From Euzebya pacifica (GTDB taxonomy: Bacteria > Actinomycetota > Nitriliruptoria > Euzebyales > Euzebyaceae), in contig NZ_CP031165.1 of assembly GCF_003344865.1 (NCBI RefSeq), positions 4,779,910-4,843,909 of the forward strand: a stretch of DNA of 64,000 nucleotides, in the 5' to 3' direction. The notes under the pieces were generated by a model. It was not told the DNA's origin. It did not search any database and saw only the letters and a list, made by a program, of their open reading frames with translations. Both the position numbers and the translations under genes were made by a program. Below are positions 1 to 64,000 of this stretch, piece after piece (positions within the stretch are counted from its first letter, which is position 1; the number at the start of each line of letters is the position of its first letter).

Positions 1-981
1 CAGCACTCGCTCCACGAAGTCACCCGCCCGGTCCACGTCGACCCCGGCCAGCGAGGCCGCCTGCACCTCCTCGAACGCCACGAGTTGGTCCTCAGGGCCC
101 ATCAGCTCCCGGGTGGCCACGGCGTCGAGGTGGCTCTGGCGGAACCCCTCCACCCCCGCACGGGTCGCCCCGACCGCTGCCCGCACCGTCGCCGGTAGGT
201 CCCACGCCCCCTCCAGCCGCTCGGCCGGGACGGGGAACCAGACCCAGATCGACCGCACCGTCGACTCCACGACCAACGGCCCGACGACCCCAGCGGTCCG
301 CGCGACCGCCGTGACGACCCGCTCCAGCCCCGCCGTGGGCTCGGTCGCCCACACGATCGCTGCCGTGTGCGGGCCGGTCAGCCCGTAGCGCAGCCGCCGC
401 TCGGCATCGGTCGCGCTGATCGGCGCCCCCTCCAGCAGCAGCCTGACCGCGGCCAAGCGCTGGGGCCCGGCACCGCTGACCAGGTCCCGGCGTTCCTGCT
501 CGACCTGCCGCTGGATGCCCTTCACGGTGTCGTCGACGAAGGCGAAGATGGAGCGGCTGCCGACGTCGAGCAGCTCGTGCAGGACGCCGAGGTCGTCGGT
601 CAGCGCGAAGGCCATCTGCATGAAGTAGCGCCAGGCGACGGCCTGCCCCTCCTGGTAGGTCTGCAGCCCCGCCTCGTCCAGTCCGCGACGCACGACGTCC
701 CGCGCGATGTCGAGGGTGACCGGGCCCACGTTGGCGGGCACCCGCTCCCCCGGACGGTCGAGGTTGGCGCGGGCCCAGTGCAGCAGGTTGGAGCGATTGG
801 ACTCGCGGACAAGCTCCATCAACGAGGGGTCGGCGGTCAGCTCCGGCCCGGCGGCGGACTCCACCGCCCCGTCGACCAGCTCCACCAGCTGGTCGGGCGA
901 GGCGAGCATCACCTGGCATGCCTGCTGCAGCAGTCCCGCCGCCTCGGTCGACAGCTCGGGCCACGGCTCGTTCTCGTACAC
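1..981 (-). CDS. PucR/CdaR-family transcriptional regulator (3' end cut by window)
   Basis: The reverse strand reads as one open frame from a GTG at 981 to the window edge, about 327 codons, so the C-terminus is missing. The GTG follows a GGAGG about 9 bases upstream, which fixes the start. The N-terminal 120 residues are helical with an ExxxSNRSNLLHW segment. The middle (residues about 170-300) looks like the CdaR GGDEF-like domain of PucR regulators (RLLLEGAPISATDAERRLRYGL, then AAIVWATEP). The family normally ends in a PucR-type helix-turn-helix, which would lie beyond base 1. It is divergent from the flavin monooxygenase at 1114 and may control it; that is inference. Confidence 0.75.
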   Translation of the reverse strand, partial: MYENEPWPELSTEAAGLLQQACQVMLASPDQLVELVDGAVESAAGPELTADPSLMELVRESNRSNLLHWARANLDRPGERVPANVGPVTLDIARDVVRRGLDEAGLQTYQEGQAVAWRYFMQMAFALTDDLGVLHELLDVGSRSIFAFVDDTVKGIQRQVEQERRDLVSGAGPQRLAAVRLLLEGAPISATDAERRLRYGLTGPHTAAIVWATEPTAGLERVVTAVARTAGVVGPLVVESTVRSIWVWFPVPAERLEGAWDLPATVRAAVGATRAGVEGFRQSHLDAVATRELMGPEDQLVAFEEVQAASLAGVDVDRAGDFVERVL

Positions 982-1113
982 CCGACCCCACCTCCACCGA
1001 TGGCAGAACAACCAACGAACCCACACAAGACTGGGCAGATCGTACATGGCCACGAGCATCGCGATCGCCCAGAGTGGGACCAACCGATGCGCCGATCATC
1101 ACCCGGAGGTTCC

Positions 1114-2631
1114 ATGCCCGCCGTCCCAGCCGACCACGTCGACGTCCTGATCGTGGGTGCCGGCATCTCCGGCATCGGCGCCGCCTGGTACCTGCAGGAC
1201 CGCCAGCCCGAACGGACCTACGCGATCCTGGAGATGCGCGACGCGTCCGGCGGCACCTGGGACCTGTTCCGCTACCCGGGCATCCGGTCGGACTCCGACC
1301 TGCACACCTTCGGCTACGCCTTCAAGCCGTGGACCGGCGAGGACGCCATCGCTGACGCCGACGCGATCCTGGCCTACCTCCGCGAGACCGCCGCCGACGC
1401 CGGCATCGACGAACACATCCGCTACGGCCGCAAGGTCCTGGCCGCCGAGTGGGACTCCGCCGAGGCCCGCTGGACCGTCACCGTCGAGGACGTCGCCACC
1501 GGCGAGACGACGACGATGACCGCCGAGTGGCTGTTCAGCGCCGCCGGCTACTACCGCTACGACCAGGGCTACCGCCCCGACTTCCCCGGCGAAGAGGACT
1601 TCGCCGGCACGATCGTGCACCCCCAGGAGTGGCCCGAGGACCTCGACTACGCCGGCAAGCGGGTGGTCGTGATCGGCAGCGGTGCGACAGCGGTGACGCT
1701 GGTCCCCTCGATGGCCGACGACGCCGAGCACGTCACGATGCTGCAGCGCTCCCCCTCCTATGTGATGCCGGTCCCCAAGCAGGACCCGATCGCCAACGTC
1801 ATGAAGCGGGTGCTGCCCGACCGGCTGGCCTACGACCTGACCAGGCGCCGCAACATCGCCCAGCAGCGGCTCGTCTACCGGTTCTGCCAAGCACAACCCG
1901 GCATGGCCCGATGGGTCATCCGTCGCATCAACGCCGCCCTGCTGCCCGACGACTTCGACGTCGACACCCACTTCAACCCGGCGTACGACCCGTGGGACCA
2001 GCGGCTGTGCGCCGTTCCCAACGGCGACCTGTTCAGGGCCATCCGCAAGGGCACCGCGTCGATCGTGACCGACCACATCGACACCTTCACCCCCGACGGC
2101 ATCCGCCTGCAGTCGGGTGAGGAGCTGCCGGCCGACATCATCATCACCGCCACCGGCCTGCAGCTGGAGGTCTTCGGCGGCATCGACCTGACCGTCGACG
2201 GCACGCCGGTCGACGTCGGCCAGCGTGTGGCGTTCCGCGGGATGATGCTCTCGGGCGTCCCGAACATGGCGTTCGCGATCGGCTACACCAACTCGTCGTG
2301 GACGCTGAAGGTCGACCTGGTGTGCGAGCACCTGATGCGGATCCTCGGCCACATGGACCGTCACGGCCACGACATCGCCCGGCCCGAGCTGCCCGAGGGC
2401 CAGGAGATGACCCTCTCGCCGCTGCTGGACTTCCAGGCCGGCTACGTCAAGCGGTCGATGCACCTGCTGCCCCGTGCGGGTGAGGGCAAGGAGTGGCAGG
2501 TCGCCTCGGACTACAAGGTCGACGTGTCGGTCCTGCGCGACGGCCCGGTGGTCAGCGAGGGGCTGCGCTTCGGCACCGCGACGGTGACGCCGGACGCCGA
2601 GGACGTCCTCGAGGGTGCAGCAACCGGCTGA
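1114..2631 (+). CDS. Flavin-containing / Baeyer-Villiger-type monooxygenase
   Basis: A 505-residue class B flavoprotein monooxygenase. Residues 15-20 (GAGISG) are the FAD Rossmann motif and 188-193 (GSGATA) the NADPH motif. Residues 163-174 (FAGTIVHPQEWP) match the Baeyer-Villiger fingerprint FxGxxxHxxxWP. Such enzymes insert oxygen next to a ketone using NADPH and O2, giving esters or lactones. The ATG at 1114 is preceded by GGAGG at 1105-1109; the frame stays open upstream but has no such signal. The neighbouring catabolic genes suggest a role in ring or side-chain oxygenation. The substrate cannot be told from sequence. Confidence 0.88.
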   Translation: MPAVPADHVDVLIVGAGISGIGAAWYLQDRQPERTYAILEMRDASGGTWDLFRYPGIRSDSDLHTFGYAFKPWTGEDAIADADAILAYLRETAADAGIDEHIRYGRKVLAAEWDSAEARWTVTVEDVATGETTTMTAEWLFSAAGYYRYDQGYRPDFPGEEDFAGTIVHPQEWPEDLDYAGKRVVVIGSGATAVTLVPSMADDAEHVTMLQRSPSYVMPVPKQDPIANVMKRVLPDRLAYDLTRRRNIAQQRLVYRFCQAQPGMARWVIRRINAALLPDDFDVDTHFNPAYDPWDQRLCAVPNGDLFRAIRKGTASIVTDHIDTFTPDGIRLQSGEELPADIIITATGLQLEVFGGIDLTVDGTPVDVGQRVAFRGMMLSGVPNMAFAIGYTNSSWTLKVDLVCEHLMRILGHMDRHGHDIARPELPEGQEMTLSPLLDFQAGYVKRSMHLLPRAGEGKEWQVASDYKVDVSVLRDGPVVSEGLRFGTATVTPDAEDVLEGAATG

Positions 2632-2709
2632 CACTGGCAGGTCCACCGCAACGCAGAGAGGGCAAGAACGGTCGGGCACCGGGTGGCGTGATCGCGTCAC
2701 ACTGCCCTC

Positions 2710-3750
2710 GTGACCGATCAGATCCCCGATCCGCCGCCGACCAACGGACGCGACCGCCTCCGCGAGCTGCTGGACGCCGTCCTCGACGACGACCACGACA
2801 CCCTCGACCGGATGGCGCGGGGCGCCCACGCCTCGGCGTTCCACTTCAGCCGGCAGCTGCGTCGCCACACCGGCGAGCCGCCCGTGTCGATGCGTCGGCG
2901 GGTCATGCTGGAGCGTGCCGCCTGGCAGATAAGCCGTGGCACCTCGGTCACCGACGCCGCGTTCGCCGCTGGTTACGAGTCCGTCGACGGCTTCAGCCGG
3001 GCGTTCTCACGCGCGTTCGGGCACCCGCCCAGCGACACCGCCCGTGACGACACCCCTGCCGGCACGGCGCGCGGCCGCACCGGCCACTGGTTGCCCGCCC
3101 CCAACGGCGTGCACTTCCACCCGCCAACCTCGCTGTGGATCGAGACCCGGTCCACGTCGTCGGGAGCACCGGTCACCGCAACGATGGTCGAGCACGACCT
3201 GGCCGACACCAGGGCCCTGCTCGAGCTGGCCGAGGGCCTGACCAGCGAGGTATGGCATCGCGACCGCGGTGCCGTCCAACCGATGGCGTGGTCACCGCCG
3301 GAGCCGTCGATCGCCGCCCTGCTGACCGCACACCTCTACACCAAGGAGGTGTGGCTGGCCGCCCTCACCGGCAGCGACTCCCCCGGCCCGCCGCCCGACG
3401 CGGGCGAACCCGCCGACCTGCTCGCGCAGCACCGCAGGCTGGTCCCGGCGTGGCTGTCGTTCGTGCGTGACGTCGAACGGCGCGATGCCTGGGACGACGC
3501 GGTCGTGGACGCCCTGTGCGATCCGCCGCAGTCCTTCGTGGTCGGCGGGATCCTCGCCCACGTCCTGACCTACGCCGCCCACCGGCGGCTGCTGGTCCGC
3601 CAGCACCTGCGCGACGACGGCATCACCGTCGACGACGGCGACCCGCTGCAGTGGCTGATCGACCGCGCCGACCCCGGCCCTGAGAACACCGATCCCACGG
3701 ACGCCGATCCCACCAGCCCGTCCCCCACCGAGTCCGGAGCCACACCATGA
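2710..3750 (+). CDS. AraC-type HTH fused to DinB-like domain
   Basis: A 346-residue protein starting at GTG. Residues about 17-105 form a double helix-turn-helix of AraC type (FHFSRQLRRHTGEPP, then VTDAAFAAGYESVDGFSRAF). Residues about 155-300 look like a four-helix DinB/YfiT-type bundle, with histidines in LLTAHLYTKEVW and HVLTYAAHRRLL placed like the family's metal ligands. The last 40 residues are Pro/Thr/Asp-rich and probably disordered. Its stop overlaps the start of the next gene in ATGA, so the two are translated together. In this architecture the DinB part may sense a metal or a low-molecular-weight thiol, which is inference. Confidence 0.8.
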   Translation: MTDQIPDPPPTNGRDRLRELLDAVLDDDHDTLDRMARGAHASAFHFSRQLRRHTGEPPVSMRRRVMLERAAWQISRGTSVTDAAFAAGYESVDGFSRAFSRAFGHPPSDTARDDTPAGTARGRTGHWLPAPNGVHFHPPTSLWIETRSTSSGAPVTATMVEHDLADTRALLELAEGLTSEVWHRDRGAVQPMAWSPPEPSIAALLTAHLYTKEVWLAALTGSDSPGPPPDAGEPADLLAQHRRLVPAWLSFVRDVERRDAWDDAVVDALCDPPQSFVVGGILAHVLTYAAHRRLLVRQHLRDDGITVDDGDPLQWLIDRADPGPENTDPTDADPTSPSPTESGATP

Positions 3751-4301
3751 CCACGACGTATGCGACCGCCACGACCCTCGACGGCTACCTGGCCGACGAC
3801 CACGACAGCCTCGACTGGCTGTTCGTGCAGGACATCGACGAGGAGGGACCCAACAACCACGGCGCCTTCATGGAGGGGGTCGGTTCGCTCGTCATGGGCG
3901 CGACCACCTACCTGTGGGTCCTCGACCACCTGGCGACCAGCGGTGAGGAGTGGCCGTACGCCTCCCTCCCCTCCTGGGTGATGACGCATCGCGACCTGCC
4001 GAAACCGGACGGCGCCGACATCCGCTTCGCCACCGCCGACGACGAGATGGCCGTCAAGGCCGTCCACGCCGACCTGGTCGAGGCCGCGGGCGGCAAGGAC
4101 GTGTGGGTCGTCGGCGGCGGGGCGCTGGCCGCTGACTTCGCCGCGGCGGGGCTGCTCGACGACATCGTCGTGTCCATCGCGCCGGTCACCCTCGGCTCGG
4201 GTCGGCCGCTGCTCCCGCGTCCCTTCGACCTCGAGCTGCTCGAGCTCGACCGGAACCGAGCGTTCGTCGTCGCCCGGTTCCGCGTCGTTGGTCCTCGCTG
4301 A
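3747..4301 (+). CDS. RibD C-terminal/dihydrofolate-reductase-like protein
   Basis: A 184-residue protein of the RibD-C/DHFR-like reductase superfamily, common in actinobacteria and of the YyaP/YwjB type. Diagnostic pieces are the N-terminal ATTLDGYLADDHDSLDWL, GSLVMGATTYLWV in the middle and VWVVGGGALAADFAAAGLLDD for the nucleotide-binding loop. The ATG at 3747 overlaps the stop of the AraC-DinB gene by four bases (ATGA), so they form an operon. The family is predicted to bind NADPH, but members are mostly uncharacterised. The gene is convergent with catalase, ending 9 bases from it with a small GATC-centred hairpin across the junction. Confidence 0.82.
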   Translation: MTTTYATATTLDGYLADDHDSLDWLFVQDIDEEGPNNHGAFMEGVGSLVMGATTYLWVLDHLATSGEEWPYASLPSWVMTHRDLPKPDGADIRFATADDEMAVKAVHADLVEAAGGKDVWVVGGGALAADFAAAGLLDDIVVSIAPVTLGSGRPLLPRPFDLELLELDRNRAFVVARFRVVGPR

Positions 4302-4310
4302 TCCAGCCGA

Positions 4311-5717
4311 TCAGCCGCCGTTGACGGCTTCGGCGACACGGTCGCCGATGGTCTTGTCGATGGCTCGCCAGTAGTCGAACGCCCGCTGGAGGACCTTGTC
4401 CGACACGCCGTCGGACAGGTGGCCGGCGATGTTGTCCACCAAACGGTCACGCGCCGCGTCGTCCATGACCTCGTTGATCAGGGCGTTGGCCTGCACGACA
4501 TCGTTGTCGTCCTCGCGAGGGGTGTAGGCGGCGTGCACGAACTCGCCGCTGGCCGACCACACCTCCTTGTGGGGATACCGCTCGCCGTCGGCGCTCGGAC
4601 CGCCGTAGGAGTTCGGCGCGTACACCGGGTCGGCGACCTTCTGCACCCGCATGGCCCCGTCCTTGCTGTAGCTGTGGACGGGCACGACCGGCTGGTTGAC
4701 CGGGATCTGCTTGTAGTTGACGCCCAGGCGGTGCCGGTGCGCGTCGGCGTAGGAGAACAGCCGGGCCAGCAGCATCTTGTCCGGCGACGGGCCGATGCCG
4801 GGCACGAGGTTGTTCGGCTCGAACGCTGCCTGCTCGATCTCGGTGTGGAAGTCGTTGGGGTTGCGCGTCAGCGTCAGCTTGCCGACCTCGTGCAACGGGT
4901 AGTCGCCGTGCGGCCACACCTTGGTCAGGTCGAAGGGGTTGAAGCGGTAGGTCGCCGCCTCCTCGAACGGCATGACCTGGACCTTCATCGTCCACGACGG
5001 GTGGTCGCCGCCGTCGATGGCGTCGAAGAGGTCGCGACGATGCACGTCGGCGTCCTCACCGGCCAGCGTGTCCGCCTCGCCCTGGGTCAGGAACTCGATG
5101 CCCTGGTCGGTGTGGAAGTGGTACTTCACCCAGAACCGCTCGCCGGCCTCGTTGACCCACAGGTAGGTGTGGCTGGAGTAGCCGTTCATGTGTCGGTAGG
5201 ACTTGGGGATGCCCCGATCGCCCATCAGCCAGGTGACCTGGTGGGACGACTCCGGCGAGAGGGTCCAGAAGTCCCACTGCATGTCGTGGTCCCGCAGCCC
5301 CGAGTCGGCCCGCCGCTTCTGGGACCGGATGAAGTGCTGGAACTTCATGGGGTCGCGGACGAAGAACACGGGGGTGTTGTTGCCCACCATGTCGTAGTTG
5401 CCCTCGGAGGTGTAGAACTTCAGCGCGAAGCCGCGAGGGTCACGCCAGGTGTCGGGGCTGCCCCGCTCGCCGGCCACGGTGGAGAAGCGGGCGGCCGTGT
5501 CGGTCGTCGTCCCCGGCTGGAACACCTTTGCCTTCGTCCATGCCGAGACGTCGCCGGTCACCTCGAAGTGGCCGAAGGCGCCGGAACCCTTCGCGTGTGG
5601 CTGGCGCTCCGGGATGCGTTCCCGGTTGAACTGCGCCATCTGCTCGATCAGGTAGTGGTCCTGCAGCAGGATGGGACCGTCGGCCCCGACGGTCAGCGAG
5701 TACTCGTCGCTGGCCAC
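4311..5717 (-). CDS. katA: Catalase, clade-3 small-subunit type (N-terminus interrupted)
   Basis: Haem catalase that dismutates H2O2. From the GTG at 5717 it has 468 residues with the catalytic His41 in [13 protein letters not shown], the distal Asn in YDMVGNNTP (about 114) and the proximal Tyr323 in [14 protein letters not shown]. The reading frame carries typical catalase sequence upstream of this GTG ([15 protein letters not shown]), back to a TAA at 5751-5753. Nine bases before that stop in the same frame is GTG (5762), with AAGGGG at 5768-5773 as ribosome site. The natural start thus seems to be GTG 5762, and codon 4 is now TAA. Either translation restarts at 5717 or the gene is damaged. 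All catalytic residues remain. Confidence 0.85.
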
Positions 5718-5773
5718 CGGGATGCCGGCATCGGTGGTGGTGGCTGGGCGTTAATCGGTCACTGCGTCCCCTT
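5718..5773 (-). other. Disrupted catalase 5' end: ribosome site, GTG and early TAA
   Basis: Reading the reverse strand: AAGGGG (5773-5768), five bases, GTG ACC GAT TAA (5762-5751), then in-frame codons for [11 protein letters not shown] leading into the catalase body. A change of one base (CAA to TAA, or any sense codon differing by one base) explains the arrangement. Sequence quality should be checked before calling it a mutation. Confidence 0.65.
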
Positions 5774-5907
5774 GGTCTTTCGGCGGGATCGGCCCGGTCG
5801 GGCGAGATACCCCAACCCTGCACCGATCACCCAGGGAACAAACACCCTCGATGCGGCCACCGAGGATGCGCGAGCCGACCCTTCTCTCGTCGGCGACGCC
5901 GGGGGCG

Positions 5908-6696
5908 TCAGCCCGCGGTCATGCCGCCGTCGATGACGTAGACCGACCCGGTGATCCAGGCGGCTTCGTCGCTGGCGAGGAACAGGGCGAGGTTGGCGAT
6001 GTCGTCGACGGTGCCGAGGCGGCCGATCGGGTACTTGGCGGTCGCGTTGGCCAGTCCCTCCTCGACGGAGGTGTAGTCGCCACCGGAGCCGCCCTTCTGC
6101 TCGTAGGTGGCGGTCACCAGCGGGGTCGGCGCGGTGCCGGGCGCGATGGCGTTGAAGCGGATGCCGTGCTGGCCCATCTCCACCGCCGACTGCTTGGTCA
6201 TGCCGATGACGCCGGCCTTGGCTGCGGCGTAGGGGAAGATGCCCTTGACGCCGATGATCCCGCCGATGCTGGCCTGGTTGATGATCGACCCGCCGCCGTT
6301 GTCGACCATCTGCTTGGCGATCGCGCGCTGGGAGTACCAGACGCCGGTCAGCATGACGGCGATGACCTTGTCCCACATCTCCGGGGTGCAGTCCACGACG
6401 TTGCCGGTCCCGGCGATGCCGGCGTTGGCGTACAGCACGTCGACGGGCCCGTAGGCCTCGGCCGCGGCTGCGGCCATCGCGTCGCAGGCCTCCAGCGACG
6501 TGACGTCGGTCGGCACGGCCATGGCGGTGCCACCGGCGTCGAGGATCTTCTGGGTCTCGGCCTCGATGCCGTCGGCGTTGAGGTCGACGAGGACGACCTT
6601 GGCGCCCTCCTCGGCGAACCGTCGAGCGGATGCGGCGCCGATGCCCGATCCGGCGCCGGTCACCACGGCCACCTTGCCTGCGAGTCGTTGTGTCAT
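5908..6696 (-). CDS. Short-chain dehydrogenase/reductase (SDR)
   Basis: A 262-residue classical SDR that oxidises or reduces an alcohol/ketone with NAD(P). It has the cofactor motif VVTGAGSGIG near residue 12, NAG in LYANAGIAG and the catalytic Tyr-Lys as YAAAKAG. The active-site Ser lies in INQASIGG. The acidic DLNADG after beta-2 favours NAD. The ATG at 6696 has GGAGG about ten bases upstream; an in-frame extension to 6759 would overlap the operator-like palindrome at 6751-6764 and is not favoured. It is divergent from the P450 gene across a promoter region holding that palindrome, so the two are probably co-regulated. Confidence 0.88.
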   Translation of the reverse strand: MTQRLAGKVAVVTGAGSGIGAASARRFAEEGAKVVLVDLNADGIEAETQKILDAGGTAMAVPTDVTSLEACDAMAAAAAEAYGPVDVLYANAGIAGTGNVVDCTPEMWDKVIAVMLTGVWYSQRAIAKQMVDNGGGSIINQASIGGIIGVKGIFPYAAAKAGVIGMTKQSAVEMGQHGIRFNAIAPGTAPTPLVTATYEQKGGSGGDYTSVEEGLANATAKYPIGRLGTVDDIANLALFLASDEAAWITGSVYVIDGGMTAG

Positions 6697-6750
6697 GGGT
6701 CCTTGCCCTCCTGATCGGGCGGCCGGAATCGCTCCCCGAACCGCGCACTT

Positions 6751-6764
6751 ACCAAACATTCGGT
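6751..6764. promoter_or_regulatory. Operator-like palindrome ACCAAACATTCGGT
   Basis: A 14-bp quasi-palindrome of form ACCRAAYRTTYGGT in the divergent SDR/P450 promoter region. Related copies lie at 46817-46830 and 59021-59034, each in a catabolic promoter region. Size and symmetry fit a TetR-type operator; the cognate regulator is unknown. Confidence 0.5.
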
Positions 6765-6849
6765 TGAACCTACCACCGTGTCGGGTCTAGGTTCATCAAT
6801 ACCCCGCAAAGAGGGTCACGCAGCCGCGCCTTCACGAGGAGCCGAACCA

Positions 6850-8079
6850 ATGACGAGCGTCGCCACCCCACCCGCGATGGAGGACTTCGAACGCTTCGCC
6901 GCCGATGATCCGACCGTCGACCGCCACGACCTGTTCCGCCGCTGCCGCCACGACGCGCCGTTGTTCTTCAGCCCGCGGTTGGACGCCTGGGTGCTGTCGC
7001 GCTACGACGACGTCAAGGGCGTCCTGGCCGACGAGGAGCGCTGGGCCACCCTGCGAGAGGGTCCGGGCGCGCCGGTGTACGGCCCCTCGATCCTGCAGTG
7101 GCAGGGACGGGAGCACCAGAAGAAGGGCGGCATCGTCGCCCGTCGGCTGCGCAGCCCCAAGGCCGTGGAGTCCTTCGATGCCTTCGTCGCCGACACCGCC
7201 CGGCGGGTGGCTGACGAGGTTGCCAACGCCGACGGGCCGGTTGACCTCAAGAGCGAGTACGCCATGTGGATCCCGCTGCTGGCCATCGGCGAGCTGCTGG
7301 GCATCGAGGACGCCCACCGGTTCCGTGAGTGGTACGACGACATCGCCGCCGGTGGGGTGTCCTCGATCGGCCATCCCGAGAAGCGCGCGCGGGCCTTCGA
7401 GGCGGTCGCGGACCTCAAGACCTTCCTCGACCCGATCATCGCCGAACGGCGCAAGGACCCCGGCGAGGACCTGCTGTCGGACCTGTGCAGCGCCACCTAC
7501 GACGGCGAGCCGCTGCCGGTCGAGCAGATCCTGGCCTTCACCGCCTTCCTGCTGACCGCCGGCGTGGAGACGACCGAGCGGGCGCTGTCCAGCCTGTTCG
7601 TGTACCTGTTCAGCGACCCCGAACGGTGGCAGGCCCTCCGCGACGACCCGTCGCTGGTCGGCTCGGTCATCGCCGAGACCCTGCGGGTGTTCCCGCCGGT
7701 GCACGGCCTGACGCGCCGGGCAACCCAGGACGTGGAGGTGCACGGCACCCAGATCGCCGAGGGGTCACGGATGGTCGTCCTGCTGGCGTCGGCCAACCGG
7801 GACGAGGAGGTGTTCGCCGAACCGGACATCTTCGACTTCACCCGGTTCGCCGAAGCGCCGGAGCGGCAGTTCACCAACGCCGGGACGATCCTGCCGTTCG
7901 GTGCCGGCCGGCATCACTGCACCGGATCGCAGCTGGCCCGTACCGAGCTGCTGCACGGCGTCGGCGCCCTGGTCGATCGGGTCGCCGGCGCGACGTTCGT
8001 GGGCGGCGAGCCGCCCGTCCCGGAGGGGTTCCTGCTGGTCTCCCCCTCCCGCGTCGACGTGACCCTGCAGCGCGCGTGA
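6850..8079 (+). CDS. Cytochrome P450
   Basis: A 409-residue soluble bacterial P450 that inserts one oxygen atom into a substrate using external ferredoxin electrons. The I-helix oxygen-binding motif is AGVETT (237-242), the ExxR motif is ETLR (276-279), and the haem-binding loop is FGAGRHHC with the ligand Cys357. The ATG at 6850 follows AGGAG by about eight bases. No ferredoxin or ferredoxin reductase gene is nearby, so electrons must come from elsewhere. It is followed within 45 bases by an NTF2-fold gene and then a two-domain unknown gene, probably one transcript. Subfamily and substrate cannot be assigned from motifs. Confidence 0.92.
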   Translation: MTSVATPPAMEDFERFAADDPTVDRHDLFRRCRHDAPLFFSPRLDAWVLSRYDDVKGVLADEERWATLREGPGAPVYGPSILQWQGREHQKKGGIVARRLRSPKAVESFDAFVADTARRVADEVANADGPVDLKSEYAMWIPLLAIGELLGIEDAHRFREWYDDIAAGGVSSIGHPEKRARAFEAVADLKTFLDPIIAERRKDPGEDLLSDLCSATYDGEPLPVEQILAFTAFLLTAGVETTERALSSLFVYLFSDPERWQALRDDPSLVGSVIAETLRVFPPVHGLTRRATQDVEVHGTQIAEGSRMVVLLASANRDEEVFAEPDIFDFTRFAEAPERQFTNAGTILPFGAGRHHCTGSQLARTELLHGVGALVDRVAGATFVGGEPPVPEGFLLVSPSRVDVTLQRA

Positions 8080-8123
8080 CCGCACTCTCGACCCCCTCTC
8101 CCGACACCCCCGGAGCCATCGAC

Positions 8124-8669
8124 ATGACCACTGACCTGGAGACCCGCATCCGCAGGCTGGAGGACCGGCAGGCGCTGTCGGACCTCGTCGCCACGTACGG
8201 ACGGGTCGTCGACGACCGTGACCTGGATGCCCTCCGCGGGCTGTTCACCGAGGACGCCGTGTTCGAGTCCACCGTCGGGCCGGTGACCGGCCGCGACGAG
8301 GTCGTCGACCACTACATCGAGCGGATGCGGATGTTCGACGCCAGCTTCCACATCCCGCACAGCCAGACCGTGGAGTTCACCTCCGACGACACCGCCAGCG
8401 GCATCGTCACCGCCCACGCCGAGCTCGGCATGCCCGACGGATCGTTCTGGGTGGCCCTGCGCTACCACGACCGCTATCGCCGGACCGATGACGGGTGGCG
8501 CTTCCACGAACGGCGGGTCCGTCAGCTGTACGCCATGCCGCTGGCCGAGCTGGCCGACGGGCTGTCGGAGGGGATGCGCAAGCGCTGGCCCAACACGCCG
8601 CGGGCCGAGGCCGAGCTGCCCGAGGCGCTGGACACGTGGGCCGCGTGGACCGCAGGATCCACGTCCTGA
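8124..8669 (+). CDS. SnoaL/NTF2-like protein
   Basis: A 181-residue protein with the SnoaL-like (NTF2 fold) pattern: an N-terminal helix with LVATYGRVVDDRDLDALRGLFTEDAVFES, then strands ending in DGWRFHERRVRQLYAMPLAEL. Members bind small hydrophobic molecules and act as cyclases, dehydratases, isomerases or ring-hydroxylating dioxygenase beta-type subunits. The ATG at 8124 is preceded by GGAG about eight bases upstream. It lies directly after the P450 and 20 bases before the two-domain unknown gene. Three NTF2-fold genes occur in the window (also 42599 and 48790), all beside catabolic enzymes. Exact activity is unknown. Confidence 0.8.
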   Translation: MTTDLETRIRRLEDRQALSDLVATYGRVVDDRDLDALRGLFTEDAVFESTVGPVTGRDEVVDHYIERMRMFDASFHIPHSQTVEFTSDDTASGIVTAHAELGMPDGSFWVALRYHDRYRRTDDGWRFHERRVRQLYAMPLAELADGLSEGMRKRWPNTPRAEAELPEALDTWAAWTAGSTS

Positions 8670-8689
8670 GAACCAACGACCCCGGGCCC

Positions 8690-9526
8690 GTGCCCGACCA
8701 GCAGACCGTCGTCCACACCTCACCTCGTGGGCGTGTGGTGGCGTGCGACTCGGCCTACCACGTGGCCGCGGCGAACCGGGACCGCGACGTCGTCTGCAAC
8801 GCCTCCTACTCCGGGGTGCTGCCCGCCCGGTTCATCGCCTCGCACCGCCCGCGCGGGGCGATAGGGATGGACTGCGGCATCGGCATGGACGGCGCCGGCA
8901 TCGCAGGCCTGTGGTACCTGGAGGCGCTGGACATCCCCGGGGCGGCGGTCGACGTGATGACCGTCGAGCTCGGCAACGGCGTGGACCTGTTCGACCGGGC
9001 GGTCATCTCGCGGCTGAACGAACCGGCCCGGCGGTGCGGGGTCCGCGAGGGCATGCCCGCGCGTGAGGCGGCGCTGCTGATGCTCGAGCACGACCCGGGC
9101 AGCGTCGACGCGCCGTCGGCCATCACCAACCGGACGGTGGTGCACACCGCAGCCGATGGCCGGCAGGTCGTGTGCACGGACTCGATCGCCTTCGGGGAGG
9201 AGGAGGACCGGGGACGCAACGTCCTGTGCACCGCCGGTCACACCGGCCGTTCGGCGGTGCCCTACCTTCGCGACGTCGCGCCGCACGGGTTCATCTGCTC
9301 GGACGGCGGCTGGGGTCGCGACGGCTCCGGCACGGCGGGCCTGGCGATCGTCGAGGCCGACGGCCTGGCCGGTGCCACCGTGGACGCCCGCACCGCCCGC
9401 ATGGGCGACGGCCTGTCCACCTGGGCCGACGGCACGATCAGCGCCGCCAACAGCCTGGCCGTCGCCCGCGGGGTCGCCGTGGGCATGTCGGCCCGCGAGG
9501 CGGCGGTGCGGCTGCTCGAGGGCTGA
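8690..9526 (+). CDS. Two-domain protein of unknown family (paralogue of 36102-36968)
   Basis: I do not recognise the family. With a GTG start at 8690 it has 278 residues; an in-frame GTG at 8645 is possible and neither has a strong ribosome site. The protein is a tandem duplication. Residues about 5-130 and 145-278 align, sharing a TVVHT beginning, then a core (GVLPARFIASHRPRG / GRSAVPYLRDVAPHG), a glycine-rich loop (DCGIGMDGAGIAGL / DGGWGRDGSGTAGL), AVD/TVD, a GNG or GDG turn, then IS..N and GM.AREAA..LL. No signal peptide or membrane segment is seen. It is next to a CoA ligase (convergent, 9562) and behind a P450; its paralogue is translationally coupled to a DUF35/CoA-ligase operon. Confidence 0.75.
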   Translation: MPDQQTVVHTSPRGRVVACDSAYHVAAANRDRDVVCNASYSGVLPARFIASHRPRGAIGMDCGIGMDGAGIAGLWYLEALDIPGAAVDVMTVELGNGVDLFDRAVISRLNEPARRCGVREGMPAREAALLMLEHDPGSVDAPSAITNRTVVHTAADGRQVVCTDSIAFGEEEDRGRNVLCTAGHTGRSAVPYLRDVAPHGFICSDGGWGRDGSGTAGLAIVEADGLAGATVDARTARMGDGLSTWADGTISAANSLAVARGVAVGMSAREAAVRLLEG

Positions 9527-9561
9527 GCAGCGTCGGGGCTGTCCCGGCGCCGGTCGGGCGG

Positions 9562-11208
9562 TCAGGCGGGTTGGCGGGTGCGGTCGGCGGTGTCGGGGGT
9601 GACGCCGTCTGTGCGGAGCTCGCGCTTGCGGATCTTGCCCGACGGGGTCATCGGCAGGGCGTCGACGACGCGGACGTAGCGGGGGATGGCGAAGTCGGGC
9701 ACGCGGTCGGCTGCCCACGCCCACACGGTGTCGGCGTCGATGGTGGCGCCGGGGCTCGCCACGACGACGGCCATGACCTCGTCCTCCCCCGCCTCGTGAT
9801 CGGCGGGGACGGCGATGACGGCGCACTCGGCGATGTCGGGGTGGGCCAGCAGGGGTGACTCGACCTCGTAGGAGGAGATGTTCTCGCCCCGCCGGCGCAG
9901 CGCGTCCTTCAGCCGGTCCACGAAGTAGAACCAGCCGTCGTCGTCGCGCCGCAGCCCGTCTCCGGTGTGGAACCACAGGTTGCGGAAGGCCTCGACGGTC
10001 TTCTCCGGCATGGCGTAGTAACCCAGCGTCGTGATCCACGGTGCCCTGGGCCGGACGACCAGCTCGCCCACCTCACCGACCGGGACCTCCTCGTCGGTCT
10101 CGGGGTCGACCAGCCGGATGTCGAACCACTCGGCGTTGGCCAGCCCAGCCGCTCCCGCCGGCCGGTCCACGCCGTAGGGCGTCATGATCGGCATGGAGGT
10201 CTCGGTCAGCCCGAAGACCTCCACGAACGCCTCGACGCCGAACCGGTCCCTGAACGCGTCGACGTAGCTGGCGGTCGGGGCGGCGAAGATGCAGCGAAGG
10301 TCGTTGTCGGCGTCGTCCTCCCTCGCCGGCTGCTTCCACACGAAGTCCATCATCACGCCGACGAAGTTGGTGACGGTCGCGCGGGCGTCGCGGATCCGGT
10401 CGGTCCAGCGGGTGGCGGAGAAGCGGGTGTGCAGCACGAACCGGGCCCCGGCGATCAGCGCTGGGTAGGCCGCGAGGAACTGGGCGTTGCCGTGGAACAG
10501 CGGCCCCATCACGAGGTAGGTGTCCTCGTCGGTCAGGCGGGTCAGGCTGACGCACTCGTCGGCGAAGAAGTACATGTGGGCGTTGGCCATCACGACCCCC
10601 TTGGAGGGGCCGGTGGTGCCGCTCGTGAAGAGGATGCCGACGGGGTCGCTGGCGGCGGGGTCGGGCAGGTCGGTGCGGGCCTCGTCGGCGGCCAGGGCGG
10701 CCCATGGCTCGGCGTCCCAGCCGGCAGCGCGGAGCGTCTCGCACGCCGTCGCGGCTTCCTCCGGGTCGCCGAGCACGGCGAAGCGACGGATGCTGCTGGC
10801 GGCCTCGGGGATGGCGACGAACCGGGCGGCGAACCCGGCGTCGATGACCGCGACGGTTGGCCCGGCGACCCGCACCTGGTGGGCCAGGAAATCCCCCAGG
10901 TAGGAGGTGTTGATCGGCACCTCGACCATGCCGGCCATCGCCGCGCCGAACCACGACAGGACGTAGGCGGCGGAGTTGCCGGCCATGATGAGCACCCGGT
11001 CGCCCACCTCGGCGACGTCGAGCAGACCGGTGGCGATGCGGGCCGCGCGGTCGTGGACCTCGGCGTAGGTCAGCGCCACCCCTTCCTCCGGGCAGTCGAG
11101 GTAGATGCGGTCGCCGTGCGTCTCGGCGCGGGCACGCAGGACGCGCGGCAGCGTCCACTCCCCCCGGTCGGTGAACGTGGGGACCATCTCGTCGTAGACC
11201 GCGGTCAC
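9562..11208 (-). CDS. ATP-dependent acyl-CoA synthetase (AMP-binding, class I adenylate-forming)
   Basis: A 548-residue enzyme that activates a carboxylic acid to its CoA thioester via an acyl-adenylate. The phosphate-binding loop is ILFTSGTTGPSKGV (about residues 198-211), the A5 motif is GLTET, the A7 region is WFHTGDGL, and the C-terminal catalytic lysine lies in PSGKIRKREL. It resembles the CaiC-like branch. The GTG at 11208 overlaps the stop of the preceding enoyl-CoA hydratase (GTGA), so both are coupled. The acid substrate is not evident, but the pairing with a BadI/MenB-like hydratase suggests a cyclic or branched acid. Confidence 0.9.
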   Translation of the reverse strand: MTAVYDEMVPTFTDRGEWTLPRVLRARAETHGDRIYLDCPEEGVALTYAEVHDRAARIATGLLDVAEVGDRVLIMAGNSAAYVLSWFGAAMAGMVEVPINTSYLGDFLAHQVRVAGPTVAVIDAGFAARFVAIPEAASSIRRFAVLGDPEEAATACETLRAAGWDAEPWAALAADEARTDLPDPAASDPVGILFTSGTTGPSKGVVMANAHMYFFADECVSLTRLTDEDTYLVMGPLFHGNAQFLAAYPALIAGARFVLHTRFSATRWTDRIRDARATVTNFVGVMMDFVWKQPAREDDADNDLRCIFAAPTASYVDAFRDRFGVEAFVEVFGLTETSMPIMTPYGVDRPAGAAGLANAEWFDIRLVDPETDEEVPVGEVGELVVRPRAPWITTLGYYAMPEKTVEAFRNLWFHTGDGLRRDDDGWFYFVDRLKDALRRRGENISSYEVESPLLAHPDIAECAVIAVPADHEAGEDEVMAVVVASPGATIDADTVWAWAADRVPDFAIPRYVRVVDALPMTPSGKIRKRELRTDGVTPDTADRTRQPA

Positions 11209-11987
11209 GAGCTGGAGCCCTTCGGCTCACGGCCGGGCCACTGGGGTCGGCGCTTCTGCATGAAGGCGCTGGCACCCTCGACCATGTCGTCGCTGCCGAT
11301 GGCCTGCACGAGCATGCCGAGGCCCTGGAGCATGTTGTCGCGGGAGGCGTTCCACCACAGGTTGCTGCTTACCTTGGCGATCTCCAGGTAGCGGGGGCTG
11401 TTGGCCAGCAGGTCGTCGGCCCAGCGGGTGACGGCGTCCTCCAGCTCGTCGTGGGGGACGACCTCGTTGACCCAACCCCACTCCGCGGCGGTGGCCGCGT
11501 CGTAGCGACGGCAGAGGAAGCTGACCTCCTTGGCGCGCTTCTCACCGATCTGGGCGGCCAGCAGGTTGGTGCCACCGAGCACCGGGGCGCTGCCGACCTT
11601 GGGGCCGGTCTGCCCGAAGGTGGCCCGGTCCGAGGCGATCGCCAGGTCGCAGGCGACGACGAGCTCGTTGCCGCCGCCGGCCGCCGCACCGTTGACGGCG
11701 GCGATGACCGGGAGAGGCGAGTTGCGGATCTCGTCGGTGAACCGCAGCGAGTTGTAGAACATCCCCCGCAGCTCGGCGGGGTCGGGGTCCTGCAGGTTGG
11801 CGAGGAAGCCGCCGGCGCAGAACGCCTTGTCCGTGCCGGTGATGACGATCACGCCGGCATCGGCTGCGTCACGGATGGCGTGGATCAGCTCGTCGGCCAT
11901 CGCCTGGTCGTAGGCGTTCATCCGGTCGGCCCGGTTCAGCCTGATCCAGGCCACCTCGCCCCGCCGCTCGCTGACCACGTCCGTCAT
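11205..11987 (-). CDS. Enoyl-CoA hydratase/isomerase family (BadI/MenB-like)
   Basis: A 260-residue crotonase-fold enzyme. The oxyanion-hole segments are KAFCAGGFLA and NGAAAGGGNELVVACDLA. The central part (GPKVGSAPVLGGTNLLAAQIG, then AKEVSFLCRRYDAATAAEWGWVNEVVP) resembles naphthoate synthase and 2-ketocyclohexane-carboxyl-CoA hydrolase more than straight-chain hydratases. This suggests ring cleavage or C-C bond chemistry; that is inference. The ATG at 11987 has AGGA upstream; a longer frame to 12050 would run through the operator-like site at 12039. It is first in an operon with the CoA ligase and divergent from an acyl-CoA dehydrogenase. Confidence 0.85.
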   Translation of the reverse strand: MTDVVSERRGEVAWIRLNRADRMNAYDQAMADELIHAIRDAADAGVIVITGTDKAFCAGGFLANLQDPDPAELRGMFYNSLRFTDEIRNSPLPVIAAVNGAAAGGGNELVVACDLAIASDRATFGQTGPKVGSAPVLGGTNLLAAQIGEKRAKEVSFLCRRYDAATAAEWGWVNEVVPHDELEDAVTRWADDLLANSPRYLEIAKVSSNLWWNASRDNMLQGLGMLVQAIGSDDMVEGASAFMQKRRPQWPGREPKGSSS

Positions 11988-12038
11988 CTGCTGTCCTGTC
12001 TGTGTGTCGTTCGACTCGAGCCTCGGCTCTAGCATACG

Positions 12039-12055
12039 ATTAGTGATCATAAATA
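12039..12055. promoter_or_regulatory. Operator-like site related to TATTCATGAGCATAGAT
   Basis: On the reverse strand this 17-bp AT-rich stretch reads TATTTATGATCACTAAT. It matches the sites at 37018, 39402 and 51243 over most positions and sits midway between two divergent catabolic genes. It is the weakest of the four copies. Confidence 0.4.
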
Positions 12056-12113
12056 GGGTGCCGTGTCGGCGCCAAGCTGCGACGGGCCCATCATGGGTCG
12101 AGGAGCCACGTTG

Positions 12114-13262
12114 ATGGAGTTCGAGCTACCGGAGCGGTACGCCGCGATCCGTGAGGAGGCACGCGGTGTCGCCGCCGGCATCGCGGATGTCGCGGTCGAG
12201 GCCGACGGGCTGAGCGACCGGATCCACCCCGACGTCCTCGCCGCGCTGCGATCCAGCAACCTGACCGAGCTGATGGTGCCGAAGGTCCACGGCGGCCGGT
12301 TCGACGACGTCGACCCGCTGGCGGTGTGCGTGGCCCGCGAGGGGCTGATGGGGACCTCGTCCCACCTCGACTCGTTGTTCGCCCTGCAGGGCATCGGCAG
12401 CTACGCCATCACCCGTGGCGGGTCCGCCGAGCAGCAGGCGCGGTGGCTGCCGGCCGTCGGCCGGGCCGAGGTCCTGGCGGCGCTGGCGCTGACCGAGCCG
12501 GTGGCCGGGTCGGACCTCAAGTCGATGACGACGACGCTGACCGAGACCGCCGACGGACTGGTCGTCAACGGCGAGAAGGCCTTCATCTCCAACGCGGGGC
12601 ACGCCAGCTTCTACACCGTGCTCGCGAAGGAGGGCGAGGGGTTCTCCGTCGTGCTCGTGCCGGCTGACGCCGAGGGGATCACCTTCGGGCCGACCCCGCC
12701 GATCATCGCCCCCCATGTGCTGGGCTCGGTGACGCTGGACCACGTGGTGGTGGATCCGGCCAACCGGCTGGGCGAGCCCGGCCGTGGGTTCGACCTCGTG
12801 CTGTCGACCCTGGCGGTGTTCCGCGTGTCGGTGGCCGGCGCATCGATCGGCCTGGCCGAGGCGGCGCTGCGCGAGGCGACCCGGCACGCCAACGAACGGG
12901 TGCAGTTCGGCCGTCCGCTGGCACGGCTGGGTGCCGTGGCGGCGTTGCTGGCCGACTCGTGGACCGACCTCGAGCAGGCCCGGTTGCTGACCTATCGGTC
13001 GGCGGCCCGGGCCCGGCAGGACCCGTTGTCGGCGCTGCCCCACTCCTCCATGGCCAAGCTGGCCGCATCGGAGGCGGTCGGTCGGATCGTCGACCGGTGT
13101 GTGCAGGTGATGGGCCGCTGGGGGCTGGTGGCCGACTCGGTGGTCGAGCGGGCCTACCGGACGGCGCGGCCCATGCGGGTCTACGAAGGGGCGTCGGAGG
13201 TGCTGCGGCTGGGCATCGCCAAGGCGCTCGGCGACGAGTACCTGGACGAGGTGGAGGCCTGA
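12114..13262 (+). CDS. Acyl-CoA dehydrogenase
   Basis: A 382-residue FAD-dependent acyl-CoA dehydrogenase that introduces a 2,3 double bond. It has the FAD-contact strands (ALALTEPVAGSDLKSM, then VNGEKAFISNAGHAS), ERVQFGRPLARLGAVAALLAD in the C-terminal helical domain and a glutamate in RVYEGASEVLRLGIAKALG at the usual catalytic-base position. The ATG at 12114 has AGGAG at 12101-12105. Its TGA stop shares bases with the ATG of the next SDR (TGATG), so the two are co-translated. Divergence from the hydratase/ligase operon suggests one pathway under a shared operator. Confidence 0.9.
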   Translation: MEFELPERYAAIREEARGVAAGIADVAVEADGLSDRIHPDVLAALRSSNLTELMVPKVHGGRFDDVDPLAVCVAREGLMGTSSHLDSLFALQGIGSYAITRGGSAEQQARWLPAVGRAEVLAALALTEPVAGSDLKSMTTTLTETADGLVVNGEKAFISNAGHASFYTVLAKEGEGFSVVLVPADAEGITFGPTPPIIAPHVLGSVTLDHVVVDPANRLGEPGRGFDLVLSTLAVFRVSVAGASIGLAEAALREATRHANERVQFGRPLARLGAVAALLADSWTDLEQARLLTYRSAARARQDPLSALPHSSMAKLAASEAVGRIVDRCVQVMGRWGLVADSVVERAYRTARPMRVYEGASEVLRLGIAKALGDEYLDEVEA

Positions 13263-14011
13263 TGGACCTGCAGCTGGACGGACAGGTCGCCATCGTCACG
13301 GGGGCCAGCAGGGGGTTGGGGCGCGCGGCAGCGCTGGCCCTCGCCGAGGAGGGGGTGCACGTCGTCGCGGCAGCCCGGTCCGGGGATGCGCTGGCCGAGC
13401 TCGTCGACCACTACCCCGACAGGATGAAAGCGGTCACCTGCGACATGGAGGAGTCCGACGCCGTCGCCGGACTGGTCGACGAGGCGCTGGAAGCCTTCGG
13501 GCGGCTGGACGTCGTGGTCAACAACGCCGGCATCGCCCCGGCGGGCGCGTTCGAGGACCAGGACCCGCGGGAGTGGGAGCGGGTCTTCCGCATCAACGTG
13601 ACCGCACCCGCGGTGCTGTCCCGGGCGGCGGGGCTGGTGATGCTCGAGCAGGGGCACGGCCGGATCATCAACGTGGCGTCGACGTCGGGGCTGAAGGGCA
13701 AGCCGTACCTGGTGTCGTACTCCGCGACGAAGGGCGCGATGCTGCGGATGACCGAGGCGCTGGCGGCGGAGTGGGCCGGCCGGGGCGTGCAGGTCGTCGC
13801 GATCGCCCCGGGCGCGTTCGACACCGACGCCCAGGCCGCGGTCACGGAAGACCCCGAGATGCTGCGCCGCAGGCTGCGCAAGATCCCGGCGGGCCGGATG
13901 GGCCGGGTCGAGGAGTTCGGCCCCCTGGTCTGCTACCTCGCCTCTCCCCTGGCGACGTTCGTGACCGGCGCCACCTTCGTCATCGACGGCGGCGAGGCCC
14001 ACAAGCTCTGA
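13262..14011 (+). CDS. Short-chain dehydrogenase/reductase (SDR)
   Basis: A 249-residue classical SDR: cofactor loop VTGASRGLGRA near residue 13, NNAG in VVVNNAGIAPAG, active Ser in NVASTSG and catalytic Tyr-Lys in YSATKGAM. It probably works as a 3-hydroxyacyl-CoA or alcohol dehydrogenase behind the acyl-CoA dehydrogenase it is coupled to. The start overlaps the upstream stop (TGATG). The last 35 bases and the 49 bases that follow are repeated in diverged form at 16163-16246, beyond an accessory block. Confidence 0.9.
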   Translation: MDLQLDGQVAIVTGASRGLGRAAALALAEEGVHVVAAARSGDALAELVDHYPDRMKAVTCDMEESDAVAGLVDEALEAFGRLDVVVNNAGIAPAGAFEDQDPREWERVFRINVTAPAVLSRAAGLVMLEQGHGRIINVASTSGLKGKPYLVSYSATKGAMLRMTEALAAEWAGRGVQVVAIAPGAFDTDAQAAVTEDPEMLRRRLRKIPAGRMGRVEEFGPLVCYLASPLATFVTGATFVIDGGEAHKL

Positions 14012-14060
14012 CCTGCTCCTGATGGAGTGGGTGTGGTCGCACCTTGCAGCGACAACCGAC
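13977..14060 (+). repeat. 84-bp direct repeat, copy A (SDR 3' end plus downstream hairpin)
   Basis: Covers the final VIDGGEAHKL codons of the SDR and the following 49 bases. It aligns without gaps to 16163-16246. The downstream part contains GTGGTCGC and GCGACAAC separated by eight bases, a hairpin that may act as terminator. Confidence 0.65.
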
Positions 14061-14062
14061 GG

Positions 14063-15379
14063 TCAGTCGTCGAATGTTTGGTTGTCGGCGGGTTCGCCAA
14101 CGGGTTGGCGGGGTGCCGCCTTCGGCTGCCACGCGGTGAGGCTCGACAGAACCTGGTCGTAGAACGCGTTGATGGCGTCTTCGACGGATTCGATGAAGGA
14201 GCTGGCTCTGCCCTTCCCGACCCCGCGACCCGCACCCATGTCGCTGCGAACGGTCAGCGTGAAGGTGGCCGGGTCGCGTTTCTGGTCGTCGATCAGGAGA
14301 TGGGAATCCTCCGCAGCAGCCGCCAACGTGGCGGTGGGCCCGTTCTTGGCCCGGTGCGCTCGCGACTCGATGTGAAGGTCAGCAGGCGCCGTTTCTCGCA
14401 GCTGTCGGGTCAACCATCCGACCCGACCCCGAGCCCCCTTGTCCTCCGGGGCCCTCGTGGTTGCTGTGCAGGCAATCTGGCGAGCCCGGAGGTCGACACA
14501 GATTTCGAGATCACCGGCGGTGTTCGGGATGCGCAGGACCGCATCAAGGGTCCCCCCTTCCACGAGTCGGCGGACGAGGTCGTCTGCGCGGACTCTGGGG
14601 TCCTTGGCATGTGCGCGCGAAAGCTGTTGAGTGACGTCGAGTCCAGTCTGTGCACCCATCATCAGAGCGATGTAGCGAATAAGCTGATCCCACCGCTGGA
14701 CGATGTCCATCACGCCGGCGTCGTTCTTCGTGAGGGTGCCGTCCTTGGCGGCGTTGCGAACGGCGACCCAGCTCCCACCCATGTCGTTGAACGACAGGGC
14801 TCCTGACGCAGAGTGCTGCAGGTACCTGATGAGCTCCTCGAGCAGCCACCGCTGTTCGACGTCGTCCACACCGATGTGCTCGTGCAGCCGAACCGCCGTG
14901 GTGACGAGTTGCGTCCACGAGATGTGGTGGAGTTGCACTGTCGAGTTGGCCCGTGGAACCGCCGCTGACGTGGGGTGGTGACCGGGTGCGGCCGCGATTT
15001 CGTTGGAGACCGTCACGACGCAGTTGAACCTGTTGGCTCGAGCGACCTTGATGTAGCCCAAGAGTTGTTCCGCTTCGAGCGTTGCCGATCCAGTTTTCAC
15101 CTCGACCAGAGCTGTCCAAGTGGTCTTCCCGTAGCTGATCCGAATGAGGCCGTCTGGCCGGACTTTCTTCCCGTCGAGGTCAAAGATCACCTCGGTGAAG
15201 CACTCCACGGTCGCCCGGCCCGCCTTCGACGCCCCCAACGGTCCGAAGAGCTCCGAAGAAAGGGGGCGCACGATGGACAGAACCGCCAGGAGGGCGGACG
15301 TGGCCCGCTCCTCGGCCTCTTTCTCACTGCCGATGCCCTTGACCGGAATCAGCCGCGCCCGCCTCCACTTCTCCGTCAT
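14063..15379 (-). CDS. Orphan PD-(D/E)XK nuclease-like protein
   Basis: A 438-residue protein whose N-terminal third has the layout of a PD-(D/E)XK nuclease fold: RPDGLIRI, a spacer strand, then TALVEVKTGSATLEAEQLLGYIK, giving D...ExK plus a following glutamine. The remainder is helical, with a repeated strand region near residue 300 (GDLEICVDLRARQIACT) and no motif I recognise. Its GC content is visibly lower than in neighbouring genes. It is alone, antisense to its neighbours, inside a block flanked by an 84-bp repeat, which suggests acquisition. It could be a defence or DNA-repair nuclease, but no partner methylase, helicase or toxin-antitoxin gene is beside it. Function unknown. Confidence 0.7.
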   Translation of the reverse strand: MTEKWRRARLIPVKGIGSEKEAEERATSALLAVLSIVRPLSSELFGPLGASKAGRATVECFTEVIFDLDGKKVRPDGLIRISYGKTTWTALVEVKTGSATLEAEQLLGYIKVARANRFNCVVTVSNEIAAAPGHHPTSAAVPRANSTVQLHHISWTQLVTTAVRLHEHIGVDDVEQRWLLEELIRYLQHSASGALSFNDMGGSWVAVRNAAKDGTLTKNDAGVMDIVQRWDQLIRYIALMMGAQTGLDVTQQLSRAHAKDPRVRADDLVRRLVEGGTLDAVLRIPNTAGDLEICVDLRARQIACTATTRAPEDKGARGRVGWLTRQLRETAPADLHIESRAHRAKNGPTATLAAAAEDSHLLIDDQKRDPATFTLTVRSDMGAGRGVGKGRASSFIESVEDAINAFYDQVLSSLTAWQPKAAPRQPVGEPADNQTFDD

Positions 15380-15507
15380 TGCCAGGCTCCCTCATTCGAG
15401 TATGGCAGTGCAGGTTGCCATATGGCACCGGACCCGTGGAGCACCCCCCACAAATGCCTCTGGGCGCTCAGTGCTGGAGAGCCTCGATCTTGTGGTGTCG
15501 GCCGAAC

Positions 15508-15539
15508 CCGTAGCCCATGCATCACCCTCTGGGCTACGG
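15508..15539 (-). terminator. Stem-loop at end of membrane-anchored protein gene
   Basis: Perfect 10-bp stem CCGTAGCCCA / TGGGCTACGG around a 12-base loop. It includes the stop codon region of the gene ending at 15534. No T-run follows, so it may stall transcription or protect the RNA end instead. Confidence 0.45.
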
Positions 15540-16037
15540 CTGGCCGATGCGCGGATTCGGCTGCTGCTCGGAGGCCCATGGCACCTGCAGCACCACAAGG
15601 CTGCGGCGTGCGCCGAGGGGAGGGAGCGCCGGGGCCACCTGATTGGAGACCTCCGACACACATCCCGGACTGGCGACCACCTCGACCGTCTGGCGGACCG
15701 GACTCACGTCGACGACATGCACGTCCTCGATGTCCCTTGCGCCGCAGGTGGGTTCCAGCGGGACGAACAGCGCCATGTGCCCCTTGTCGATGGTCGGTGG
15801 GACACCGGGCATCTGGAACTGTCGCCATACCGCCGCCAGACCCTCACCATCGGCAGCGACGATGATGGCGGCATGACTCGTGTCCCGGGTCGTGGCGTCG
15901 AACGCGACCGTGACCCCGTCCAGTGACCACGGTCCAGCAGCATCGCCCGGCGACCCGGACCCACCCCCGCCGGTCACGGCGAGCGCCACTGCCACGACGA
16001 CCACCAGCACCCCAGCCATCAGCCAGTACCGACCCAT
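15534..16037 (-). CDS. Membrane-anchored extracytoplasmic protein of unknown function
   Basis: A 167-residue protein with one N-terminal membrane segment (WLMAGVLVVVVAVALAV, residues about 5-21) followed by a Gly/Ser linker and a compact domain. The domain has alternating strands and two cysteines (EPTCGARD and SPGCVSE) that could form a disulfide outside the cell. The arrangement faintly recalls PrcB-type domains but I would not assign it. The ATG at 16037 has GGGGG eight bases upstream; the in-frame start at 16085 lacks one. It lies in the accessory block between the two 84-bp repeats. Confidence 0.6.
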   Translation of the reverse strand: MGRYWLMAGVLVVVVAVALAVTGGGGSGSPGDAAGPWSLDGVTVAFDATTRDTSHAAIIVAADGEGLAAVWRQFQMPGVPPTIDKGHMALFVPLEPTCGARDIEDVHVVDVSPVRQTVEVVASPGCVSEVSNQVAPALPPLGARRSLVVLQVPWASEQQPNPRIGQP

Positions 16038-16162
16038 CGACAACCCCCTGCGCACCCAAGCGGGCCATCGGCCCACGCCCCCCACCAGTGTGCCGCAGTG
16101 ATCTTGGTGCGGGTCGGCAGACGGCGGCTACGCGTCGGTTGCCCCTCAGCGTGGGCTGTCGC

Positions 16163-16246
16163 TCGTCATCGACGGCGGCGAGGTCAAGGAACTGAGACCG
16201 ACTCCTGAGGGGTGGGGTTGGGTCGTACCTCCTGGCGACAACCGAG
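16163..16246 (+). pseudogene. 84-bp direct repeat, copy B: remnant of an SDR 3' end
   Basis: Reads LSLVIDGGEVKEL in frame, the usual end of an SDR, but the stop codon is lost (CTG AGA). It aligns without gaps to 13977-14060 through the downstream hairpin region. It marks the far edge of the accessory block. Confidence 0.6.
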
Positions 16247-16258
16247 GCTCGACGTGCG

Positions 16259-16286
16259 GATGGCCGCCCCGGTCGGGGCGGCCATC
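16259..16286. terminator. Strong perfect hairpin
   Basis: GATGGCCGCCCC and GGGGCGGCCATC form a perfect 12-bp stem around a GGTC loop. It lies 17 bases beyond the stop of the cell-wall-binding/lectin gene and is its likely terminator, although no T-run follows. Confidence 0.65.
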
Positions 16287-16302
16287 ACTGGTTGGGCTGG
16301 GA

Positions 16303-18837
16303 TCAGGGGTTGACGGGGCCGGCGTTGGGGCCGCCGTTGGCGGAGCCCCACAGGAACGTGCCACCGGCGGTCTCGCGGACCGTCAGGTTGCCGTCGTCCT
16401 GCATCTCCACCACGCCGCCGGGGCCGTTGCCCGGCGAGGGGAACCCACCGGTGGTGCCGGTGGACCAAGGTCCGCCACCGGAGGCGTCCTCCAGGACCAG
16501 GTTGCCGTCGGTGCGGAACTCCAGGAGCCGCACGCCGCTGCCGCCCGTGCCCGAGTCGTAGCGCACCGCGCCGTTGGTGGTGTCGATCACGACCAGCGCA
16601 CCCGAGGCGCGTACCTCGGCGGCGAACAGGCCGTTGGGGGAGGTCAGCCGACCGGTGATGCCGAGCTGCTCACCGGGCAGCAGCTGGCTGCGGACCGCCA
16701 CCGGTCCTGCTGTGGCCGTTAGCCCGCCGTTCAGCGTCGCGATCGGCTGTCCCTGGATGGAACGGACGACGAGCGAGCCGTTGTCGGTGATCTCCAGCGA
16801 CGCGCTGGTGCTGGACGTGCCGCTGGCCGGCCCGCCCTGGCCGACCGCCTGCTCGAGCACGAAGTTGCCGTCCGGCCGCATCGTGGCGCTGGTGAACCCC
16901 GCGCCGCCAGCCAGCACGGTCTCGGTGCCGCCGCTGATCAGCACTAGCTCGCCGGAACGTCGCAGCACCACGCTGTGGGCCCCGTTGGGCGACACGAGCT
17001 TCTCACCGGGTTCGATGGTGTCACCGGGCCCGAGACCCGAGCCGATGGAGGTCTCACGCTCGGAGAGCGTGAGGCACACGCTGTCGAACACGAACTCGAA
17101 GACGTACTCGCTGACGAACTCCGGCAAGCTGAACGTGAGGGCGATGAAGCGAGAGCCGACGGGCACGGCACCGCCGACCGCACGTTCCTCCATGGCGATC
17201 ACCCCCCGGCTGCTGTTGGTGGATGGGAAGGCACCCGTTGTGCTGCGCCCCAACTCCGCGTCCGCTGGCGACCGGAAGGAGGCGGATGCCACAATGGATA
17301 CAGGGGCACCGAAATCCAGGGAGCCGCCTGTTGCTGCGAGCCGGAAGTTGATGGTGTCGGCATCGATGGCCGCGTCCAGCGACGGGGGGACCGCCAGGAC
17401 CTGGGTCATGGAAGTGCTGTTTCCACCAAAGCTGAACAGGTACTGGCCCCGCTGCAGGGGCCCGTTGTTCTCGTACCGTGCGTCGTAGGTCCGAGCGTCT
17501 CCCGCCCCGGATGGCTGCCCAGTCTGTGGGTCCGGCACTGCGTCGACGCGCCATCCGTCGATCGTCCCGATCTCGGCGTCAGCGTTGACCGCGTGATTGT
17601 TGAGGCAGGTGCCTGGGCCGGTGGTGGGGGACAGGTTTCCGGTGGTGACCTGCGGGCCGGAGCCGCCTCCGGGCGGCGTGCCGATTGGCGTGGGTGTGGC
17701 CGCCCCGATGGTGGTGGCGACCTGGGTGCAGATGGAGGTGACCTGCGAGCAGGTCAGCGTCGGGGGCGTGGTGCCCTGGGCGTAGGTCACACCGGTGTCG
17801 TCAGGACGGGTGTTGTCGAGCCATGCCTGGGTGTCGGCATCGGGCCCGTTGGCACCGACCAGGACGATGGGGGCCCGGGACTGGCCGGAGCGGAGCGCTG
17901 CGGCGAACCCGCTGGCCCAGCCGAACTCCGCGAAGCCGTCGACCACGATGACCCCCGACGCGCTGCCGGCACCGCTGTACCCACGTGCGACAGCGAACTC
18001 CACCGCCGTCTGGGTACGCGACGCCCCTGCGATGCGGATGGTGTCATCGCTGCCGGGCCGCAGCGCATCGAGCTCGGCGAAGACTGCATCGGAGACCGCT
18101 GCGGGGCCGCCGGCGACGTAGACGAGGCTGGGGGCGAGGTCCACCAGGTACTGACGAGTCACGTCGGGCAGGGTGTCGGTGTTGGTCAGCACGATCGGGG
18201 CACCGAGCCCCGCAGCGAAGCCGCCGGCGGCGATGGAGTCAGCGAACCCTGCCGTCGGGTTGTCCGCCGGCCCGCCAGCGCGGGCGATGACGACGATCCG
18301 AGCCTGTGGGAAGAACCGCTCGGCAATCGCGACAGCGGTTTCGTTGCGTCCGGCACCGGACAGCCGCTCCACCGTGACCCCGGCAGCGCGGAGCTGGTCT
18401 ACGGAGGACTCGGGCACCGCTGCGGTGCCACCCAGCACGAACGCGTTGGGCGCGCCGATGCGGGCGATCTCGTCCATGACGGACTGGGGGATCGCGGCGT
18501 TGCTCGGGACCAGCAACAGCGGGGCGTTGGCCGTGTCGATCTGGAACCCGTTCTCCGTCGCGCTGGCCTGACCGGCTGCGGAGGCCAAGGAGTCGGCGAA
18601 CACGTCGTTGCGGCCGATGAGGACCGGCACTCCAGCGCCGTCGGCGACCGTGATCGAGGACAGCTCGATCGAGACCGCCGTGGCCTCGTCGGGGTTGGTC
18701 GGGCTCGTCAGCTGCAACGAATCGCCGTCATCGGGGCCCTGTGCGTCGGCTGGGCCGACGGGCACCGCAAGGAGGAGCGCCGCGAGGAGCAGGAGCACTG
18801 CACCCATCGTCGTCGTCCTGTGGGCATGTGACTGCAT
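16303..18837 (-). CDS. Secreted protein: cell-wall-binding type 2 repeats plus bulb-type lectin repeats
   Basis: An 844-residue exported protein. Residues 1-33 are a signal peptide (hydrophobic run AVLLLLAALLLAVPV, then ADAQ). Residues about 70-345 hold three cell-wall-binding type 2 units (VPVLIGRNDVFADSLASAA, NAFVLGGTAAVPESSVDQL, then LVYVAGGPAAVSDAV). A Thr/Pro/Gly linker follows, then a beta-rich domain (about 410-580). Residues 590-844 contain bulb-lectin-like repeats with QxDxNxVxY-type motifs (MRPDGNFVLEQ, FRTDGNLVLED, MQDDGNLTVRE) and matching LVSPNG / LTSPNG starts. It is probably a surface protein that binds wall polymers and mannose-type glycans. An alternative start at residue 11 has AGGA upstream. 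A TTGACA lies on this strand at 18915-18910. Confidence 0.85.
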   Translation of the reverse strand: MQSHAHRTTTMGAVLLLLAALLLAVPVGPADAQGPDDGDSLQLTSPTNPDEATAVSIELSSITVADGAGVPVLIGRNDVFADSLASAAGQASATENGFQIDTANAPLLLVPSNAAIPQSVMDEIARIGAPNAFVLGGTAAVPESSVDQLRAAGVTVERLSGAGRNETAVAIAERFFPQARIVVIARAGGPADNPTAGFADSIAAGGFAAGLGAPIVLTNTDTLPDVTRQYLVDLAPSLVYVAGGPAAVSDAVFAELDALRPGSDDTIRIAGASRTQTAVEFAVARGYSGAGSASGVIVVDGFAEFGWASGFAAALRSGQSRAPIVLVGANGPDADTQAWLDNTRPDDTGVTYAQGTTPPTLTCSQVTSICTQVATTIGAATPTPIGTPPGGGSGPQVTTGNLSPTTGPGTCLNNHAVNADAEIGTIDGWRVDAVPDPQTGQPSGAGDARTYDARYENNGPLQRGQYLFSFGGNSTSMTQVLAVPPSLDAAIDADTINFRLAATGGSLDFGAPVSIVASASFRSPADAELGRSTTGAFPSTNSSRGVIAMEERAVGGAVPVGSRFIALTFSLPEFVSEYVFEFVFDSVCLTLSERETSIGSGLGPGDTIEPGEKLVSPNGAHSVVLRRSGELVLISGGTETVLAGGAGFTSATMRPDGNFVLEQAVGQGGPASGTSSTSASLEITDNGSLVVRSIQGQPIATLNGGLTATAGPVAVRSQLLPGEQLGITGRLTSPNGLFAAEVRASGALVVIDTTNGAVRYDSGTGGSGVRLLEFRTDGNLVLEDASGGGPWSTGTTGGFPSPGNGPGGVVEMQDDGNLTVRETAGGTFLWGSANGGPNAGPVNP

Positions 18838-18977
18838 GGGGGGTGCTCATTTCGTTCATGGCGGAACGAAGCATGGCTGCCCCACTTCCGACCCGCTGCT
18901 CTCAGTAATGTCAAGAGTACGCAAAGTAATATATGTAGCGAAAGGCCGAACTCGCCGACGTCTCCTTCACGTAACCC

Positions 18978-20549
18978 TCAGCGGACGGGCTGCGCCACCT
19001 CCGTGGACGGCCCCCCGACCGCGTCTCTCCGGGGTGCGGCGAGGAACACGTAGGCGAACAGCACGGCCATGGCGATCACGCCGGCCCACATCGACCGGGA
19101 CCATGCCTCGACGAACGCCAGCTCGGCACTCTCGAGCAGGAGGGTCGCCCGGGCGCCGGCCTGGGCCGCAGCGCCGTGGGCCGCACCGAGCCCCTCGCTG
19201 GCGACCGTGGCCAGGTCGTCCGGGAACCCGACCAGCAGGGGGCCGATCGCGTCCCGGTAGCCGGCGGAGAGCACCGCCCCCAGCAGCGCGACGCCGAGCG
19301 CGCTGCCGAGCTCGCGGGTGGTGTCGTTGAGGGCCGAGGCGACGCCCTGCCGGTCGGCCGGGAGGGACGCGGTGATCGCCTCCGTCGAGGGGGTCATCGT
19401 CAGGCCCATGCCCGCCCCGATCACCAGCATGCCGGGGAGGACGGAGAGGTAGCCGCCGTCGACGGAGACCAGCATCGCCATGGTTGCCAGCCCACCGCCG
19501 GCGATGCCGATGCCGGCCAGGCTGGTGGTGCGGTTCCCGACCGCGGTGGCCAGCTTCGGCGCCAGGCCCGAGGACGCCATCATGAGCAGGCCCATCGGCA
19601 GCAACGCTGCGGTCGAGCGCAGCGCCGACCAGCCGAGCACCCCCTGGAAGTAGGGGAACAGGACGATGAAGACGCCGCCGAGCACGCCGAACAGCACGAT
19701 CAGGGCAACCGAGCCGGTCGCAAGGCGCCGGTCACCGAAGACGCGGACGTCCAGCAGCGGCGCCGGGCTGCGTCGTTCGGTGACGACGAACCCGAGGGTG
19801 GCGAGCAGGCCACCGAGGAGGGCCAGCAGCGTCACGGGGTCGCTCCAGCCGTGGACGGGCCCCTCGTGGATGGCGAAGACCAGGCCGCTGACGGCCACCA
19901 TGGACAGCAACGACCCCTGGAGGTCGAACGGCTGGTCGGTCTGCTCGCGGGAGTTGGGGACCGCCCGGACGGTGGCCACGGCGGCGACGACCGCCAGGGC
20001 GATCGGCAGGACGAACAGCCAGCGCCAGTCGACCAGGTCGACCATCAGGGCCGCCACGAACATCCCGATGAGCCCGCCACCACCGGCGACCCCTGCCCAG
20101 ACGCCGATGGCCTGTGCTCGCTCCTCCTCGGGGAAGGTCGAGGTGATGACCGACAGGGTCACCGGCATGATCATGGCCGCGCTGACGCCGGCGACGACCC
20201 GGACGATGATCATGAACGTCGAGGAGGGGGCGAGCGCGGCCGCGGCGGTGGCCACGACGAACACCGCCAGGCCGGCGAGCAGGACGGGCTTGCGGCCCCA
20301 GCGGTCGCCGATGGCGCCGACGGGCATCAGCATCGCGGCCAGCGCCAGGGCGTAGGCGTTGATGATCCACAGCACGGTGCTCTGGGAGGCACCGAAGTCC
20401 AGCGCAAGCTCCTGCTGGGCGACGTTGAGGCCCGTCACCGAGGCAATCACGGCCATCAGCGCAGCGCAGGAGGCGAACAGGATCTGGCGTTTGCGTCGGT
20501 CGTCGTGAACGAGCGTGTCGGTGTCGCGGGTCGATGGGGTGGATGTCAT
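18978..20549 (-). CDS. MFS transporter, DHA2 (14-TMS) drug/proton antiporter type
   Basis: A 523-residue membrane protein with about 14 hydrophobic segments. It has the DHA2 motifs WIINAYALALAAMLMPVGAIGDRWGRKPV (motif A-like GDRWGRKP) and a proline/glycine-rich motif C-like segment (GVAGGGGLIGMFVAALMVD) in helix 5. These exporters use the proton gradient to expel drugs, dyes or metabolites. The ATG at 20549 follows GGAGG by five bases. It is divergent from an XRE-cupin regulator, which probably controls it. Confidence 0.9.
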   Translation of the reverse strand: MTSTPSTRDTDTLVHDDRRKRQILFASCAALMAVIASVTGLNVAQQELALDFGASQSTVLWIINAYALALAAMLMPVGAIGDRWGRKPVLLAGLAVFVVATAAAALAPSSTFMIIVRVVAGVSAAMIMPVTLSVITSTFPEEERAQAIGVWAGVAGGGGLIGMFVAALMVDLVDWRWLFVLPIALAVVAAVATVRAVPNSREQTDQPFDLQGSLLSMVAVSGLVFAIHEGPVHGWSDPVTLLALLGGLLATLGFVVTERRSPAPLLDVRVFGDRRLATGSVALIVLFGVLGGVFIVLFPYFQGVLGWSALRSTAALLPMGLLMMASSGLAPKLATAVGNRTTSLAGIGIAGGGLATMAMLVSVDGGYLSVLPGMLVIGAGMGLTMTPSTEAITASLPADRQGVASALNDTTRELGSALGVALLGAVLSAGYRDAIGPLLVGFPDDLATVASEGLGAAHGAAAQAGARATLLLESAELAFVEAWSRSMWAGVIAMAVLFAYVFLAAPRRDAVGGPSTEVAQPVR

Positions 20550-20616
20550 CGGAACCTCCGGGTCGTGGTCTGCCTGGAGAGAACGCTAGGTCGAGTTGCT
20601 CGATCGGCACCCTTAC

Positions 20617-20644
20617 TTGCTGATCTGTCAAACCCCTCTAGGAT
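20617..20644 (+). promoter_or_regulatory. Candidate promoter of the XRE-cupin gene
   Basis: TTGCTG (20617-20622), a 16-base spacer and TAGGAT (20639-20644). The -10 ends only eight bases before the ATG at 20653, so the mRNA could be leaderless, which is common in actinobacteria. Confidence 0.4.
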
Positions 20645-20652
20645 GGCAGCGG

Positions 20653-21228
20653 ATGACCAAGGATCTCGACGCCCCGCTGGACGAACGCGTCCGCAACCGG
20701 ATACGACAGCTGCGGACCGAACGGAGCCTGACGCTGCAGCAGGTCGCCGCGGCCGCACACCTGGACGTCTCGACCCTCAGCCGGCTGGAGTCGGGCAAGC
20801 GTCGGCTCGCCATCGACCACCTCCCCGGGTTGGCGGGTGCGCTGGGAGTGACGGTCGACGAGCTGCTGGGGCCGACGGTCCGCCCCGATCCTCGTGTCCA
20901 GCGGGACCCGATCGTCGGGGCCGGCATGACGATGTGGCCGCTGACCCACTACGGGACGGCGACGGGCCTGCAGGCGTTCAGGTGTGTGATCGAGGCCGAG
21001 CGCAGCACTCCGCCCGATCCGTTGCCGGTGCACGAGGGCCGGGACTGGATCTACGTCCTGAGTGGCCGCCTGTGGCTGCTCCTCGGCGAGGACGACCTGA
21101 CGATCGTCCCCGGCGAGGCGGTGGAGTTCAGCACCCTCACCCCGCACTGGTTCGGCACCCACGCCGGCATGGTCGAGATCATCGGGATCTTCGGCTCGCA
21201 CGGCGAACGGGTCCACCTCGACCACTGA
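20653..21228 (+). CDS. XRE-family regulator with C-terminal cupin
   Basis: A 191-residue regulator. Residues about 14-70 form an XRE helix-turn-helix (LTLQQVAAAAHLDVSTLSRLESGKRRL). Residues about 110-190 form a small cupin barrel (GRDWIYVLSGRLWLLLGEDDLTIVPGEAVEF), likely the ligand-sensing part. This two-domain form often represses a neighbouring transporter or catabolic gene. It is divergent from the MFS exporter with 103 bases between starts; a sensor-exporter pair is the simplest reading. The ATG at 20653 is chosen because the preceding -10 leaves no room for an earlier start. Confidence 0.88.
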   Translation: MTKDLDAPLDERVRNRIRQLRTERSLTLQQVAAAAHLDVSTLSRLESGKRRLAIDHLPGLAGALGVTVDELLGPTVRPDPRVQRDPIVGAGMTMWPLTHYGTATGLQAFRCVIEAERSTPPDPLPVHEGRDWIYVLSGRLWLLLGEDDLTIVPGEAVEFSTLTPHWFGTHAGMVEIIGIFGSHGERVHLDH

Positions 21229-21282
21229 GACAAGCGGTGCCTCCGGGGGCGCCTGACCTGACCCCGTGTCCCACCGTTCGCA

Positions 21283-22044
21283 TCAGTCCTTCGCGGCCTG
21301 CTGCTCCTGGATGAGGAAGAGGAGGCCGTCCAGCTCCTTCTCGATCCCGGCGGACAGCGGCAGCTCGGCGCTGGCCAGCAGGGACTCCTTGATGGCGCGG
21401 AGGGCGCTGGGCGACTGCTCGGCGAGCGCGCCGGCGAGCGTGCTGACACGGTCATGCAGGTCGGCGGCCGGGACCGCGGCGTTGACCAGGCCGAGCTGTT
21501 CGGCGGCAGGCCCGTCGAGGACCTTGCCGAGGTACAGCAGCTCGGCGGCCTTCGCGGCGCCGATCAGGCGGGGGAGCCGTTGGGTGCCGCCGCCGCCGGG
21601 CATCAGGCCGTGGCGGACCTCGGTCAGCCCGACCTTGGCGTCGGTGGCCATGACCCGCATGTCGCAGGCCAGCGCCATCTCGAACCCGCCTCCCAGCGCG
21701 TAGCCGTTGATGGCGGCGACGGTGGGGCGGGGCAGGCGGGCGAGCTGCTCGATGTCGCGGGCGCTGCGGAGGCGTTCGCGCCGCGCGACCGGGGTCTCGG
21801 GCTGGCCCGCTTCCTTCAGGTCCATACCGGCGCAGAAGTGCCGGTCGCCCTTGCCGGTCAGCACGACGACGCGGACGGCGTCGTCGATGCCGGCGGCGGT
21901 GTAGACCTCGGCGAGCTCGCGGCGCATGGCCTGGTTGCGCGAGTTGGCGGCCTCTGGCCGGGCGAGGGTGATGGTCAGCACGCCGCGGTCGTCGAGGTCG
22001 ACCTCGATGGCCTCGCGGCTGCGCTCCGGCTGGAGGCCGCTCAC
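21283..22044 (-). CDS. Enoyl-CoA hydratase/isomerase family protein
   Basis: A 253-residue crotonase. The oxyanion hole is built by RHFCAGMDLKEA and NGYALGGGFEMALACDMRV. GLTEVRHGLMPGGGGTQRLPRLIG carries the catalytic-region glutamate of true hydratases. It hydrates enoyl-CoA in beta-oxidation. The GTG at 22044 overlaps the thiolase stop (GTGA), so it is translated with the thiolase upstream of it. Substrate range unknown. Confidence 0.9.
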   Translation of the reverse strand: MSGLQPERSREAIEVDLDDRGVLTITLARPEAANSRNQAMRRELAEVYTAAGIDDAVRVVVLTGKGDRHFCAGMDLKEAGQPETPVARRERLRSARDIEQLARLPRPTVAAINGYALGGGFEMALACDMRVMATDAKVGLTEVRHGLMPGGGGTQRLPRLIGAAKAAELLYLGKVLDGPAAEQLGLVNAAVPAADLHDRVSTLAGALAEQSPSALRAIKESLLASAELPLSAGIEKELDGLLFLIQEQQAAKD

Positions 22045-23234
22045 GGGGCGATCCGCTCGATGATGGTGGCGTTGGCCTGGCCGCCGGCCTCGCACATGAC
22101 CTGCAGGCCGTAGCGGCCCTCTCGCCGTTCGAGTTCGTGGAGGAGGGTCGTCATCAGGCGGGTGCCCGAGCAGCCGAGCGGGTGGCCGAGCGCGATGGCG
22201 CCACCGTTGACGTTGACCCGCTCGTCGGCGACACCCATCTCCTTCATCCAGGCCAGGGGGACCGACGCGAAGGCCTCGTTGACCTCGAACAGGTCGATGT
22301 CGTCCAGCGTGAGGCCAGCCCGGTCGAGGGCCTTCTGGGTGGCCGGGATGATGGCGGTGAGCATCATCGTCGGGTCGTCACCGACGACGGCGAAGTCGAC
22401 GAACCGGGCGCGGGGACGCAGGCCGAGCTGCTCCGCGACGTCGGTGGCAGCGACCATGACCGCCGAGGCGCCGTCGCTGATCTGGGAGGAGTTGCCGGCG
22501 GTGACGATCCAGGGGAGGTCGGGGTGGTCGCGGCGGGCGTCGTCGGTGCCGAAGACGGCGGCGAGGCCCGCAAGCTTCTCCATCGTGGTGCCGGGCCGGA
22601 TGCCCTCGTCGCGGGTGACCGTGCCGCTGGGCGTGTCCACGGGGAGGATCTCCTCGGCGAACCAGCCCTGCTCGGTGGCGTGCTGGGCCCGCTGGTGGGA
22701 GGCGAGGGAGAGGGCGTCGCACTCCTCACGGGTGATCGACCACTTGGCGGCGACCCGTTCGGCGGCGATGCCCTGGTTGACCAGGCCGTCGGGGTAGCGG
22801 GCGCGGACGCCGTCACCGAGGTGGTCGGCACCGGCGGTGTTGGACTGCATGCGGACGCGGCTGAGCATCTCCACCCCGCCGGCGACGACAAGGTCCATGG
22901 AGCCGGCCATGATGGCCTGGGCGGCGAAGTGGGCGGCCTGCTGGGAGGAGCCGCACTTGCGGTCGACGGTGGTGGCGGGGACGTGCTCGGGGTAGCCGGC
23001 GGCGAGGACGGCCTGGCGGGTGATGTTGCCGCCCTGCTGGCCGATCTGGGTGACGTTGCCGCCGATGACGTCGTCGATGCGGCCGGCGTCGATGCCAGTG
23101 CGGTCGACGAGGGACCGCAGGACCGTGGCGAACAGGTCGACGGGGTGGATGTCGGACAGGGCGCCGCCGGGCTTGCCCTTCCCCGTAGGGGTCCGGATCG
23201 CGTCGACGATCACGGCCTCTCGCAGCGTGCGCAT
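22041..23234 (-). CDS. Acetyl-CoA acetyltransferase / 3-ketoacyl-CoA thiolase
   Basis: A 397-residue thiolase with the nucleophilic Cys in VDRKCGSSQQAAH, the His of NEAFASVPLAW, GHPLGCSGTR with the second His and Cys, and CEAGGQANATI near the end. It cleaves 3-ketoacyl-CoA with CoA, or runs backwards. It heads a two-gene unit with the hydratase at 21283. The ATG at 23234 is 89 bases from the divergent cupin gene, with an AT-rich stretch in between that may hold both promoters. Confidence 0.92.
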   Translation of the reverse strand: MRTLREAVIVDAIRTPTGKGKPGGALSDIHPVDLFATVLRSLVDRTGIDAGRIDDVIGGNVTQIGQQGGNITRQAVLAAGYPEHVPATTVDRKCGSSQQAAHFAAQAIMAGSMDLVVAGGVEMLSRVRMQSNTAGADHLGDGVRARYPDGLVNQGIAAERVAAKWSITREECDALSLASHQRAQHATEQGWFAEEILPVDTPSGTVTRDEGIRPGTTMEKLAGLAAVFGTDDARRDHPDLPWIVTAGNSSQISDGASAVMVAATDVAEQLGLRPRARFVDFAVVGDDPTMMLTAIIPATQKALDRAGLTLDDIDLFEVNEAFASVPLAWMKEMGVADERVNVNGGAIALGHPLGCSGTRLMTTLLHELERREGRYGLQVMCEAGGQANATIIERIAP

Positions 23235-23323
23235 GTCCTACCTTCCGGTCGAGTCCCGGACCAGCCGGCGTCCGCTAAGTAGGATAACAGTTGTACCAAC
23301 ATGCGGGGGAAGTGGAGGACAGC

Positions 23324-23833
23324 GTGCGACGAGTCATCACCGGTGTGGACGCCGACGGCCGGTCGGTCCTGGAGGTGGACGAGCCGACCCCAACCGTGGC
23401 GTTCGGCCCGGGCTTCGCCGTCACCGACCTGTGGAGGGTCGCGGAGCCTCCGTCGTCACCGATGGACGGCGAGACCCCGACGTCGTACTCCTTCGAGCCG
23501 ACCCGGGGCGGCGCGGTGTTCCGGGTCGTGACGATCCCGCCGGACGAGGTCGTCGAGGCGTCCATCGCCGCCGGCGAGAAGTGGGGCCGCAACAGCCCCT
23601 ACCGCCGGACCGGCGAGGACTACGGCCTGCACGCCACCACCACCCAGGACTACGTGACCGTCATCTCCGGGCGTGTCGACCTGCGCATGCCCGACGGCGA
23701 ACAGGTCCGTCTGGGACCGGGCGACGTTGTCGTTCAGCGCGGCGCCGAACACGCGTGGCGCAACCCGGGACCGGACCAGTTGGTGCTGCACGTGGTCATG
23801 CTCGGTTCAGGCAGCGGCGCGCCGGGATCGTAG
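23324..23833 (+). CDS. Cupin-domain protein
   Basis: A 169-residue protein with a C-terminal cupin (QDYVTVISGRVDLRMPDGEQVRLGPGDVVVQRGAEHAWRNPG): the conserved strand pair with the metal-site region partly conserved. The N-terminal half has an IPPDEVVEASIAAG segment like those of small-molecule-binding cupins. The GTG at 23324 has GGAGG at 23314-23318. It is divergent from the thiolase operon and overlaps the end of the PepSY-like gene by 27 bases on the opposite strand. It may be an isomerase or decarboxylase of the pathway, or a sensor; not resolvable here. Confidence 0.8.
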   Translation: MRRVITGVDADGRSVLEVDEPTPTVAFGPGFAVTDLWRVAEPPSSPMDGETPTSYSFEPTRGGAVFRVVTIPPDEVVEASIAAGEKWGRNSPYRRTGEDYGLHATTTQDYVTVISGRVDLRMPDGEQVRLGPGDVVVQRGAEHAWRNPGPDQLVLHVVMLGSGSGAPGS

Positions 23834-24670
23834 GCTGCCGACCGCGCGGTCCAGGCCCAGCACGGCCAGCGCGCTGACGGCCCACTGTGGGAAGGCGAGG
23901 CCCAGGGCGAGGGCGAACAGGCCGACGGACCTCGTCGGCCTGGCTTGGGTCCGGCGGGCGGGCAGGCCGGTGCTGCCGGGTGCCCGACGCTTGCGGAACA
24001 TCATCAGTGCGGTCACGACCGACCAGATGGCGAAGATGCACAGCGCCGTCATGAGGATGCGGGAGGCGATGCCGAGCTGGGTGCCCATGTGGGTGCTGAC
24101 CAGCGTGTCCAGCCCCCGCGACACCGTGCCGTAGCCGTACACGTCCTGCCCGCCGAGGGTCTCGCCGGTGAACTGGTCGAGGTACAGGTCGCGGGCCTCC
24201 CCGGTCTTCCGCGGCCACGAGTTGGACACCGTCACGCTGCCGTGCACGATCTCCCCGCCCGCGCCCTCGCTGTTGGAAGCCAGGAAGGCCGTCCAGCCGG
24301 GCAGCATGCCCTCCTCCTCGGCGATCGCAGCGATGCTGTCCAGGCCGATGGGCGCAGGGGCGTCCTCGCCTGCGGCCACTCCCCCGCTGGCAGGCAGGTG
24401 CTGGTCGTGGGTGTTCCAGTTGGTCTGGTTGCCCAGGCGGTCCAGGTCCCCGCGTGTGCCTGCGCCGCTGGGCGGGGCGTCGGTCCAGACGTTCGGTGAG
24501 ATCGCGTTGGCGATGGAGGTGACGTGGGGCCCCCAGTAGGTGCTCCAGGCGAGCCCGGAGACGAGGGTGATCAGCAGCATGACGGTCATGGCGACGCCGC
24601 TGATGCCGTGCAGGTCACGCCAGCGAGCCCGCCCTTCTTCGCGACCTCCAGCCCGAAGAACCGACGCCAC
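23807..24670 (-). pseudogene. PepSY-type membrane protein, C-terminal part after frameshift
   Basis: This frame contains the second half of a PepSY-associated membrane protein. RWRDLHGISGVAMTVMLLITL is the membrane helix after the usual cytoplasmic loop, then comes a large outside domain (DLYLDQFTGETLGG is PepSY-like) and three more membrane segments. It has no convincing start of its own: the first GTG (24670) lies inside the loop coded in the other frame. The upstream half at 24586-25320 runs into it at about 24630-24640, where reading must step back one base. The intact protein would have about 500 residues, a normal family length. Confidence 0.7.
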
Positions 24671-25320
24671 CCGGCCTCTTCGCGGGTGCGGCGGGGCCAG
24701 CGCAGGTACAGGCCGGAGGCGATCAGCACGAACGTCCAGACACCGAGCAGCTCGAGGACGAGGTCGCCGACGACGTAGTCGCGCATGACCTCACCCCCGT
24801 CCCACAGCGCCGACACCGTGGGAAGGCTGACGGTGACCACGTCGTTGTTGAGGTGGCCGTGCAGGCGGTTGGCCAACCTGACGATGTCGCCGTCGGGGTC
24901 GGTGTCGCCGAGGACCTCGGCGGTGTAGGGGTCGACGAAGACGTGCCGCGGGGTGCCTGCGTCGTCGGCATCGAACCTGGTGCTGTGGCGGTCGTCAACC
25001 GGGACGGTGACCGCGGTGACGGCGATGTCGGGGTGGGCCGTCCGTACCGCGTCCAGCTGCGCCTCGAGGCCGACGGGGGTGTCCCCCACCTCGGCAACGG
25101 TGCGCAGGTCCCCCTGCAACGCGTCCTGGATCGGCTGGGTGTAGAGGATGACCAGCCCGGTCGTCGCCATCAGCAGGATGAACGGGATCGCGAACAACCC
25201 GGCGTAGATGTGCACGCGCCAGAGCCACATCCAGCGCGACCTGGAGGCCGCTGCCAGGTCGGCGGACGTACGAACGGTCGTGGATCCGGCGGACCCCGCG
25301 GTGAACTCGGCTGTGGACAC
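24586..25320 (-). pseudogene. PepSY-type membrane protein, N-terminal part before frameshift
   Basis: Codes for the first half of a PepSY-TM protein: a cytoplasmic start, the RWMWLWRVHIYAGLFAIPF membrane entry typical of the family (about residue 30), an outside PepSY region (VFVDPYTAEVLGD) and a second membrane segment (DLVLELLGVWTFVLIASGLYLRWPRRTRE). The frame then leaves family sequence at AKKGGLAG and stops at 24586, while the continuing family sequence is in the -1 frame. GTG 25320 has AGGAG ten bases upstream; an ATG at 25365 is in frame. PepSY-TM proteins are often linked to iron-siderophore reduction; no such genes flank this one. Confidence 0.72.
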
Positions 25321-25460
25321 GGCTGCTGATCTCCTGCTGTCGGCTTGTCCCCTGGAGGAGGCCATGGCCGGTCGACCAGCCCCCGATCACGAGAGGTCGG
25401 CCACACCGGAACCGAAGTTCCCTGACAGCAGAAGATCGGGAGGCGAGCCCGACGGAAGGG

Positions 25461-27968
25461 TCAGCGTCCCGGGGGGATCCACGAGACGTCGGTGATCGTG
25501 TCGCCCTCCACCGGCTCGAGGTGGATCCGCCACGACTCACCGCCATCGAGGACCTCGACCAGCCCGACGCCGCCGACGCCGGGGATGGCGATCTGCCCGT
25601 CCGGCCCCCACTCCGGTGAGGTGAAGGGCCCGGACGCCTCGATGCCGGCGTCGAGCAGGTCGATGACGACAACCTCGGTCAGGTCCAACCGGCTTATCAC
25701 CAGGTCGGCCTCGGCGTCGTCGCCCTGTCCCGTGTAGCGGACGACCGCGAACAGCTCGCCGGCCGGGTCGAACGAGGGTGCGCTGAGCGCATCGGCATCC
25801 GACACGGACGCTGTCCGCTCGGTGGCTCCGGCGGACGCCGTGTCCATCAGGGTCAGCCCTGTCCCGTTGAGGCCGTCGAGGTCGAGCAGTCGCCCGGCCG
25901 GGGACAACGCGGGACGGAACCCGCCTGCCCGCAGCGGAAAGGCCCCGTTGCCGGGGAAGCCCACGGTTCGCTTGTCGCGATCCTCCGTGTCCTGGGCGTT
26001 GTCCCCGGCCCAGTAGACGAACGAGTCACCGTTGGCCGACCAGGCCTGGTCGTTGAGGAAGCCGTAGTTGCCGGTGTCGACCGGGGTGGCCTGCCCGTCG
26101 TCACTGCCGTCGGTGGCGATGGTCGCGACCTGTTCCTCCACCCCGGAGTCGATGAACTCCGACCAGGAGAAGGCGACCGTGCTGCCGTCCGGTGACACGC
26201 TCGGGTTGGTGACCGTGCCGCCGTCCGCACCCTCCCACAGCCGCGTCAGCGCCTCGGCCGGCACGGGACCCGAACCCGTCCCCGGTGGCATGGACAGAAG
26301 GGCTGGCACATCGTCGCCCCGGTCGTCGGTGGCGAGGAGGACGTGATGCAGCGGCGTGGAGTCGATGCGCCACACCGACGCCGGGACGACCCGTTCGACC
26401 GGCGGTGCGGCGACGGTGTCGGTGGTCTCGGAGAACGCGTAGACGCTGGTGTGCCCGTCGGCGACCGTGCCCGAGGCGATCAGCACGCCCGGTGGTGGTC
26501 CGTCACCGAGGATCACCGTGTGGCTGAAGACCACTTCGGACTCCTCGTCGTCGTACGTGACGACCATCTCGCCGTCCTGGACGGACACACATTCCGCGGT
26601 GTGGCTCCGCGCCAGGGACAGTCCGTAGAACTCGCCTCGTTCCGTCTCCCGTCTCGCCGCCTCGTCGGAGCAATCGAACCGCTCACCGTCGGCGCTGGAT
26701 GTCGTGAGGTCGATGTACGGATCATCCACCAACAGCCGGTCGGACACGATGAAGCCGACGTGGCCGCCACGATCCAGCCGATCGGTCAGCGCACCGTCGG
26801 CATCGAGCATCGCGAACGACGCGAGTGCGCCGGACTCGGCCTGCGGCCCGCCACCGAGCAGAATCCTGAGGAGCAACGTGCCCGCGATCAGGCCGGCGAC
26901 CGCACCACCCGCTCCCGGCCCTCCTCCGACGGTCGATGGAGGGATGAGCTGGCGCTGCTGTGGCCGGAAGCGCTCGGCCACCCGGTCCGGGAGGGGGCCC
27001 TGCGAGGGAACCAGCACGATCCGTGCGTCCCTGATGGCGGTCAACGACGCGAGCGGCAGGCCGGTGGCCCAGTCGTCGGCCGCCTCGGCGGTGGCCAGCA
27101 CGGCCGGTCCGACGGCGCCGACCTCGGCGTCCCACGCCTCGGCGATCTCGATCGCGGTCTCGAACCGGCTGTCACCGGCGATCCGCTGGACCTCCAGACC
27201 CAGCGCACCGACCTCCGCCAGGACGTCGTCGCTGATGGCCGCCGTCCCACCGACTGCGACGACCCGTTCGTAGCCGCCGTCGGCGAGCTCGTCGCGGGTC
27301 GCGCCCGACAGGGTGTCGGTGGCCGTGATCAGGATGGGATGTCCGCTGCCGGCCGCCCACGCGCCGGCGGCGACGGAGTCGGCCCAGGCCTGCGTCGGGT
27401 TGTCCGGATCTGCGGGGAAGGCCCGCGCGAGGATCGCGGTCGTGCTGCCGGTGTCGGCTTCGTTGGCGACCGCGACGGCCGTGGCCGTCCGGTCGGCACC
27501 GGAGACCCGCCGGACCGTCAGGCCGGCGTCCGCCAGCGAGTTGGCAACGTCGACCCCGAGCGCCGCCTCGCCCCCGAGGAGCACCGCCGTGGTCGCCCCC
27601 AGCGCGGCGATGCGGTTGAGCACCGAGAGGGGAACCGGCCCGTCGGAGGGCACCAGCAGCAGCGGTGCCTCGCGACCCTGCAGCACCCCAGCCGCGAGGG
27701 AGTCCACGAACACGTCGTCCCGCGCGATGATCACCGTGTCGGCGCGCTCGAACGCCAGCCGGCTGATGGCCAGCGACACCGCGAGCGGGGTGTCCGCCGC
27801 TTCGGGAAGCACGAACACGCCAGGGAGCGTCATCGTGGTCCCGTCCTCCAGGACGACCTCGCCGTCGACGGGTTCGGCCACCACCGGCCCGTTCTCCTGA
27901 GCCGATGCGGGAACCGCCAGCAACGCGGCGACCACCCACACGATCGTCATCGCTGCCGTGCTGCGCAT
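25461..27968 (-). CDS. Cell-wall-binding type 2 repeat protein with C-terminal propeller-like domain
   Basis: An 835-residue secreted protein. Residues 1-24 are a signal peptide (IVWVVAALLAVPASAQ). Residues about 65-320 carry three cell-wall-binding type 2 units (VIIARDDVFVDSLAAGVL, TAVLLGGEAALGVDVANSL, RVVAVGGTAAISDDVLAEV). A hydrophobic stretch (AGGAVAGLIAGTLLLRILL, about 350-370) may be a membrane segment. The C-terminal 300 residues contain repeated NPSVSPDGSTVAFSWSE, APSFDPAGELFAVVRY and SPEWGPDGQIAIPG units like TolB/WD40-type propeller blades. The domain order suggests a wall-attached sensor or scaffold. The in-frame GTG at 28001 is less likely since it lengthens the signal peptide oddly. 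Confidence 0.82.
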   Translation of the reverse strand: MRSTAAMTIVWVVAALLAVPASAQENGPVVAEPVDGEVVLEDGTTMTLPGVFVLPEAADTPLAVSLAISRLAFERADTVIIARDDVFVDSLAAGVLQGREAPLLLVPSDGPVPLSVLNRIAALGATTAVLLGGEAALGVDVANSLADAGLTVRRVSGADRTATAVAVANEADTGSTTAILARAFPADPDNPTQAWADSVAAGAWAAGSGHPILITATDTLSGATRDELADGGYERVVAVGGTAAISDDVLAEVGALGLEVQRIAGDSRFETAIEIAEAWDAEVGAVGPAVLATAEAADDWATGLPLASLTAIRDARIVLVPSQGPLPDRVAERFRPQQRQLIPPSTVGGGPGAGGAVAGLIAGTLLLRILLGGGPQAESGALASFAMLDADGALTDRLDRGGHVGFIVSDRLLVDDPYIDLTTSSADGERFDCSDEAARRETERGEFYGLSLARSHTAECVSVQDGEMVVTYDDEESEVVFSHTVILGDGPPPGVLIASGTVADGHTSVYAFSETTDTVAAPPVERVVPASVWRIDSTPLHHVLLATDDRGDDVPALLSMPPGTGSGPVPAEALTRLWEGADGGTVTNPSVSPDGSTVAFSWSEFIDSGVEEQVATIATDGSDDGQATPVDTGNYGFLNDQAWSANGDSFVYWAGDNAQDTEDRDKRTVGFPGNGAFPLRAGGFRPALSPAGRLLDLDGLNGTGLTLMDTASAGATERTASVSDADALSAPSFDPAGELFAVVRYTGQGDDAEADLVISRLDLTEVVVIDLLDAGIEASGPFTSPEWGPDGQIAIPGVGGVGLVEVLDGGESWRIHLEPVEGDTITDVSWIPPGR

Positions 27969-28088
27969 GAAGTCACCATCTGTAGTTAGGGAACTGCGCA
28001 CCGCACCCTAGAGCATCTGTCACCGGTGATTCAGAGCCTCGTGTACTGACGGCACGAGATCCGGTCTCACCTTGTCGACCGGCGGCTA

Positions 28089-30827
28089 ATGCTCTTTTCA
28101 GAGCAGCCGATCCGACACGGCGTGCAGACCCATAGTGAAGAACGCCATGACCTCCCGACCGCCACGACACCCGTGCGGTCCGGCCGCACCGGCCTCGTGC
28201 TGTGGGCGGTCGGCGCCGCATGCCTGCTGGGTGCGTTGCTGTGGCGCTCCGGACTCCCCGCCACACAGGTTCGGACGAGCTACGGACTGGCCATGGGAAT
28301 CGGCGCGGCGGCGATCGCCGTGGGCGCCGTCCGGGCTCGTCTTCGCCGGGTTCCCCATGGGCGCGCGTGGCTGGCGTTCGGACTGGGGCTCGGTGCCGCC
28401 ATGGGCGGCGGCGCGTGGGAGACGCTCGCGGTCCCCGAAGGGTCCCATCCCGGCTACCTCATCGTCCTGGCGGTTGGCGTGCCCCTCGTGGCCGGCTCGC
28501 TGCCGATCCTCATCGGCCTGTCGAGGGCACGACTGGACGGCGTGCTCGACAGCGTCCTGGTGGCCGGGGCGGGCATGCTCTGGGCATGGGAACTGCAGTT
28601 CCAGCCCACGACCACCGACGCGCTGGACAGGGCCCACCTGACCCCCCTTGCGTTCGTGGGGTTGTGCTCGGCCATGGCCACGGTCGCCCTGCTGACCGGC
28701 ACGCACGGCCGCATCAGCCGTACCAGCTGGCTGATGTCGGCCGGATTCGGCATGCAGGCTGCCGCGATCGTGGTCCTGCCCGACACCCTTGCCGGCCGGC
28801 CGTACGCCCACTCCGGCCTGGGGACCGGGATGATGATCCTCGGTGTCCTGCCCCTGGTGGCAGCAGTGTGGGTCGCGGCTGCCAACCGCCCACAGGCCGT
28901 GACGCCACGACCTCGCGTCCTGCGGTGGTGGGCGCCAGCGGCCCTTGCGGTCGGCAGCTGGGTGCTGCAGACGGTCGTCGGCGACCACCTCGACGGGCTC
29001 CCGGGCGACCGGTTCGAGCAGGGCCTCACGGTCGTAGTCGGGACGACCCTCGTGACCCGCGTCGTCCTCATGGTGCGCTCCGAACAAGAAGCGATGGGGG
29101 CACTGGAGTCCCAGCGCCAACGACTCGAGACAATCCTCGGCGATGCACAGGACCATGTCCTGCTCGTCGACGAGGCATTCGTCGTGCGTGACCAGCTGAC
29201 CTTCCCTGCCGCAGCCACTCCGGCCGCGCCCGAGGGCCTGACGGGTGTCTGCCTGCTCGACCGGCTCCACCCCGAGGACGCTGCGCTGATGCGCCGCGGC
29301 CGGCTCCTTGCCGCCGCCCAACCCGGAATCTCACACCGGCAGGAGCTCCGACTGGCCGACCCCGACCGTGTCGTCTGGATCGAGGGGACCATCGCCGACC
29401 ACACCGACGACCCGCTGATCGGCTGCCTCGTCGTCACCTTCCGCGACATCACCGACCGTCGGCTGGCCGAGGACGAGCTGTTCCGACAGGCCAGGATCGA
29501 CGAGCTCACCGACCTCCCGAACCGCAACGCCGTCCGGACCGAGGCGGAAACCCAGCTCCTCGGGGCCTCGGCCGCACATCCGGTTGCGCTGCTCTACGCG
29601 GACCTCGACCGACTCAAGGTGGTCAACGACAGCCTCGGCCACCACGTCGGCGACCAGGTCATCGTCGCGGTCGCCCGACGGTGGGCGCAGCTCATCGGCA
29701 ACCGGGGCACGGTCGGGAGGGTGGGCGGCGACGAGTTCGTCATCGTCCTTCCCGACACCACCGACGTCGATCCGATGGCAACCGCGCAGCAGCTGATCGA
29801 CGCCCTGGAGCAGCCACTGGACCTGCACGGTCTGGCGCTGACGGTGACCGCGAGCATCGGGGTGGCCACGGTCGTCGAGCCCTCCACGACTGTGGACGAC
29901 GGACTCAGGGATGCCGACGCGGCGCTGTACGTCGCCAAGAACGACGGCGGCAACCGGGCCCGTGCGTTCGATCCGGCCATGCACGCAGCGGCGGTGGAAC
30001 GACTCAGGCTGGAGCAGGAACTCAGGGTGGCGCTTCGCGACGGCACCATCGACATCCACTTGCAGCCGCTCGTCGACCTGCCCACCGAGACACCGGTGTC
30101 GTTCGAGGCGCTCGTCCGTTGGCATCTGGCCGACAGCGGGATGGTCCCGGCGGACCGGCTCATCGCGATGGCGGAGGAAACCGGGCTCATCGTGCCGCTC
30201 GGCGACCACGTGCTGCGTCGTGCGTGTGACGCCATGCATCGCATCCGGACCGAGGTCGGTCTGCCGATGAGCGTCGCCGTCAACACCTCGGTGATCCAGC
30301 TGCTGCAGCCCGCGTTCGTCTCCACCGTCCTCACCACGCTCGCCGAGACGAACCTCCCTGCCGAGGCGTTGGTCCTGGAGGTGACCGAGAGCCTCCTGCT
30401 CGACGAGGACGGGGTTGCCCTGTCCGCCCTCACCGCGCTGCGTCATGCCGGTGTCGGGGTCAGCCTCGACGACTTCGGGACCGGCTACTCCTCCCTCAGC
30501 CACCTCGGGACGTTCCCCCTGGACGAGCTCAAGCTCGACCGACGCCTGGTGGCGACGGCCAACGACAGCGTTGCTGGTGCTGCGGTGCTCGGTGGGATCG
30601 TCCGGATCGCGGAGACGATCGGTCTGCGGGTCGTGGCCGAAGGCCTTGAGGTTGCCGCCGATGCGCAGCGGGTGCGAGCGGCGGGGGTGCAGCTGGGTCA
30701 GGGCTGGCACTTCGCCCGGCCGATGCCCGTTGAGGACGCCGTCGCGTGGTTGCGGGCGCGGTTCCCTACTGCCCGCCGCGGACGCCATGTCGCCGACCTT
30801 GCTCCTGTCGCCGACGGTGGTGCCTGA
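28089..30827 (+). CDS. Membrane GGDEF-EAL protein (cyclic-di-GMP turnover)
   Basis: A 912-residue protein. Residues about 35-320 contain eight or nine hydrophobic membrane helices, followed by a PAS-like domain (about 345-450, ending in VVTFRDITDRRLAEDEL). Next comes a GGDEF domain with the intact motif at 546-550 (VGGDEFVIVL) and an EAL domain with EAL at 673-675 and DDFGTGYSSL in loop 6. Both diguanylate cyclase and phosphodiesterase residues look intact, so it may switch activity with the membrane/PAS signal. It is divergent from the cell-wall-binding propeller protein. The start is uncertain; GTG 28122 and GTG 28173 are in frame. Confidence 0.9.
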   Translation: MLFSEQPIRHGVQTHSEERHDLPTATTPVRSGRTGLVLWAVGAACLLGALLWRSGLPATQVRTSYGLAMGIGAAAIAVGAVRARLRRVPHGRAWLAFGLGLGAAMGGGAWETLAVPEGSHPGYLIVLAVGVPLVAGSLPILIGLSRARLDGVLDSVLVAGAGMLWAWELQFQPTTTDALDRAHLTPLAFVGLCSAMATVALLTGTHGRISRTSWLMSAGFGMQAAAIVVLPDTLAGRPYAHSGLGTGMMILGVLPLVAAVWVAAANRPQAVTPRPRVLRWWAPAALAVGSWVLQTVVGDHLDGLPGDRFEQGLTVVVGTTLVTRVVLMVRSEQEAMGALESQRQRLETILGDAQDHVLLVDEAFVVRDQLTFPAAATPAAPEGLTGVCLLDRLHPEDAALMRRGRLLAAAQPGISHRQELRLADPDRVVWIEGTIADHTDDPLIGCLVVTFRDITDRRLAEDELFRQARIDELTDLPNRNAVRTEAETQLLGASAAHPVALLYADLDRLKVVNDSLGHHVGDQVIVAVARRWAQLIGNRGTVGRVGGDEFVIVLPDTTDVDPMATAQQLIDALEQPLDLHGLALTVTASIGVATVVEPSTTVDDGLRDADAALYVAKNDGGNRARAFDPAMHAAAVERLRLEQELRVALRDGTIDIHLQPLVDLPTETPVSFEALVRWHLADSGMVPADRLIAMAEETGLIVPLGDHVLRRACDAMHRIRTEVGLPMSVAVNTSVIQLLQPAFVSTVLTTLAETNLPAEALVLEVTESLLLDEDGVALSALTALRHAGVGVSLDDFGTGYSSLSHLGTFPLDELKLDRRLVATANDSVAGAAVLGGIVRIAETIGLRVVAEGLEVAADAQRVRAAGVQLGQGWHFARPMPVEDAVAWLRARFPTARRGRHVADLAPVADGGA

Positions 30828-30851
30828 CGCCCTCCCCCTGGACCGAGGGCG
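30828..30851 (+). terminator. Stem-loop directly after the GGDEF-EAL gene
   Basis: CGCCCTC and GAGGGCG form a 7-bp stem around a 10-base loop, starting at the base after the stop codon. No T-run follows. Confidence 0.4.
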
Positions 30852-30895
30852 AACTTCCCGATGCCGCCGTTCGAGCCCGACGTCGACCCGGCCGC

Positions 30896-30955
30896 GGTCG
30901 CGCATGCGGTCGCGTGTGCGGTCGCGTGTGCGGTCGCGTGTGCGGTCGCGTGTGC
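30896..30955. repeat. Five tandem 12-bp units (GGTCGCGTGTGC)
   Basis: Five contiguous 12-bp units: the first is GGTCGCGCATGC, the next four are identical GGTCGCGTGTGC. They sit between the convergent GGDEF-EAL gene and the small membrane protein gene. Unit length is a multiple of three, but no gene with support reads through them. Confidence 0.85.
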
Positions 30956-30961
30956 GGCGCC

Positions 30962-31123
30962 TCAGCCGAAGAGCAGGACGAGGGCGATGGCGATGATGAC
31001 GCCGACTGTGCCGATGATGACGGCTGTGCGGGTCCGTGGGCGTCCCGACTCGGAGGTCGGGCGGTCGGTGTTCTGGGTCGGCCGGTCAGGCGGAAGCGGC
31101 GGCGTGTAGTTGAAGTTCTCCAT
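30962..31123 (-). CDS. Small single-pass membrane protein (53 aa)
   Basis: A short gene reading MENFNYTPPLPPDRPTQ, a Pro/Thr/Asp-rich hydrophilic region with PRTRTA, then one C-terminal membrane helix (VIIGTVGVIIAIALVLLFG) and stop. The ATG at 31123 follows AGGA by nine bases. The pattern (Pro-rich cytoplasmic tail, positive charges, one C-terminal helix) is that of small actinobacterial membrane proteins of unknown role. It ends seven bases from the 12-bp tandem repeats. Confidence 0.65.
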   Translation of the reverse strand: MENFNYTPPLPPDRPTQNTDRPTSESGRPRTRTAVIIGTVGVIIAIALVLLFG

Positions 31124-31351
31124 GTCGGGTCATCCTGTCGGTGGTGCTGTCGGCGGTGTCGTGCATGGTAGGAGCATGGCGGGTTCGACGTTCTCGGAAC
31201 GGGCATCCGGTCAGCCGACCGACGGCGACGCCGGCGCCGGCGCCGGCGAGGGTGGTCGCGATCGGCGTTCCCGCTGTGTGATGCCGGCTGCTACTTCCGT
31301 TCGTGGGGGTCGCCGTTAACGAGGCAGGAGTCGTGGCGCGGGCACGGAGGG

Positions 31352-31480
31352 TTGCGGACATGCGGGTTCCTTGCGTCGGCCCAGTCCGGACCGAAGTGCC
31401 CGCTGTGCATGAACGCCAACAAGGCCGGCGCCACGGTGTGCGGCAGCTGCGGCAGGGACCTGCAGCCGGCACACCTCTGA
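31352..31480 (+). pseudogene. Zinc-ribbon fragment
   Basis: This frame reads TCGFLASAQSGPKC, then PLCMNANKAGATVCGSCGRD, ending LQPAHL and stop. It contains CPLC...CGSC, the layout of a zinc ribbon with a preceding lone Cys. The start is unclear: TTG 31352 is possible with GGAGGG touching it, and the frame remains open further upstream. It may be a small zinc-ribbon protein or the end of a decayed longer one. The stretch 31124-31700 otherwise holds only this and the LuxR remnant. Confidence 0.45.
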
Positions 31481-31481
31481 G

Positions 31482-31619
31482 GACGCTCTGACGAACCGGG
31501 AGATCGCCGGGACCCTCTTCGTCACGCGCAAGACCGTCGAGGTCCACCTGTCGGCGACCTACCGGAAGCTCGACATCGCGTCGCGGACAGAGCTGCCGGC
31601 GGCGCTGGATCCCCAATGA
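31482..31619 (+). pseudogene. LuxR-family helix-turn-helix remnant
   Basis: Starting right after the zinc-ribbon stop, the frame reads DALTNREIAGTLFVTRKTVE then VHLSATYRKLDIASRTELPA ALDPQ and stop. This is the C-terminal DNA-binding domain of LuxR/NarL regulators, including the recognition helix. The upstream receiver, ATPase or first HTH helix (usually LTPRERRVAELAAEG) is missing and there is no start codon or ribosome site. It is therefore the tail of a deleted gene. Confidence 0.7.
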
Positions 31620-31700
31620 CTGGGGTGGGTCCCTGATGCGACCAGCCGGGCAAATGCGGTGGGCTGTCGGCCACCAGCACCACGACAGAGAGGACCTGCC

Positions 31701-32033
31701 ATGTCCACGATGATCCCAAGCCAGCCCGCGCCCACGACGACACGTCGGATCACCACGACCCGTCGGCTCGCCGCCGGACTGGTCGCCCTGCTCCTGCTCG
31801 GCACCGCATGCGGTGGCGGCGCCGACGGGGACCAACGCCAGGCCATCGTCGATGCCCTGACCGAAGGTGGCGCAGTGACCGACGGCCAGGCGGAGTGCGT
31901 GGTCGACGGGCTCTACGAGGAGCTCGACGCCGACACGGTCAACGCCCTGGATCCCACCCAGGACGAGATCGACGACCCCGAGGTCGCCGACGTCCTGCAG
32001 GAAGCCTTCCTGGAGTGCACGAGCGAGGGATGA
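31701..32033 (+). CDS. Small lipoprotein
   Basis: A 110-residue protein with a Thr/Arg-rich start, a hydrophobic segment (LAAGLVALLLLGTACGGG) and a lipobox LGTAC, so it should be lipid-anchored at Cys. The mature part is acidic and helical (DALTEGGAVTDGQAECVVDGLYEELDADTVNAL...) with two further cysteines in AECVVDG and LECTSEG, probably one disulfide. The ATG at 31701 has AGAGGA nine bases upstream. Proteins of this size and pattern are frequent in actinobacteria and without known function. Confidence 0.75.
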   Translation: MSTMIPSQPAPTTTRRITTTRRLAAGLVALLLLGTACGGGADGDQRQAIVDALTEGGAVTDGQAECVVDGLYEELDADTVNALDPTQDEIDDPEVADVLQEAFLECTSEG

Positions 32034-32082
32034 CCGGGGAAGGGGCCGCGCAGCTGGTGGCCGCCATCCAGCAGCTGCTGGT

Positions 32083-32937
32083 TCAGCGTTCGCCGTAGTC
32101 GTAGAACCCCTTGCCGGCCTTCCTTCCGAGGTGGCCGGCGGCAACCATGTTGCGCAGGCCCACGGTGGGACGGAAGCGGTCACCGTGGGCCTCCGCGAGG
32201 GACTCGACGGCATGCAGGTAGGTGTCCAGGCCGTTGAAGTCACCCAGCTCCAGCGGGCCCATCGGGAAGTTGAACCCCAGCTTCATCGCCGTGTCGATGT
32301 CCTCGGCGGTGGCCACCCCCTCCTCCAGCATGCGCAGGCATTCCATCCGCAGGATCGCGTAGGCGCGGGAGGTGATGAACCCCGGGCTGTCCTTGCGGCA
32401 GACCACGACCGTCTTGCCCAACCCCTCGGCGAACGACTGCGCCCGCTGCAGCGCCTCGTCACCGGTCGCCAGGCCCCGGACCAGCTCGCACAGCTTCATC
32501 AGCACCGGCGGGTTGAAGAAGTGCATGCCGACCAGCCGGTCGGCCGCATCCCCCAGCGCTGCGCCGATGGAGGTGATCGACAGCTGGGAGGTGTTGGTGC
32601 CGATCAGCGCGTCGGCCGGGGCGGCGGCCACCGCGGCGGTCAGGACCTCCTGCTTGAGGGCCAGCACCTCGGGCACCGCCTCGACCACGACGTCGACGTC
32701 AGCCACCGACCCGGCCAGGTCGGTGGTCCAGGTCAGGCGACCACGGACGGCGTCGGCTTCCTCCGCCGTCATCCGGCCCTTCTCCACCAGCTTGCCCAGC
32801 GAGAACTCGACGGCCTTCCGGCCACGGTCCAGCGCCGCGTCGTCGATGTCGCGGACTGCCACGTCGTGGCCGGCCATCGCCGACAGCTGGGCGATCCCGC
32901 TGCCCATGATCCCGGCTCCCAGCACTGCGACCTTCAT
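32083..32937 (-). CDS. 3-hydroxyacyl-CoA (3-hydroxybutyryl-CoA) dehydrogenase
   Basis: A 284-residue NAD-dependent dehydrogenase. MKVAVLGAGIMGSGIAQLSA is the Rossmann start with GxGxxG, GTNTSQLSI and GMHFFNPPVLMKLCELV carry the active-site Ser/Asn and catalytic His, and PGFITSRAYAILRMECLRML begins the helical dimerisation domain. It oxidises 3-hydroxyacyl-CoA to 3-ketoacyl-CoA. It is the last gene of the operon running from 36968. The ATG at 32937 is preferred over an in-frame upstream start because the Rossmann strand should begin close to residue 1. Confidence 0.92.
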   Translation of the reverse strand: MKVAVLGAGIMGSGIAQLSAMAGHDVAVRDIDDAALDRGRKAVEFSLGKLVEKGRMTAEEADAVRGRLTWTTDLAGSVADVDVVVEAVPEVLALKQEVLTAAVAAAPADALIGTNTSQLSITSIGAALGDAADRLVGMHFFNPPVLMKLCELVRGLATGDEALQRAQSFAEGLGKTVVVCRKDSPGFITSRAYAILRMECLRMLEEGVATAEDIDTAMKLGFNFPMGPLELGDFNGLDTYLHAVESLAEAHGDRFRPTVGLRNMVAAGHLGRKAGKGFYDYGER

Positions 32938-32977
32938 CGGTTGTTCCGTTCCTCGTTGGTGGTCCATCGGTGGTTGC

Positions 32978-34135
32978 TCACGCCCCCAGCAGGAGCGTGT
33001 TGTGGTACTGCGCGCCGGATCCGGCCCCGGTGACCAGGGCCACCTCGGCGTCGGTGACCTGCCGCTCGCCCGCCTCGCCTCGCAGCTGGTGCACGGCCTC
33101 GACGACCTTCAGCGTCGGGCCGCCCCAGCCGATGTGGCTGTAGGAAAGCAGGCCCCCGTCGGGGTTGACCGGCACGGGCGACCCCTCGCCGATGCCGACG
33201 TCGTGGACGTAGGCAGGCGCCTCACCCGGGGGGCAGAGGCCGGCGACCTCCAGCTGGCGGAGGATCTCGAAGCTGTTGATGTCGTACAGCAGCGCAACAT
33301 CGACGTCGGTCGGGTCCACCCCGGCCATGCGGCGGGCGTCGGCGGCGGCATCGCGCCCGACGGTCCACACCTCTTCGTGGCGAGCAGGGTCGACGTACTG
33401 CTGGCGGTGCCACTCGCTGGCCCCGCCCAGCACCCGAACCGGTGCCCGCGTGTCGGCGGCCCGGTCGGCGGAGGTGATGACCATCGCCGCCGCACCCTCG
33501 GTGGCCAGGCACAGGTCGAGGAGGGTCAGCGGCGAGGCGATCATCGGCGCGCCGAGCACGTCCTCGGCGGTGTGGGGCCCCTTGCCGAACATGACCGCGT
33601 CCGGATTGGCGTGCCCGCGGTTTCGCACCGCCGCGGCGGCCTCGGCGGCCCCCTGCCGGTAGTCGGGATGCAGGTGGAGCTGGCGCTGGGCGACCATCGC
33701 GAAGTGCACGGCCGTGAAGGCACCCCACGGGGCGACGAACTCGTTGTCGGGCCGGGTGTAGGCCGCCACCGCCCCGCCCGAGCGGATCGCGGCCTGCCCA
33801 CCGACCACCAGCACGGTGTGGCACAGGCCCGCGGCGATCGCAGCGGCGGCGTCGAGCACGGCTGGCACCCCCTGCGGGTAGGTGTCCTGCACCCATCGCA
33901 GCGGATGGCCGAGCAGCGACGTCCAGTCCACCGAGCCGGGGTGCATGACCGTCCCACCGGGACCGGGCCATCGACCGGCGATGCCGTCGACGTCGGCCGG
34001 GGTCAACCCTGCGTCGGCCAGGGCGCCCATCGCTGCCTCGAGGCAGGCCGACAGGGCCGTCCGGTCCAGCTGCTTGGCCTGTGCGGTGGCGTGCACGCCC
34101 ACCACTCGGGCCTGTTGGAGGGGGCTGATGGTCAC
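32978..34135 (-). CDS. Thiolase-like lipid-transfer protein (Ltp2/SCP-x type, probable aldolase)
   Basis: A 385-residue thiolase-fold protein. The usual nucleophile motif (CxSG) is absent: the matching helix reads WVQDTYPQGVPAVLDAAAAI with no Cys. The C-terminal part keeps VPVNPDGGLLSYSHIGWGG, the equivalent of the thiolase GG/GH region. This pattern fits the Ltp2-like branch, which together with a DUF35 protein makes retro-aldol lyases that remove side chains from steroid-type CoA esters. A DUF35 gene lies three cistrons upstream in the same operon, supporting that reading. The 3-bp gap to the CoA ligase gene implies coupled translation. Confidence 0.85.
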   Translation of the reverse strand: MTISPLQQARVVGVHATAQAKQLDRTALSACLEAAMGALADAGLTPADVDGIAGRWPGPGGTVMHPGSVDWTSLLGHPLRWVQDTYPQGVPAVLDAAAAIAAGLCHTVLVVGGQAAIRSGGAVAAYTRPDNEFVAPWGAFTAVHFAMVAQRQLHLHPDYRQGAAEAAAAVRNRGHANPDAVMFGKGPHTAEDVLGAPMIASPLTLLDLCLATEGAAAMVITSADRAADTRAPVRVLGGASEWHRQQYVDPARHEEVWTVGRDAAADARRMAGVDPTDVDVALLYDINSFEILRQLEVAGLCPPGEAPAYVHDVGIGEGSPVPVNPDGGLLSYSHIGWGGPTLKVVEAVHQLRGEAGERQVTDAEVALVTGAGSGAQYHNTLLLGA

Positions 34136-34138
34136 GGC

Positions 34139-35683
34139 CTAGACCTGCCGGTCAGTGGACCAGCGGGCGCTGCGGAGGCTGGCCTTGTCGATCTTGCCGA
34201 CGGCGTTCTTGGGCAGGCTGTCGACGCGGACGACGGTCTCGGGGACCTTCAGCGACGACAACCCCTCCTGCGTGCACCAGGTCTGCAGGTCGGGCAGGTC
34301 GACGGTGTCGCTGCGAAGTGCGACCACGGCCTCGATCGCCTCGCCCCAGCGCTCGTCGGGGACGCCGATGACGGCGACCTCCAGCACGTCGGGGTGCCGG
34401 TGGATGACGGCCTCGACCTCGCTCGGGGCGATGTTGTAGCCGCCCCGGATGATGATGTCCTTGACCCGGTCGACGATGTAGAGGAACCCGTCGGCGTCGA
34501 CGGTGGCGATGTCGCCGGAGCGGACCCATCCGTCGACCAGCGTCTGGGCGGTCCGCTCGGGCTCGCCGTAGTAGCCCTTCATCATGTAGGGGGCGGCGAA
34601 GATGACCTCGCCCCGTTCGCCGGTGTCGACGTCGCGGCCGTCGGCGTCGACGACGCGCACGTCCATCAGGTAGGAGGACTGGCCGGCCGACCCGAACAGC
34701 TCGGGGCGGCCGTCGAGGGCGGCCAGGTGGTCGGCCTTGCGCAGCATGGTGCCGATGGAGGCGACCTCGGCCATGCCGTAGAGCTGCACGAAGATCGGGC
34801 CGAACCGCTCGACCAGCGCTCGGGCCTTGTCCGGGGCCATGGGGGCGGCGCCGTAGCCGACGGTGACCAGCCCGTCCAGCGCCGTCGAGCCTGCGGGGAT
34901 GCGGTCGAGCAGCCGGTACAGCTGGGTGGGGACGAGGTAGGTGTGGGTGGCCCGGTGGTGGGCGACGGCGTCGACGAACGATTGCGGGTCGAAGCCGCGG
35001 CTGTCGACGAGCCCGACGGCGGCGCCGACCATCATGCAGGGCACCAGGGTGATGTTGACCGAGGAGTTGTGCGGGATGGCGACCAGGTACCGGCTGGTGT
35101 GGTCGATCTCGTACTCCATGCACGCGACCGGCGCGTGCTGCATGACGCGGGAGTGGTCGAACCACACCCCCTTGGGGGTGCCGGTCGTGCCGCTGGTGTA
35201 GACGATGCAGAACTCGTCCTCGGGCCGGACCTCGTGCAGCGTGGCCGGGTCGGTCGTGGCGGCGCGGTCACGCCTTGCGGCCCATCCCTCCTGCCCGGGG
35301 TCGTCGAGCTCCAGCACGGGGATGCCGGCGGGGTCGGCGACCTCGTGGGCCAGGTCGGCCAGGTCGGCGGAGGCGATGATCACCGACGGTTCGGCGTTGC
35401 CGAGGATGTGGGAGAGGTCGGTGGCGGACAGCCGGAAGTTGAGGCCGACGTAGACCATGCCGGCCTTGGCGACGCCGGCCAGGACCTCGCAGACCTCGAG
35501 CCGGTTGGGGGCGAGGAGGGCGACCCGGTCGCCGCGGTCGACGCCCATGTCGGCCAGCAGGTGGGCGACCTGGTTGGAGCGGCGGTCCAGCTCGACCCAG
35601 GTCAGCTCGCCGGTGTCGTCGAAGGCGGCGACCCGGTCGGGGTACCGGCGGGCGGAGCGGGTGACGGTGAGGCCGACGTTCAT
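34139..35683 (-). CDS. Acyl-CoA synthetase (AMP-binding)
   Basis: A 514-residue class I adenylate-forming enzyme: phosphate loop IVYTSGTTGTPKGV (about residues 160-173), YGMAEVAS as A5 motif, WVRSGDIATVDADGFLYIVDR for A7-A8, and the C-terminal lysine in KNAVGKIDKASLR. It makes a CoA thioester, the entry step to the operon's beta-oxidation enzymes. The ATG at 35683 overlaps the DUF35 stop (ATGA). A longer in-frame start at 35767 would lie inside DUF35 and is rejected. Resembles FadD3/FadD17-like ligases in pattern only; the symbol is not assigned. Confidence 0.9.
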   Translation of the reverse strand: MNVGLTVTRSARRYPDRVAAFDDTGELTWVELDRRSNQVAHLLADMGVDRGDRVALLAPNRLEVCEVLAGVAKAGMVYVGLNFRLSATDLSHILGNAEPSVIIASADLADLAHEVADPAGIPVLELDDPGQEGWAARRDRAATTDPATLHEVRPEDEFCIVYTSGTTGTPKGVWFDHSRVMQHAPVACMEYEIDHTSRYLVAIPHNSSVNITLVPCMMVGAAVGLVDSRGFDPQSFVDAVAHHRATHTYLVPTQLYRLLDRIPAGSTALDGLVTVGYGAAPMAPDKARALVERFGPIFVQLYGMAEVASIGTMLRKADHLAALDGRPELFGSAGQSSYLMDVRVVDADGRDVDTGERGEVIFAAPYMMKGYYGEPERTAQTLVDGWVRSGDIATVDADGFLYIVDRVKDIIIRGGYNIAPSEVEAVIHRHPDVLEVAVIGVPDERWGEAIEAVVALRSDTVDLPDLQTWCTQEGLSSLKVPETVVRVDSLPKNAVGKIDKASLRSARWSTDRQV

Positions 35684-36105
35684 GCCGGCGCCCCCTCGCC
35701 GTGGTGCAGGTCGACATTCGGGGTCGGGGTGAAGACGGGCAGACGGCGTCCGTCCCGGTCCTCCCATGCCACGGTGACGCGCTGGCCGATGTACACCTCG
35801 GCCGGATCGCAGCCGACGATGTTGGTCATCAGGTGCCAGCCCTCGTCGAGGTCGACGATCGCCACGACGTAGGGGACGTCACGGTCGCCGGTCGGCGAGC
35901 GGTGGACGACGGAGTGGCTGTACACCGTCCCGAGCCCGTCGCTGCGCTGCCAGGTCAACGCCTCGGACTGGCAGGCGGGGCAGGCGATGCGGGGGGTGAA
36001 GAGGTTGAGCGCGCAGTTGTCGCAGACCTGGCGAACCAGCTGCCGGTCGGCCGCACCACTCCAGAACGGTTCGGTGAGGGGCGAGGGGGTCGGGAGGCCG
36101 ATCAC
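35680..36105 (-). CDS. DUF35 zinc-ribbon/OB-fold protein
   Basis: A 141-residue protein with an N-terminal helix (TEPFWSGAADRQLVRQ), a four-cysteine zinc ribbon (CDNCALNLFTPRIACPAC) and an OB-fold (GTVYSHSVVHRSP, VPYVVAIVDLDEGWHLMTNI, IGQRVTVAWED). DUF35 proteins bind acyl-CoA through the ribbon and OB parts and act as partners of thiolase-fold enzymes such as Ltp2-like aldolases. The matching thiolase is two genes on. The GTG at 36105 overlaps the upstream stop (GTGA) and the end overlaps the ligase start (ATGA), so it is tightly tied to both. Confidence 0.88.
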   Translation of the reverse strand: MIGLPTPSPLTEPFWSGAADRQLVRQVCDNCALNLFTPRIACPACQSEALTWQRSDGLGTVYSHSVVHRSPTGDRDVPYVVAIVDLDEGWHLMTNIVGCDPAEVYIGQRVTVAWEDRDGRRLPVFTPTPNVDLHHGEGAPA

Positions 36106-36968
36106 GACGTCGGGACCTCGGCCAGCAGCAGATGGGCGGCCTGCTTGGCGGGCATGCCGACCTCGACGCCGCGGCGGCGGGCCGGTTCGTTGCAGGCGGC
36201 GATGATGCCGTCGACATAGCTGGACTGGGCGTCGCCGATGGCGGCGGTCATGGCCGAGACGCTGGCACCGGCAAGGCCGTGCTCCTCCACAATCGCCAAA
36301 CCGGCGGTGCCCGAGTCGTTCTTGGCGCCTCCACCGTCGGAGCAGATGAAGCCCCACGGCCGGAACTCCAGCAGGAAGGAGGCGCCCGACCGGCCGGTGT
36401 GGCCGGCGGTGACCAGGACGTTGCGGTCACGGTCCTCGGGCCGGGCGAAGATGATGGAGTCGGTGACGACGACCTGGCGGCCGGTGGGTGAGGTCTCCAC
36501 GACCTCCCGGCGGACCTTGGTGCCGACCTCGGTGTCGCTCGGGTCGGTGGCCAGCAGGCGGCGGGCGGCCTCGGCGACCGGCATGCCCGGGGAGACCCCG
36601 CACTGTTCGGCGAGGATGTTGACCCGGCTGACGACCCCCTCGTCGTGGAGGTCCTGCCCGTTGCCGAGCTCGGCGGTGGCCCCGTCAGCGGCGACGGCGG
36701 GGATGCCGAGGGCTTCGAGGTAGTACAGCCCCTGGATGCCCGCGGCGTCCTTGCCGATCCCCCCGTCGTGCCCGATGACCGCTCGCGGGCGGTGGGGGGC
36801 CATCAACCGCGCGGGCAGCACCCCGATGTAGGACGCGGCGACGACCACGTCGTGGTCGGTGTTGCTCGCGTCGACGTAGCGGGCGGAGTCCATCGTGACG
36901 ACGCGCCGGCCCCCCTCCTCGACCACGACCTCCTGCGGATGCGGCTCGGACTCCAGCAGGTCACCCAT
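36102..36968 (-). CDS. Two-domain protein of unknown family (paralogue of 8690-9526)
   Basis: A 288-residue protein of the same unrecognised family as 8690-9526. Both halves repeat a core: SYIGVLPARLMAPHRPRAVI, GHDGGIGKDAAGIQGLYYLE, then TAELGNGQDLHDEG versus GHTGRSGASFLLEFRPWGFI, CSDGGGAKNDSGTAGLAIVE, then TAAIGDAQSSYVDG, each ending in N..A...GV..GM...AA..LL. No signal peptide is present. ATG 36968 has GGAGGAG six bases upstream. It is first in an operon with DUF35, CoA ligase, thiolase-like aldolase and 3-hydroxyacyl-CoA dehydrogenase and overlaps DUF35 by four bases. A role in handling a CoA ester or its aldol cleavage is the best guess from context only. Confidence 0.78.
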   Translation of the reverse strand: MGDLLESEPHPQEVVVEEGGRRVVTMDSARYVDASNTDHDVVVAASYIGVLPARLMAPHRPRAVIGHDGGIGKDAAGIQGLYYLEALGIPAVAADGATAELGNGQDLHDEGVVSRVNILAEQCGVSPGMPVAEAARRLLATDPSDTEVGTKVRREVVETSPTGRQVVVTDSIIFARPEDRDRNVLVTAGHTGRSGASFLLEFRPWGFICSDGGGAKNDSGTAGLAIVEEHGLAGASVSAMTAAIGDAQSSYVDGIIAACNEPARRRGVEVGMPAKQAAHLLLAEVPTS

Positions 36969-37017
36969 GACGCTCTCCTCCACACGACTCGACGATCACA
37001 TCGCCAAGCGTAGAGGA

Positions 37018-37035
37018 TATTCATGCGCATGGATA
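37018..37035. promoter_or_regulatory. Near-perfect 18-bp palindrome TATTCATGCGCATGGATA
   Basis: The two half-sites differ at one pair only (TATTCATGC / GCATGGATA). It lies 50 bases upstream of the operon starting at 36968. Related sites are at 39402, 51243 and, weaker, 12039. A FadR-like GntR regulator is encoded 235 bases away (37270-38064), which makes it the leading candidate binder. Confidence 0.6.
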
Positions 37036-37186
37036 ACCCGAACCCAGCGTTGGATCGGAGTGTGCTTCAAACCCCAGTGGACAGAGCTCCACCGCCGCAG
37101 GGCGCCGACGACTCCGTGGGGGCTCCCGCAGTGCCCCGATGCGAAGCGAGGGGTCGAGGAAGCCGCCGCGGATCGTCGGCCACCAG

Positions 37187-37266
37187 CCCGAGGACCGTCC
37201 GAGCGGAGCGAGGACCAGCAACGGAGCCCGAGGACCAGACGAGCGAAGCGAGGACCAACAAACAAC
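37187..37266. repeat. Two 40-bp direct repeats in a gene-free stretch
   Basis: Copies 37187-37226 and 37227-37266 both begin CCCGAGGACC and share CGAGCG.AGCGAGGACCA. The 300-base stretch 36969-37269 holds this repeat, the palindrome at 37018 and a nearby GCGAAGCGAGG, but no supported gene. It separates two genes on the same strand. Confidence 0.55.
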
Positions 37267-37269
37267 GCA

Positions 37270-38064
37270 TCACGCGCCGCCGAAATGCTCCCAGGACAGC
37301 TTGTGGGTCAGGACGTTGCTGTAGCGCTTCTCGAAGTAGACGAGGGTGTCGTCCATGTGGGCCTTCATCGCCGCTTCGCTGGCGTCGGGGTCGGCGGCCG
37401 CGACGGCGTCGGCGATGGCCTGGTGCGCCTCGAGGACGGCCTTGCGGAACCGCAGTGGGTAGTCGATGCCGAGCACGGTGCCGTCGGTGATCCAGTGCAA
37501 CGAGTTGATCAGGTAGCCGAAGATCGGGTTGCCCGATCCCCAGGCGATCAGGTCGTGGAACTGCCGGTTCTCGTCGAGGAAGGTGTCCCAGTCCGAGAGG
37601 TTGGCGCCCATCCGCTCGACGGATTCCTGCAGCGCCTCGACCGTGTGGGCGTCGTCGGCGCTGGCGGCCAGGCGGGCGGTCATGGGCTCCAGGCCCTGCC
37701 GTGCCTCGATGACCGACCGGAACTCCGTCCCCGCGAACTGCATGAGCAGGGCGAAGGTCGAGGCCAGGTGGCGTGAGTCGGGGGTGGCCACCAGCGGCCC
37801 ACCCTTGGGGCCGGTCTTGATGGTCAGCACGCCCTGCAGCTCGAGGTAGCGCAGCGCCTCGCGCATGGTGCCGCGGCCGACGTTGAAGTCCTCCATGAGC
37901 ACCCGCTCGGGCGGCAGCGAGTCGCCCTCGCCGAGCTGCTCGGCGGTGATCCGGTCGACGATGCCGGCGGCGACGATCGTGGCGGTCTTCTGTGGACGGC
38001 TGCGGCTGACGCTCCGGGGGGTGACGTCCAGACGTCGCCCGTCCTTGTCCCGCACTCCAGCCAT
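37270..38064 (-). CDS. GntR-family regulator, FadR/FCD type
   Basis: A 264-residue regulator. Residues about 28-95 form the winged helix (AEQLGEGDSLPPERVLMEDF then NVGRGTMREALRYLELQGVL, with GPKGGPLV as wing). Residues about 115-240 form an all-helical FCD ligand domain with metal-site pattern DENRQFHDLIAWGSGNPIF and later histidines. Such proteins typically repress fatty-acid or small-acid catabolism and release DNA on binding an acyl-CoA or organic acid. It lies 101 bases behind an acyl-CoA dehydrogenase with its own promoter space. The repeated palindrome at 37018/39402/51243 may be its operator (inference). Confidence 0.9.
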   Translation of the reverse strand: MAGVRDKDGRRLDVTPRSVSRSRPQKTATIVAAGIVDRITAEQLGEGDSLPPERVLMEDFNVGRGTMREALRYLELQGVLTIKTGPKGGPLVATPDSRHLASTFALLMQFAGTEFRSVIEARQGLEPMTARLAASADDAHTVEALQESVERMGANLSDWDTFLDENRQFHDLIAWGSGNPIFGYLINSLHWITDGTVLGIDYPLRFRKAVLEAHQAIADAVAAADPDASEAAMKAHMDDTLVYFEKRYSNVLTHKLSWEHFGGA

Positions 38065-38165
38065 CCCCGAACCCTTCGTTCGCCTATTCAGTCGGTTTAT
38101 CACCCTCAACGTAACCGCTGGACCCGCCAACCCGTCGACGGTATTGCGAACGACTGTCAGCAGGC

Positions 38166-39344
38166 TCAGCTGCGCTGGTCGAACCGCCGGCCCAGGTACT
38201 GGGAGATGATCCGCGTGCGCTGGATGGTGGGTGTGCCCCCGCCGAGCGCCCAGCCGTGGGCGTCTCGGTGGTGCCGTTCGACGTGGTAATCCGGGTGATA
38301 ACCGTACCCGCCGTGCAGCATCACAGCCTTGTCCGACACGCCCTTGGCCATCTCGTTGGAGAAGCACTTGGCCATCGACGCCTGGAGCGGGTCCGGGGTG
38401 CCCCGACCGGCTGCAGCGGCAGCCCGCCAGATCAGCAGCCTGGCCGCCTCGACCTGCAGGATCATGTCCGCCAGCTGCTCCTGGACGGTCTGGAACTCGA
38501 TGATCGGCTTGCCGAACTGGTGCCGTTCCTGGACGTAGGCGGCGGTGCGGTCCACGCAGGCCTGCCCGATCGCGAGGCTCATGGTGGAGTTGCCCAGCCG
38601 CTCGATGGAGAACGCTTCGAACAGCTGCTTGAACCCACCGGCGGGGATGATCAGGTTCTCGGCGGGCACGCGGACGTTGTCGAGGAACATGTCGGCCGAC
38701 GGAATGCCGCGGAACCCCATCATCTGCTCCTGCGGACCGAAGGTCAGCCCCTCGGTGTCGGCGTCGACCAGCACCGCGCCGATCCCCCGTGCACCGGGGT
38801 TGTCGTCGAGGCGGACGTAGATCAGGTACTGCTCGGCGTGGCCGGCGCCGGAGCACCAGCGCTTCATGCCCTCCACCACGTAGTGGTCGCCGTCCCGGCG
38901 GGCGGTGGTGGTCAGGTCGGTGGCGGCCGATCCGGCGTCCGGCTCGGAGATGGAGACGGCAAGGGTCGACTCGCCACGGACGATCGGCGGGAGGATCCGC
39001 TGCTTCTGCTCCTCGGTGCCGAACAGCTCGATGACCCGGGTCGGGCCGGTGTTGGCCTCGAAGACCTGGAAGGCGACGATCTGGTTGCGCTTGGCGATCT
39101 CCTCCACCACCAGGAGGGCGTCGAGCAGGTCACCACCCGCACCGCCGTAGGCCTCGGGGATGGCGATGCCCAGCAGCCCGAGCTCGGCCAGCCGCTTGCG
39201 CTCGACATCGGGGAGGAACGTGGCGTTGCGGTCCCACTCCAGCGCCACGTCGGCCCAGTGCTCGTCGGCCACCCGGGCCGCCATGTCCCGCAGGGCCTCC
39301 TGCTCCTCGGTCAAGGTGAAGTCGATCACGGTTCGCCCGTCCAT
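38166..39344 (-). CDS. Acyl-CoA dehydrogenase
   Basis: A roughly 392-residue acyl-CoA dehydrogenase: LAVSISEPDAGSAATDLTT and VVEGMKRWCSGAGHAE in the FAD/substrate barrel, ERHQFGKPIIEFQTVQEQLADM in the helical domain, and MLHGGYGYHPDYHVERHHRDAHGW. The usual catalytic glutamate loop before the C-terminus reads ALGGGTPTIQRTRIISQYLGR, with Pro-Thr in place of the ThrGlu of GGTTEI, so the base may be elsewhere or absent. The start is uncertain between ATG 39344, GTG 39329 and ATG 39395. A regulatory-looking palindrome sits at 39402-39419, so 39395 would be nearly leaderless. Confidence 0.8.
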   Translation of the reverse strand: MDGRTVIDFTLTEEQEALRDMAARVADEHWADVALEWDRNATFLPDVERKRLAELGLLGIAIPEAYGGAGGDLLDALLVVEEIAKRNQIVAFQVFEANTGPTRVIELFGTEEQKQRILPPIVRGESTLAVSISEPDAGSAATDLTTTARRDGDHYVVEGMKRWCSGAGHAEQYLIYVRLDDNPGARGIGAVLVDADTEGLTFGPQEQMMGFRGIPSADMFLDNVRVPAENLIIPAGGFKQLFEAFSIERLGNSTMSLAIGQACVDRTAAYVQERHQFGKPIIEFQTVQEQLADMILQVEAARLLIWRAAAAAGRGTPDPLQASMAKCFSNEMAKGVSDKAVMLHGGYGYHPDYHVERHHRDAHGWALGGGTPTIQRTRIISQYLGRRFDQRS

Positions 39345-39401
39345 CTCCGACGCCGACCAGCGGCGCCTCGCTGTGGCGTCGCCGACGCCGCTCATAAAGG
39401 G

Positions 39402-39419
39402 TATTCATGAGCATAGATG
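39402..39419. promoter_or_regulatory. Operator-like site TATTCATGAGCATAGATG
   Basis: Shares TATTCATG.GCAT..AT with the 18-bp palindrome at 37018. It lies just upstream of the acyl-CoA dehydrogenase start, the right place for repression by the adjacent GntR/FCD protein. Confidence 0.55.
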
Positions 39420-39461
39420 ACCGGCATCGATCCAGCCAGCGCGACGCCGGCCGAAACGACG

Positions 39462-39492
39462 ATCGGGCGGGCCCGCGATGGGCCCGCCCGAT
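39462..39492. terminator. Strong perfect hairpin
   Basis: ATCGGGCGGGCCC and GGGCCCGCCCGAT form a perfect 13-bp stem around a 5-base loop. It lies 23 bases past the TetR gene end and insulates that operon from the acyl-CoA dehydrogenase promoter. Confidence 0.7.
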
Positions 39493-39514
39493 GGGGGATT
39501 CGTCTGGCGTGGAC

Positions 39515-40129
39515 TCAGGACCGGTAACCCTCGAGCAGGAGGGTGGCGATCTGTTCGGCGACCTCGTCGGTGGTCATGCTGCCGTTGGGGTCGAACCAGC
39601 GGTGCGCCCAGATCGACGCACCCAGCAGGGTGGCGGTGGCCACGGCCGGGTCGACGTCGGTGAACTCGCCCGCTTCGACACCGTCGATGTAGATCTGTCG
39701 GGCGACACGGGTGTACTCGCGCTCGCGGTCGCGGATGGCCTCTTCGCGTTCGGCCGACAGCAGCCCACGTTCGTTGTAGAAGACGCTGTTGGCGTCGAGG
39801 TTCTCCAGGATCACCCGGGTGTTCTCCACCAGCAGGTCGTGCATCTTCTCCGTGGGCGACAGGTCGGTGGCAGCGACCGCCTCCATCCGCTCCAGCCCGC
39901 TGTCGACGATCTCGTCGACGATGGCGAAGAGGATGTCCTCCTTGGACTTGAAGTAGTAGTAGATCGCCGGCTTGGTGAAGCCGATCCGATCCGCGATGTC
40001 GTCCAGCGAGGTGGCGTGGTAGCCCTTCTCGCGGAACAGCTCGGTCGACACGTCGATGATCTGCGCCTTGCGCCCCGTGCGCTTGCGCTTGTCGACCTTG
40101 CCCGCGGCTGTCTTCGTCGTCGTCGCCAT
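39515..40129 (-). CDS. TetR-family regulator
   Basis: A 204-residue repressor. After a Lys/Arg-rich start, residues about 15-65 are a TetR helix-turn-helix (YHATSLDDIADRIGFTKPAI then YYYFKSKEDILFAIVDEI). The rest is an all-helical ligand domain. The start region follows a carboxyltransferase gene by five bases, so the regulator is the third gene of the ECH-carboxyltransferase-TetR operon and likely controls it. The promoter of that operon (42462-42598) holds AT-rich imperfect repeats. Whether it also binds the palindromes at 46762 and 58942 is open. Confidence 0.9.
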   Translation of the reverse strand: MATTTKTAAGKVDKRKRTGRKAQIIDVSTELFREKGYHATSLDDIADRIGFTKPAIYYYFKSKEDILFAIVDEIVDSGLERMEAVAATDLSPTEKMHDLLVENTRVILENLDANSVFYNERGLLSAEREEAIRDREREYTRVARQIYIDGVEAGEFTDVDPAVATATLLGASIWAHRWFDPNGSMTTDEVAEQIATLLLEGYRS

Positions 40130-40134
40130 CCTGG

Positions 40135-41691
40135 TTATCCCACTCCGTCCCGGTCGCCCCACCCGAACTCGATTCCCGTGAGGATGACCGAGCGCGTGTC
40201 TCTGGGGTCGATGATGTCATCCACGAACGTGTGCGCCGCGGATTCCCATGCAGCGGACTCGTCGATCCACTCCTGGGTCAGCTCCATCTCGAGCTTGTCG
40301 CGCGCCTCGCGACCACCGTCGGCCTCGGCCTGCTCGAGCATCCGCCGGTTGACGGTGACCACGCCGGTCTCGGGGGCCATGAAGCCCAGCTCCGCGATCG
40401 GCCAGCAGACCAAGAGGTCGGGGAGGGTCGGCCGTCCGCCCATGGCGTAGTGGCCGCCACCGAAGGCCTTGCGGACCACGACGGCGACGTGCGGCACCTT
40501 GGTGCGGGCCAGTCGTGCCACCAGCCGCTCGTACCACTGCACGATCCCCTGCCGTTCGGCCTGGATGCCGATCATCAGGCCGGGCACGTCCTGCAGGAAC
40601 ACCAGCGGCAAGTTGAACGTGTCGCACATGTCGATGAAGTTGTGCGCCTTCTCCAGCGCCCGCGCGTCCAGCGCACCGGCGCCGTGGCGAGGGTTGTTGG
40701 CGATGATGCCGACGGCCTGCCCCTCCATGCGGACGAACGCGGTGATCAGCGCCTTGCCGGCCTCCGGACGCCACGGCAGGAAGGTGTCGGCATCCACGAT
40801 CGCGTCGATGACGTCGTGCATGTCGTAGGCCTGCTTGGGGTTGGTCGGCACCACGTCCAGCAGGGTCTCGCGGTCCAGGCGCGGCTCGACCGCCGGGGCC
40901 CGCGGGGCGGGACGAGCGGCGTTGTTGGGCAGGTAGGACAGGTAGGCAGCGATGGCGTCGAACGCCTCGTCCTCGGTGGGGACGACGAGGTGGGCGGTCC
41001 CGATCTCCTGGGCGTGCTCGGGGCCGCCGAGCTCCTGGTCGGTGACCTTCTCGCCGATGGCGGACTCCACCACCGACGGGCCGGACAAGGCGATGGAGGA
41101 CGTCTCGGTCATCACGATGATGTGGGCGGTGCCGGCGTGCAGCGCCGAGTCGCCGTAGCCCGGGCCGAGCACCGCGGCGATACGCGGGATCTCCGGGAAG
41201 CCCTCCGGGGTCTGCAGGAAGGAGGAGAAGTCGAACGGCAGGCCCGAGAACCGCCAGCCCATCACGTCGGGGATCCGGCCGCCGTCGGCGTCGCACAGCA
41301 GGATCAGCGGCAGGCCCTTGGTGGCGGCGTAGGCGGCGATGCGGCCCTGCTTGCGCATGCTGATCGGTGCGGTCGTCCCGGCCAGTGTGGTGGCGTCGAT
41401 GCCGATGAGGCAGACCTTGCGCCCGTCGATGCGACCGAAGCCGGTGACGCAGCCATCGCCCGGTATCGGCTTGTCCTTGCGCAGCTCCGGCTCGGCGAGC
41501 ATGCCGATCTCGTAGAAGCTGCCCTCGTCGAGCACACCGGCGATGCGTTCGCGAACGGTCAGGCGGCCGCTGTCGTGGTGGCGCTGCACCTTCTCGGGGC
41601 CACCCATCGCCAGGGCGATGTCGCGGCGCTTCTGCAGCTCCTCGAGCCGCTCGTGCATCGTCGGGGGGGTCGGTCGGTCCACGGTGTTCAC
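40135..41691 (-). CDS. Acyl-CoA carboxylase carboxyltransferase (beta) subunit
   Basis: A 518-residue biotin-dependent carboxyltransferase of the PccB/AccD type. It has the two crotonase-like halves: the N-terminal GRIDGRKVCLIGIDATTLAGTTAP, then AATKGLPLILLCDADGGRIP and GPGYGDSALHAGTAHIIVM; the C-terminal AHNFIDMCDTFNLPLVFLQDVPGLMIG and RKAFGGGHYAMGG. It transfers CO2 from carboxybiotin to an acyl-CoA. No biotin carboxylase/carrier subunit is in the window, so the alpha subunit must be coded elsewhere. GTG 41691 overlaps the hydratase stop (GTGA). Substrate may be a branched or methyl-substituted enoyl-CoA (inference from the neighbours). Confidence 0.9.
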   Translation of the reverse strand: MNTVDRPTPPTMHERLEELQKRRDIALAMGGPEKVQRHHDSGRLTVRERIAGVLDEGSFYEIGMLAEPELRKDKPIPGDGCVTGFGRIDGRKVCLIGIDATTLAGTTAPISMRKQGRIAAYAATKGLPLILLCDADGGRIPDVMGWRFSGLPFDFSSFLQTPEGFPEIPRIAAVLGPGYGDSALHAGTAHIIVMTETSSIALSGPSVVESAIGEKVTDQELGGPEHAQEIGTAHLVVPTEDEAFDAIAAYLSYLPNNAARPAPRAPAVEPRLDRETLLDVVPTNPKQAYDMHDVIDAIVDADTFLPWRPEAGKALITAFVRMEGQAVGIIANNPRHGAGALDARALEKAHNFIDMCDTFNLPLVFLQDVPGLMIGIQAERQGIVQWYERLVARLARTKVPHVAVVVRKAFGGGHYAMGGRPTLPDLLVCWPIAELGFMAPETGVVTVNRRMLEQAEADGGREARDKLEMELTQEWIDESAAWESAAHTFVDDIIDPRDTRSVILTGIEFGWGDRDGVG

Positions 41692-42461
41692 CTGTCGCGG
41701 AAGGCGGGCTGGCGACGCTCGACGAATGCGGCGACCCCTTCCCGCTGGTCGTCAGTGCTGTGCAGCAGGGCGGTGGCCTCGACGGAGTAGTCGTAGCCCT
41801 CCGCCGAACCACGGTTGAGGATGGACTTGGCCACGCGCAGGGCGGTGGCGGGCTTCTGGGCGGCCTGGCGGGCAAGCCGCATGGCCTCCTCCACGTGCTG
41901 GCCCTCCTCGGTCACGGTGGTGACGAGGCCGGCGAGCCGGGCGTCGTCGGCGCCGAGCTTGGTACCGGTGAAGATCATCAGCTTGAGCCAGTGGAGGTTG
42001 GTGTTGGCGTGCCCACGGACCACGCCGAGGCCGGGCATCAACCCGACGGCGGCCTCGGGGGTGCCGAAGCGGGCGGTGGTGTCGCAGACGACGAGGTCGG
42101 TGACCATCGTCAGCTCGCAGCCGCCGCCGAGGGCGTAGCCGTGGACCGCCGCGATCGTGGGCTTGGGGAAGACCTCCCACGCCCGGTAGGCGGCCATGGC
42201 CAGCTGCTGGTAGCGACGGCGGGCAGGGATGTCGCCCAGCTCGCCGAACCCGTCGATGTCACCGCCGGCACAGAAGTTGTCCCCCGCGCCGCGAACGACC
42301 AGCGCCCGGACGGCATCGTCGGCCTCGGCGTCGTCGAGCAGCCGGACCACGTCGGTCCAGAACTCGTGGGTCAGCGCGTTCAGCTTCTCGGGACGGTCGA
42401 GCGTGACGACGCAGACGCCGTCCTCCACCCCCACGCTGAGCATGCCGTAGCTGTTGTCCAA
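41688..42461 (-). CDS. Enoyl-CoA hydratase/isomerase family protein
   Basis: A 257-residue crotonase with NFCAGGDIDGFG and HGYALGGGCELTMVTDLVV as oxyanion hole elements. GTPEAAVGLMPGLGVVRGHAN has Glu in the usual position but is unusual after it (GLGVVRGHANTNLHWLKLM instead of GGTQRLPRLVG), so a specialised substrate is likely. TTG 42461 is chosen because AGGAGG lies six bases upstream; a later ATG (MLSVGVEDG) lacks one. It heads the operon with the carboxyltransferase and TetR genes. Confidence 0.88.
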   Translation of the reverse strand: MDNSYGMLSVGVEDGVCVVTLDRPEKLNALTHEFWTDVVRLLDDAEADDAVRALVVRGAGDNFCAGGDIDGFGELGDIPARRRYQQLAMAAYRAWEVFPKPTIAAVHGYALGGGCELTMVTDLVVCDTTARFGTPEAAVGLMPGLGVVRGHANTNLHWLKLMIFTGTKLGADDARLAGLVTTVTEEGQHVEEAMRLARQAAQKPATALRVAKSILNRGSAEGYDYSVEATALLHSTDDQREGVAAFVERRQPAFRDR

Positions 42462-42598
42462 CTCGTGCCTCCTGCGGCCCCGTATTCGGCTCTGGTTCCG
42501 GGCCGGAACAATTGATTACTTAACAGTAGGTCAATACGGTTGGGAGGTCAACGCGTGCCCCCTTCGCAGGGGCCGTCGCCACCCTCGAGGAGCCCCTG

Positions 42599-43405
42599 AT
42601 GGAACCGTTCGTCGCGCTGATGCGCCGGTACTGCATCGACTACACCAGCGTCCACGACCAGTCGGTCACCGCCGACCTGATGCGCGAGGACTACCGGGTC
42701 GTGATCTCGGGCCGGACGCTGGACATGCCGACCTACACCGAGGCGGTCTCCGCGGCGTTCGCCCGCTACCCCACCCTCGTGCTGACGGTGCACGACATGA
42801 TCCTGTCGGGCCACCGGCTGGCGATGCGGTTCAGCGAGCACGGTGCGCCTGTCGGCGAGCCGGGGGCGCTGGCGGTGTGGCCGGGTATCTCCACCTACGA
42901 GTGGGACGGCGAGCGGCTGCAGATCTGCCGGGTGGAGCAGGACTTCCAGGGGCGCGACGAGCAGTCGACGGGGTCGTTCACCGCTCCGCTCGAGGCGGGG
43001 CATCCCGACCCGTGGGCCACGACGGTGGACACCCCCGCTGACCCGGCGACCGAGCAGGCGGTGCGGGCGTGGCTCGACGGGCTGGCCGCCGACGCCGTGT
43101 CTGCCCTGTCCACGGACGGCGTTCGGCTGATGGAGACCGGCAACGGGGCGGCGGTGCTGGAGGGCCTGTCGGTGGAGGTCGACGACCTGTTCACCGCCGG
43201 CGACCGGGCTGCGGCCGCGGTGACCCTGCGAGGCACCTACGCCGGCGGCCTGCCGGGTGTCCCGGCCGAGGCCGTAGGGCTGGAGGGCCGCATGCAGGCC
43301 ACCCTGATGGCCCGCGTGGCCGACGGGGCCGTGACCGAGCTGGAGATGGTCCGCGACCGCTGGGGTCTGGTCCGCCGACTCCGCAAGGCCCTCGCAGCGG
43401 GGTAG
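42599..43405 (+). CDS. Protein with two NTF2/SnoaL-like halves
   Basis: A 268-residue protein. Residues 1-110 have the SnoaL-like pattern (FVALMRRYCIDYTSVHDQSV, LMREDYRVVISG, then MILSGHRLAMRFSEHG). After a linker, residues about 150-268 repeat it more weakly (RAWLDGLAADAVSALSTDGV, FTAGDRAAAAVTLRGTYAGG, then ARVADGAVTELEMVRDRWGL). Two fused NTF2 folds usually form one pseudo-dimer binding a hydrophobic ligand. The ATG at 42599 has GAGGAG ten bases upstream. It is divergent from the hydratase operon and convergent with the FadJ-like gene, ending one base from it. Function unknown; hydratase or isomerase activity would fit. Confidence 0.72.
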   Translation: MEPFVALMRRYCIDYTSVHDQSVTADLMREDYRVVISGRTLDMPTYTEAVSAAFARYPTLVLTVHDMILSGHRLAMRFSEHGAPVGEPGALAVWPGISTYEWDGERLQICRVEQDFQGRDEQSTGSFTAPLEAGHPDPWATTVDTPADPATEQAVRAWLDGLAADAVSALSTDGVRLMETGNGAAVLEGLSVEVDDLFTAGDRAAAAVTLRGTYAGGLPGVPAEAVGLEGRMQATLMARVADGAVTELEMVRDRWGLVRRLRKALAAG

Positions 43406-43406
43406 G

Positions 43407-45506
43407 TCAGCCGCGGTCGGCGAACGGGGCAGGGCGGCGGGGGAGGTCGGCCAGGCGGCCGCCCTCGGTGGCCAGGCGGCGCAGCTCGGGGCCGGGTTCG
43501 AAGGCCTCGCCAAGCGCGTCGCAGCGGGCGACGATCTCGGCGGCACCGACCTCGTCGGCCCAGTGGAAGGGGCCGCCGAGCAGGCGGGGGAACCCGATGC
43601 CCAGGACCGCGGCCACGTCACCGTCGTCGGGATGGCAGATGGTGCCGTCGGCGTCGCAGCGCCAGCACTCCGTCGCGAAGGCCAGCAGCAGCCGCTCACC
43701 GACCACCGTCGGGTCGACCTCGACAGGGGATACGCCGAGGATGCCCAGCACCTCGGGGTTGGCGCCGACGCGCTGCCCGTCCTCGTAGGTGTAGAAGCCT
43801 CGGCCCTGCCGGCGCCCTTCGACGCCCCCGGCCATCAGGGTCTCCAGCGCCTTGCGCACACCGGCGACGTCGAGCCGGTCGGCCATGACGGGCTCGGCGA
43901 CCTGGGTGATGGATGCCTGCACCACGAGGTTGAGGGTGGCCTCGTCGGTGGCCAGCAGCGGCCCGACGGGGAACCCGACCGCCCGCGCGGCCGAGTCGAT
44001 CGTCGTCACGTCGACGCCGTCGCGCAGCAGTCGGATGCCCTCGGCCAGCCAGCGGGCGTACACGCGGGAGGTCATGAAGCCCGGCGCGTCGCCGACGACG
44101 ACCGGCACCTTGCCCAGCCGACGGCCGAGCGCCGCCGCCCGCTGCGTGGTCTCCACGGCCGTCCCGGCGTGTGGGATCAGCTCGACCAGCGGCATCCGCT
44201 CGACCGGTGAGAAGAAGTGCATCCCGAGGAAACGCTCGGGGTGGGTGACCGAGGCGGCCAGCGACGCGATCGGGATGGCGGAGGTGTTGCTGGCGATCAG
44301 CGTGTCGTCGGCCACGGCACCACACAGGTCGCGCAGCACCTCGTCCTTGATCTCGGGCAGCTCGAAGACGGCCTCGACGACGGCGTCGACCTGGTCGAAC
44401 CCCTCCCACGTGGTGGTGTCGGCCCAGCGGTCCACCCGCGGGTCCGTTCCCTTCGCCGGGGCGGTACGGGACAGGACCTTGTCGCGGTAGGCGCGTGCGC
44501 GACCCAGGGAATCCTCGGCCACGTCCCGGACGATCGCGTCCAGGTCTCGGCTGACGGCGGTGGAGGCGATGCCGGCGCCCATCTGCCCGCCGCCGACGAC
44601 GCCGAGCCGCCCCACGGGTGCCCCACCTCCGCGGCTGCGTCGCTTGACGTCGTCCTGCGCGCTGAACAGGTGCAGGGCTGCCCGTGACTCCGCCGAGCGG
44701 AGGAGGGAGAGGAACCCCGCGCGTTCGGCCGCCAGACCGGCGTCGAACCCGTCGACCACGCCGGCGGCGACGACGTCGAGGATCGTGGCGGCCGCGGTGG
44801 ACAGGCCACGTCGCGACCCCACGAGCGCCTCCCGGGTGGACTCCACGAGCGCCGCGTCCCCCTCCTCCACGGAGGGTTCGTCGACCAGGTCGGTGCCGAC
44901 CAACGAGGCAGCAAGCTCGACCGCGGCGTCGACCAGCCCGTCTGCGGGCACGACCCGAGCGATCAGGCCCGCAGCGTCCTCCACGGCGACCGGCTTGCCG
45001 GAGGTCAGCATGTCCAGCGCACGGTCCAGCGGCACGAAGCGGCGCAGCATCTGCGTGCCGCCACCACCTGGCAGCAGGGACAGGCCGACCTCGGGCAGAC
45101 CCACCTGGGCGCCCGGGACCGCCACGATGGCGTGGCCGGCGAGCGCCAGCTCGAACGCGCCGCCGAAGGCCGAGCCGTTGATGGCGGTGACCATCGGGGT
45201 GGTGCCGCGCGCGATGCGGGCCATCAGCTCGTGGACCCCGGCGAGGAAGTCCTCGGCGTTGTCGCTGGCCGCGAGCTCGGGCAGCCAACCGATGTCGGCG
45301 CCGGCACCGAACGATCCGTCCTTGCCCGAGGCCAGCACGAACGCATCGACGGCCTCGTCGGCCAGGACGGCGTCGATCTGACGGCGGAGGTCACCGAGCA
45401 GCGCCTCGTCCACGACGTTCATCGACTTGTCGGGCCGATCCATGACCAGCACCGCGATGCGACGCTGCCCCTCGACGCGGTCGGTGCGGCTGACGATCTC
45501 GGACAT
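43407..45506 (-). CDS. Bifunctional enoyl-CoA hydratase / 3-hydroxyacyl-CoA dehydrogenase (FadJ/FadB-like)
   Basis: A 699-residue fusion. Residues about 1-200 are a crotonase (SFGAGADIGWLPE, NGSAFGGAFELALAGHAIV, then GLPEVGLSLLPGGGGTQMLR with Glu). From residue about 300 comes the NAD-binding domain (GRLGVVGGGQMGAGIAS), the catalytic region GMHFFSPVERMPLVELIPH, and two helical C-terminal domains (PGFMTSRVYARWLAEGIRLL; FYTYEDGQRVG). It performs two consecutive beta-oxidation steps. The ATG at 45506 has AAGGGGAG upstream. It lies 45 bases after an acyl-CoA dehydrogenase, likely one operon. Confidence 0.92.
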   Translation of the reverse strand: MSEIVSRTDRVEGQRRIAVLVMDRPDKSMNVVDEALLGDLRRQIDAVLADEAVDAFVLASGKDGSFGAGADIGWLPELAASDNAEDFLAGVHELMARIARGTTPMVTAINGSAFGGAFELALAGHAIVAVPGAQVGLPEVGLSLLPGGGGTQMLRRFVPLDRALDMLTSGKPVAVEDAAGLIARVVPADGLVDAAVELAASLVGTDLVDEPSVEEGDAALVESTREALVGSRRGLSTAAATILDVVAAGVVDGFDAGLAAERAGFLSLLRSAESRAALHLFSAQDDVKRRSRGGGAPVGRLGVVGGGQMGAGIASTAVSRDLDAIVRDVAEDSLGRARAYRDKVLSRTAPAKGTDPRVDRWADTTTWEGFDQVDAVVEAVFELPEIKDEVLRDLCGAVADDTLIASNTSAIPIASLAASVTHPERFLGMHFFSPVERMPLVELIPHAGTAVETTQRAAALGRRLGKVPVVVGDAPGFMTSRVYARWLAEGIRLLRDGVDVTTIDSAARAVGFPVGPLLATDEATLNLVVQASITQVAEPVMADRLDVAGVRKALETLMAGGVEGRRQGRGFYTYEDGQRVGANPEVLGILGVSPVEVDPTVVGERLLLAFATECWRCDADGTICHPDDGDVAAVLGIGFPRLLGGPFHWADEVGAAEIVARCDALGEAFEPGPELRRLATEGGRLADLPRRPAPFADRG

Positions 45507-45551
45507 GGCGTGGCTCCCCTTGATGGTGGGTGGCAGTGACGGGGGTGGGCG

Positions 45552-46700
45552 CTACAGGCCCATGGAGCGGCCGATGATCTCCTTCATGATCTCGGTCGTG
45601 CCCCCGTAGATGGTCTGGATGCGGCTGTCGACCCACGCTCGCGCGACGGGGTACTCGGCCATGTAGCCGTAGCCGCCGTGCACCTGGACGCACCGGTCGA
45701 CGATCTGCTGGCACAGCTCCGTGGTCCACCACTTGGCCTTGGCCGCGTCGACGTCGGACAGGCGGCCCTCGACGTGGTCCATCAGCAGTCGGTCGACGTA
45801 GGTGCGGGCGACGTCGACCTGCGTCTGCAGCTCGGCGAGGGTGAAGCGGATGTGCTGGAAGCTGCCGATGGGGCTGCCGAACGCCTGGCGCTGCTTGGCG
45901 TACGCGACGCTGGCCTCAACGGACCGTTCGGCCTGGGCGACGGCCTGCACGGCGATGGACAGCCGCTCCTGGGCGAGGTTGCCCATCATGGCGTAGAAGC
46001 CCTTGCCCTCCTCCCCCAGCAGGTTCTCGACGGGCACGCGGACACCGTCGAAGAACAGCTCGGAGGTGTCCGCGGCGTGCTGGCCGACCTTCGCCAGCTT
46101 GCGACCACGGGAGAAGCCGTCCCGGTCGGCCTCGATGACCAGCAGGCTGATGCCCTTGTGGCGTTCCGTCGGGTCGGTCTTGACCGCGGTGATGACCAGG
46201 TCGGCGTTCTGGCCGTTGGTGATGAAGGTCTTGCCGCCGTCGACGACGTAGTGGTCGCCGTCGCGCCGAGCGGTCGTGGCGATGCCGGCGACGTCGGAGC
46301 CGGCACCCGGTTCGGACATGGCGAGGGCGAGGATCGTCTCACCGGAGACGGCACCGGGCAGCCAGCGGGCCTGCTGCTCCTCGTTGGCCTGGTGCAGCAG
46401 GTACGGCAGGGCGATGTCGGCCTGCAGCGACAGGCCGAGCCCAGCGGACAGGACGTCGGCCTCGGCGAGCACCTCGGAGACGATGGCGTTGTAGCGGAAG
46501 TCGTCCATGCCGCCGCCGCCGTGGGCCTCGGGGGCGGCTATGCCGAGCAGGCCAGCCGCGCCGGCGGCGGTGAACAGCGAGCGGTCGACCCGGCCCTGCG
46601 CCTCCCACGCCTCGCGGTTGGGGACGACCTCCTTGTCGACGAACCGGCGGACGGCGTCACGGAAGTGGTCGTGTTCTTCCTCGAAGATCGTGCGGTCCAT
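45552..46700 (-). CDS. Acyl-CoA dehydrogenase
   Basis: A 382-residue enzyme close to long/medium-chain acyl-CoA dehydrogenases: ALAMSEPGAGSDVAGIATTA, VVDGGKTFITNGQNADLVI, ERLSIAVQAVAQAERSVEAS, KQRQAFGSPIGSFQHIRFTL and the C-terminal IYGGTTEIMKEIIGRSMGL with the catalytic Glu. The ATG at 46700 has AGGAG five bases upstream. It is first in the operon with the FadJ-like gene and divergent from the KstD-like flavoprotein. Two palindromes lie in the shared promoter region. Confidence 0.93.
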   Translation of the reverse strand: MDRTIFEEEHDHFRDAVRRFVDKEVVPNREAWEAQGRVDRSLFTAAGAAGLLGIAAPEAHGGGGMDDFRYNAIVSEVLAEADVLSAGLGLSLQADIALPYLLHQANEEQQARWLPGAVSGETILALAMSEPGAGSDVAGIATTARRDGDHYVVDGGKTFITNGQNADLVITAVKTDPTERHKGISLLVIEADRDGFSRGRKLAKVGQHAADTSELFFDGVRVPVENLLGEEGKGFYAMMGNLAQERLSIAVQAVAQAERSVEASVAYAKQRQAFGSPIGSFQHIRFTLAELQTQVDVARTYVDRLLMDHVEGRLSDVDAAKAKWWTTELCQQIVDRCVQVHGGYGYMAEYPVARAWVDSRIQTIYGGTTEIMKEIIGRSMGL

Positions 46701-46761
46701 GCGGCTCCTCACGGCTGCCCCCGGCTCGAGGGGCAGCCGATGCTCGGTCGACGTGATCGGA

Positions 46762-46778
46762 TTTACTGACCAGTCAGT
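46762..46778. promoter_or_regulatory. Operator-like site TTTACTGACCAGTCAGT
   Basis: Matches the palindrome at 58942-58961 (consensus TTACYRACCRGTCAGT). It lies between the divergent acyl-CoA dehydrogenase and KstD-like genes. The form resembles TetR-type operators. Confidence 0.5.
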
Positions 46779-46816
46779 CGATCGTAGTCCCGACGCGGTA
46801 TAGCGTGCAACCAGCC

Positions 46817-46830
46817 ATCGAACGTTTGGT
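46817..46830. promoter_or_regulatory. Operator-like palindrome ATCGAACGTTTGGT
   Basis: Second copy of the ACCRAAYRTTYGGT family (others at 6751 and 59021). Its location 29 bases before GTG 46859 supports that start over GTG 46805, which would put the site inside the coding region. Confidence 0.45.
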
Positions 46831-46858
46831 TGATTCGGTGGATCGCAGAGGACCCCCG

Positions 46859-48457
46859 GTGCACGGTGCGCCGGTGATCGGAGAAGCTGTGGCCGGACGA
46901 GCTGTTGTTGTCGTGGGATCCGGTGTGGCCGGGCTGTCAGCCGCGCTGGCTGCAGCCGAGGCCGGCGCCGCCGTGACGTTGCTGGAGTCGACGTCGACGG
47001 TGGGCGGGACGACCGCGCTGTCGGGCGGGGTGGCGTGGTTGCCGGCCAACGACCTGGCCGCGGCTGCGGGCTTCCCCGACACACCGGAGGATGCGAGGAC
47101 CTACCTGCGCGGGCTCGCGCTCGGTGACGTCGACGAGGAGCTGGTCGACACGTTCGTCGCCGGGGCCGGGGACACCGCGTCGTGGGTCCAGCGGGTCACC
47201 GAGCACGGGTGGGTGGCGCTGGGTTATCCGGACTACCACTGCGGGCTGCCCGGCGGCCGCGAGGGCGGCCGGTCGCTCGAGCCGCTGCCGTTCACCCCCA
47301 CCGCCGACGTCGCCGCACGGGTGCGGCCGGCCCTGTCGTGGCGGCTGCCGATGACCCAGCACGAGATCATCGCCAACACCCTGAACCGGGACGTGTTGAC
47401 CCGCCGGCGGGACGAGGGGGTCCTGACGATGGGCGCGGCGGTCGTGGGCAGCCTGCTGGCGGCGGTGCTGCGCCTCGGGGTGGACGTGCGGGTCGAGACA
47501 CCGGTGGCGTCGCTTCGTCGGGACGGAGAGCGGGTTGTCGGGGTGACGCTGGATTCCGGCGAGGCGGTCGACGGGGCCGTGGTGCTGTGCACCGGCGGGT
47601 TCGAACGGGACCCGTCGTTGGCCAGGGCGTTCCTGCGCCACCCCTCCCCTGCCCCGACCGGCGCACCGGGAGCAACGGGAGGCGGCCTGCGCATGGCCAT
47701 GGGGGCCGGGGCGGCGCTGGGCAACATGTCCGAGGCGTGGTGGTGCCCGGCGATGGCCATCCCGGGCGAGGAGATCGAGGGGAAGCCCCTGCACCGCCTG
47801 CTGCTGGCCGAGCGGGCCCGACCGGGGTCGATCATGGTGGACGGGCGCGGGCAGCGGTTCGCCAACGAGGCGCAGAACTACAACGACGTCGGTCGGTCGC
47901 TGCACGACTTCGACCCAGGGGCGTTCGCATTCCCGCGCGACCCGTCGTGGCTGATCGTCGACAACGGCTACCGGGCGGCGTATCCGCTCGGTCCGTTGCT
48001 GCCGGGGGAGCCCGACCCGGACTGGCTGGTCCGCGCCGATTCGGTGGAGGAGCTGGCGTCCGCCATCGACGTCGAGGCCGATCGGTTGGTGGCGACGGTG
48101 TCGGCGTTCAACGCTGGCGCAATCGTGGGAGAGGACCCGGCGTTCGGTCGGGGCCGGTCGGCCTACGACCGGTTCGTCGGTGATCGCCGCCTCGACCAGC
48201 CGAACCTCCGACCGCTGACCCAGAGCCCGTTCTTCGCGGTGCGCGTGCTGCCGGGGACGCTCGGCACCAAGGGGGGACCGCGCACCGACGTCGACGGGCG
48301 GGTCCGCCATGTCGAGGGCGGCGTTGTCGAGGGCCTGTTCGCCGCCGGCAACGCCGCCGCGAGTCCGCTGGGCATGGCCTACCCGGGCGCCGGCGGGACC
48401 ATCGGCCCGGCGCTTGTCTTCGGCCGCCGTGCGGGGGCGTGCGCCGCGTCGGGCTGA
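46859..48457 (+). CDS. FAD-dependent dehydrogenase, 3-oxosteroid 1-dehydrogenase (KstD)-like
   Basis: A 532-residue flavoprotein of the succinate dehydrogenase/fumarate reductase superfamily. VVVVGSGVAGLSAALAAAEA binds FAD near the start, followed by GGTTALSGGVAWLPAND, a KstD-like segment. The C-terminal GLFAAGNAAASPLGMAYPGA then GGTIGPALVFGRRAG matches the FAD-closing motif of 3-ketosteroid dehydrogenases. It probably introduces a ring double bond next to a ketone; substrate may be a steroid or other cyclic ketone. GTG 46859 has GAGGA six bases upstream. Divergent from the acyl-CoA dehydrogenase/FadJ-like operon, with palindromes between. Confidence 0.85.
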   Translation: MHGAPVIGEAVAGRAVVVVGSGVAGLSAALAAAEAGAAVTLLESTSTVGGTTALSGGVAWLPANDLAAAAGFPDTPEDARTYLRGLALGDVDEELVDTFVAGAGDTASWVQRVTEHGWVALGYPDYHCGLPGGREGGRSLEPLPFTPTADVAARVRPALSWRLPMTQHEIIANTLNRDVLTRRRDEGVLTMGAAVVGSLLAAVLRLGVDVRVETPVASLRRDGERVVGVTLDSGEAVDGAVVLCTGGFERDPSLARAFLRHPSPAPTGAPGATGGGLRMAMGAGAALGNMSEAWWCPAMAIPGEEIEGKPLHRLLLAERARPGSIMVDGRGQRFANEAQNYNDVGRSLHDFDPGAFAFPRDPSWLIVDNGYRAAYPLGPLLPGEPDPDWLVRADSVEELASAIDVEADRLVATVSAFNAGAIVGEDPAFGRGRSAYDRFVGDRRLDQPNLRPLTQSPFFAVRVLPGTLGTKGGPRTDVDGRVRHVEGGVVEGLFAAGNAAASPLGMAYPGAGGTIGPALVFGRRAGACAASG

Positions 48458-48478
48458 CGCCCCAGTTCGGAGGTCGGG

Positions 48479-48733
48479 CTAGGCGTGCCTGGAGCCCGAA
48501 CGCGACTCGACGACGCCGAGGAGGAACACGGCGGCCACGACGGACGCGATGAATCCGATGATGTTCAGCTCGAACAGCGAGCCGGTGCCGAGGAGGTTGG
48601 CGAGCAACCCACCGATGACCGAGCCGACGACGCCGAGCAGGAGGGTTGCGCCGAGGCCGAGGCCCTGGCGTCCACGGGTGAAGAGCCGGGCCAGGGCTCC
48701 GATGACGAGGCCTGCAATCAAGAATCCGATCAT
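48479..48733 (-). CDS. GlsB/YeaQ/YmgE-family small membrane protein
   Basis: An 84-residue protein with three membrane segments and the family pattern: MIGFLIAGLVIGALARLF, GLGATLLLGVVGSVIGGLLA, then IIGFIASVVAAVFLLGVVE. The family is annotated as transglycosylase-associated; its role, probably in stress, is not settled. It is convergent with the KstD-like gene, 21 bases away, and appears unrelated to the catabolic genes. Confidence 0.88.
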   Translation of the reverse strand: MIGFLIAGLVIGALARLFTRGRQGLGLGATLLLGVVGSVIGGLLANLLGTGSLFELNIIGFIASVVAAVFLLGVVESRSGSRHA

Positions 48734-48789
48734 GTTGCAGTACTACCCGCCGCCAAACCCTCGACGTGACCGGACACGCCGCGCTCGAG

Positions 48790-49215
48790 CTAGCCGATGG
48801 TGGAGTCCAGGGTCAGCACCCGTTCGGCGATCAGCCAGCCATCGCCCGAGCGGACCATCACGTCGGTGTAGCGGCCGGTGGAGGGAAGGTGCAGCGTTCC
48901 GTCCTCGGTCGAACCGACCAGCAGGTAGCAGGCGGCCTGGATGCGGTCGGGGTCGCCCGGCACCTCGTCGAGGATCACATTGGAGATCAGGTGACGACGC
49001 TGGGCGTTGGCGGTAGCGGCTCGCCGCTCGCCCATGGCCTTCCTGATCGCCGGCCGACCCTCCAGCGCGGTCGGCATCGAGCCGACCGATCCGTTGATGG
49101 TGAAGGTGGCGTCCTCGGTGAAGCAGTCGGCCATCGCGTCCAACTCACCCTGGTCGTAGCAGTGGCCGTAGCGGTGCAGCAGGTCGATGGCCAGCAGCCG
49201 GTCCTCGACGTTCAT
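48790..49215 (-). CDS. SnoaL/NTF2-like protein
   Basis: A 141-residue NTF2-fold protein (LLAIDLLHRYGHCYDQGELD then AMADCFTEDATFTINGSVG, later RRHLISNVILDEV and RYTDVMVRSGDGWLIAERVL). The layout is that of SnoaL-like isomerases/dehydratases and of ring-hydroxylase small subunits. The ATG at 49215 has GAGGAG eight bases upstream. It follows two ketopantoate-reductase-like genes on the same strand (27-base gap), so it is the last gene of that unit. Confidence 0.82.
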   Translation of the reverse strand: MNVEDRLLAIDLLHRYGHCYDQGELDAMADCFTEDATFTINGSVGSMPTALEGRPAIRKAMGERRAATANAQRRHLISNVILDEVPGDPDRIQAACYLLVGSTEDGTLHLPSTGRYTDVMVRSGDGWLIAERVLTLDSTIG

Positions 49216-49242
49216 GGTTGGGGCTCCTCTTGATGGGTGTGG

Positions 49243-50226
49243 TCACAGGGACCGGTCGTACGTGGCTTCCAGCGACTTGACGATTCGACCGACGACGTCG
49301 TTGACCGGAGTGGGCACACCGACACGACGGCCCTCCTCGGCCACGCCGAGGGCCAGGGCGTCGACCTCGGTCCGGCGACCCGCGACGACGTCGGCGGCCA
49401 TCGACGTGATGTGGGGGCCGACGGAGGTGTAGGTGTCGACACAACGGGTTCGCAACGCCGCGACGTCCAGATCGACGCCGGCAGCCGTGGCCACCGCAAC
49501 GACCTCCTCGAACATGTCGGTCCACAGCGCCCACGCCGTCGGTTCGCCGATCACATCGGCAACGGTTCGTCGCAACGCCGCGGTCAGCCCGGCCATCGAC
49601 GCGGCCATGGCGACCTTGCTCCAGATGACGGTGTCCGCCGACGGCAGCGCCTCCGCGGGCAGGCCCGCGGCGGTCAGGTCGGCCGCGACATCACGGACCG
49701 CGGACGGAACGTCGGCGTCCCCCGACACCTCGACGGTCCTCGGTGGCCCCATCTCCGTCAGCGACCGTCCCTCCGCCGTGGCCGGCGCCATCAGTACGAC
49801 ACCGGGCGCAACGGACTCCGCCCCCACGGTCGTGGTGCCCGGGATCACCCGGTCGGCGTCGAACACCTCCGCCAGTCGTCGGTCGTTGCCCAGCCCGTTC
49901 TGCAGCGTGACCGCCACTCCCCCGGGGGCCAGCGCGTCCGCCACGGAACGGGCGGCTTCGACGGTGGCGAAGGTCTTGCACATGAACAGCAGCACGTCGA
50001 CGGGCCGCAGGTCGGCTGATGGGTCGACGGTCGCATCGAGCCGGACCGTCGTGGCGGTCCCGTCGGGTCGGCGCATCACCAGGCCGTCGGCGCGGATGGC
50101 GTCGATGTGGTCGCGTCGGACGTCGACAAGGGTGACGGAATGTCCGGCGAGCGCCAGGTGCCCGCCGATGACGCTGCCCATCGCCCCGGCACCGACGACG
50201 GCCCAGCTGCGATGTGTGTCGCTCAT
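49243..50226 (-). CDS. 2-dehydropantoate 2-reductase-like protein (ApbA/PanE family)
   Basis: A 327-residue NAD(P) oxidoreductase: WAVVGAGAMGSVIGGHLALA at the start with GxGxxG, DVLLFMCKTF, TLQNGLGND (conserved Asn), KVAMAASMAGLTAALRRTV (conserved Lys of the catalytic helix) and the C-terminal domain. The family reduces 2-ketopantoate, but this second copy in a catabolic cluster is likelier to act on another 2-keto or hydroxy acid. Its ATG overlaps the stop of the next ketopantoate-reductase-like gene (ATGA). The pair runs opposite to an aldolase gene cluster. Confidence 0.85.
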   Translation of the reverse strand: MSDTHRSWAVVGAGAMGSVIGGHLALAGHSVTLVDVRRDHIDAIRADGLVMRRPDGTATTVRLDATVDPSADLRPVDVLLFMCKTFATVEAARSVADALAPGGVAVTLQNGLGNDRRLAEVFDADRVIPGTTTVGAESVAPGVVLMAPATAEGRSLTEMGPPRTVEVSGDADVPSAVRDVAADLTAAGLPAEALPSADTVIWSKVAMAASMAGLTAALRRTVADVIGEPTAWALWTDMFEEVVAVATAAGVDLDVAALRTRCVDTYTSVGPHITSMAADVVAGRRTEVDALALGVAEEGRRVGVPTPVNDVVGRIVKSLEATYDRSL

Positions 50227-51215
50227 GTCGCCTCCTGCACGATGACTCGGTCCAGTCCGGCCAGCAGGCGATGGACGACGGTGGTGGTCGGGGCGTCGAC
50301 CCCGAGCCGTCGAGCCTCGCTCGCCAGCGTCCCGTGGATGGCGTCGACCTCCGTCGGGCGGCCGCGCTCGACGCTCTGCAGCATGGAGATCCGCACCTCG
50401 GTCATGCCCGCTTCCACCATCGCCTCGCCACGCGCACGGATGGTGGCCAGCCCCTGTTCCCGCGGCATGGTTGCCAGCGAGCGGACGGGGAGGATGTGGG
50501 GCCAGTCATCGACCTCGACCCCCGCCGCCGCCGCCACGGCGGCCCCCTCGACGATCAGGTCGAGGAACACCTCTGCCAGCTCGGGGACGACGAACGCCTG
50601 GTGGAACGGCAGGCGGGTCAGGGCGGTGATGGCCATGGAGGGCGAGGCGTGGACGAGCTTGGACCACTCCACGGATCGGATGCGGTCGGTGGTGACGACC
50701 TCCAGTCCGGCGCCCTCGATGTCACCGGCCAGCGTGTCGACGGCGGCGGGGTCGGTGTCCGGCATCGGGCCGAGGAACGTCGGACCGGCGAAGGTGTGGG
50801 CGACGACGCCGGGTTGCTCGAGGGTGCCGCCGACCATGCTGACTGCCCCGACGACGGCCGAGGGGACGCACCAGCGGGCGAGGTCGTCGGCGGCGGTCAC
50901 GCCGTTCTGGATCGACATGGCCGAGGAGATGTCACCGGCGAGGTGGCGGATGCCGTGCAGTACCTCAGCGGTGTCGGGGGCCTTGCACGCTAGGACGATC
51001 GCCTCGACTGGGTCCAGTGCGGCGGGGTCGGCCGTGGCCCTGAGCGTTGGGTGCTGCACGGTGCCGAAGGACCGGAGCTCCACCCCTCCCCTGCTGGTGA
51101 CCGCGTCGGCGTGGGCCGGCCGGGCCAGCAGCTGCACGTCATGGCCCGCTGATGCGAGCATCGCGCCGTAGACGGTGCCGAGCGATCCGGCGCCGGCGAT
51201 CAGGTAGCGGGTCAC
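50223..51215 (-). CDS. 2-dehydropantoate 2-reductase-like protein (ApbA/PanE family), second copy
   Basis: A 330-residue paralogue of the following gene: RYLIAGAGSLGTVYGAMLASA, IVLACKAPDT, SIQNGVTAADD and WSKLVHASPSMAITAL with the family's Lys. The GTG at 51215 has AAGGA five bases upstream. Two adjacent, diverged ketopantoate-reductase-like proteins could form a heterodimer or handle related substrates. Position next to an aldolase and a ThDP enzyme suggests a branched 2-keto- or hydroxy-acid route. Divergent from the aldolase with an operator-like site at 51243 in between. Confidence 0.85.
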   Translation of the reverse strand: MTRYLIAGAGSLGTVYGAMLASAGHDVQLLARPAHADAVTSRGGVELRSFGTVQHPTLRATADPAALDPVEAIVLACKAPDTAEVLHGIRHLAGDISSAMSIQNGVTAADDLARWCVPSAVVGAVSMVGGTLEQPGVVAHTFAGPTFLGPMPDTDPAAVDTLAGDIEGAGLEVVTTDRIRSVEWSKLVHASPSMAITALTRLPFHQAFVVPELAEVFLDLIVEGAAVAAAAGVEVDDWPHILPVRSLATMPREQGLATIRARGEAMVEAGMTEVRISMLQSVERGRPTEVDAIHGTLASEARRLGVDAPTTTVVHRLLAGLDRVIVQEAT

Positions 51216-51242
51216 GTGTTCCTTCCGAGTCGACAATGAGGG

Positions 51243-51259
51243 TAACCATATGCATAATT
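51243..51259. promoter_or_regulatory. Operator-like site TAACCATATGCATAATT
   Basis: Related to the sites at 37018 and 39402 by the CAT..GCAT core with flanking TA/AT. It lies between divergent ketopantoate-reductase-like and aldolase genes. Similarity is looser than between the first two copies. Confidence 0.4.
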
Positions 51260-51309
51260 CGCCACAAGCGGTGTTGCCCGTTGCACCGGTGTCCACCAAG
51301 GAGCCCGCC

Positions 51310-52008
51310 ATGTCCACGCCCGCCGAGCAGATCGCCCTTGCCTGCAGGGGTCTCGCCACCTACGGACTGGGGTCCGAGATCGGCGGCCACGTGTCGATGC
51401 GCGACCCCGACAGCGACACCTTCTGGATGAACGTCCTGGACAAGACGTTCGAGGAGATCACCCCCGCCGACGTCGTGCGGATCGACTTCGACGGCAACCA
51501 GGTCGACGGGGACCGCACCATCTCGTTGGGCGCCGACTTCCACCAGGGCATCTACGCCGAACGCGACGACGTGCACGCCATCGTCCACACCCACGGACCG
51601 TGGATCACCGCCCTCTGCGCGATGAACCGGCCGCCGAAGACGTATCACAACCTGGCCAGCTTCTTCGCCGGCGAGACCGCGATGTGCCCCGACGACGACT
51701 TCGAGTCCGTCGGCCCGGCGCTCGGCGACAACCACACGCTGCTGATCCCCTTCCACGGCGCGATCTGCGTCCACGAGGACCTCGGCCAGGCCGTGTCGCT
51801 GATGGTGACGCTCGAGTACGCCGCCGAGCTGGACGTGCGGATCACCCCGACCGGCGCACCGGACATGCCCGAGGAGATGATCGGCCGCGTGAAGGACCTC
51901 GTGACGCGTGCCAACTACCTGACCCACACCTGGGGGCTGGTGCAGCGAAAGGCTCGCAACGCGATGGCCGCGGCGGGCGAGGACCTCGGCGAGCTGGTCG
52001 CGTCGTGA
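51310..52008 (+). CDS. Class II aldolase/adducin-family protein
   Basis: A 232-residue protein of the L-fuculose-phosphate aldolase type. HAIVHTHGPWITALCAM carries two Zn-binding histidines; NHTLLIPFHGAICVHEDLG provides a further His; ISLGADFHQGIYAERDDV holds another conserved His. These enzymes split or form C-C bonds by metal-stabilised enolate chemistry, or decarboxylate. ATG 51310 has AAGGAG eight bases upstream. The stop overlaps the next start (GTGA). Likely substrate is not a sugar phosphate in this context. Confidence 0.88.
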   Translation: MSTPAEQIALACRGLATYGLGSEIGGHVSMRDPDSDTFWMNVLDKTFEEITPADVVRIDFDGNQVDGDRTISLGADFHQGIYAERDDVHAIVHTHGPWITALCAMNRPPKTYHNLASFFAGETAMCPDDDFESVGPALGDNHTLLIPFHGAICVHEDLGQAVSLMVTLEYAAELDVRITPTGAPDMPEEMIGRVKDLVTRANYLTHTWGLVQRKARNAMAAAGEDLGELVAS

Positions 52009-52602
52009 GCCGGATCCGACTGCTGCCGCCGGAGGAGTGGACGCCGGAGCTGCGCGAGCTGGTCCAGCCCGAGGGGCGCACCGACCTGGAGCTCGGCAAC
52101 GTCCGGATCTACGCCCACCGGCCGGAGCTGGCCGAGGCCTACGTCCGGTTCACCGGTGCGATCCGTTCGCGGAGCACCCTGCCGGCACGGCTCATCGAGA
52201 TCGTCCGGTTGCGGGTGGCGTTCCAACCAGTGCCGCAGCTGCATGGCGATCCGCTACGCCGACGGGGTCGAGGCCGGCGTGACCGAGGACCTGGTGTGCT
52301 CGCTGGAGACGCCCGACGAGGCCCCCGACCTGACTGATGCCGAACGGGCCGCCCTGCGGTTCGCCGACCTGATGGCCAGCGACCACCTGTCCATCAGCGA
52401 CGCCACGATCGAGGACCTTCGCGTCCACTACAGCGAACCCGAGATCGTCGAGCTCGGCATGCACATCGGCCTGTACGTGGGCTACGGCCGGCTGTCGATG
52501 GCATGGGACATGGTCGACGAGCTGCCCGACCGGTTCCACGAACGCGAGGGCACGATCACCCCGTGGGGATCCGACGCCACCGTCGTCGGTGGACGCCGAT
52601 GA
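52005..52602 (+). pseudogene. Carboxymuconolactone-decarboxylase-like protein, frameshifted
   Basis: The first frame from GTG 52005 reads SRIRLLPPEEWTPELRELVQ ... LPARLIEIVRLRVAF and then leaves family sequence. The continuation NQCRSCMAIRYADGVEAGVT lies in another frame and runs to the stop at 52602. At 52221-52230 the DNA reads TTCCAACCAG, whereas TTCCACAACCAG would give the expected FHNQCRSC, so two bases are missing. The joined protein (about 199 residues) has the CxxC of CMD/AhpD-like proteins (CRSC). Both ends overlap neighbours (GTGA, ATGA), showing the gene was recently intact or that the sequence has an error here. Confidence 0.78.
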
Positions 52603-54263
52603 AGGCGTGGGAGGCGGTTGCCGCTGCGCTGGTCGCCGAGGGCGTCACCGAGGTGTTCGGGGTGATGGGCGACGGCAACCTCAAGCTGATCCCGCACATC
52701 ACGTCCACCCATGGGGTGCGGATGGTCGCGGCCCGGCACGAGTCGGCCGCGCTGGCGATGGCCGACGGCTATGCGCGGACCAGCGGACGGGTCGGCGTGT
52801 GCTCGGTGACGCAGGGGCCCGGACTGACCAACACCCTGACCGCGCTGATCTCGGCGCGGAAGGCCGGGACGCCGCTGGTCCTGCTGACCGGCGACACACC
52901 GCACGGCGTGCCCGGCCTGCCGCAGGACTGCGACCAGGAAGCGCTGCTGGCCGCGGCCGGTGTGCCCGTGCAGCCGTTCTCCGCTGCGTCGGCAGCAGCC
53001 GATGTGGCGGCGGCGTTCGCGGCGGCGAGGGGCGGTCCGGGGCCGGTGGCCCTGTCCATGCCGACGGATGTGCAGGACGAAGAGTCCGTCCAGGACGAGA
53101 CGTCCGTCGCGGCGGCTGTGGCCCCCTCGACGCCCGCGTCCGTGGTGGCCGAGCCGGACGAATCGTCCCTGGCCGAGGCCGCCGCGCTGCTCGCGTCCGC
53201 CGAGCGGCCGGTCGTGCTGGCCGGGCGAGGGGCGATCCGCGCCGGGGCCAAGGAGGCCGCCATCGCGTTGGCCGACGAGGTCGGGGCGCTGCTCGCCACC
53301 ACGCTGCCCGCCAAGTCGTGGTTCGACGGGCACCCGTGGTCGGTCGGCATCTGCGGCGGCTTCGCCACCCCCCTGGGTGCGGACCTGATCGCCGACGCCG
53401 ATGTCGTCGTCGTGCTGGGTGCCGGGGTGAACAGCTTCACCAACCGTGCAGGGTCGTTGCTGCACGAGCCGACGAAGATCGTCCACGTCGATGTCGATCC
53501 GGCCGCGGTCGGGCGGTACACCCCGGCGGCGGTCTCGGTGGTCGGCGACGCACGCGTCGTGGCCACACGGCTGCGGGAGCTGGTCGCTGGTTCGTCACCC
53601 CGTGACGGCTTCCGGACCGAGGACGTGGCCGAGCAGCTGCGGACCTTCGACCTCGGGGCCGCCCACGACGACGAAGGTGTCGACGGGGCGCTGGACCCTC
53701 GGACGGTGTGTGCGGCGCTCGAGCACCTGCTGCCGGCGAACCGTCAGCTGGTCACCGACGGCGGCCACTTCTGCGGTTTCCCGGCGAGCTACCTGTCGGT
53801 GCCGGAGCCGTCAGCCTTCCTGTTCTCCCTCGACTTCGGATCGGTGGGCCTGGGGCTGGGGTCGGCCATCGGTGCGGCGGTGGCGCATCCCGAGCGGCTG
53901 ACCGTGCTGGCCATCGGCGACGGCGGCCTGATGATGAGCCTGGGCGATCTGGAGACGCTGTCCCGCGAGCAGGTCCCCATGCTGGTCCTCGTCTTCGACG
54001 ACGGGGCCTACGGCGCCGAGCTGCACTTCTTGCGGATGCTCGGGTTGCCGGAGGAGGAGTCGTTGTTCACCACCCCCGACCTGGTCGCCGTGGCCGAGTC
54101 GGTGGGGGCACGCGGGATGCTGATCGAGACCCTGGACGACCTGAAGGGGTTGGCCGCCGAGTGCGTCGACCTGCGACAGCCCCTGGTCGCCCACATCCCG
54201 GTCAACCGCGACGTGCGGGCCGGCTGGCTGGAGGAGGCGTTCGCCCGCAAGGTCGGCGAGTAG
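52599..54263 (+). CDS. Thiamine-diphosphate-dependent enzyme (acetolactate synthase/decarboxylase-like)
   Basis: A 554-residue ThDP enzyme with three domains. AARHESAALAMADGYARTSG holds the N-terminal activating Glu; the middle domain has ERPVVLAGRGAIRAGAKEAA; the ThDP-binding domain has GDGGLMMSLGDLETLSREQV followed by LVFDDGAYGAELHFLRML. The second motif reads DD where most family members have N at the first place. It should decarboxylate a 2-keto acid or join carbonyl compounds. ATG 52599 overlaps the CMD-like stop (ATGA); the next gene follows after ten bases. Specific reaction not assignable. Confidence 0.9.
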   Translation: MKAWEAVAAALVAEGVTEVFGVMGDGNLKLIPHITSTHGVRMVAARHESAALAMADGYARTSGRVGVCSVTQGPGLTNTLTALISARKAGTPLVLLTGDTPHGVPGLPQDCDQEALLAAAGVPVQPFSAASAAADVAAAFAAARGGPGPVALSMPTDVQDEESVQDETSVAAAVAPSTPASVVAEPDESSLAEAAALLASAERPVVLAGRGAIRAGAKEAAIALADEVGALLATTLPAKSWFDGHPWSVGICGGFATPLGADLIADADVVVVLGAGVNSFTNRAGSLLHEPTKIVHVDVDPAAVGRYTPAAVSVVGDARVVATRLRELVAGSSPRDGFRTEDVAEQLRTFDLGAAHDDEGVDGALDPRTVCAALEHLLPANRQLVTDGGHFCGFPASYLSVPEPSAFLFSLDFGSVGLGLGSAIGAAVAHPERLTVLAIGDGGLMMSLGDLETLSREQVPMLVLVFDDGAYGAELHFLRMLGLPEEESLFTTPDLVAVAESVGARGMLIETLDDLKGLAAECVDLRQPLVAHIPVNRDVRAGWLEEAFARKVGE

Positions 54264-54273
54264 GTTCCCCCGC

Positions 54274-55071
54274 GTGCTCGACCACCCGCTGCACCTCCGG
54301 ACCTTCCTCTCCCCGAGCATCCCCGCATCGCTGTTCGAGGCGCTGGCCGGACACATCGGCCGGTCGTTGGGATGCGAGGTGGTGCTGTCGTTCGACGAGA
54401 CCCGGTCGGGCCCACGGCCGGGTGAGCCCGAACCGTTCAGCACGGCCGAGGTCGACGTGGCGTTCGTCTGCGCGACGTCCTGGGTGTGGCTGACCGCGGT
54501 GCCCGATCCACCGATCCGGCTGGTCGGTGCGGCTTGGGTGCCGATCGATCCGCGCAGCGAGGACCAGCCGGTCTACTTCGGGGACGTGGTCATCGGACCC
54601 GGCGGCCCGACGAGCCTGACCGACCTGCCGGGACGACGCATCGCCTACAACGACGACGTCAGCCTGAGCGGGTACCACAGCCTCCGGCTGGCCCTGGTCC
54701 AGCAGGGGATCGACGTCCACGCCGTCGACTTCGTGCGGTCGGGCTCGCACCTGCGGTCGCTGGAGCTGCTGCAGCGCGATGAGGTGGACGCCGCGGCGAT
54801 CGACTCCACGGTGTGGCACCGCGTCTGCCACGAGCAACCCGCCCTCGACCTGGTTGCCATCGCGGCGCTCGGCCCCCACCCGGTCCAGCCGGCCGTCGCG
54901 CGTACCGACCTACCGGCCGCCGTCCGGGTCGCGGTGCGAGCGGCCCTGCTGTCCGCCCATCGGGACGCTGATGTGACGGCCGCGCTGACACACGCACGGC
55001 TGCGCCGGTTCGTCCCGATCGACGACACCCGCTACCGCATTCTCGCCGACGAGCTGGCCCGATCGGCCTGA
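54274..55071 (+). CDS. PhnD-like periplasmic-binding-fold protein without signal peptide
   Basis: A 265-residue protein of the phosphate/phosphite/phosphonate (PhnD-like) binding fold: LRTFLSPSIPASLFEALAGH, ranges with EVDVAFVCATSWVWL, LTDLPGRRIAYNDDVSLSGY and LQRDEVDAAAIDSTVWHRV. The N-terminus shows no signal peptide or lipobox, so it should stay in the cytoplasm. It might be a soluble sensor, a scavenger or a thiamine-precursor-like binder, not an ABC-transport component; no permease or ATPase is adjacent. GTG 54274 lies ten bases after the ThDP enzyme, so both are in one operon. Confidence 0.8.
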   Translation: MLDHPLHLRTFLSPSIPASLFEALAGHIGRSLGCEVVLSFDETRSGPRPGEPEPFSTAEVDVAFVCATSWVWLTAVPDPPIRLVGAAWVPIDPRSEDQPVYFGDVVIGPGGPTSLTDLPGRRIAYNDDVSLSGYHSLRLALVQQGIDVHAVDFVRSGSHLRSLELLQRDEVDAAAIDSTVWHRVCHEQPALDLVAIAALGPHPVQPAVARTDLPAAVRVAVRAALLSAHRDADVTAALTHARLRRFVPIDDTRYRILADELARSA

Positions 55072-55101
55072 CGCCCGACCCCTGGTGCCCCGCAGACGCC
55101 G

Positions 55102-55587
55102 TCAGTCGATGTCCGCGGCGATCCGGTCGGGGTCCTCGCCCATGGCGGACAGGATGTTGCGGCAGGCACGGGCCAGGACGTCCTGCTCCTCCGCAGTGAG
55201 GGGGTCGAACAGCCGCTGGCGGACCTCCTCGACGTGGCCCGGGGCCGCCTCGACCAACGCCGCCATGCCCTCGTCGGTCAGGACGGCGACCTGCCCCCGC
55301 TTGTCGGTCGCGCACGCCGCCCGCTTGACCCAGCCGAGCGCTTCGAGCTTGGCCACCGCATGGGACAGGCGGGACTTCGATGACAGGGTGCGGTTGGCCA
55401 GCTCGGTCATGCGCATGCTGCGGTCCTCCGCTCCCGACAGGTGCACGAGGATCTCGTAGTAGGAGTGCGGGATGCCGGCGTCCTCCCGCATCTGGCGGTC
55501 CAGCGCCTCCTCCACCAGCCGCGTCGCCGACAGGTACAGGCGCCACGTCGACTTCTCGTCATCCTGCAGCCAGCGGGGTTCGGTCAT
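55102..55587 (-). CDS. MarR-family regulator
   Basis: A 161-residue winged-helix regulator: SYYEILVHLSGAEDRSMRMT ELANRTLSSKSRLSHAVAKL EALGWVKRAACATDKRGQVA is the DNA-binding region with the DKRG wing. The N-terminus supplies the dimer helix (STWRLYLSATRLVEEALDRQ). ATG 55587 has AGGA eight bases upstream (ATG 55596 is also possible). It is divergent from ribA, and two inverted GTTGARCRCTTGAC-type boxes lie between, so autoregulation and control of ribA-VOC are likely. Confidence 0.9.
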   Translation of the reverse strand: MTEPRWLQDDEKSTWRLYLSATRLVEEALDRQMREDAGIPHSYYEILVHLSGAEDRSMRMTELANRTLSSKSRLSHAVAKLEALGWVKRAACATDKRGQVAVLTDEGMAALVEAAPGHVEEVRQRLFDPLTAEEQDVLARACRNILSAMGEDPDRIAADID

Positions 55588-55607
55588 GGCGACCATCCTA
55601 GGTTTTT

Positions 55608-55621
55608 GTTGAACACTTGAC
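55608..55621. promoter_or_regulatory. MarR box 1 (GTTGAACACTTGAC)
   Basis: The reverse complement of box 2 (55654-55667) is GTTGAGCGCTTGAC, matching this site at 12 of 14 positions. The two boxes are 46 bp apart in the divergent marR/ribA region. The site also contains TTGAC as in a -35 element. Confidence 0.6.
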
Positions 55622-55653
55622 AAGATGCTCCGGGCGCGGCAGTCTGGCAAGTA

Positions 55654-55667
55654 GTCAAGCGCTCAAC
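55654..55667. promoter_or_regulatory. MarR box 2 (GTCAAGCGCTCAAC)
   Basis: Inverted copy of box 1, 22 bases before the ribA ATG, where bound repressor would block initiation. Confidence 0.6.
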
Positions 55668-55688
55668 CATTGTTCGTCCGGAGATTCG

Positions 55689-56336
55689 ATGTCCCTCACC
55701 TCAGTCGCCCCCACCGTCGGCCGCGTGCCCGCTGCCACCATCCGCCAGCAGGTTGTCGTGCCGATGGCGTTCCCTGACGGGTACGAGGTCGAGGGTGTCG
55801 TCACGACCTTCCACGGCCTCGTGGACGGCCGGGAGCACCTCGCCTGGACGTTCGGGACGCCGGATGAGGTTGCCCTCGTCCGTCCGCACTCGGAGTGCCT
55901 GACCGGCGACGTCTTCGGGTCGGCTCGCTGCGACTGCGGCCCCCAGCTCCGCGAAGCCGTGGAACGGATCACCATCGCCGGCGGCCACCTCCTCTACCTG
56001 CGACAGGAGGGTCGCGGCATCGGGCTGTACGAGAAGCTGGACGCCTACGCGCTGCAGGACCAGGGGCTGGACACCTACGAGGCGAACCGCGCCCTGGGGC
56101 ACCTCGACGACCAGCGGGACTACCGCGTGGTCGAGCAGATGCTCACCGCCCTGGGTGCCGGTGGCGTCGAGCTGCTGACCAACAACCCCGACAAGGTCAG
56201 CCAGCTGACCGCGCTGGGCGTCGACGTCCGCGGCGTCCGGGCGACCGGTGTCCACCTCTCGACGGCCAACGAGCGCTACCTGGACGCGAAGGTCCGTCAC
56301 ACCAACCACACCATCGACCTGCCGTTGGCGGTCTGA
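55689..56336 (+). CDS. ribA: GTP cyclohydrolase II
   Basis: A 215-residue stand-alone GTP cyclohydrolase II that opens GTP to start riboflavin synthesis. Zinc ligands lie in LTGDVFGSARCDCGPQLREA (three Cys), the catalytic stretch is LRQEGRGIGLYEKLDAYALQ, and LLTNNPDKVSQLTALGVDV is the usual later motif. It lacks the RibB half found in many actinobacterial RibBA fusions. ATG 55689 has CCGGAG six bases upstream. Control by a MarR protein and pairing with a VOC gene are unlike the normal rib operon and suggest a specialised use, for example flavin supply to the many flavoenzymes here (inference). Confidence 0.93.
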   Translation: MSLTSVAPTVGRVPAATIRQQVVVPMAFPDGYEVEGVVTTFHGLVDGREHLAWTFGTPDEVALVRPHSECLTGDVFGSARCDCGPQLREAVERITIAGGHLLYLRQEGRGIGLYEKLDAYALQDQGLDTYEANRALGHLDDQRDYRVVEQMLTALGAGGVELLTNNPDKVSQLTALGVDVRGVRATGVHLSTANERYLDAKVRHTNHTIDLPLAV

Positions 56337-56365
56337 GCAGTTCACCACCCCGAAGGAGCAACGCC

Positions 56366-56881
56366 ATGGGCGTCCATCGCCTGAACCACGCGGTCCTCTA
56401 CGTCCGCGACGCCGACCGCACCGCCACGTTCTACGAGGAGGTGTTCGACTTCCGCCGTGATCCGTTGATGGTCATCCCCGGCGCGGTGTTCATGACCGCC
56501 CCCGACTCCACCAACGACCACGACCTCGGCCTGTTCAGCGTCGGCGACAAGGCGCTGCCCCCGCAGGCCGGTCGGAGCTCGGTCGGCCTGTACCACCTGG
56601 CCTGGGAGGTCGACACGCTCACCGACCTCCAGACCATCGCCGAACGGCTGCAGGCGGCCGGCGCCCTGAAGGGCGCGTCGGACCACGGGACGACCAAGAG
56701 CCTCTACGGCGTCGACCCCGACGGCATCGAGTTCGAGGTCGTCTGGCTAATCCCCGCCGACCAGGTCACTCCCGCCGACCGCGAGGCCCGCACCCGCATC
56801 GGCCGCCTCGACCTGCCCGGGGAGGTCGCCCGCTTCGGCCCCGACCTGCCCAGCGGCGTCGGGATCAGCCGCCCGGCCTGA
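56366..56881 (+). CDS. VOC-superfamily (glyoxalase/extradiol dioxygenase-like) protein
   Basis: A 171-residue protein with two paired beta-alpha-beta-beta-beta modules. The metal-site positions are HAVLYVRDADRTATFYEEVF (His), GLYHLAWEV (His) and DPDGIEFEVVW (Glu). The fold covers glyoxalases, bleomycin-resistance proteins and ring-cleaving dioxygenases; which one cannot be told. ATG 56366 has AAGGAG seven bases upstream and the gene follows ribA by 29 bases. The C-terminal 30 residues (ADREARTRIGRLDLPGEVAR) are an extension beyond the common core. Confidence 0.85.
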   Translation: MGVHRLNHAVLYVRDADRTATFYEEVFDFRRDPLMVIPGAVFMTAPDSTNDHDLGLFSVGDKALPPQAGRSSVGLYHLAWEVDTLTDLQTIAERLQAAGALKGASDHGTTKSLYGVDPDGIEFEVVWLIPADQVTPADREARTRIGRLDLPGEVARFGPDLPSGVGISRPA

Positions 56882-56892
56882 CCCCTCCCCAT

Positions 56893-57042
56893 GCGTGTCG
56901 GCTCACTCGCAACCGGGTCGACTGAGACAACACACAACCGAGGCGTGTCGGCACAGTCGCAACAGGGTCGACTCAGACGACACGCACCCGAGGCGTGTCG
57001 GCACAGTCGCAGCAGGGTCGACTGAGGCGACACGCGGTCAGG
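56893..57042. repeat. Three tandem 50-bp hairpin repeats
   Basis: Units at 56893-56942, 56943-56992 and 56993-57042 each start GCGTGTCGGC and, in units 2 and 3, come back as CGACACGC, giving nested inverted repeats (also CAGTCG...CGACTG inside). The array fills the space between two convergent genes; the third unit overlaps the stop of the gene ending at 57038. It may act as a bidirectional terminator or be a REP-like element. Confidence 0.85.
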
Positions 57043-57352
57043 TGCGGTCGCTCCACCGGGTGCGCTGCTGGGCGACCAGCTCGGGGACGATGGACATCGC
57101 TCGCTCCCGCGACGCCGTGGAGGGGGTGAGCGCCCGAAGGATGGCACCGGCGACGCTTGCCGTGGCCACGGCAACGGCTTCCCAGTCGACGTCCTCGTCG
57201 CCGGCCATGGCGGCGGCAGCGATCCGTGCGCCCTCGGTCGCGCCGGTCCTGTCGCCGATCGCCGAGACAAGCAGCGCCCCGGCATCCTCCAGCGCCCTGA
57301 CGTGCGTCTCGACGTCCCACTCCCGTGGTTCCCACCCTGGTTGCCCGTCCAC
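57038..57352 (-). CDS. Small helical protein of unknown function
   Basis: A 104-residue protein. The predicted helices are WDVETHVRALEDAGALLVSA, TEGARIAAAAMAGDEDVDWE and AVAVATASVAGAILRALTPS, then MSIVPELVAQQRTRW. No signal peptide, metal motif or known domain is visible. GTG 57352 has AGAGGA seven bases upstream. It stands alone between the hairpin-repeat array and the terminator of the substrate-binding protein gene. Confidence 0.6.
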   Translation of the reverse strand: MDGQPGWEPREWDVETHVRALEDAGALLVSAIGDRTGATEGARIAAAAMAGDEDVDWEAVAVATASVAGAILRALTPSTASRERAMSIVPELVAQQRTRWSDRT

Positions 57353-57416
57353 CGTCCGGTCCTCTCCTCTCGGTCCACCGCGTGGCGCCGACCGTAGCGC
57401 GAAGAGGCATGACGAA

Positions 57417-57442
57417 GGCCCCGCCGCGATCGCGACGGGGCC
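57417..57442. terminator. Strong hairpin after the Liv substrate-binding gene
   Basis: GGCCCCG and CGGGGCC flank CGCGATCGCG with one mismatch, forming a 12-bp-plus stem. It lies 35 bases beyond the stop at 57477 and is the probable terminator of that gene. Confidence 0.65.
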
Positions 57443-57476
57443 CTCGTGTGTGTACCCAGGGGGTGGGTTCTGCTGG

Positions 57477-58862
57477 CTAGCCGCCGGCGCCGTACTCGCC
57501 GTCGATGTCGCCGGTGTACTCCTCGAACGGCTTGGCCGGCTCCATGAAGTCGCCGTTCCACTCGAAGACCGCCGCACACAGCGACTGGTTGCCGCTGGTC
57601 CAGTCGACCTCACAGGTCAGGCCGCCGGTGTCGAAGGGCGCCGAGGTCAGCGCGGCGTTCATCGTCTCCCAGCTGAGCTCGCCGGCGTCGGCCGCCGCGC
57701 GCTCCATGGCCTCGGCTGCGATCAGGACCTCGTGCCAGCCGTCGGCGAAGTTCGTCTCGATCGCCGCGTCCTCCCACTCGGTGCCGGCCACGAAGTCACG
57801 GATGGTCGCGCACATCTCGCAGTCGTCCATGGGGGACAGGAAGGAGTGGGCGCCAGCCAGCAGCTCGGCCGCTTCCGGCGGACCCTCCTGGAAGATGGTC
57901 GCACCGACCAGGCCGTGGATACCGACCATGGGCACGTCGGTGAGGCCCTGGGTGACCATCTCGCTGATCATGCCGAGGCCGGTTTCCGGCGCGCCGTGGA
58001 AGGCGACGTAGTTGAGGTCGTCGTTGTTGCGCATCTGGGCCAGCTGGGTGACGACACCGGTGTAGTCAGGCGCACCGATGTTGATGGTCATCGCACCCAG
58101 GTAGTTGCCGCCCTGCTCCTCCAGCGTCTGCTCGATGTAGGCGTTCCACTCCGCACCCGAGGGGACCTCGAGGTGGACCACGGCGACGTTGGCGTCCTCG
58201 ATGGAGCCGACCTTCTCCGCGATGTAGGCGACCGCCACGTCGGCCTCGTCACCGTAGTGGGCGAGGTTGTTGTAGACGTTGGGGACCTCCAGCTGGGCGT
58301 CCACCGTCTGCGGCGGGCTGATCAGCGGGATGCCGGTGCTGGCGAACTGGGGCAGCAGCGATACGCAGTTGCCGCACTGGATGATGGACAGCACGGGGTT
58401 GTCGGAGGTGATGGCGGCGAAGTTGGTCGCCATCGTCTCGGGGTTGTACTGGTCGTCCTGGACGGCCAGCTCGAGCTCGCGTCCGAGGACGCCGCCCTGC
58501 TCGTTGAGGTAGGCCACGGCGGCTTCCGCACCCTCCAGGTTGAAGCCCTGTGCGGCGGCGGTGGGACCGGTCACGTCGCCGAGCCAGCCGATCCGGATCG
58601 TGTCGCTGTCGACACCGAAGTCCGGCGCATCGGGTACCGAGCCGGCGTCGCCGCCGTCCGCGGCGTCATCGCCGCTGTCGTCCGTGGCGTCGTCGCCCTC
58701 GTCCGCGGCATCATCAGCGTCGGCTTCGGTCGCGTCCGACGTCTCCTCGGTGGTGTCGCCGGCGTCCGTGGACTCCTCACCACCTCCGTCATCGCTCGAG
58801 CTGCAACCAGCAGCCACGATGGCCAACAGCCCCACCAGCACTATCCAACGACGTGTACGCAT
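57477..58862 (-). CDS. Branched-chain-type ABC transporter substrate-binding lipoprotein (LivK-like)
   Basis: A 461-residue lipoprotein: signal MRTRRWIVLVGLLAIVAAGC with lipobox VAAGC, then a 60-residue acidic Asp/Glu/Thr-rich spacer, then a periplasmic-binding fold (IRIGWLGDVTGPTAAAQGFN; AVAYLNEQGGVLGRELELAV; GIPLISPPQTVD). It captures a ligand outside for the LivM/F/G system coded upstream. ATG 58862 has GGAG six bases upstream. A separate promoter region with two palindromes (58942, 59021) precedes it, so it can be controlled apart from the transporter genes. In such catabolic settings the ligand is often an aromatic or branched acid rather than an amino acid. Confidence 0.9.
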   Translation of the reverse strand: MRTRRWIVLVGLLAIVAAGCSSSDDGGGEESTDAGDTTEETSDATEADADDAADEGDDATDDSGDDAADGGDAGSVPDAPDFGVDSDTIRIGWLGDVTGPTAAAQGFNLEGAEAAVAYLNEQGGVLGRELELAVQDDQYNPETMATNFAAITSDNPVLSIIQCGNCVSLLPQFASTGIPLISPPQTVDAQLEVPNVYNNLAHYGDEADVAVAYIAEKVGSIEDANVAVVHLEVPSGAEWNAYIEQTLEEQGGNYLGAMTINIGAPDYTGVVTQLAQMRNNDDLNYVAFHGAPETGLGMISEMVTQGLTDVPMVGIHGLVGATIFQEGPPEAAELLAGAHSFLSPMDDCEMCATIRDFVAGTEWEDAAIETNFADGWHEVLIAAEAMERAAADAGELSWETMNAALTSAPFDTGGLTCEVDWTSGNQSLCAAVFEWNGDFMEPAKPFEEYTGDIDGEYGAGG

Positions 58863-58941
58863 CTTCGGCTCCAAACCCTTGCTTGTAGTGGAACGATGAA
58901 CCACTTCTTGACCGTGCCGACCGCCCTCGATTGCCGAGCGG

Positions 58942-58961
58942 CTTACCAACCGGTCAGTAAG
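58942..58961. promoter_or_regulatory. Near-perfect 20-bp palindrome CTTACCAACCGGTCAGTAAG
   Basis: Half-sites CTTACCAACC / GGTCAGTAAG differ at two pairs only. A related site is at 46762. It lies 80 bases upstream of the substrate-binding protein start. Confidence 0.6.
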
Positions 58962-59020
58962 CTACGAGGATCATAATAGGCCCCGGACTCGACCGTCAAC
59001 GGTTTCACGAGGCCAATTCA

Positions 59021-59034
59021 ACCGAATGTCAGGT
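59021..59034. promoter_or_regulatory. Operator-like palindrome ACCGAATGTCAGGT
   Basis: Third copy of the ACCRAAYRTTYGGT family, within the longer CAACC...GGTTG inverted repeat. It overlaps the last codons of the oxidase gene and lies in the promoter region of the substrate-binding protein gene. Confidence 0.45.
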
Positions 59035-60180
59035 TGACACCCCGGGAACGGCCAGATGTTGTCGCCCGAGGTTGGTCACCGACCGGACGCCCATCAGCGC
59101 GAGGGTCCGGTCGAGCTCGGCGCGGAGGATGTCCAGCACCCGCAGGACACCGGTGGCCCCGCCGGCACCGAGCCCCCAGACATAGGGACGCCCGACCGAC
59201 ACCGCGGCTGCGCCGAGCGCCAGCGCCTTGACGATGTCGGTCCCCCGGCGCACGCCCCCGTCGAGGATCACGTCGGCCCGCCCACCGACCGCATCGACGA
59301 CGGCGGGCAGCGCGTCGATCGCCCCGACCATGCCGTCCAGCTGGCGTCCGCCGTGGTTGGACACCACGATCCCGTCGACGCCGAGGTCGACGGCCCGCAC
59401 GGCGTCGTCGGGCGAGACCAACCCCTTGACCAGCAACGGCCCCTCCCACTCCTCGCGCAGCCAGGCCAGGTCCTCCCAGCTCTGCCCGGGGTCGGTCATC
59501 TCGCCGTTGATCCACTCGCCGAGCGACGTCGCCCCCGAGCCCTGGCCGAGCTCGGTGAAGTTGCCGAACGTCAGCGGCGGACCCGTCAGGTAGTCGCGCA
59601 CCCACGCCGGATGGCGGGCCGCGTCCAGCAGGTTCGGGAGGGTCGGCCGCGGCGGCAGGGTCATGCCGTTGCGCAGGTCGCGTTCGCGCTGGCCGACCAC
59701 GGGCACGTCGACGGTGAGCACGATGGCGGTGTAGCCCGCCGCGCGCGCTCGGCGCACCAGGTCGGCGACGACCTCTCGGTCCTTCCACAGGTACAGCTGG
59801 AACCACCGTGGGCCGTCGGTGACGACCTCCTCGATCGTGCAGGACGATCCGGTGCTGAGGGTGAACACGGTGCCGGCGGCCGCAGCTGCTCGGGCCGCGC
59901 CCACCTCCCCGTCGGCGTGGGCCAGCCGCAGCAGCCCGGCGGGCGAGAGCATCACGGGGAACGACAGGGGCTGGCCTACGACGGTGGTGGACAACGACCG
60001 GGTCCGGCTGCCGTCCAGCACCGTCGGACGCAGGGCCACGTCGGCGAATCCGCTGCGGTTGGCCCGGACCGTCGACTCGTCCTCGGCGCCACCGTCGATG
60101 AAGTCCGCCACCATGCGGGGCATGCGCCGGTGGGCTGCCCGGCGCATCTCCTCCACCGTCCTGATCGTGCTGACCCTCAT
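59029..60180 (-). CDS. FMN-dependent alpha-hydroxy-acid oxidase/dehydrogenase
   Basis: A 383-residue TIM-barrel flavoenzyme of the lactate/glycolate/mandelate oxidase family. Key regions are PVMLSPAGLLRLAHADGEVG, QLYLWKDREVVADLVRRARA, ILTV as VLTVDVPVVGQRERDLRNGM, catalytic His-Arg in SNHGGRQLDGMVGAIDALP, and DGGVRRGTDIVKALALGA. It turns a 2-hydroxy acid into a 2-keto acid. It is the last gene of the Liv-type transporter operon, 34 bases after the AMP-binding protein. ATG 60180 has GAGG seven bases upstream. Substrate may be the imported hydroxy acid (inference). Confidence 0.9.
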   Translation of the reverse strand: MRVSTIRTVEEMRRAAHRRMPRMVADFIDGGAEDESTVRANRSGFADVALRPTVLDGSRTRSLSTTVVGQPLSFPVMLSPAGLLRLAHADGEVGAARAAAAAGTVFTLSTGSSCTIEEVVTDGPRWFQLYLWKDREVVADLVRRARAAGYTAIVLTVDVPVVGQRERDLRNGMTLPPRPTLPNLLDAARHPAWVRDYLTGPPLTFGNFTELGQGSGATSLGEWINGEMTDPGQSWEDLAWLREEWEGPLLVKGLVSPDDAVRAVDLGVDGIVVSNHGGRQLDGMVGAIDALPAVVDAVGGRADVILDGGVRRGTDIVKALALGAAAVSVGRPYVWGLGAGGATGVLRVLDILRAELDRTLALMGVRSVTNLGRQHLAVPGVST

Positions 60181-60214
60181 GCCGTCGCCTCGAGGGCGTC
60201 GTTGGTGCGGGGCC

Positions 60215-61972
60215 TCACTTCAGGGCGCGTGCTGCGGCGTCGGTGGGCGTGTCGACCCGAGCGCCAGTCGGCACGACCTCGGCGGCGAGCACCGCGTCCC
60301 AGACCGGCTTCTCGGTGCCGGTCAGGGTGCCGTCGGCCACCGACAGCGGCGCGGCCAGCACGCGGACGTCGTCGAGCTGGATGTCCAGCCGGGCGGCGGC
60401 CGTGTCGACGGCGCGGCGCAGCAGTTCCTGGGTCTCGGGCAGGCCGAACAGCGACTTGGCGGTGGTGAACCGCAGCCCCTTGGCGTTGGCCCACCGCGAC
60501 AGGGTCGACTGGGTGGGCTCGACGACCGCGACGACGAAGCCGTCCTCGACGGCAACCACGGCCTCGCGGATGTAGGGAGAGGAGCGAAGCCGAGCCGCGA
60601 CCTGCTGAGCCGTGACCGACCCACCGCCGCTGGTCGGTACCTCGTCGCCGACCCGTCCCGTGACGACGAACCCGTCGTCCACGGACTCCGCGGAGTCGCC
60701 GGTGCGCAGCCAGCCGTCGGTTGTGGCGTCATCGCTGACCGACGGCCCACGCAGGACGAGCTCGCTGTGTTCGACGCCGGCCTCGATTCCCGGAACCGGC
60801 GTCATGGCGGTCTCCCATCCCACGGTCCCGGCCGTGGTCGCCATCGCGAACCCGCCGACCTCGGCCATGGAGTAGGCACGCCGCAGCGTCACGCCGAGCG
60901 CGGAGTAGAAGGCGACCGCCTCGGGCGAGATCGGGGTGCCGCTCACCAGCAGCCAGCGAACCTGGTCCAGCCCGAGCTTGCCCAGGACGTGCCGGCCGAC
61001 GAGTGCCCGGGACAGCCCCGAGGGCGACGGGGCGCGGCCTTCCTCCACCGCCTGGCGGAGCCGCTTGTTCCAGGACTTCAGCACCAGCCCTTTCAGGCCA
61101 GTGGTGGACTGCATCCGCAGCCGGACGTTGGTTGCCAGCTCCTCGGCGAACCGGGGGGTGATGTGCAGGTAGGTCGGTGCGATCTCGACCATCGCCTGCC
61201 CCACGCTCGCCCGCGACTCGGGCAGCACCAGGGTCGCGCCGGAGAGCAGCGCCGGGTAGATCGTTGCGCCCCGTTCGACGGGGTCGGACAGGGGACGGAA
61301 GGACATCACCCGGTCGCCGGGCCCCATGTCGAAGGCCTCGATGGTGGCGCTTGCGGCCGCCGCGAGGTTGACGTGGCTGAGCAGCACCGAGGTCGGTTCC
61401 TCGAAGGTGCCGGACGTGGACGTGCCAACCGCGATGGCGTTCGGGTCCAGGTCGGCAGCGAGCGCCGTCATCGCGGTGCTCGGCTCCGGCACCGACGTGG
61501 CATCCACCGTCGGGAAGGGCGCCAGGACCGTCGAGGCGTACTCCTGCACGCCGGCGGGGTCCAGGTAGTACACGCGCCGCAGCTCCGGCAGCGCTCCCTC
61601 GTCGAGCAGCTCGAGGATCCCGTCGGCGGCGGCCTGCCCCTGGACGACGGCGACCACCGGTACGGCATCCCCCAGCTGCTGGCGAACGCGAGGAATCGGC
61701 GTGTTGGAGGGCACCCCGACGACCCGGGCGCCGATCAGCTGCAGGGCCAGGTCGATGATGACCCGGTCCTCGTGGGGCGCGAGCACCAGGGCGACGACGT
61801 CGTCTCGCTCGACCCCGTGCTCGCGGAGCGCGTTGGCGGTCGCGACCACGCGGGCGACGAGCGCCCTGGAGGTGGTCGCGGTCCACAGGCCGAACCGCTT
61901 CTGCAGCACGGCCACGGAGTCGGGGTTGGTGGCCGCACGTGCGGCCAACGGGGTCCAGATGGTCTCGAACAT
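60215..61972 (-). CDS. Degenerate adenylate-forming (acyl-CoA synthetase-like) protein
   Basis: A 585-residue protein with the AMP-binding fold and long-chain acyl-CoA synthetase layout. The phosphate loop is VGTSTSGTFEEPTSVLLSH in place of YTSGTTGxPKGVMLSH, so the lysine of that loop is missing. The A5 motif is SMAEVGGF, A7 is LRTGDSAES and the C-terminal lysine region is LTGTEKPVWDAV. Activity may be altered or lost, or it uses a different acid. Its ATG overlaps the LivG stop (TGATG), so it is tightly tied to the transporter. Ligases fused to Liv operons often activate the imported acid. Confidence 0.85.
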   Translation of the reverse strand: MFETIWTPLAARAATNPDSVAVLQKRFGLWTATTSRALVARVVATANALREHGVERDDVVALVLAPHEDRVIIDLALQLIGARVVGVPSNTPIPRVRQQLGDAVPVVAVVQGQAAADGILELLDEGALPELRRVYYLDPAGVQEYASTVLAPFPTVDATSVPEPSTAMTALAADLDPNAIAVGTSTSGTFEEPTSVLLSHVNLAAAASATIEAFDMGPGDRVMSFRPLSDPVERGATIYPALLSGATLVLPESRASVGQAMVEIAPTYLHITPRFAEELATNVRLRMQSTTGLKGLVLKSWNKRLRQAVEEGRAPSPSGLSRALVGRHVLGKLGLDQVRWLLVSGTPISPEAVAFYSALGVTLRRAYSMAEVGGFAMATTAGTVGWETAMTPVPGIEAGVEHSELVLRGPSVSDDATTDGWLRTGDSAESVDDGFVVTGRVGDEVPTSGGGSVTAQQVAARLRSSPYIREAVVAVEDGFVVAVVEPTQSTLSRWANAKGLRFTTAKSLFGLPETQELLRRAVDTAAARLDIQLDDVRVLAAPLSVADGTLTGTEKPVWDAVLAAEVVPTGARVDTPTDAAARALK

Positions 61973-62802
61973 CACTCGGCTCCCAGGTAGGCCTCGACGA
62001 CGGCGGGGGTCTGCTGGACCTCCGCCGGTGTGCCCAGCGCGATCGGCTCGCCGAAGTTCAGGGCGAGCACGCGGTCCGCGATGCTCATCACGACGGCCAT
62101 GTCGTGCTCGATCAGCAGCACGGTGACGTCCAGCTCGGCCCGGATCTCGTAGATGAAGCGGACGACATCCAGCTTCTCCTCCACCGTCATGCCGGCCATG
62201 GGCTCGTCGAGCAGCAGCAGGTCGGGCTCCATGGCCAGCACGCGGCCCAGCTCGATCCGCTTCTGCAGGCCGTAGGGCAGGTCGCCGACGGGCTCGAAGC
62301 GCAGGTGCGAGATCTCCAGCAGGTCCATGACCCGTTCGACGGCGGCACGCGCCTCGACCTCCTCCTTCACGGCCCGGCGGGTGCGGAACCCCGAGGCGAA
62401 GACCCCACCACGCTGGTGGATGTAGCGCCCCAGCATCATGTTGTCGAGCAGCGACAGCTGGGGGAACAGGCCGAGGTTCTGGAAGGTCCGCGACAGGCCC
62501 ATGCGCACGACCTGGTGGGGCTTGCGGCCCAGCAGGCTGTGGGTGGTCCCGCCGGCGTCGGTGTAGTCCACGACCGCGCCCGGGTTGGGTTGGTAGACGC
62601 CGGTGATGGCGTTGACCAGCGAGGTCTTGCCGGCGCCGTTGGGGCCGATGAGGGCGAACAGCTCGCCGCGCTGGACCTGGGCGGTCACCCCGTTGCAGGC
62701 CTTCAGCCCGCCGAACTGCACGGTGACGTCGCTGAGGGTCAGGATGGGGGCGGACTGGGTGGCGGGGGTGTCGGTCATGATCTGGGTGGCGGGGGCGCTC
62801 AC
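61972..62802 (-). CDS. livG: Branched-chain-type ABC transporter ATP-binding protein (LivG-like)
   Basis: A 276-residue ATPase: Walker A in LIGPNGAGKTSLVNAITGVY, LivG-type signature LPYGLQKRIELGRVLAMEPD, Walker B LLLLDEPMAGMT, and the switch His in VLLIEHDMAVVMSIADRVL. It energises import together with LivF. Starts and stops overlap the genes on each side (GTGA with LivF, TGATG with the AMP-binding gene). The RTFQNLGLFPQLSLLDNMML Q-loop region is typical of LivG. Confidence 0.92.
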   Translation of the reverse strand: MSAPATQIMTDTPATQSAPILTLSDVTVQFGGLKACNGVTAQVQRGELFALIGPNGAGKTSLVNAITGVYQPNPGAVVDYTDAGGTTHSLLGRKPHQVVRMGLSRTFQNLGLFPQLSLLDNMMLGRYIHQRGGVFASGFRTRRAVKEEVEARAAVERVMDLLEISHLRFEPVGDLPYGLQKRIELGRVLAMEPDLLLLDEPMAGMTVEEKLDVVRFIYEIRAELDVTVLLIEHDMAVVMSIADRVLALNFGEPIALGTPAEVQQTPAVVEAYLGAE

Positions 62803-63608
62803 GAAGCCCTCCCGGTGTAGCGGGCGACGACAGCCTCGTAGGCGTCCTTGGCATCTCCGGCGCCGCCCAGGTAGTACTCCTGCACGTAGCCGTCCTCTCG
62901 CAGGTCCTTGCTGGTCCCCTCGACCACGACCCGTCCGGTCTCCATCACGTAGCCGTACTTGCTGTGGGCGAGGGCGACGCGGGCGTTCTGCTCGATGGCG
63001 AGCACCCCCATCCCCTCCTCCTCGTTGAGCTGGCTGAGCAGGTCGAACAGGTCCCGCACGATCATGGGGGCCAGTCCCAGCGACAGCTCGTCGCAGATCA
63101 GCAGGCTCGGCTTGGCCATCAGCGCGCGGCCGACGGCGATCATCTGCTGTTCCCCGCCGGAGAGATATCCCGCACGATCGCTGCGGCGGGACACGAGCTG
63201 CGGGAACAGCTCGAACATCTTCTCCAGGTCGGCGTCGATCCCGTCGCCGTCGCTGCGGCTCGCTGCACCGACCAGCAGGTTCTCCTCCACCGTCAGGCGG
63301 GGGAACAACATGCGTCCCTCCGGCACCTGGCAGACACCGGCACGCACGACCTTGCGGGCGCCCGCAGCCTCGATGGGTTGCCCGTCGAGGGTGATGCTGC
63401 CTTGGCTGACGTTGCCGTCGTGCACGAAGAGCAGGTTGGTGATGGCCCGGACGAGGGTGGTCTTGCCGGCACCGTTGGCACCGAGGACGGACACGAATCC
63501 GCCCGGCGGGACCTGCATCGACACGCCGTCGAGCGCGATGACGCTGCCGGCGTAGTCCACCGCCAGCCCCTGGACCACCAGTCCTTCGTTCAGCTGCTGT
63601 ACGGCCAC
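62799..63608 (-). CDS. livF: Branched-chain-type ABC transporter ATP-binding protein (LivF-like)
   Basis: A 269-residue ATPase with Walker A SVLGANGAGKTTLVRAITNL, signature YLSGGEQQMIAVGRALMAKP and Walker B LLICDELSLGLAPMIVRDLF. The ending YGYVMETGRVVVEGTSKDLR is LivF-like. GTG 63608 overlaps the end of LivM by 19 bases; an in-frame GTG at 63638 would lengthen the N-terminus. It precedes LivG with a GTGA overlap. Confidence 0.9.
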   Translation of the reverse strand: MAVQQLNEGLVVQGLAVDYAGSVIALDGVSMQVPPGGFVSVLGANGAGKTTLVRAITNLLFVHDGNVSQGSITLDGQPIEAAGARKVVRAGVCQVPEGRMLFPRLTVEENLLVGAASRSDGDGIDADLEKMFELFPQLVSRRSDRAGYLSGGEQQMIAVGRALMAKPSLLICDELSLGLAPMIVRDLFDLLSQLNEEEGMGVLAIEQNARVALAHSKYGYVMETGRVVVEGTSKDLREDGYVQEYYLGGAGDAKDAYEAVVARYTGRAS

Positions 63609-64000
63609 GAGCTCACGTATCCCTTCATGGACTTCCACACGCCGACCAGGCCCGTGGGGCGGGCGACCAGCACGATGACGATCAGGACACCGAAGATCGC
63701 CAGGTTCGTTTCGTTGGCGTAGTCCTGCAGGAACTCCACCGAGCGGATGCCGGGGACCTCGGCCCGGATCCAGTCGAACAGCACCGGCGCCATGTAGTAG
63801 AAGAACGCGCCGAACACCGCGCCTTGGAACGACGAGATCCCGCCGACGATGATCATGATGGCGTAGAAGAGCACCAGCTCGAAGGGGAACGAGTCCTCGC
63901 CGCGGGCGCCGATGTAGTAGGCACCGAGGGCACCGGTGAGGGAGGCGAAGGCCGAGGACAGGGCGAACGCCGTCAGCTTGGTGCGGGTGACGTTGATGCC
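63590..64000 (-). CDS. livM: Branched-chain-type ABC transporter permease (LivM-like), 5' end beyond window
   Basis: The last 136 codons of a LivM-type permease. The reverse strand reads from the edge GINVTRTKLTAFALSSAFAS LTGALGAYYIGARGEDSFPF ELVLFYAIMIIVGGISSFQG and on to a last membrane helix and the stop at 63590. The segment after residue 30 here (GGISSFQGAVFGAFFYYMAP) is the conserved permease loop with GG...G.. motif. An internal ATG gives a shorter frame, but clear family sequence continues upstream to base 64000, so the true start lies outside. The partner LivH is not in the window. Confidence 0.88.
   Translation of the reverse strand, partial: GINVTRTKLTAFALSSAFASLTGALGAYYIGARGEDSFPFELVLFYAIMIIVGGISSFQGAVFGAFFYYMAPVLFDWIRAEVPGIRSVEFLQDYANETNLAIFGVLIVIVLVARPTGLVGVWKSMKGYVSSWPYSS

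Follow-up and report, generated by a model that had tools for sequence, protein, structure and literature searches.

The closest solved structure to the protein described here is TA1206 (PDB 1qw2), a representative of DUF1805/COG3377 (PMC9425974). Its solved chain comprises 102 residues in a single domain, unlike the double-domain product of gene A, and no function or activity for TA1206, DUF1805 or COG3377 has been reported in the literature found. A second described system, the MaoC steroid hydratase ChsH1-ChsH2, offers a parallel in organisation: only one of its MaoC partners keeps the His/Asp dyad, while the other accommodates the steroid (PMC11321319). MaoC is a different fold, so the comparison with gene A is an analogy and no homology is claimed. 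The locus considered here lies in a 64,000-nucleotide stretch of the Euzebya pacifica genome, the whole of which is referred to as the window.

Gene A, its internal repeat and its paralogue

Gene A (8690..9526, + strand) is an open reading frame with a GTG start codon, encoding a tandem-domain protein of 278 aa. Comparison with a 92%-identical orthologue from a congeneric genome gave a dN of 0.046 and a dS of 0.37 (dN/dS about 0.12), with 8/15/71 differences at codon positions 1/2/3, values which support its status as a genuine coding gene under purifying selection. As delimited by alignment and AlphaFold2 modelling, the N-terminal repeat spans residues 5-133 (8702..9088, + strand; DSAYH, SYSG, MDCGIGMDGAGI, MTVELGN, ISRLN) and the C-terminal repeat residues 148-277 (9131..9520, + strand; DSIAF, GHTG, SDGGWGRDGSGT, TARMGD, ISAAN). 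The two are identical at 53 of 130 positions (41%), with one single-residue gap, and their Smith-Waterman score of 213 lies far above those of 1000 shuffles (31.8±5.8, maximum 56). An AlphaFold2 model built with 17 double-domain sequences (pLDDT 94.0, pTM 0.90) shows one and the same succession of strands and helices in residues 4-130 and in residues 147-276, as opposed to two unrelated folds, and a model of a single-domain relative (pLDDT 93.8) follows it too. The internal tandem duplication proposed in the original prediction is therefore borne out, with all of its quoted motifs present, and gene A is made up of one domain present twice in tandem, the two copies being ancient.

A paralogue with the same two repeats and the same layout, gene B (36102..36968, - strand), identified as an open reading frame and by alignment, is 57% identical to gene A and lies 27 kb away on the opposite strand; its ATG start is at 36968, a longer form from a GTG at 36983 being possible. 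The N-terminal halves of A and B are 56% identical and the C-terminal halves 60%, as against only 41% between the two halves of gene A, which argues that the domain duplication is not recent and predates the divergence of A and B. In a quick tree, the N- and C-halves of the gene A/B clade cluster together (support 90), a grouping that suggests a second duplication within this clade. Trees forcing all N-halves or all C-halves into one clade were not worse (p-AU 0.67 and 0.62), so that one and two duplication events are both compatible with the data. In a congeneric genome (L105:9425-11143), A and B are neighbours on the same strand, inside a single ligase/hydratase/thiolase cluster, in contrast to their separation on opposite strands in the window.

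Predicted fold

The best solved-structure match of both models is DUF1805 (PF08827, COG3377), represented by 1qw2, with a Z of 8.0 and an rmsd of 2.7 over 87 of 102 residues for gene A, and a Z of 7.5 and an rmsd of 3.0 over 89 residues for the single-domain model. A Z of about 8 can reflect a common structural arrangement; Foldseek gave an E of only 0.066 against 1qw2 and no match at E <= 0.001. The C-terminal A..xG...G stretch of DUF1805 resembles that of the gene A domain, and the DUF1805 profile scores 25.6 bits on gene A and 24.3 bits on gene B, below the Pfam gathering cut-off of 29.5. Comparison of an 84-residue TA1206 fragment with the domain profile was not significant (hhalign probability 2.6% and 0.4%; hmmsearch 0.8 bits), and by eye neither the SHGG motif nor the NDAGVGKDxAGI segment is present in the fragment. 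As the sequence link is not significant, the gene A domain, predicted to be an alpha/beta domain, is described as DUF1805-like in fold and not as a DUF1805 member.

It is hardly credible that gene A is a member or fragment of DUF1805 or of the Y-family polymerases (IMS, PF00817), as automatic annotation would suggest. The 25.6 bits of the DUF1805 profile on gene A and IMS scores of 25.6 and 38.4 bits, which exceed the IMS cut-off of 23.2, speak for such an identity, but the best IMS stretches span no more than about 30-40 positions of the 148, at the A..xGV..GM...EA stretch, and the DUF1805 score falls short of its own cut-off. In other Actinomycetota, the DUF1805 profile also picks out this short stretch, there within long reading frames that are unrelated. 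Short coverage and the whole-domain model thus contradict both identities, and the polymerase assignment was rejected, as what is shared is a short stretch and not the full 148-position domain. This stretch lies near the end of each half and matches IMS above the Pfam cut-off, the best match in gene A being at window positions 8993-9079; gene B is matched as well, and both genes could be mislabelled by automatic annotation. Residues 25-71 of Dbh/Dpo4 superpose on the C-half of gene A over 47 residues (Z 3.8).

An unnamed domain family

The repeats of genes A and B belong to an unnamed domain family, here termed SHGG/NDAG. A recognition profile made from 63 sequences, all of single-domain proteins and none from the window, matched the N- and C-halves of gene A at 2e-23 and 3e-26 and both halves of gene B at 2e-27, with no match among shuffled controls. 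A scan of the 6.4 Mb genome with a similar profile, from a narrower alignment than the first one (A1, too divergent for the scan), found exactly four domains, a pair in each of genes A and B. Each half has direct homologues in the single-domain proteins (E 2e-23 to 2e-27). These proteins measure about 130 aa, carry the motifs DSIT, SHGG, NDAGVGKDxAGIAAL, SARIGD and GVISHxN and, unlike gene A, have one domain, a complete Ser-His-Gly-Gly and often an acid-sugar operon or TRAP/Bug transporter setting.

In the other genomes searched, single-domain proteins were found in Rubrobacter, many Burkholderiales (which provide most of them), Alphaproteobacteria and a small number of further phyla. Double-domain proteins came from Actinomycetota, Proteobacteria and haloarchaea, and the 88 loci analysed comprise 65 single-domain and 23 double-domain cases. 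Searches of Pfam and NCBIfam gave no model covering the domain, a PDB sequence search gave no usable family for gene A, no relative turned up in the viral contigs searched, and no characterised family member was found. The family is widespread yet unnamed, and its members are probably breakdown enzymes. The existence of single-domain homologues supports the earlier proposal of a pseudo-dimer made in one chain, as does the finding that operons with RuBisCO-like and OiaK-like genes carry the single-domain form in bacteria and the double form in haloarchaea.

Conserved residues and asymmetry between the halves

Residues are numbered after the single-domain sequence heading alignment A4. Ser38-His39-Gly-Gly, Asn59, Ala61-Gly62, Gly69, Ile93-Gly94 and Gly103 are invariant in all 65 single-domain proteins, in which Asp20, Asp60 and Asn109 are nearly so. 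The near-invariant polar set of these relatives (Asp20, Ser38-His39-Gly-Gly, Asn59-Asp60-Ala-Gly, Arg92/Asp95, Ser106 and Asn109) sits, in the predicted structure, where strands end or where loops directly follow them, the positions at which catalytic residues are found in Rossmann-like folds. From this topology, the conserved residues of the gene A domain would be expected to meet in one pocket.

The gene A/B clade departs from this pattern. It comprises 12 proteins, from this genus, two Rhodococcus plasmids, Nitriliruptorales and Aminobacter. Ser38 is present in 12/12 of its N-halves and His39 in none (Tyr or Trp instead), whereas the C-halves keep His39 in 12/12 and Ser38 in 1/12; Asp95 occurs in 11/12 C-halves and in 1/12 N-halves, Asn replacing it in the other 11. 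In gene A itself the motif reads SYSG in the N-half and GHTG in the C-half, the complete Ser38-His39-Gly-Gly being absent from both, and by these residues gene A is placed on a diverged branch and not in the canonical single-domain-type subgroup. Asp60, Ser106 and Asn109 are still present in nearly all N-halves of the clade, which are therefore not wholly degraded. As the 12 proteins are related, the asymmetry may represent a single old event kept by descent. The loop difference pointed out in the original prediction (CGIGMD versus GGWGRD) holds up, the loop being the counterpart of the NDAGVGKD motif; the Asp60 of this motif is nevertheless kept in both halves, and the asymmetry lies at other positions.

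These observations bear on the suggestion of one active site per half. In 21 other double-domain proteins, most motif residues are kept in both halves, and two sites are plausible there from their sequences. For gene A such an arrangement is decidedly improbable: although Asp60 and Asn109 are present in both of its halves, Ser is confined to the N-halves and His to the C-halves with a consistency that extends over the 12 proteins, a complete Ser-His pair occurring only in the C-half of one member. An asymmetric pseudo-dimer fits gene A better.

Genomic context

In the window, gene A is preceded by a SnoaL-like gene (recognised by eye only) and by a cytochrome P450 gene on the same strand (6778..8079, +). 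An AMP-binding acyl-CoA ligase gene (9562..11208, -) is convergent with it, followed by genes for an enoyl-CoA hydratase/isomerase (11205..12050, -) and an acyl-CoA dehydrogenase (12063..13262, +). After gene B come a DUF35/ChsH2-type gene encoding an OB-fold and zinc ribbon (35700..36105, -; far end approximate), whose GTG start overlaps the gene B stop (GTGA), and then genes for an AMP-binding acyl-CoA ligase (34139..35767, -), a thiolase-like protein (Thiolase_C_1; 32978..34135, -) and a 3-hydroxyacyl-CoA dehydrogenase (32083..32967, -). The order B-DUF35-ligase-thiolase recurs in congeners and in the Rhodococcus plasmids. With its acyl-CoA, P450, DUF35 and thiolase clusters, the setting of both genes is catabolic.

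The overlap of gene B with the DUF35 gene raises the possibility, itself rather unlikely, that A and B are non-catalytic accessory or ligand-binding subunits whose conserved residues bind a ligand rather than convert it, for example by stabilising, or delivering substrate to, a DUF35-thiolase or ligase. PMC11321319 describes a DUF35 domain that co-purifies with its partner aldolase, and the motif erosion in the gene A/B clade and a nearest fold, DUF1805, without reported activity in the papers found point the same way. However, the single-domain family keeps a near-invariant polar set typical of catalysis, and many relatives are without a thiolase/DUF35 neighbour, being found in sugar-acid operons instead.

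Beside some relatives in Actinomycetota, Proteobacteria and haloarchaea lie genes for RuBisCO-like proteins, OiaK-like kinases and PGDH_C-type dehydrogenases; TRAP or Bug transporter genes also adjoin relatives outside the window. A RuBisCO-like gene stands beside 10/65 single and 3/23 double loci, these being raw counts without a background rate and with some flanks short. A recurring cluster of RuBisCO-like and OiaK-like kinase genes, often with a PGDH_C-type gene, carries the family in both bacteria and haloarchaea (L016, L026, L028, L035, L036, L096, L101, L102). It may represent a pathway different from the OiaX/OiaK one, because both enzymes scanned score well under the cut-offs of 700 (463 bits for the RuBisCO-like neighbour against the OiaX model, 448 bits for the kinase against the OiaK model). 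A gene that by eye resembles those of thiamine-diphosphate enzymes lies near seven double-domain loci (L044, L054, L058, L062, L078, L088, L090) and near no single-domain locus. Symmetric forms are found partly in sugar-acid operons and asymmetric forms in acyl-CoA clusters; function may therefore have shifted.

Proposed function

The reading preferred here, to which a probability of about one half is assigned, is that gene A codes for a catabolic enzyme built as a fused dimer in which, within the A/B clade, one half carries out catalysis and the other has been modified. The dimer would consist of two copies of the unnamed alpha/beta domain and act in organic-acid catabolism. Catalysis is likely to reside in its C-half, which keeps His39 and Asp95. 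The N-half retains Ser38, but Tyr stands in place of His39 and Asn in place of Asp95; its role is probably to give the substrate pocket its shape or to furnish the Ser. The substrates of the A and B proteins would be CoA esters or free acids arising in an acyl-CoA pathway, with the acyl-CoA dehydrogenase, the hydratase, the ligase, the thiolase and the DUF35 protein as presumed partners. Whereas the duplication, the family, the uneven motif loss and the neighbouring genes are observed and the fold is predicted, the enzymatic nature, the division of labour and the substrate class are inferred. Since the two copies in the A/B clade have lost different portions of their common motif, the pair is probably one lopsided unit rather than two equal halves.

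A more specific version, in which one half supplies Ser and the other His/Asp so that the two complete a single composite active site, is considered unlikely. Were it true, fusion would have allowed a symmetric dimer with two sites to turn into an enzyme with one site, serving a larger substrate, on a fold without assigned chemistry. For a single catalytic half, ChsH1-ChsH2 provides a documented parallel, with paired domains of which one is altered, there for a bulky substrate; it also shares with gene B an association with DUF35 (PMC11321319).

Significance

The findings delineate a family, present in Actinomycetota, Proteobacteria and haloarchaea, whose members are probably catabolic enzymes; it lies outside Pfam and NCBIfam coverage and now has a reproducible residue signature. 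The family is tied to two pathway types, acid-sugar operons with RuBisCO-like and OiaK-like genes and acyl-CoA/DUF35/thiolase clusters. The way Ser and His are split between the fused halves, itself conserved, provides a testable case of how a homodimer may become an asymmetric single-chain protein.

Follow-up and report, generated by a model that had tools for sequence, protein, structure and literature searches.

The gene at positions 16303 to 18837 of the window, i.e., of the 64,000 nucleotides of Euzebya pacifica DNA analysed here, encodes a protein in which three CWB2 repeats are joined to two tandem domains of predicted bulb-lectin (beta-prism II) fold, and all six potential mannose-binding sites of these domains are degenerate. 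It is reasonably likely that the product is a secreted, Cwp-like CWB2 surface protein with a tandem beta-prism II head, the ligand of which is probably not mannose. The open reading frame and its coordinates hold as first annotated, and its parts are the following:

16303..18837, minus strand: CWB2 and tandem bulb-lectin-fold protein, 844 aa, ATG start
18739..18837, minus strand: putative Sec-type signal peptide, aa ~1-33, ending ...ADA-Q, without a lipobox Cys (by eye)
17728..18669, minus strand: CWB2 module of three repeats (aa 57-370), PILL-type motifs of the form P-[ILV]3 at aa 106, 214 and 323 (Pfam, own profile, motif scan)
17056..17640, minus strand: middle region, aa 400-594 (from aa ~372), without an assigned family; Cys411 and Cys588 lie close to either end (Pfam, genome search)
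16702..17055, minus strand: beta-prism II (bulb-lectin-fold) domain A, aa 595-712 (alignment, AlphaFold, structure comparison)
16306..16701, minus strand: beta-prism II domain B, aa 713-844 (alignment, AlphaFold, structure comparison)

The signal peptide would send the protein out of the cell. The GC content of the gene (70.4%, with 71-74% in the lectin segments) equals that of the window (70.5%), and there is thus no mark of recent foreign origin. A scan for Sigma-70-type promoters gave no matches, and the defence library PADLOC had no match for the protein or its two downstream neighbours.

The cell-wall-binding repeats that the initial annotation had seen at the N-terminus are confirmed by PF04122, which matches the whole protein in three stretches with 83.7 bits (1.4e-23; cut-off 24.9), and a CWB2 profile of our own also bounds the module at aa 57-370. 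The PILL-type motifs read PLLL (aa 106), PIVL (aa 214) and PIVL (aa 323), and an extra PVLI at aa 71 also fits the pattern. By profile, repeat number and PILL motifs, the protein is a member of the CWB2 (PF04122) surface-protein family. According to the accessible part of a description of the C. difficile Cwps, the PILL motif makes the CWB2 trimer, and the anionic polymer PSII is bound by residues across all three CWB2 domains (PMC5842191). The three repeats of the Euzebya protein would anchor it to an anionic wall polymer without a covalent bond. Like the Cwps, it combines a signal-like N-terminus and three PILL-bearing CWB2 repeats with a different functional domain; however, the same part of that source describes no Cwp with a bulb-lectin partner (PMC5842191).

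C. difficile possesses slpA and 28 paralogues, whereas the genome studied here contains at least 110 CWB2 ORFs of up to ~3300 aa (G000, L016-L113; 112 hits less one ORF whose tail is shared and one frameshift partner). This is a lower bound, since 150 of 471 candidates were scored, although a few of the ORFs could be fragments of a single gene. All 110 ORFs scanned match PF04122. Among the matches listed, which cover the 25 most frequent families in each third of the ORF set, the partners of CWB2 are peptidases (M14, M28, S8), penicillin amidase, PKD, cadherin-like, RHS and CBM6 domains; this variety fits CWB2 as a general display anchor, and the bulb-lectin fold would be one of these varied partners. 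CWB2 was found in 31 of 41 nearby genomes, the own genome included, and other genomes of the genus are about as rich in it. CWB2, best known from C. difficile, thus serves in a deep-branching actinobacterial lineage as the shared module of more than 100 ORFs. A second CWB2 protein of 846 aa, with a weak match to a PD40 beta-propeller, is encoded in the window itself (25461-28001, minus strand). In the accessible part of a survey of fibrillar adhesins, the anchor models are without CWB2 (PMC8286594), so that proteins like the present one would count as anchorless there.

The middle region, which the initial annotation left without comment and which may serve as a spacer or as an extra domain, gave no Pfam match up to E 10 (aa 386-602 searched) and matches two of 101 genomes, one being its own and the other at E 0.004. 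A likeness to a jelly-roll carbohydrate module was seen by eye; no family was found for it, and such a module is not claimed.

The bulb-lectin repeats proposed for the C-terminus are borne out as far as the fold is concerned. The best NCBIfam match is LLB_putidacin (NF033557; 4.4e-14, 52.5 bits, not reaching the family cut-off of 275), the best phmmer match in the PDB is pyocin L2 (6.4e-7), and Pfam B_lectin (PF01453, cut-off 32.4) scores 26.8 bits on the whole protein and 34.4 bits on the lectin region alone. An actinobacterial bulb-lectin profile built without the present protein gave 107.8 bits on the lectin region, compared to 9.1 bits for the best residue shuffle (2000 shuffles made, 1548 reported). 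AlphaFold modelled the C-terminal region from a 12-row alignment with a mean pLDDT of 83.1; half A of the model superposes on Marasmius lectin (Z 18.7, 1.5 A, 110 residues) and on the central bulb lectin of Streptomyces UmbA4 (PDB 9oee; Z 17.1, 29% identity), and half B on gastrodianin (Z 17.0). The glycines conserved in the beta-prism II fold are kept in the alignment. Each of the two domains is thus modelled as a beta-prism II (bulb-lectin) fold. The best Foldseek match of the two-domain model is pyocin L1 (1.3e-11); the two-domain matches, pyocin L1 and putidacin, superpose with a large rmsd, so that the model does not fix how the two halves are arranged towards each other. A model of the whole protein predicted without an alignment (pLDDT 38.5) was set aside and gives no domain arrangement.

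The pairing of the two ends is rare. Among 41 actinobacterial bulb-lectin ORFs, some of which are cut by locus ends and which leave aside at least eight lectin matches without a locus, only the present protein has a CWB2 match. The lectin-like bacteriocin profile was found in 28 of 396 genomes of the phylum and in three of 66 genomes of the class (own genome included); the own genome has one copy of the lectin region, and all three other same-genus genomes have none. A comparison with the 1168 ORFs of at least 200 aa in the own-genome CWB2 loci returned the present protein only (next best E 0.33). PF01453 gave nothing in the own genome at 1e-3, which is uninformative, as the control genomes were equally silent. 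Searching genome contigs with the whole protein yielded one CWB2 protein, from an Erysipelotrichaceae MAG and without a lectin, and tblastn against plasmids yielded ten records, each aligned with the CWB2 part (26-34% identity), and none with domain B alone. A search of viral contigs returned four phage-like contigs with bulb lectins that have canonical motifs and a different architecture; by eye, the lectin is joined there to a glycoside-hydrolase-like N-terminus (L175-L178). In the literature collection searched, no paper combined PF04122 with PF01453, and none treated cell wall-binding repeats of Euzebya. The two-ended architecture first proposed is real, no other example of it was found, and it appears to be a new and rare combination of known parts.

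Actinobacteria have a known relative in which a bulb lectin and a wall-type module occur together, MSMEG_3662 of M. smegmatis (PDB 4oit), whose beta-prism II lectin domain shares 32-33% identity with domain B across 70-71 residues. MSMEG_3662 differs in having LysM (judged from the PDB name 'LysM domain protein' only) in place of CWB2, and its structure was solved with mannose bound, as stated in the accessible part of PMC8875947. Streptomyces UmbA4, the bulb lectin of which is 29% identical to domain A, carries this domain between a trypsin-like domain and a beta-propeller, and its main teichuronic acid sites are located on the propeller in the available part of PMC13274773; UmbA4 was accordingly dropped as evidence for teichuronic acid binding by a degenerate bulb lectin. 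A UmbA-type N-terminal trypsin-like domain gave no Pfam match up to E 1 in the whole Euzebya protein.

Alignment to canonical relatives located six sites in the lectin region, all on the minus strand:

16936..16962, minus strand: site A1, RRSGELVLI, keeps Val only
16852..16878, minus strand: site A2, RPDGNFVLE, keeps Asp, Asn and Val
16762..16788, minus strand: site A3, TDNGSLVVR, keeps Val only
16585..16611, minus strand: site B1, RASGALVVI, keeps Val only
16489..16515, minus strand: site B2, RTDGNLVLE, keeps Asp, Asn and Val
16375..16401, minus strand: site B3, QDDGNLTVR, keeps Gln, Asp and Asn, not Val or Tyr

The initial annotation had read QxDxNxVxY lectin motifs here and proposed that the protein holds on to mannose-type glycan. 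None of the six sites is complete, however: Gln is kept at one of them, Asp and Asn at three each, Val at five and Tyr at none, so that two or more of the five motif positions are lost at each site, and Arg replaces Gln at four sites. The failure of the Gln/Asp/Asn/Tyr positions on alignment, which the initial annotation had named as refuting its proposal, is seen at all sites, and mannose binding is not supported for this reason. The protein has the predicted bulb-lectin fold, yet by the motifs it is probably no mannose-binding lectin. Weak hexose binding is conceivable at site B3, where Gln, Asp and Asn are retained. For LlpA, the accessible part of PMC3585409 reports that no mannoside density was seen at a partly conserved site with a Tyr to Gln exchange, and that the needed contacts are missing from a site in which Gln alone is left. 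An intact QxDxNx[VI]xY site is absent from 22 of the 41 actinobacterial bulb-lectin ORFs, a set that includes the present protein and counts a few ORFs twice. Since about half of the examined actinobacterial ORFs with this fold are without any canonical site, a B_lectin match should not be read as mannose binding. Proteins of ~970-990 aa from small-genome actinobacteria (L155 and L157 in G397 and G418) have six bulb-lectin-fold domains and no intact motif.

With every canonical mannose site lost, the most likely partner of the head is something other than mannose. The two tandem domains would form an exposed head, which would contact another glycan or a protein on neighbouring cells, in the matrix or on the own envelope; adhesion to a ligand other than mannose is possible. 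The degenerate head may also bind nothing. That the tandem region is a structural head or spacer without a sugar ligand is unlikely on balance, although it deserves serious consideration: it would agree with the loss of motif residues at all six sites, with the frequency of such loss among actinobacterial relatives and with UmbA4, in which the ligand sites considered by the authors lie on the beta-propeller, the bulb lectin being a separate central domain (accessible part of PMC13274773), but the conserved glycines of the fold are kept, and the loss of the mannose motif leaves other binding surfaces possible. A mannose-binding adhesin or self-aggregation factor is very improbable; the fold, the wall-anchor module and the residues kept at B3 would suit it, but the incomplete sites and the missing tyrosines do not. 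Least credible is a contact-dependent relative of the lectin-like bacteriocins (LlpA/putidacin L1, pyocin L1) held on the producer's wall: these are the top Foldseek and phmmer matches, LLB_putidacin is the best NCBIfam match and tandem beta-prism II domains are shared, but the score is far under the family cut-off, the bacteriocins are without a CWB2 anchor, which would tether the protein, and in the accessible part of PMC6240691 their motif conservation lies mainly in the C-terminal domain and full LlpA activity needed intact motifs.

The gene for this candidate Cwp-like surface protein with a head for a probably non-mannose ligand lies on the following segment:

14057..19013, no strand: segment with the gene, not present between the matching flanks in the same-genus genome G002 (flank comparison)

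In G002, the matches to window positions 5001-14056 and 19014-21228 (~89% identity) are ~60 bp apart (L197 8178 and 8119), and the CWB2-lectin gene is therefore accessory; ~5 kb including the gene are missing there, and gain here or loss there are both possible. A rather improbable extension of the Cwp-like reading is that the protein acts as a two-ended wall linker encoded on an accessory segment, with CWB2 on the own wall polymer and a reworked beta-prism II pair, in which Arg stands for Gln at four of the six sites, recognising an acidic wall polymer or matrix glycan of neighbouring cells. If true, the linker would be a swappable cell-cell recognition protein.

Several further elements were observed around the gene. 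A 438-aa protein encoded at 14063-15379 (minus strand) has no Pfam or PADLOC match and shows, by eye, a stretch resembling PD-(D/E)XK nucleases. A hairpin-like small element, GTCGYACCTNNNNGCGACAACC, occurs twice in the window (14036-14057 and 16222-16243, plus strand); a longer form of its pattern is found five times in the own genome, nine times in G002 and not at all in five other genomes, and the copies in G002 include the site where the segment is missing. A direct repeat of 88 nt (13977-14064 and 16163-16250, 75% identical) includes what may be left over from the upstream SDR gene's end. The region of a small, secreted-looking neighbour gene (15552-16079) is 73% identical to L197 5297-5813 in G002, where the match sits elsewhere, between an XRE-cupin and an enoyl-CoA hydratase gene.
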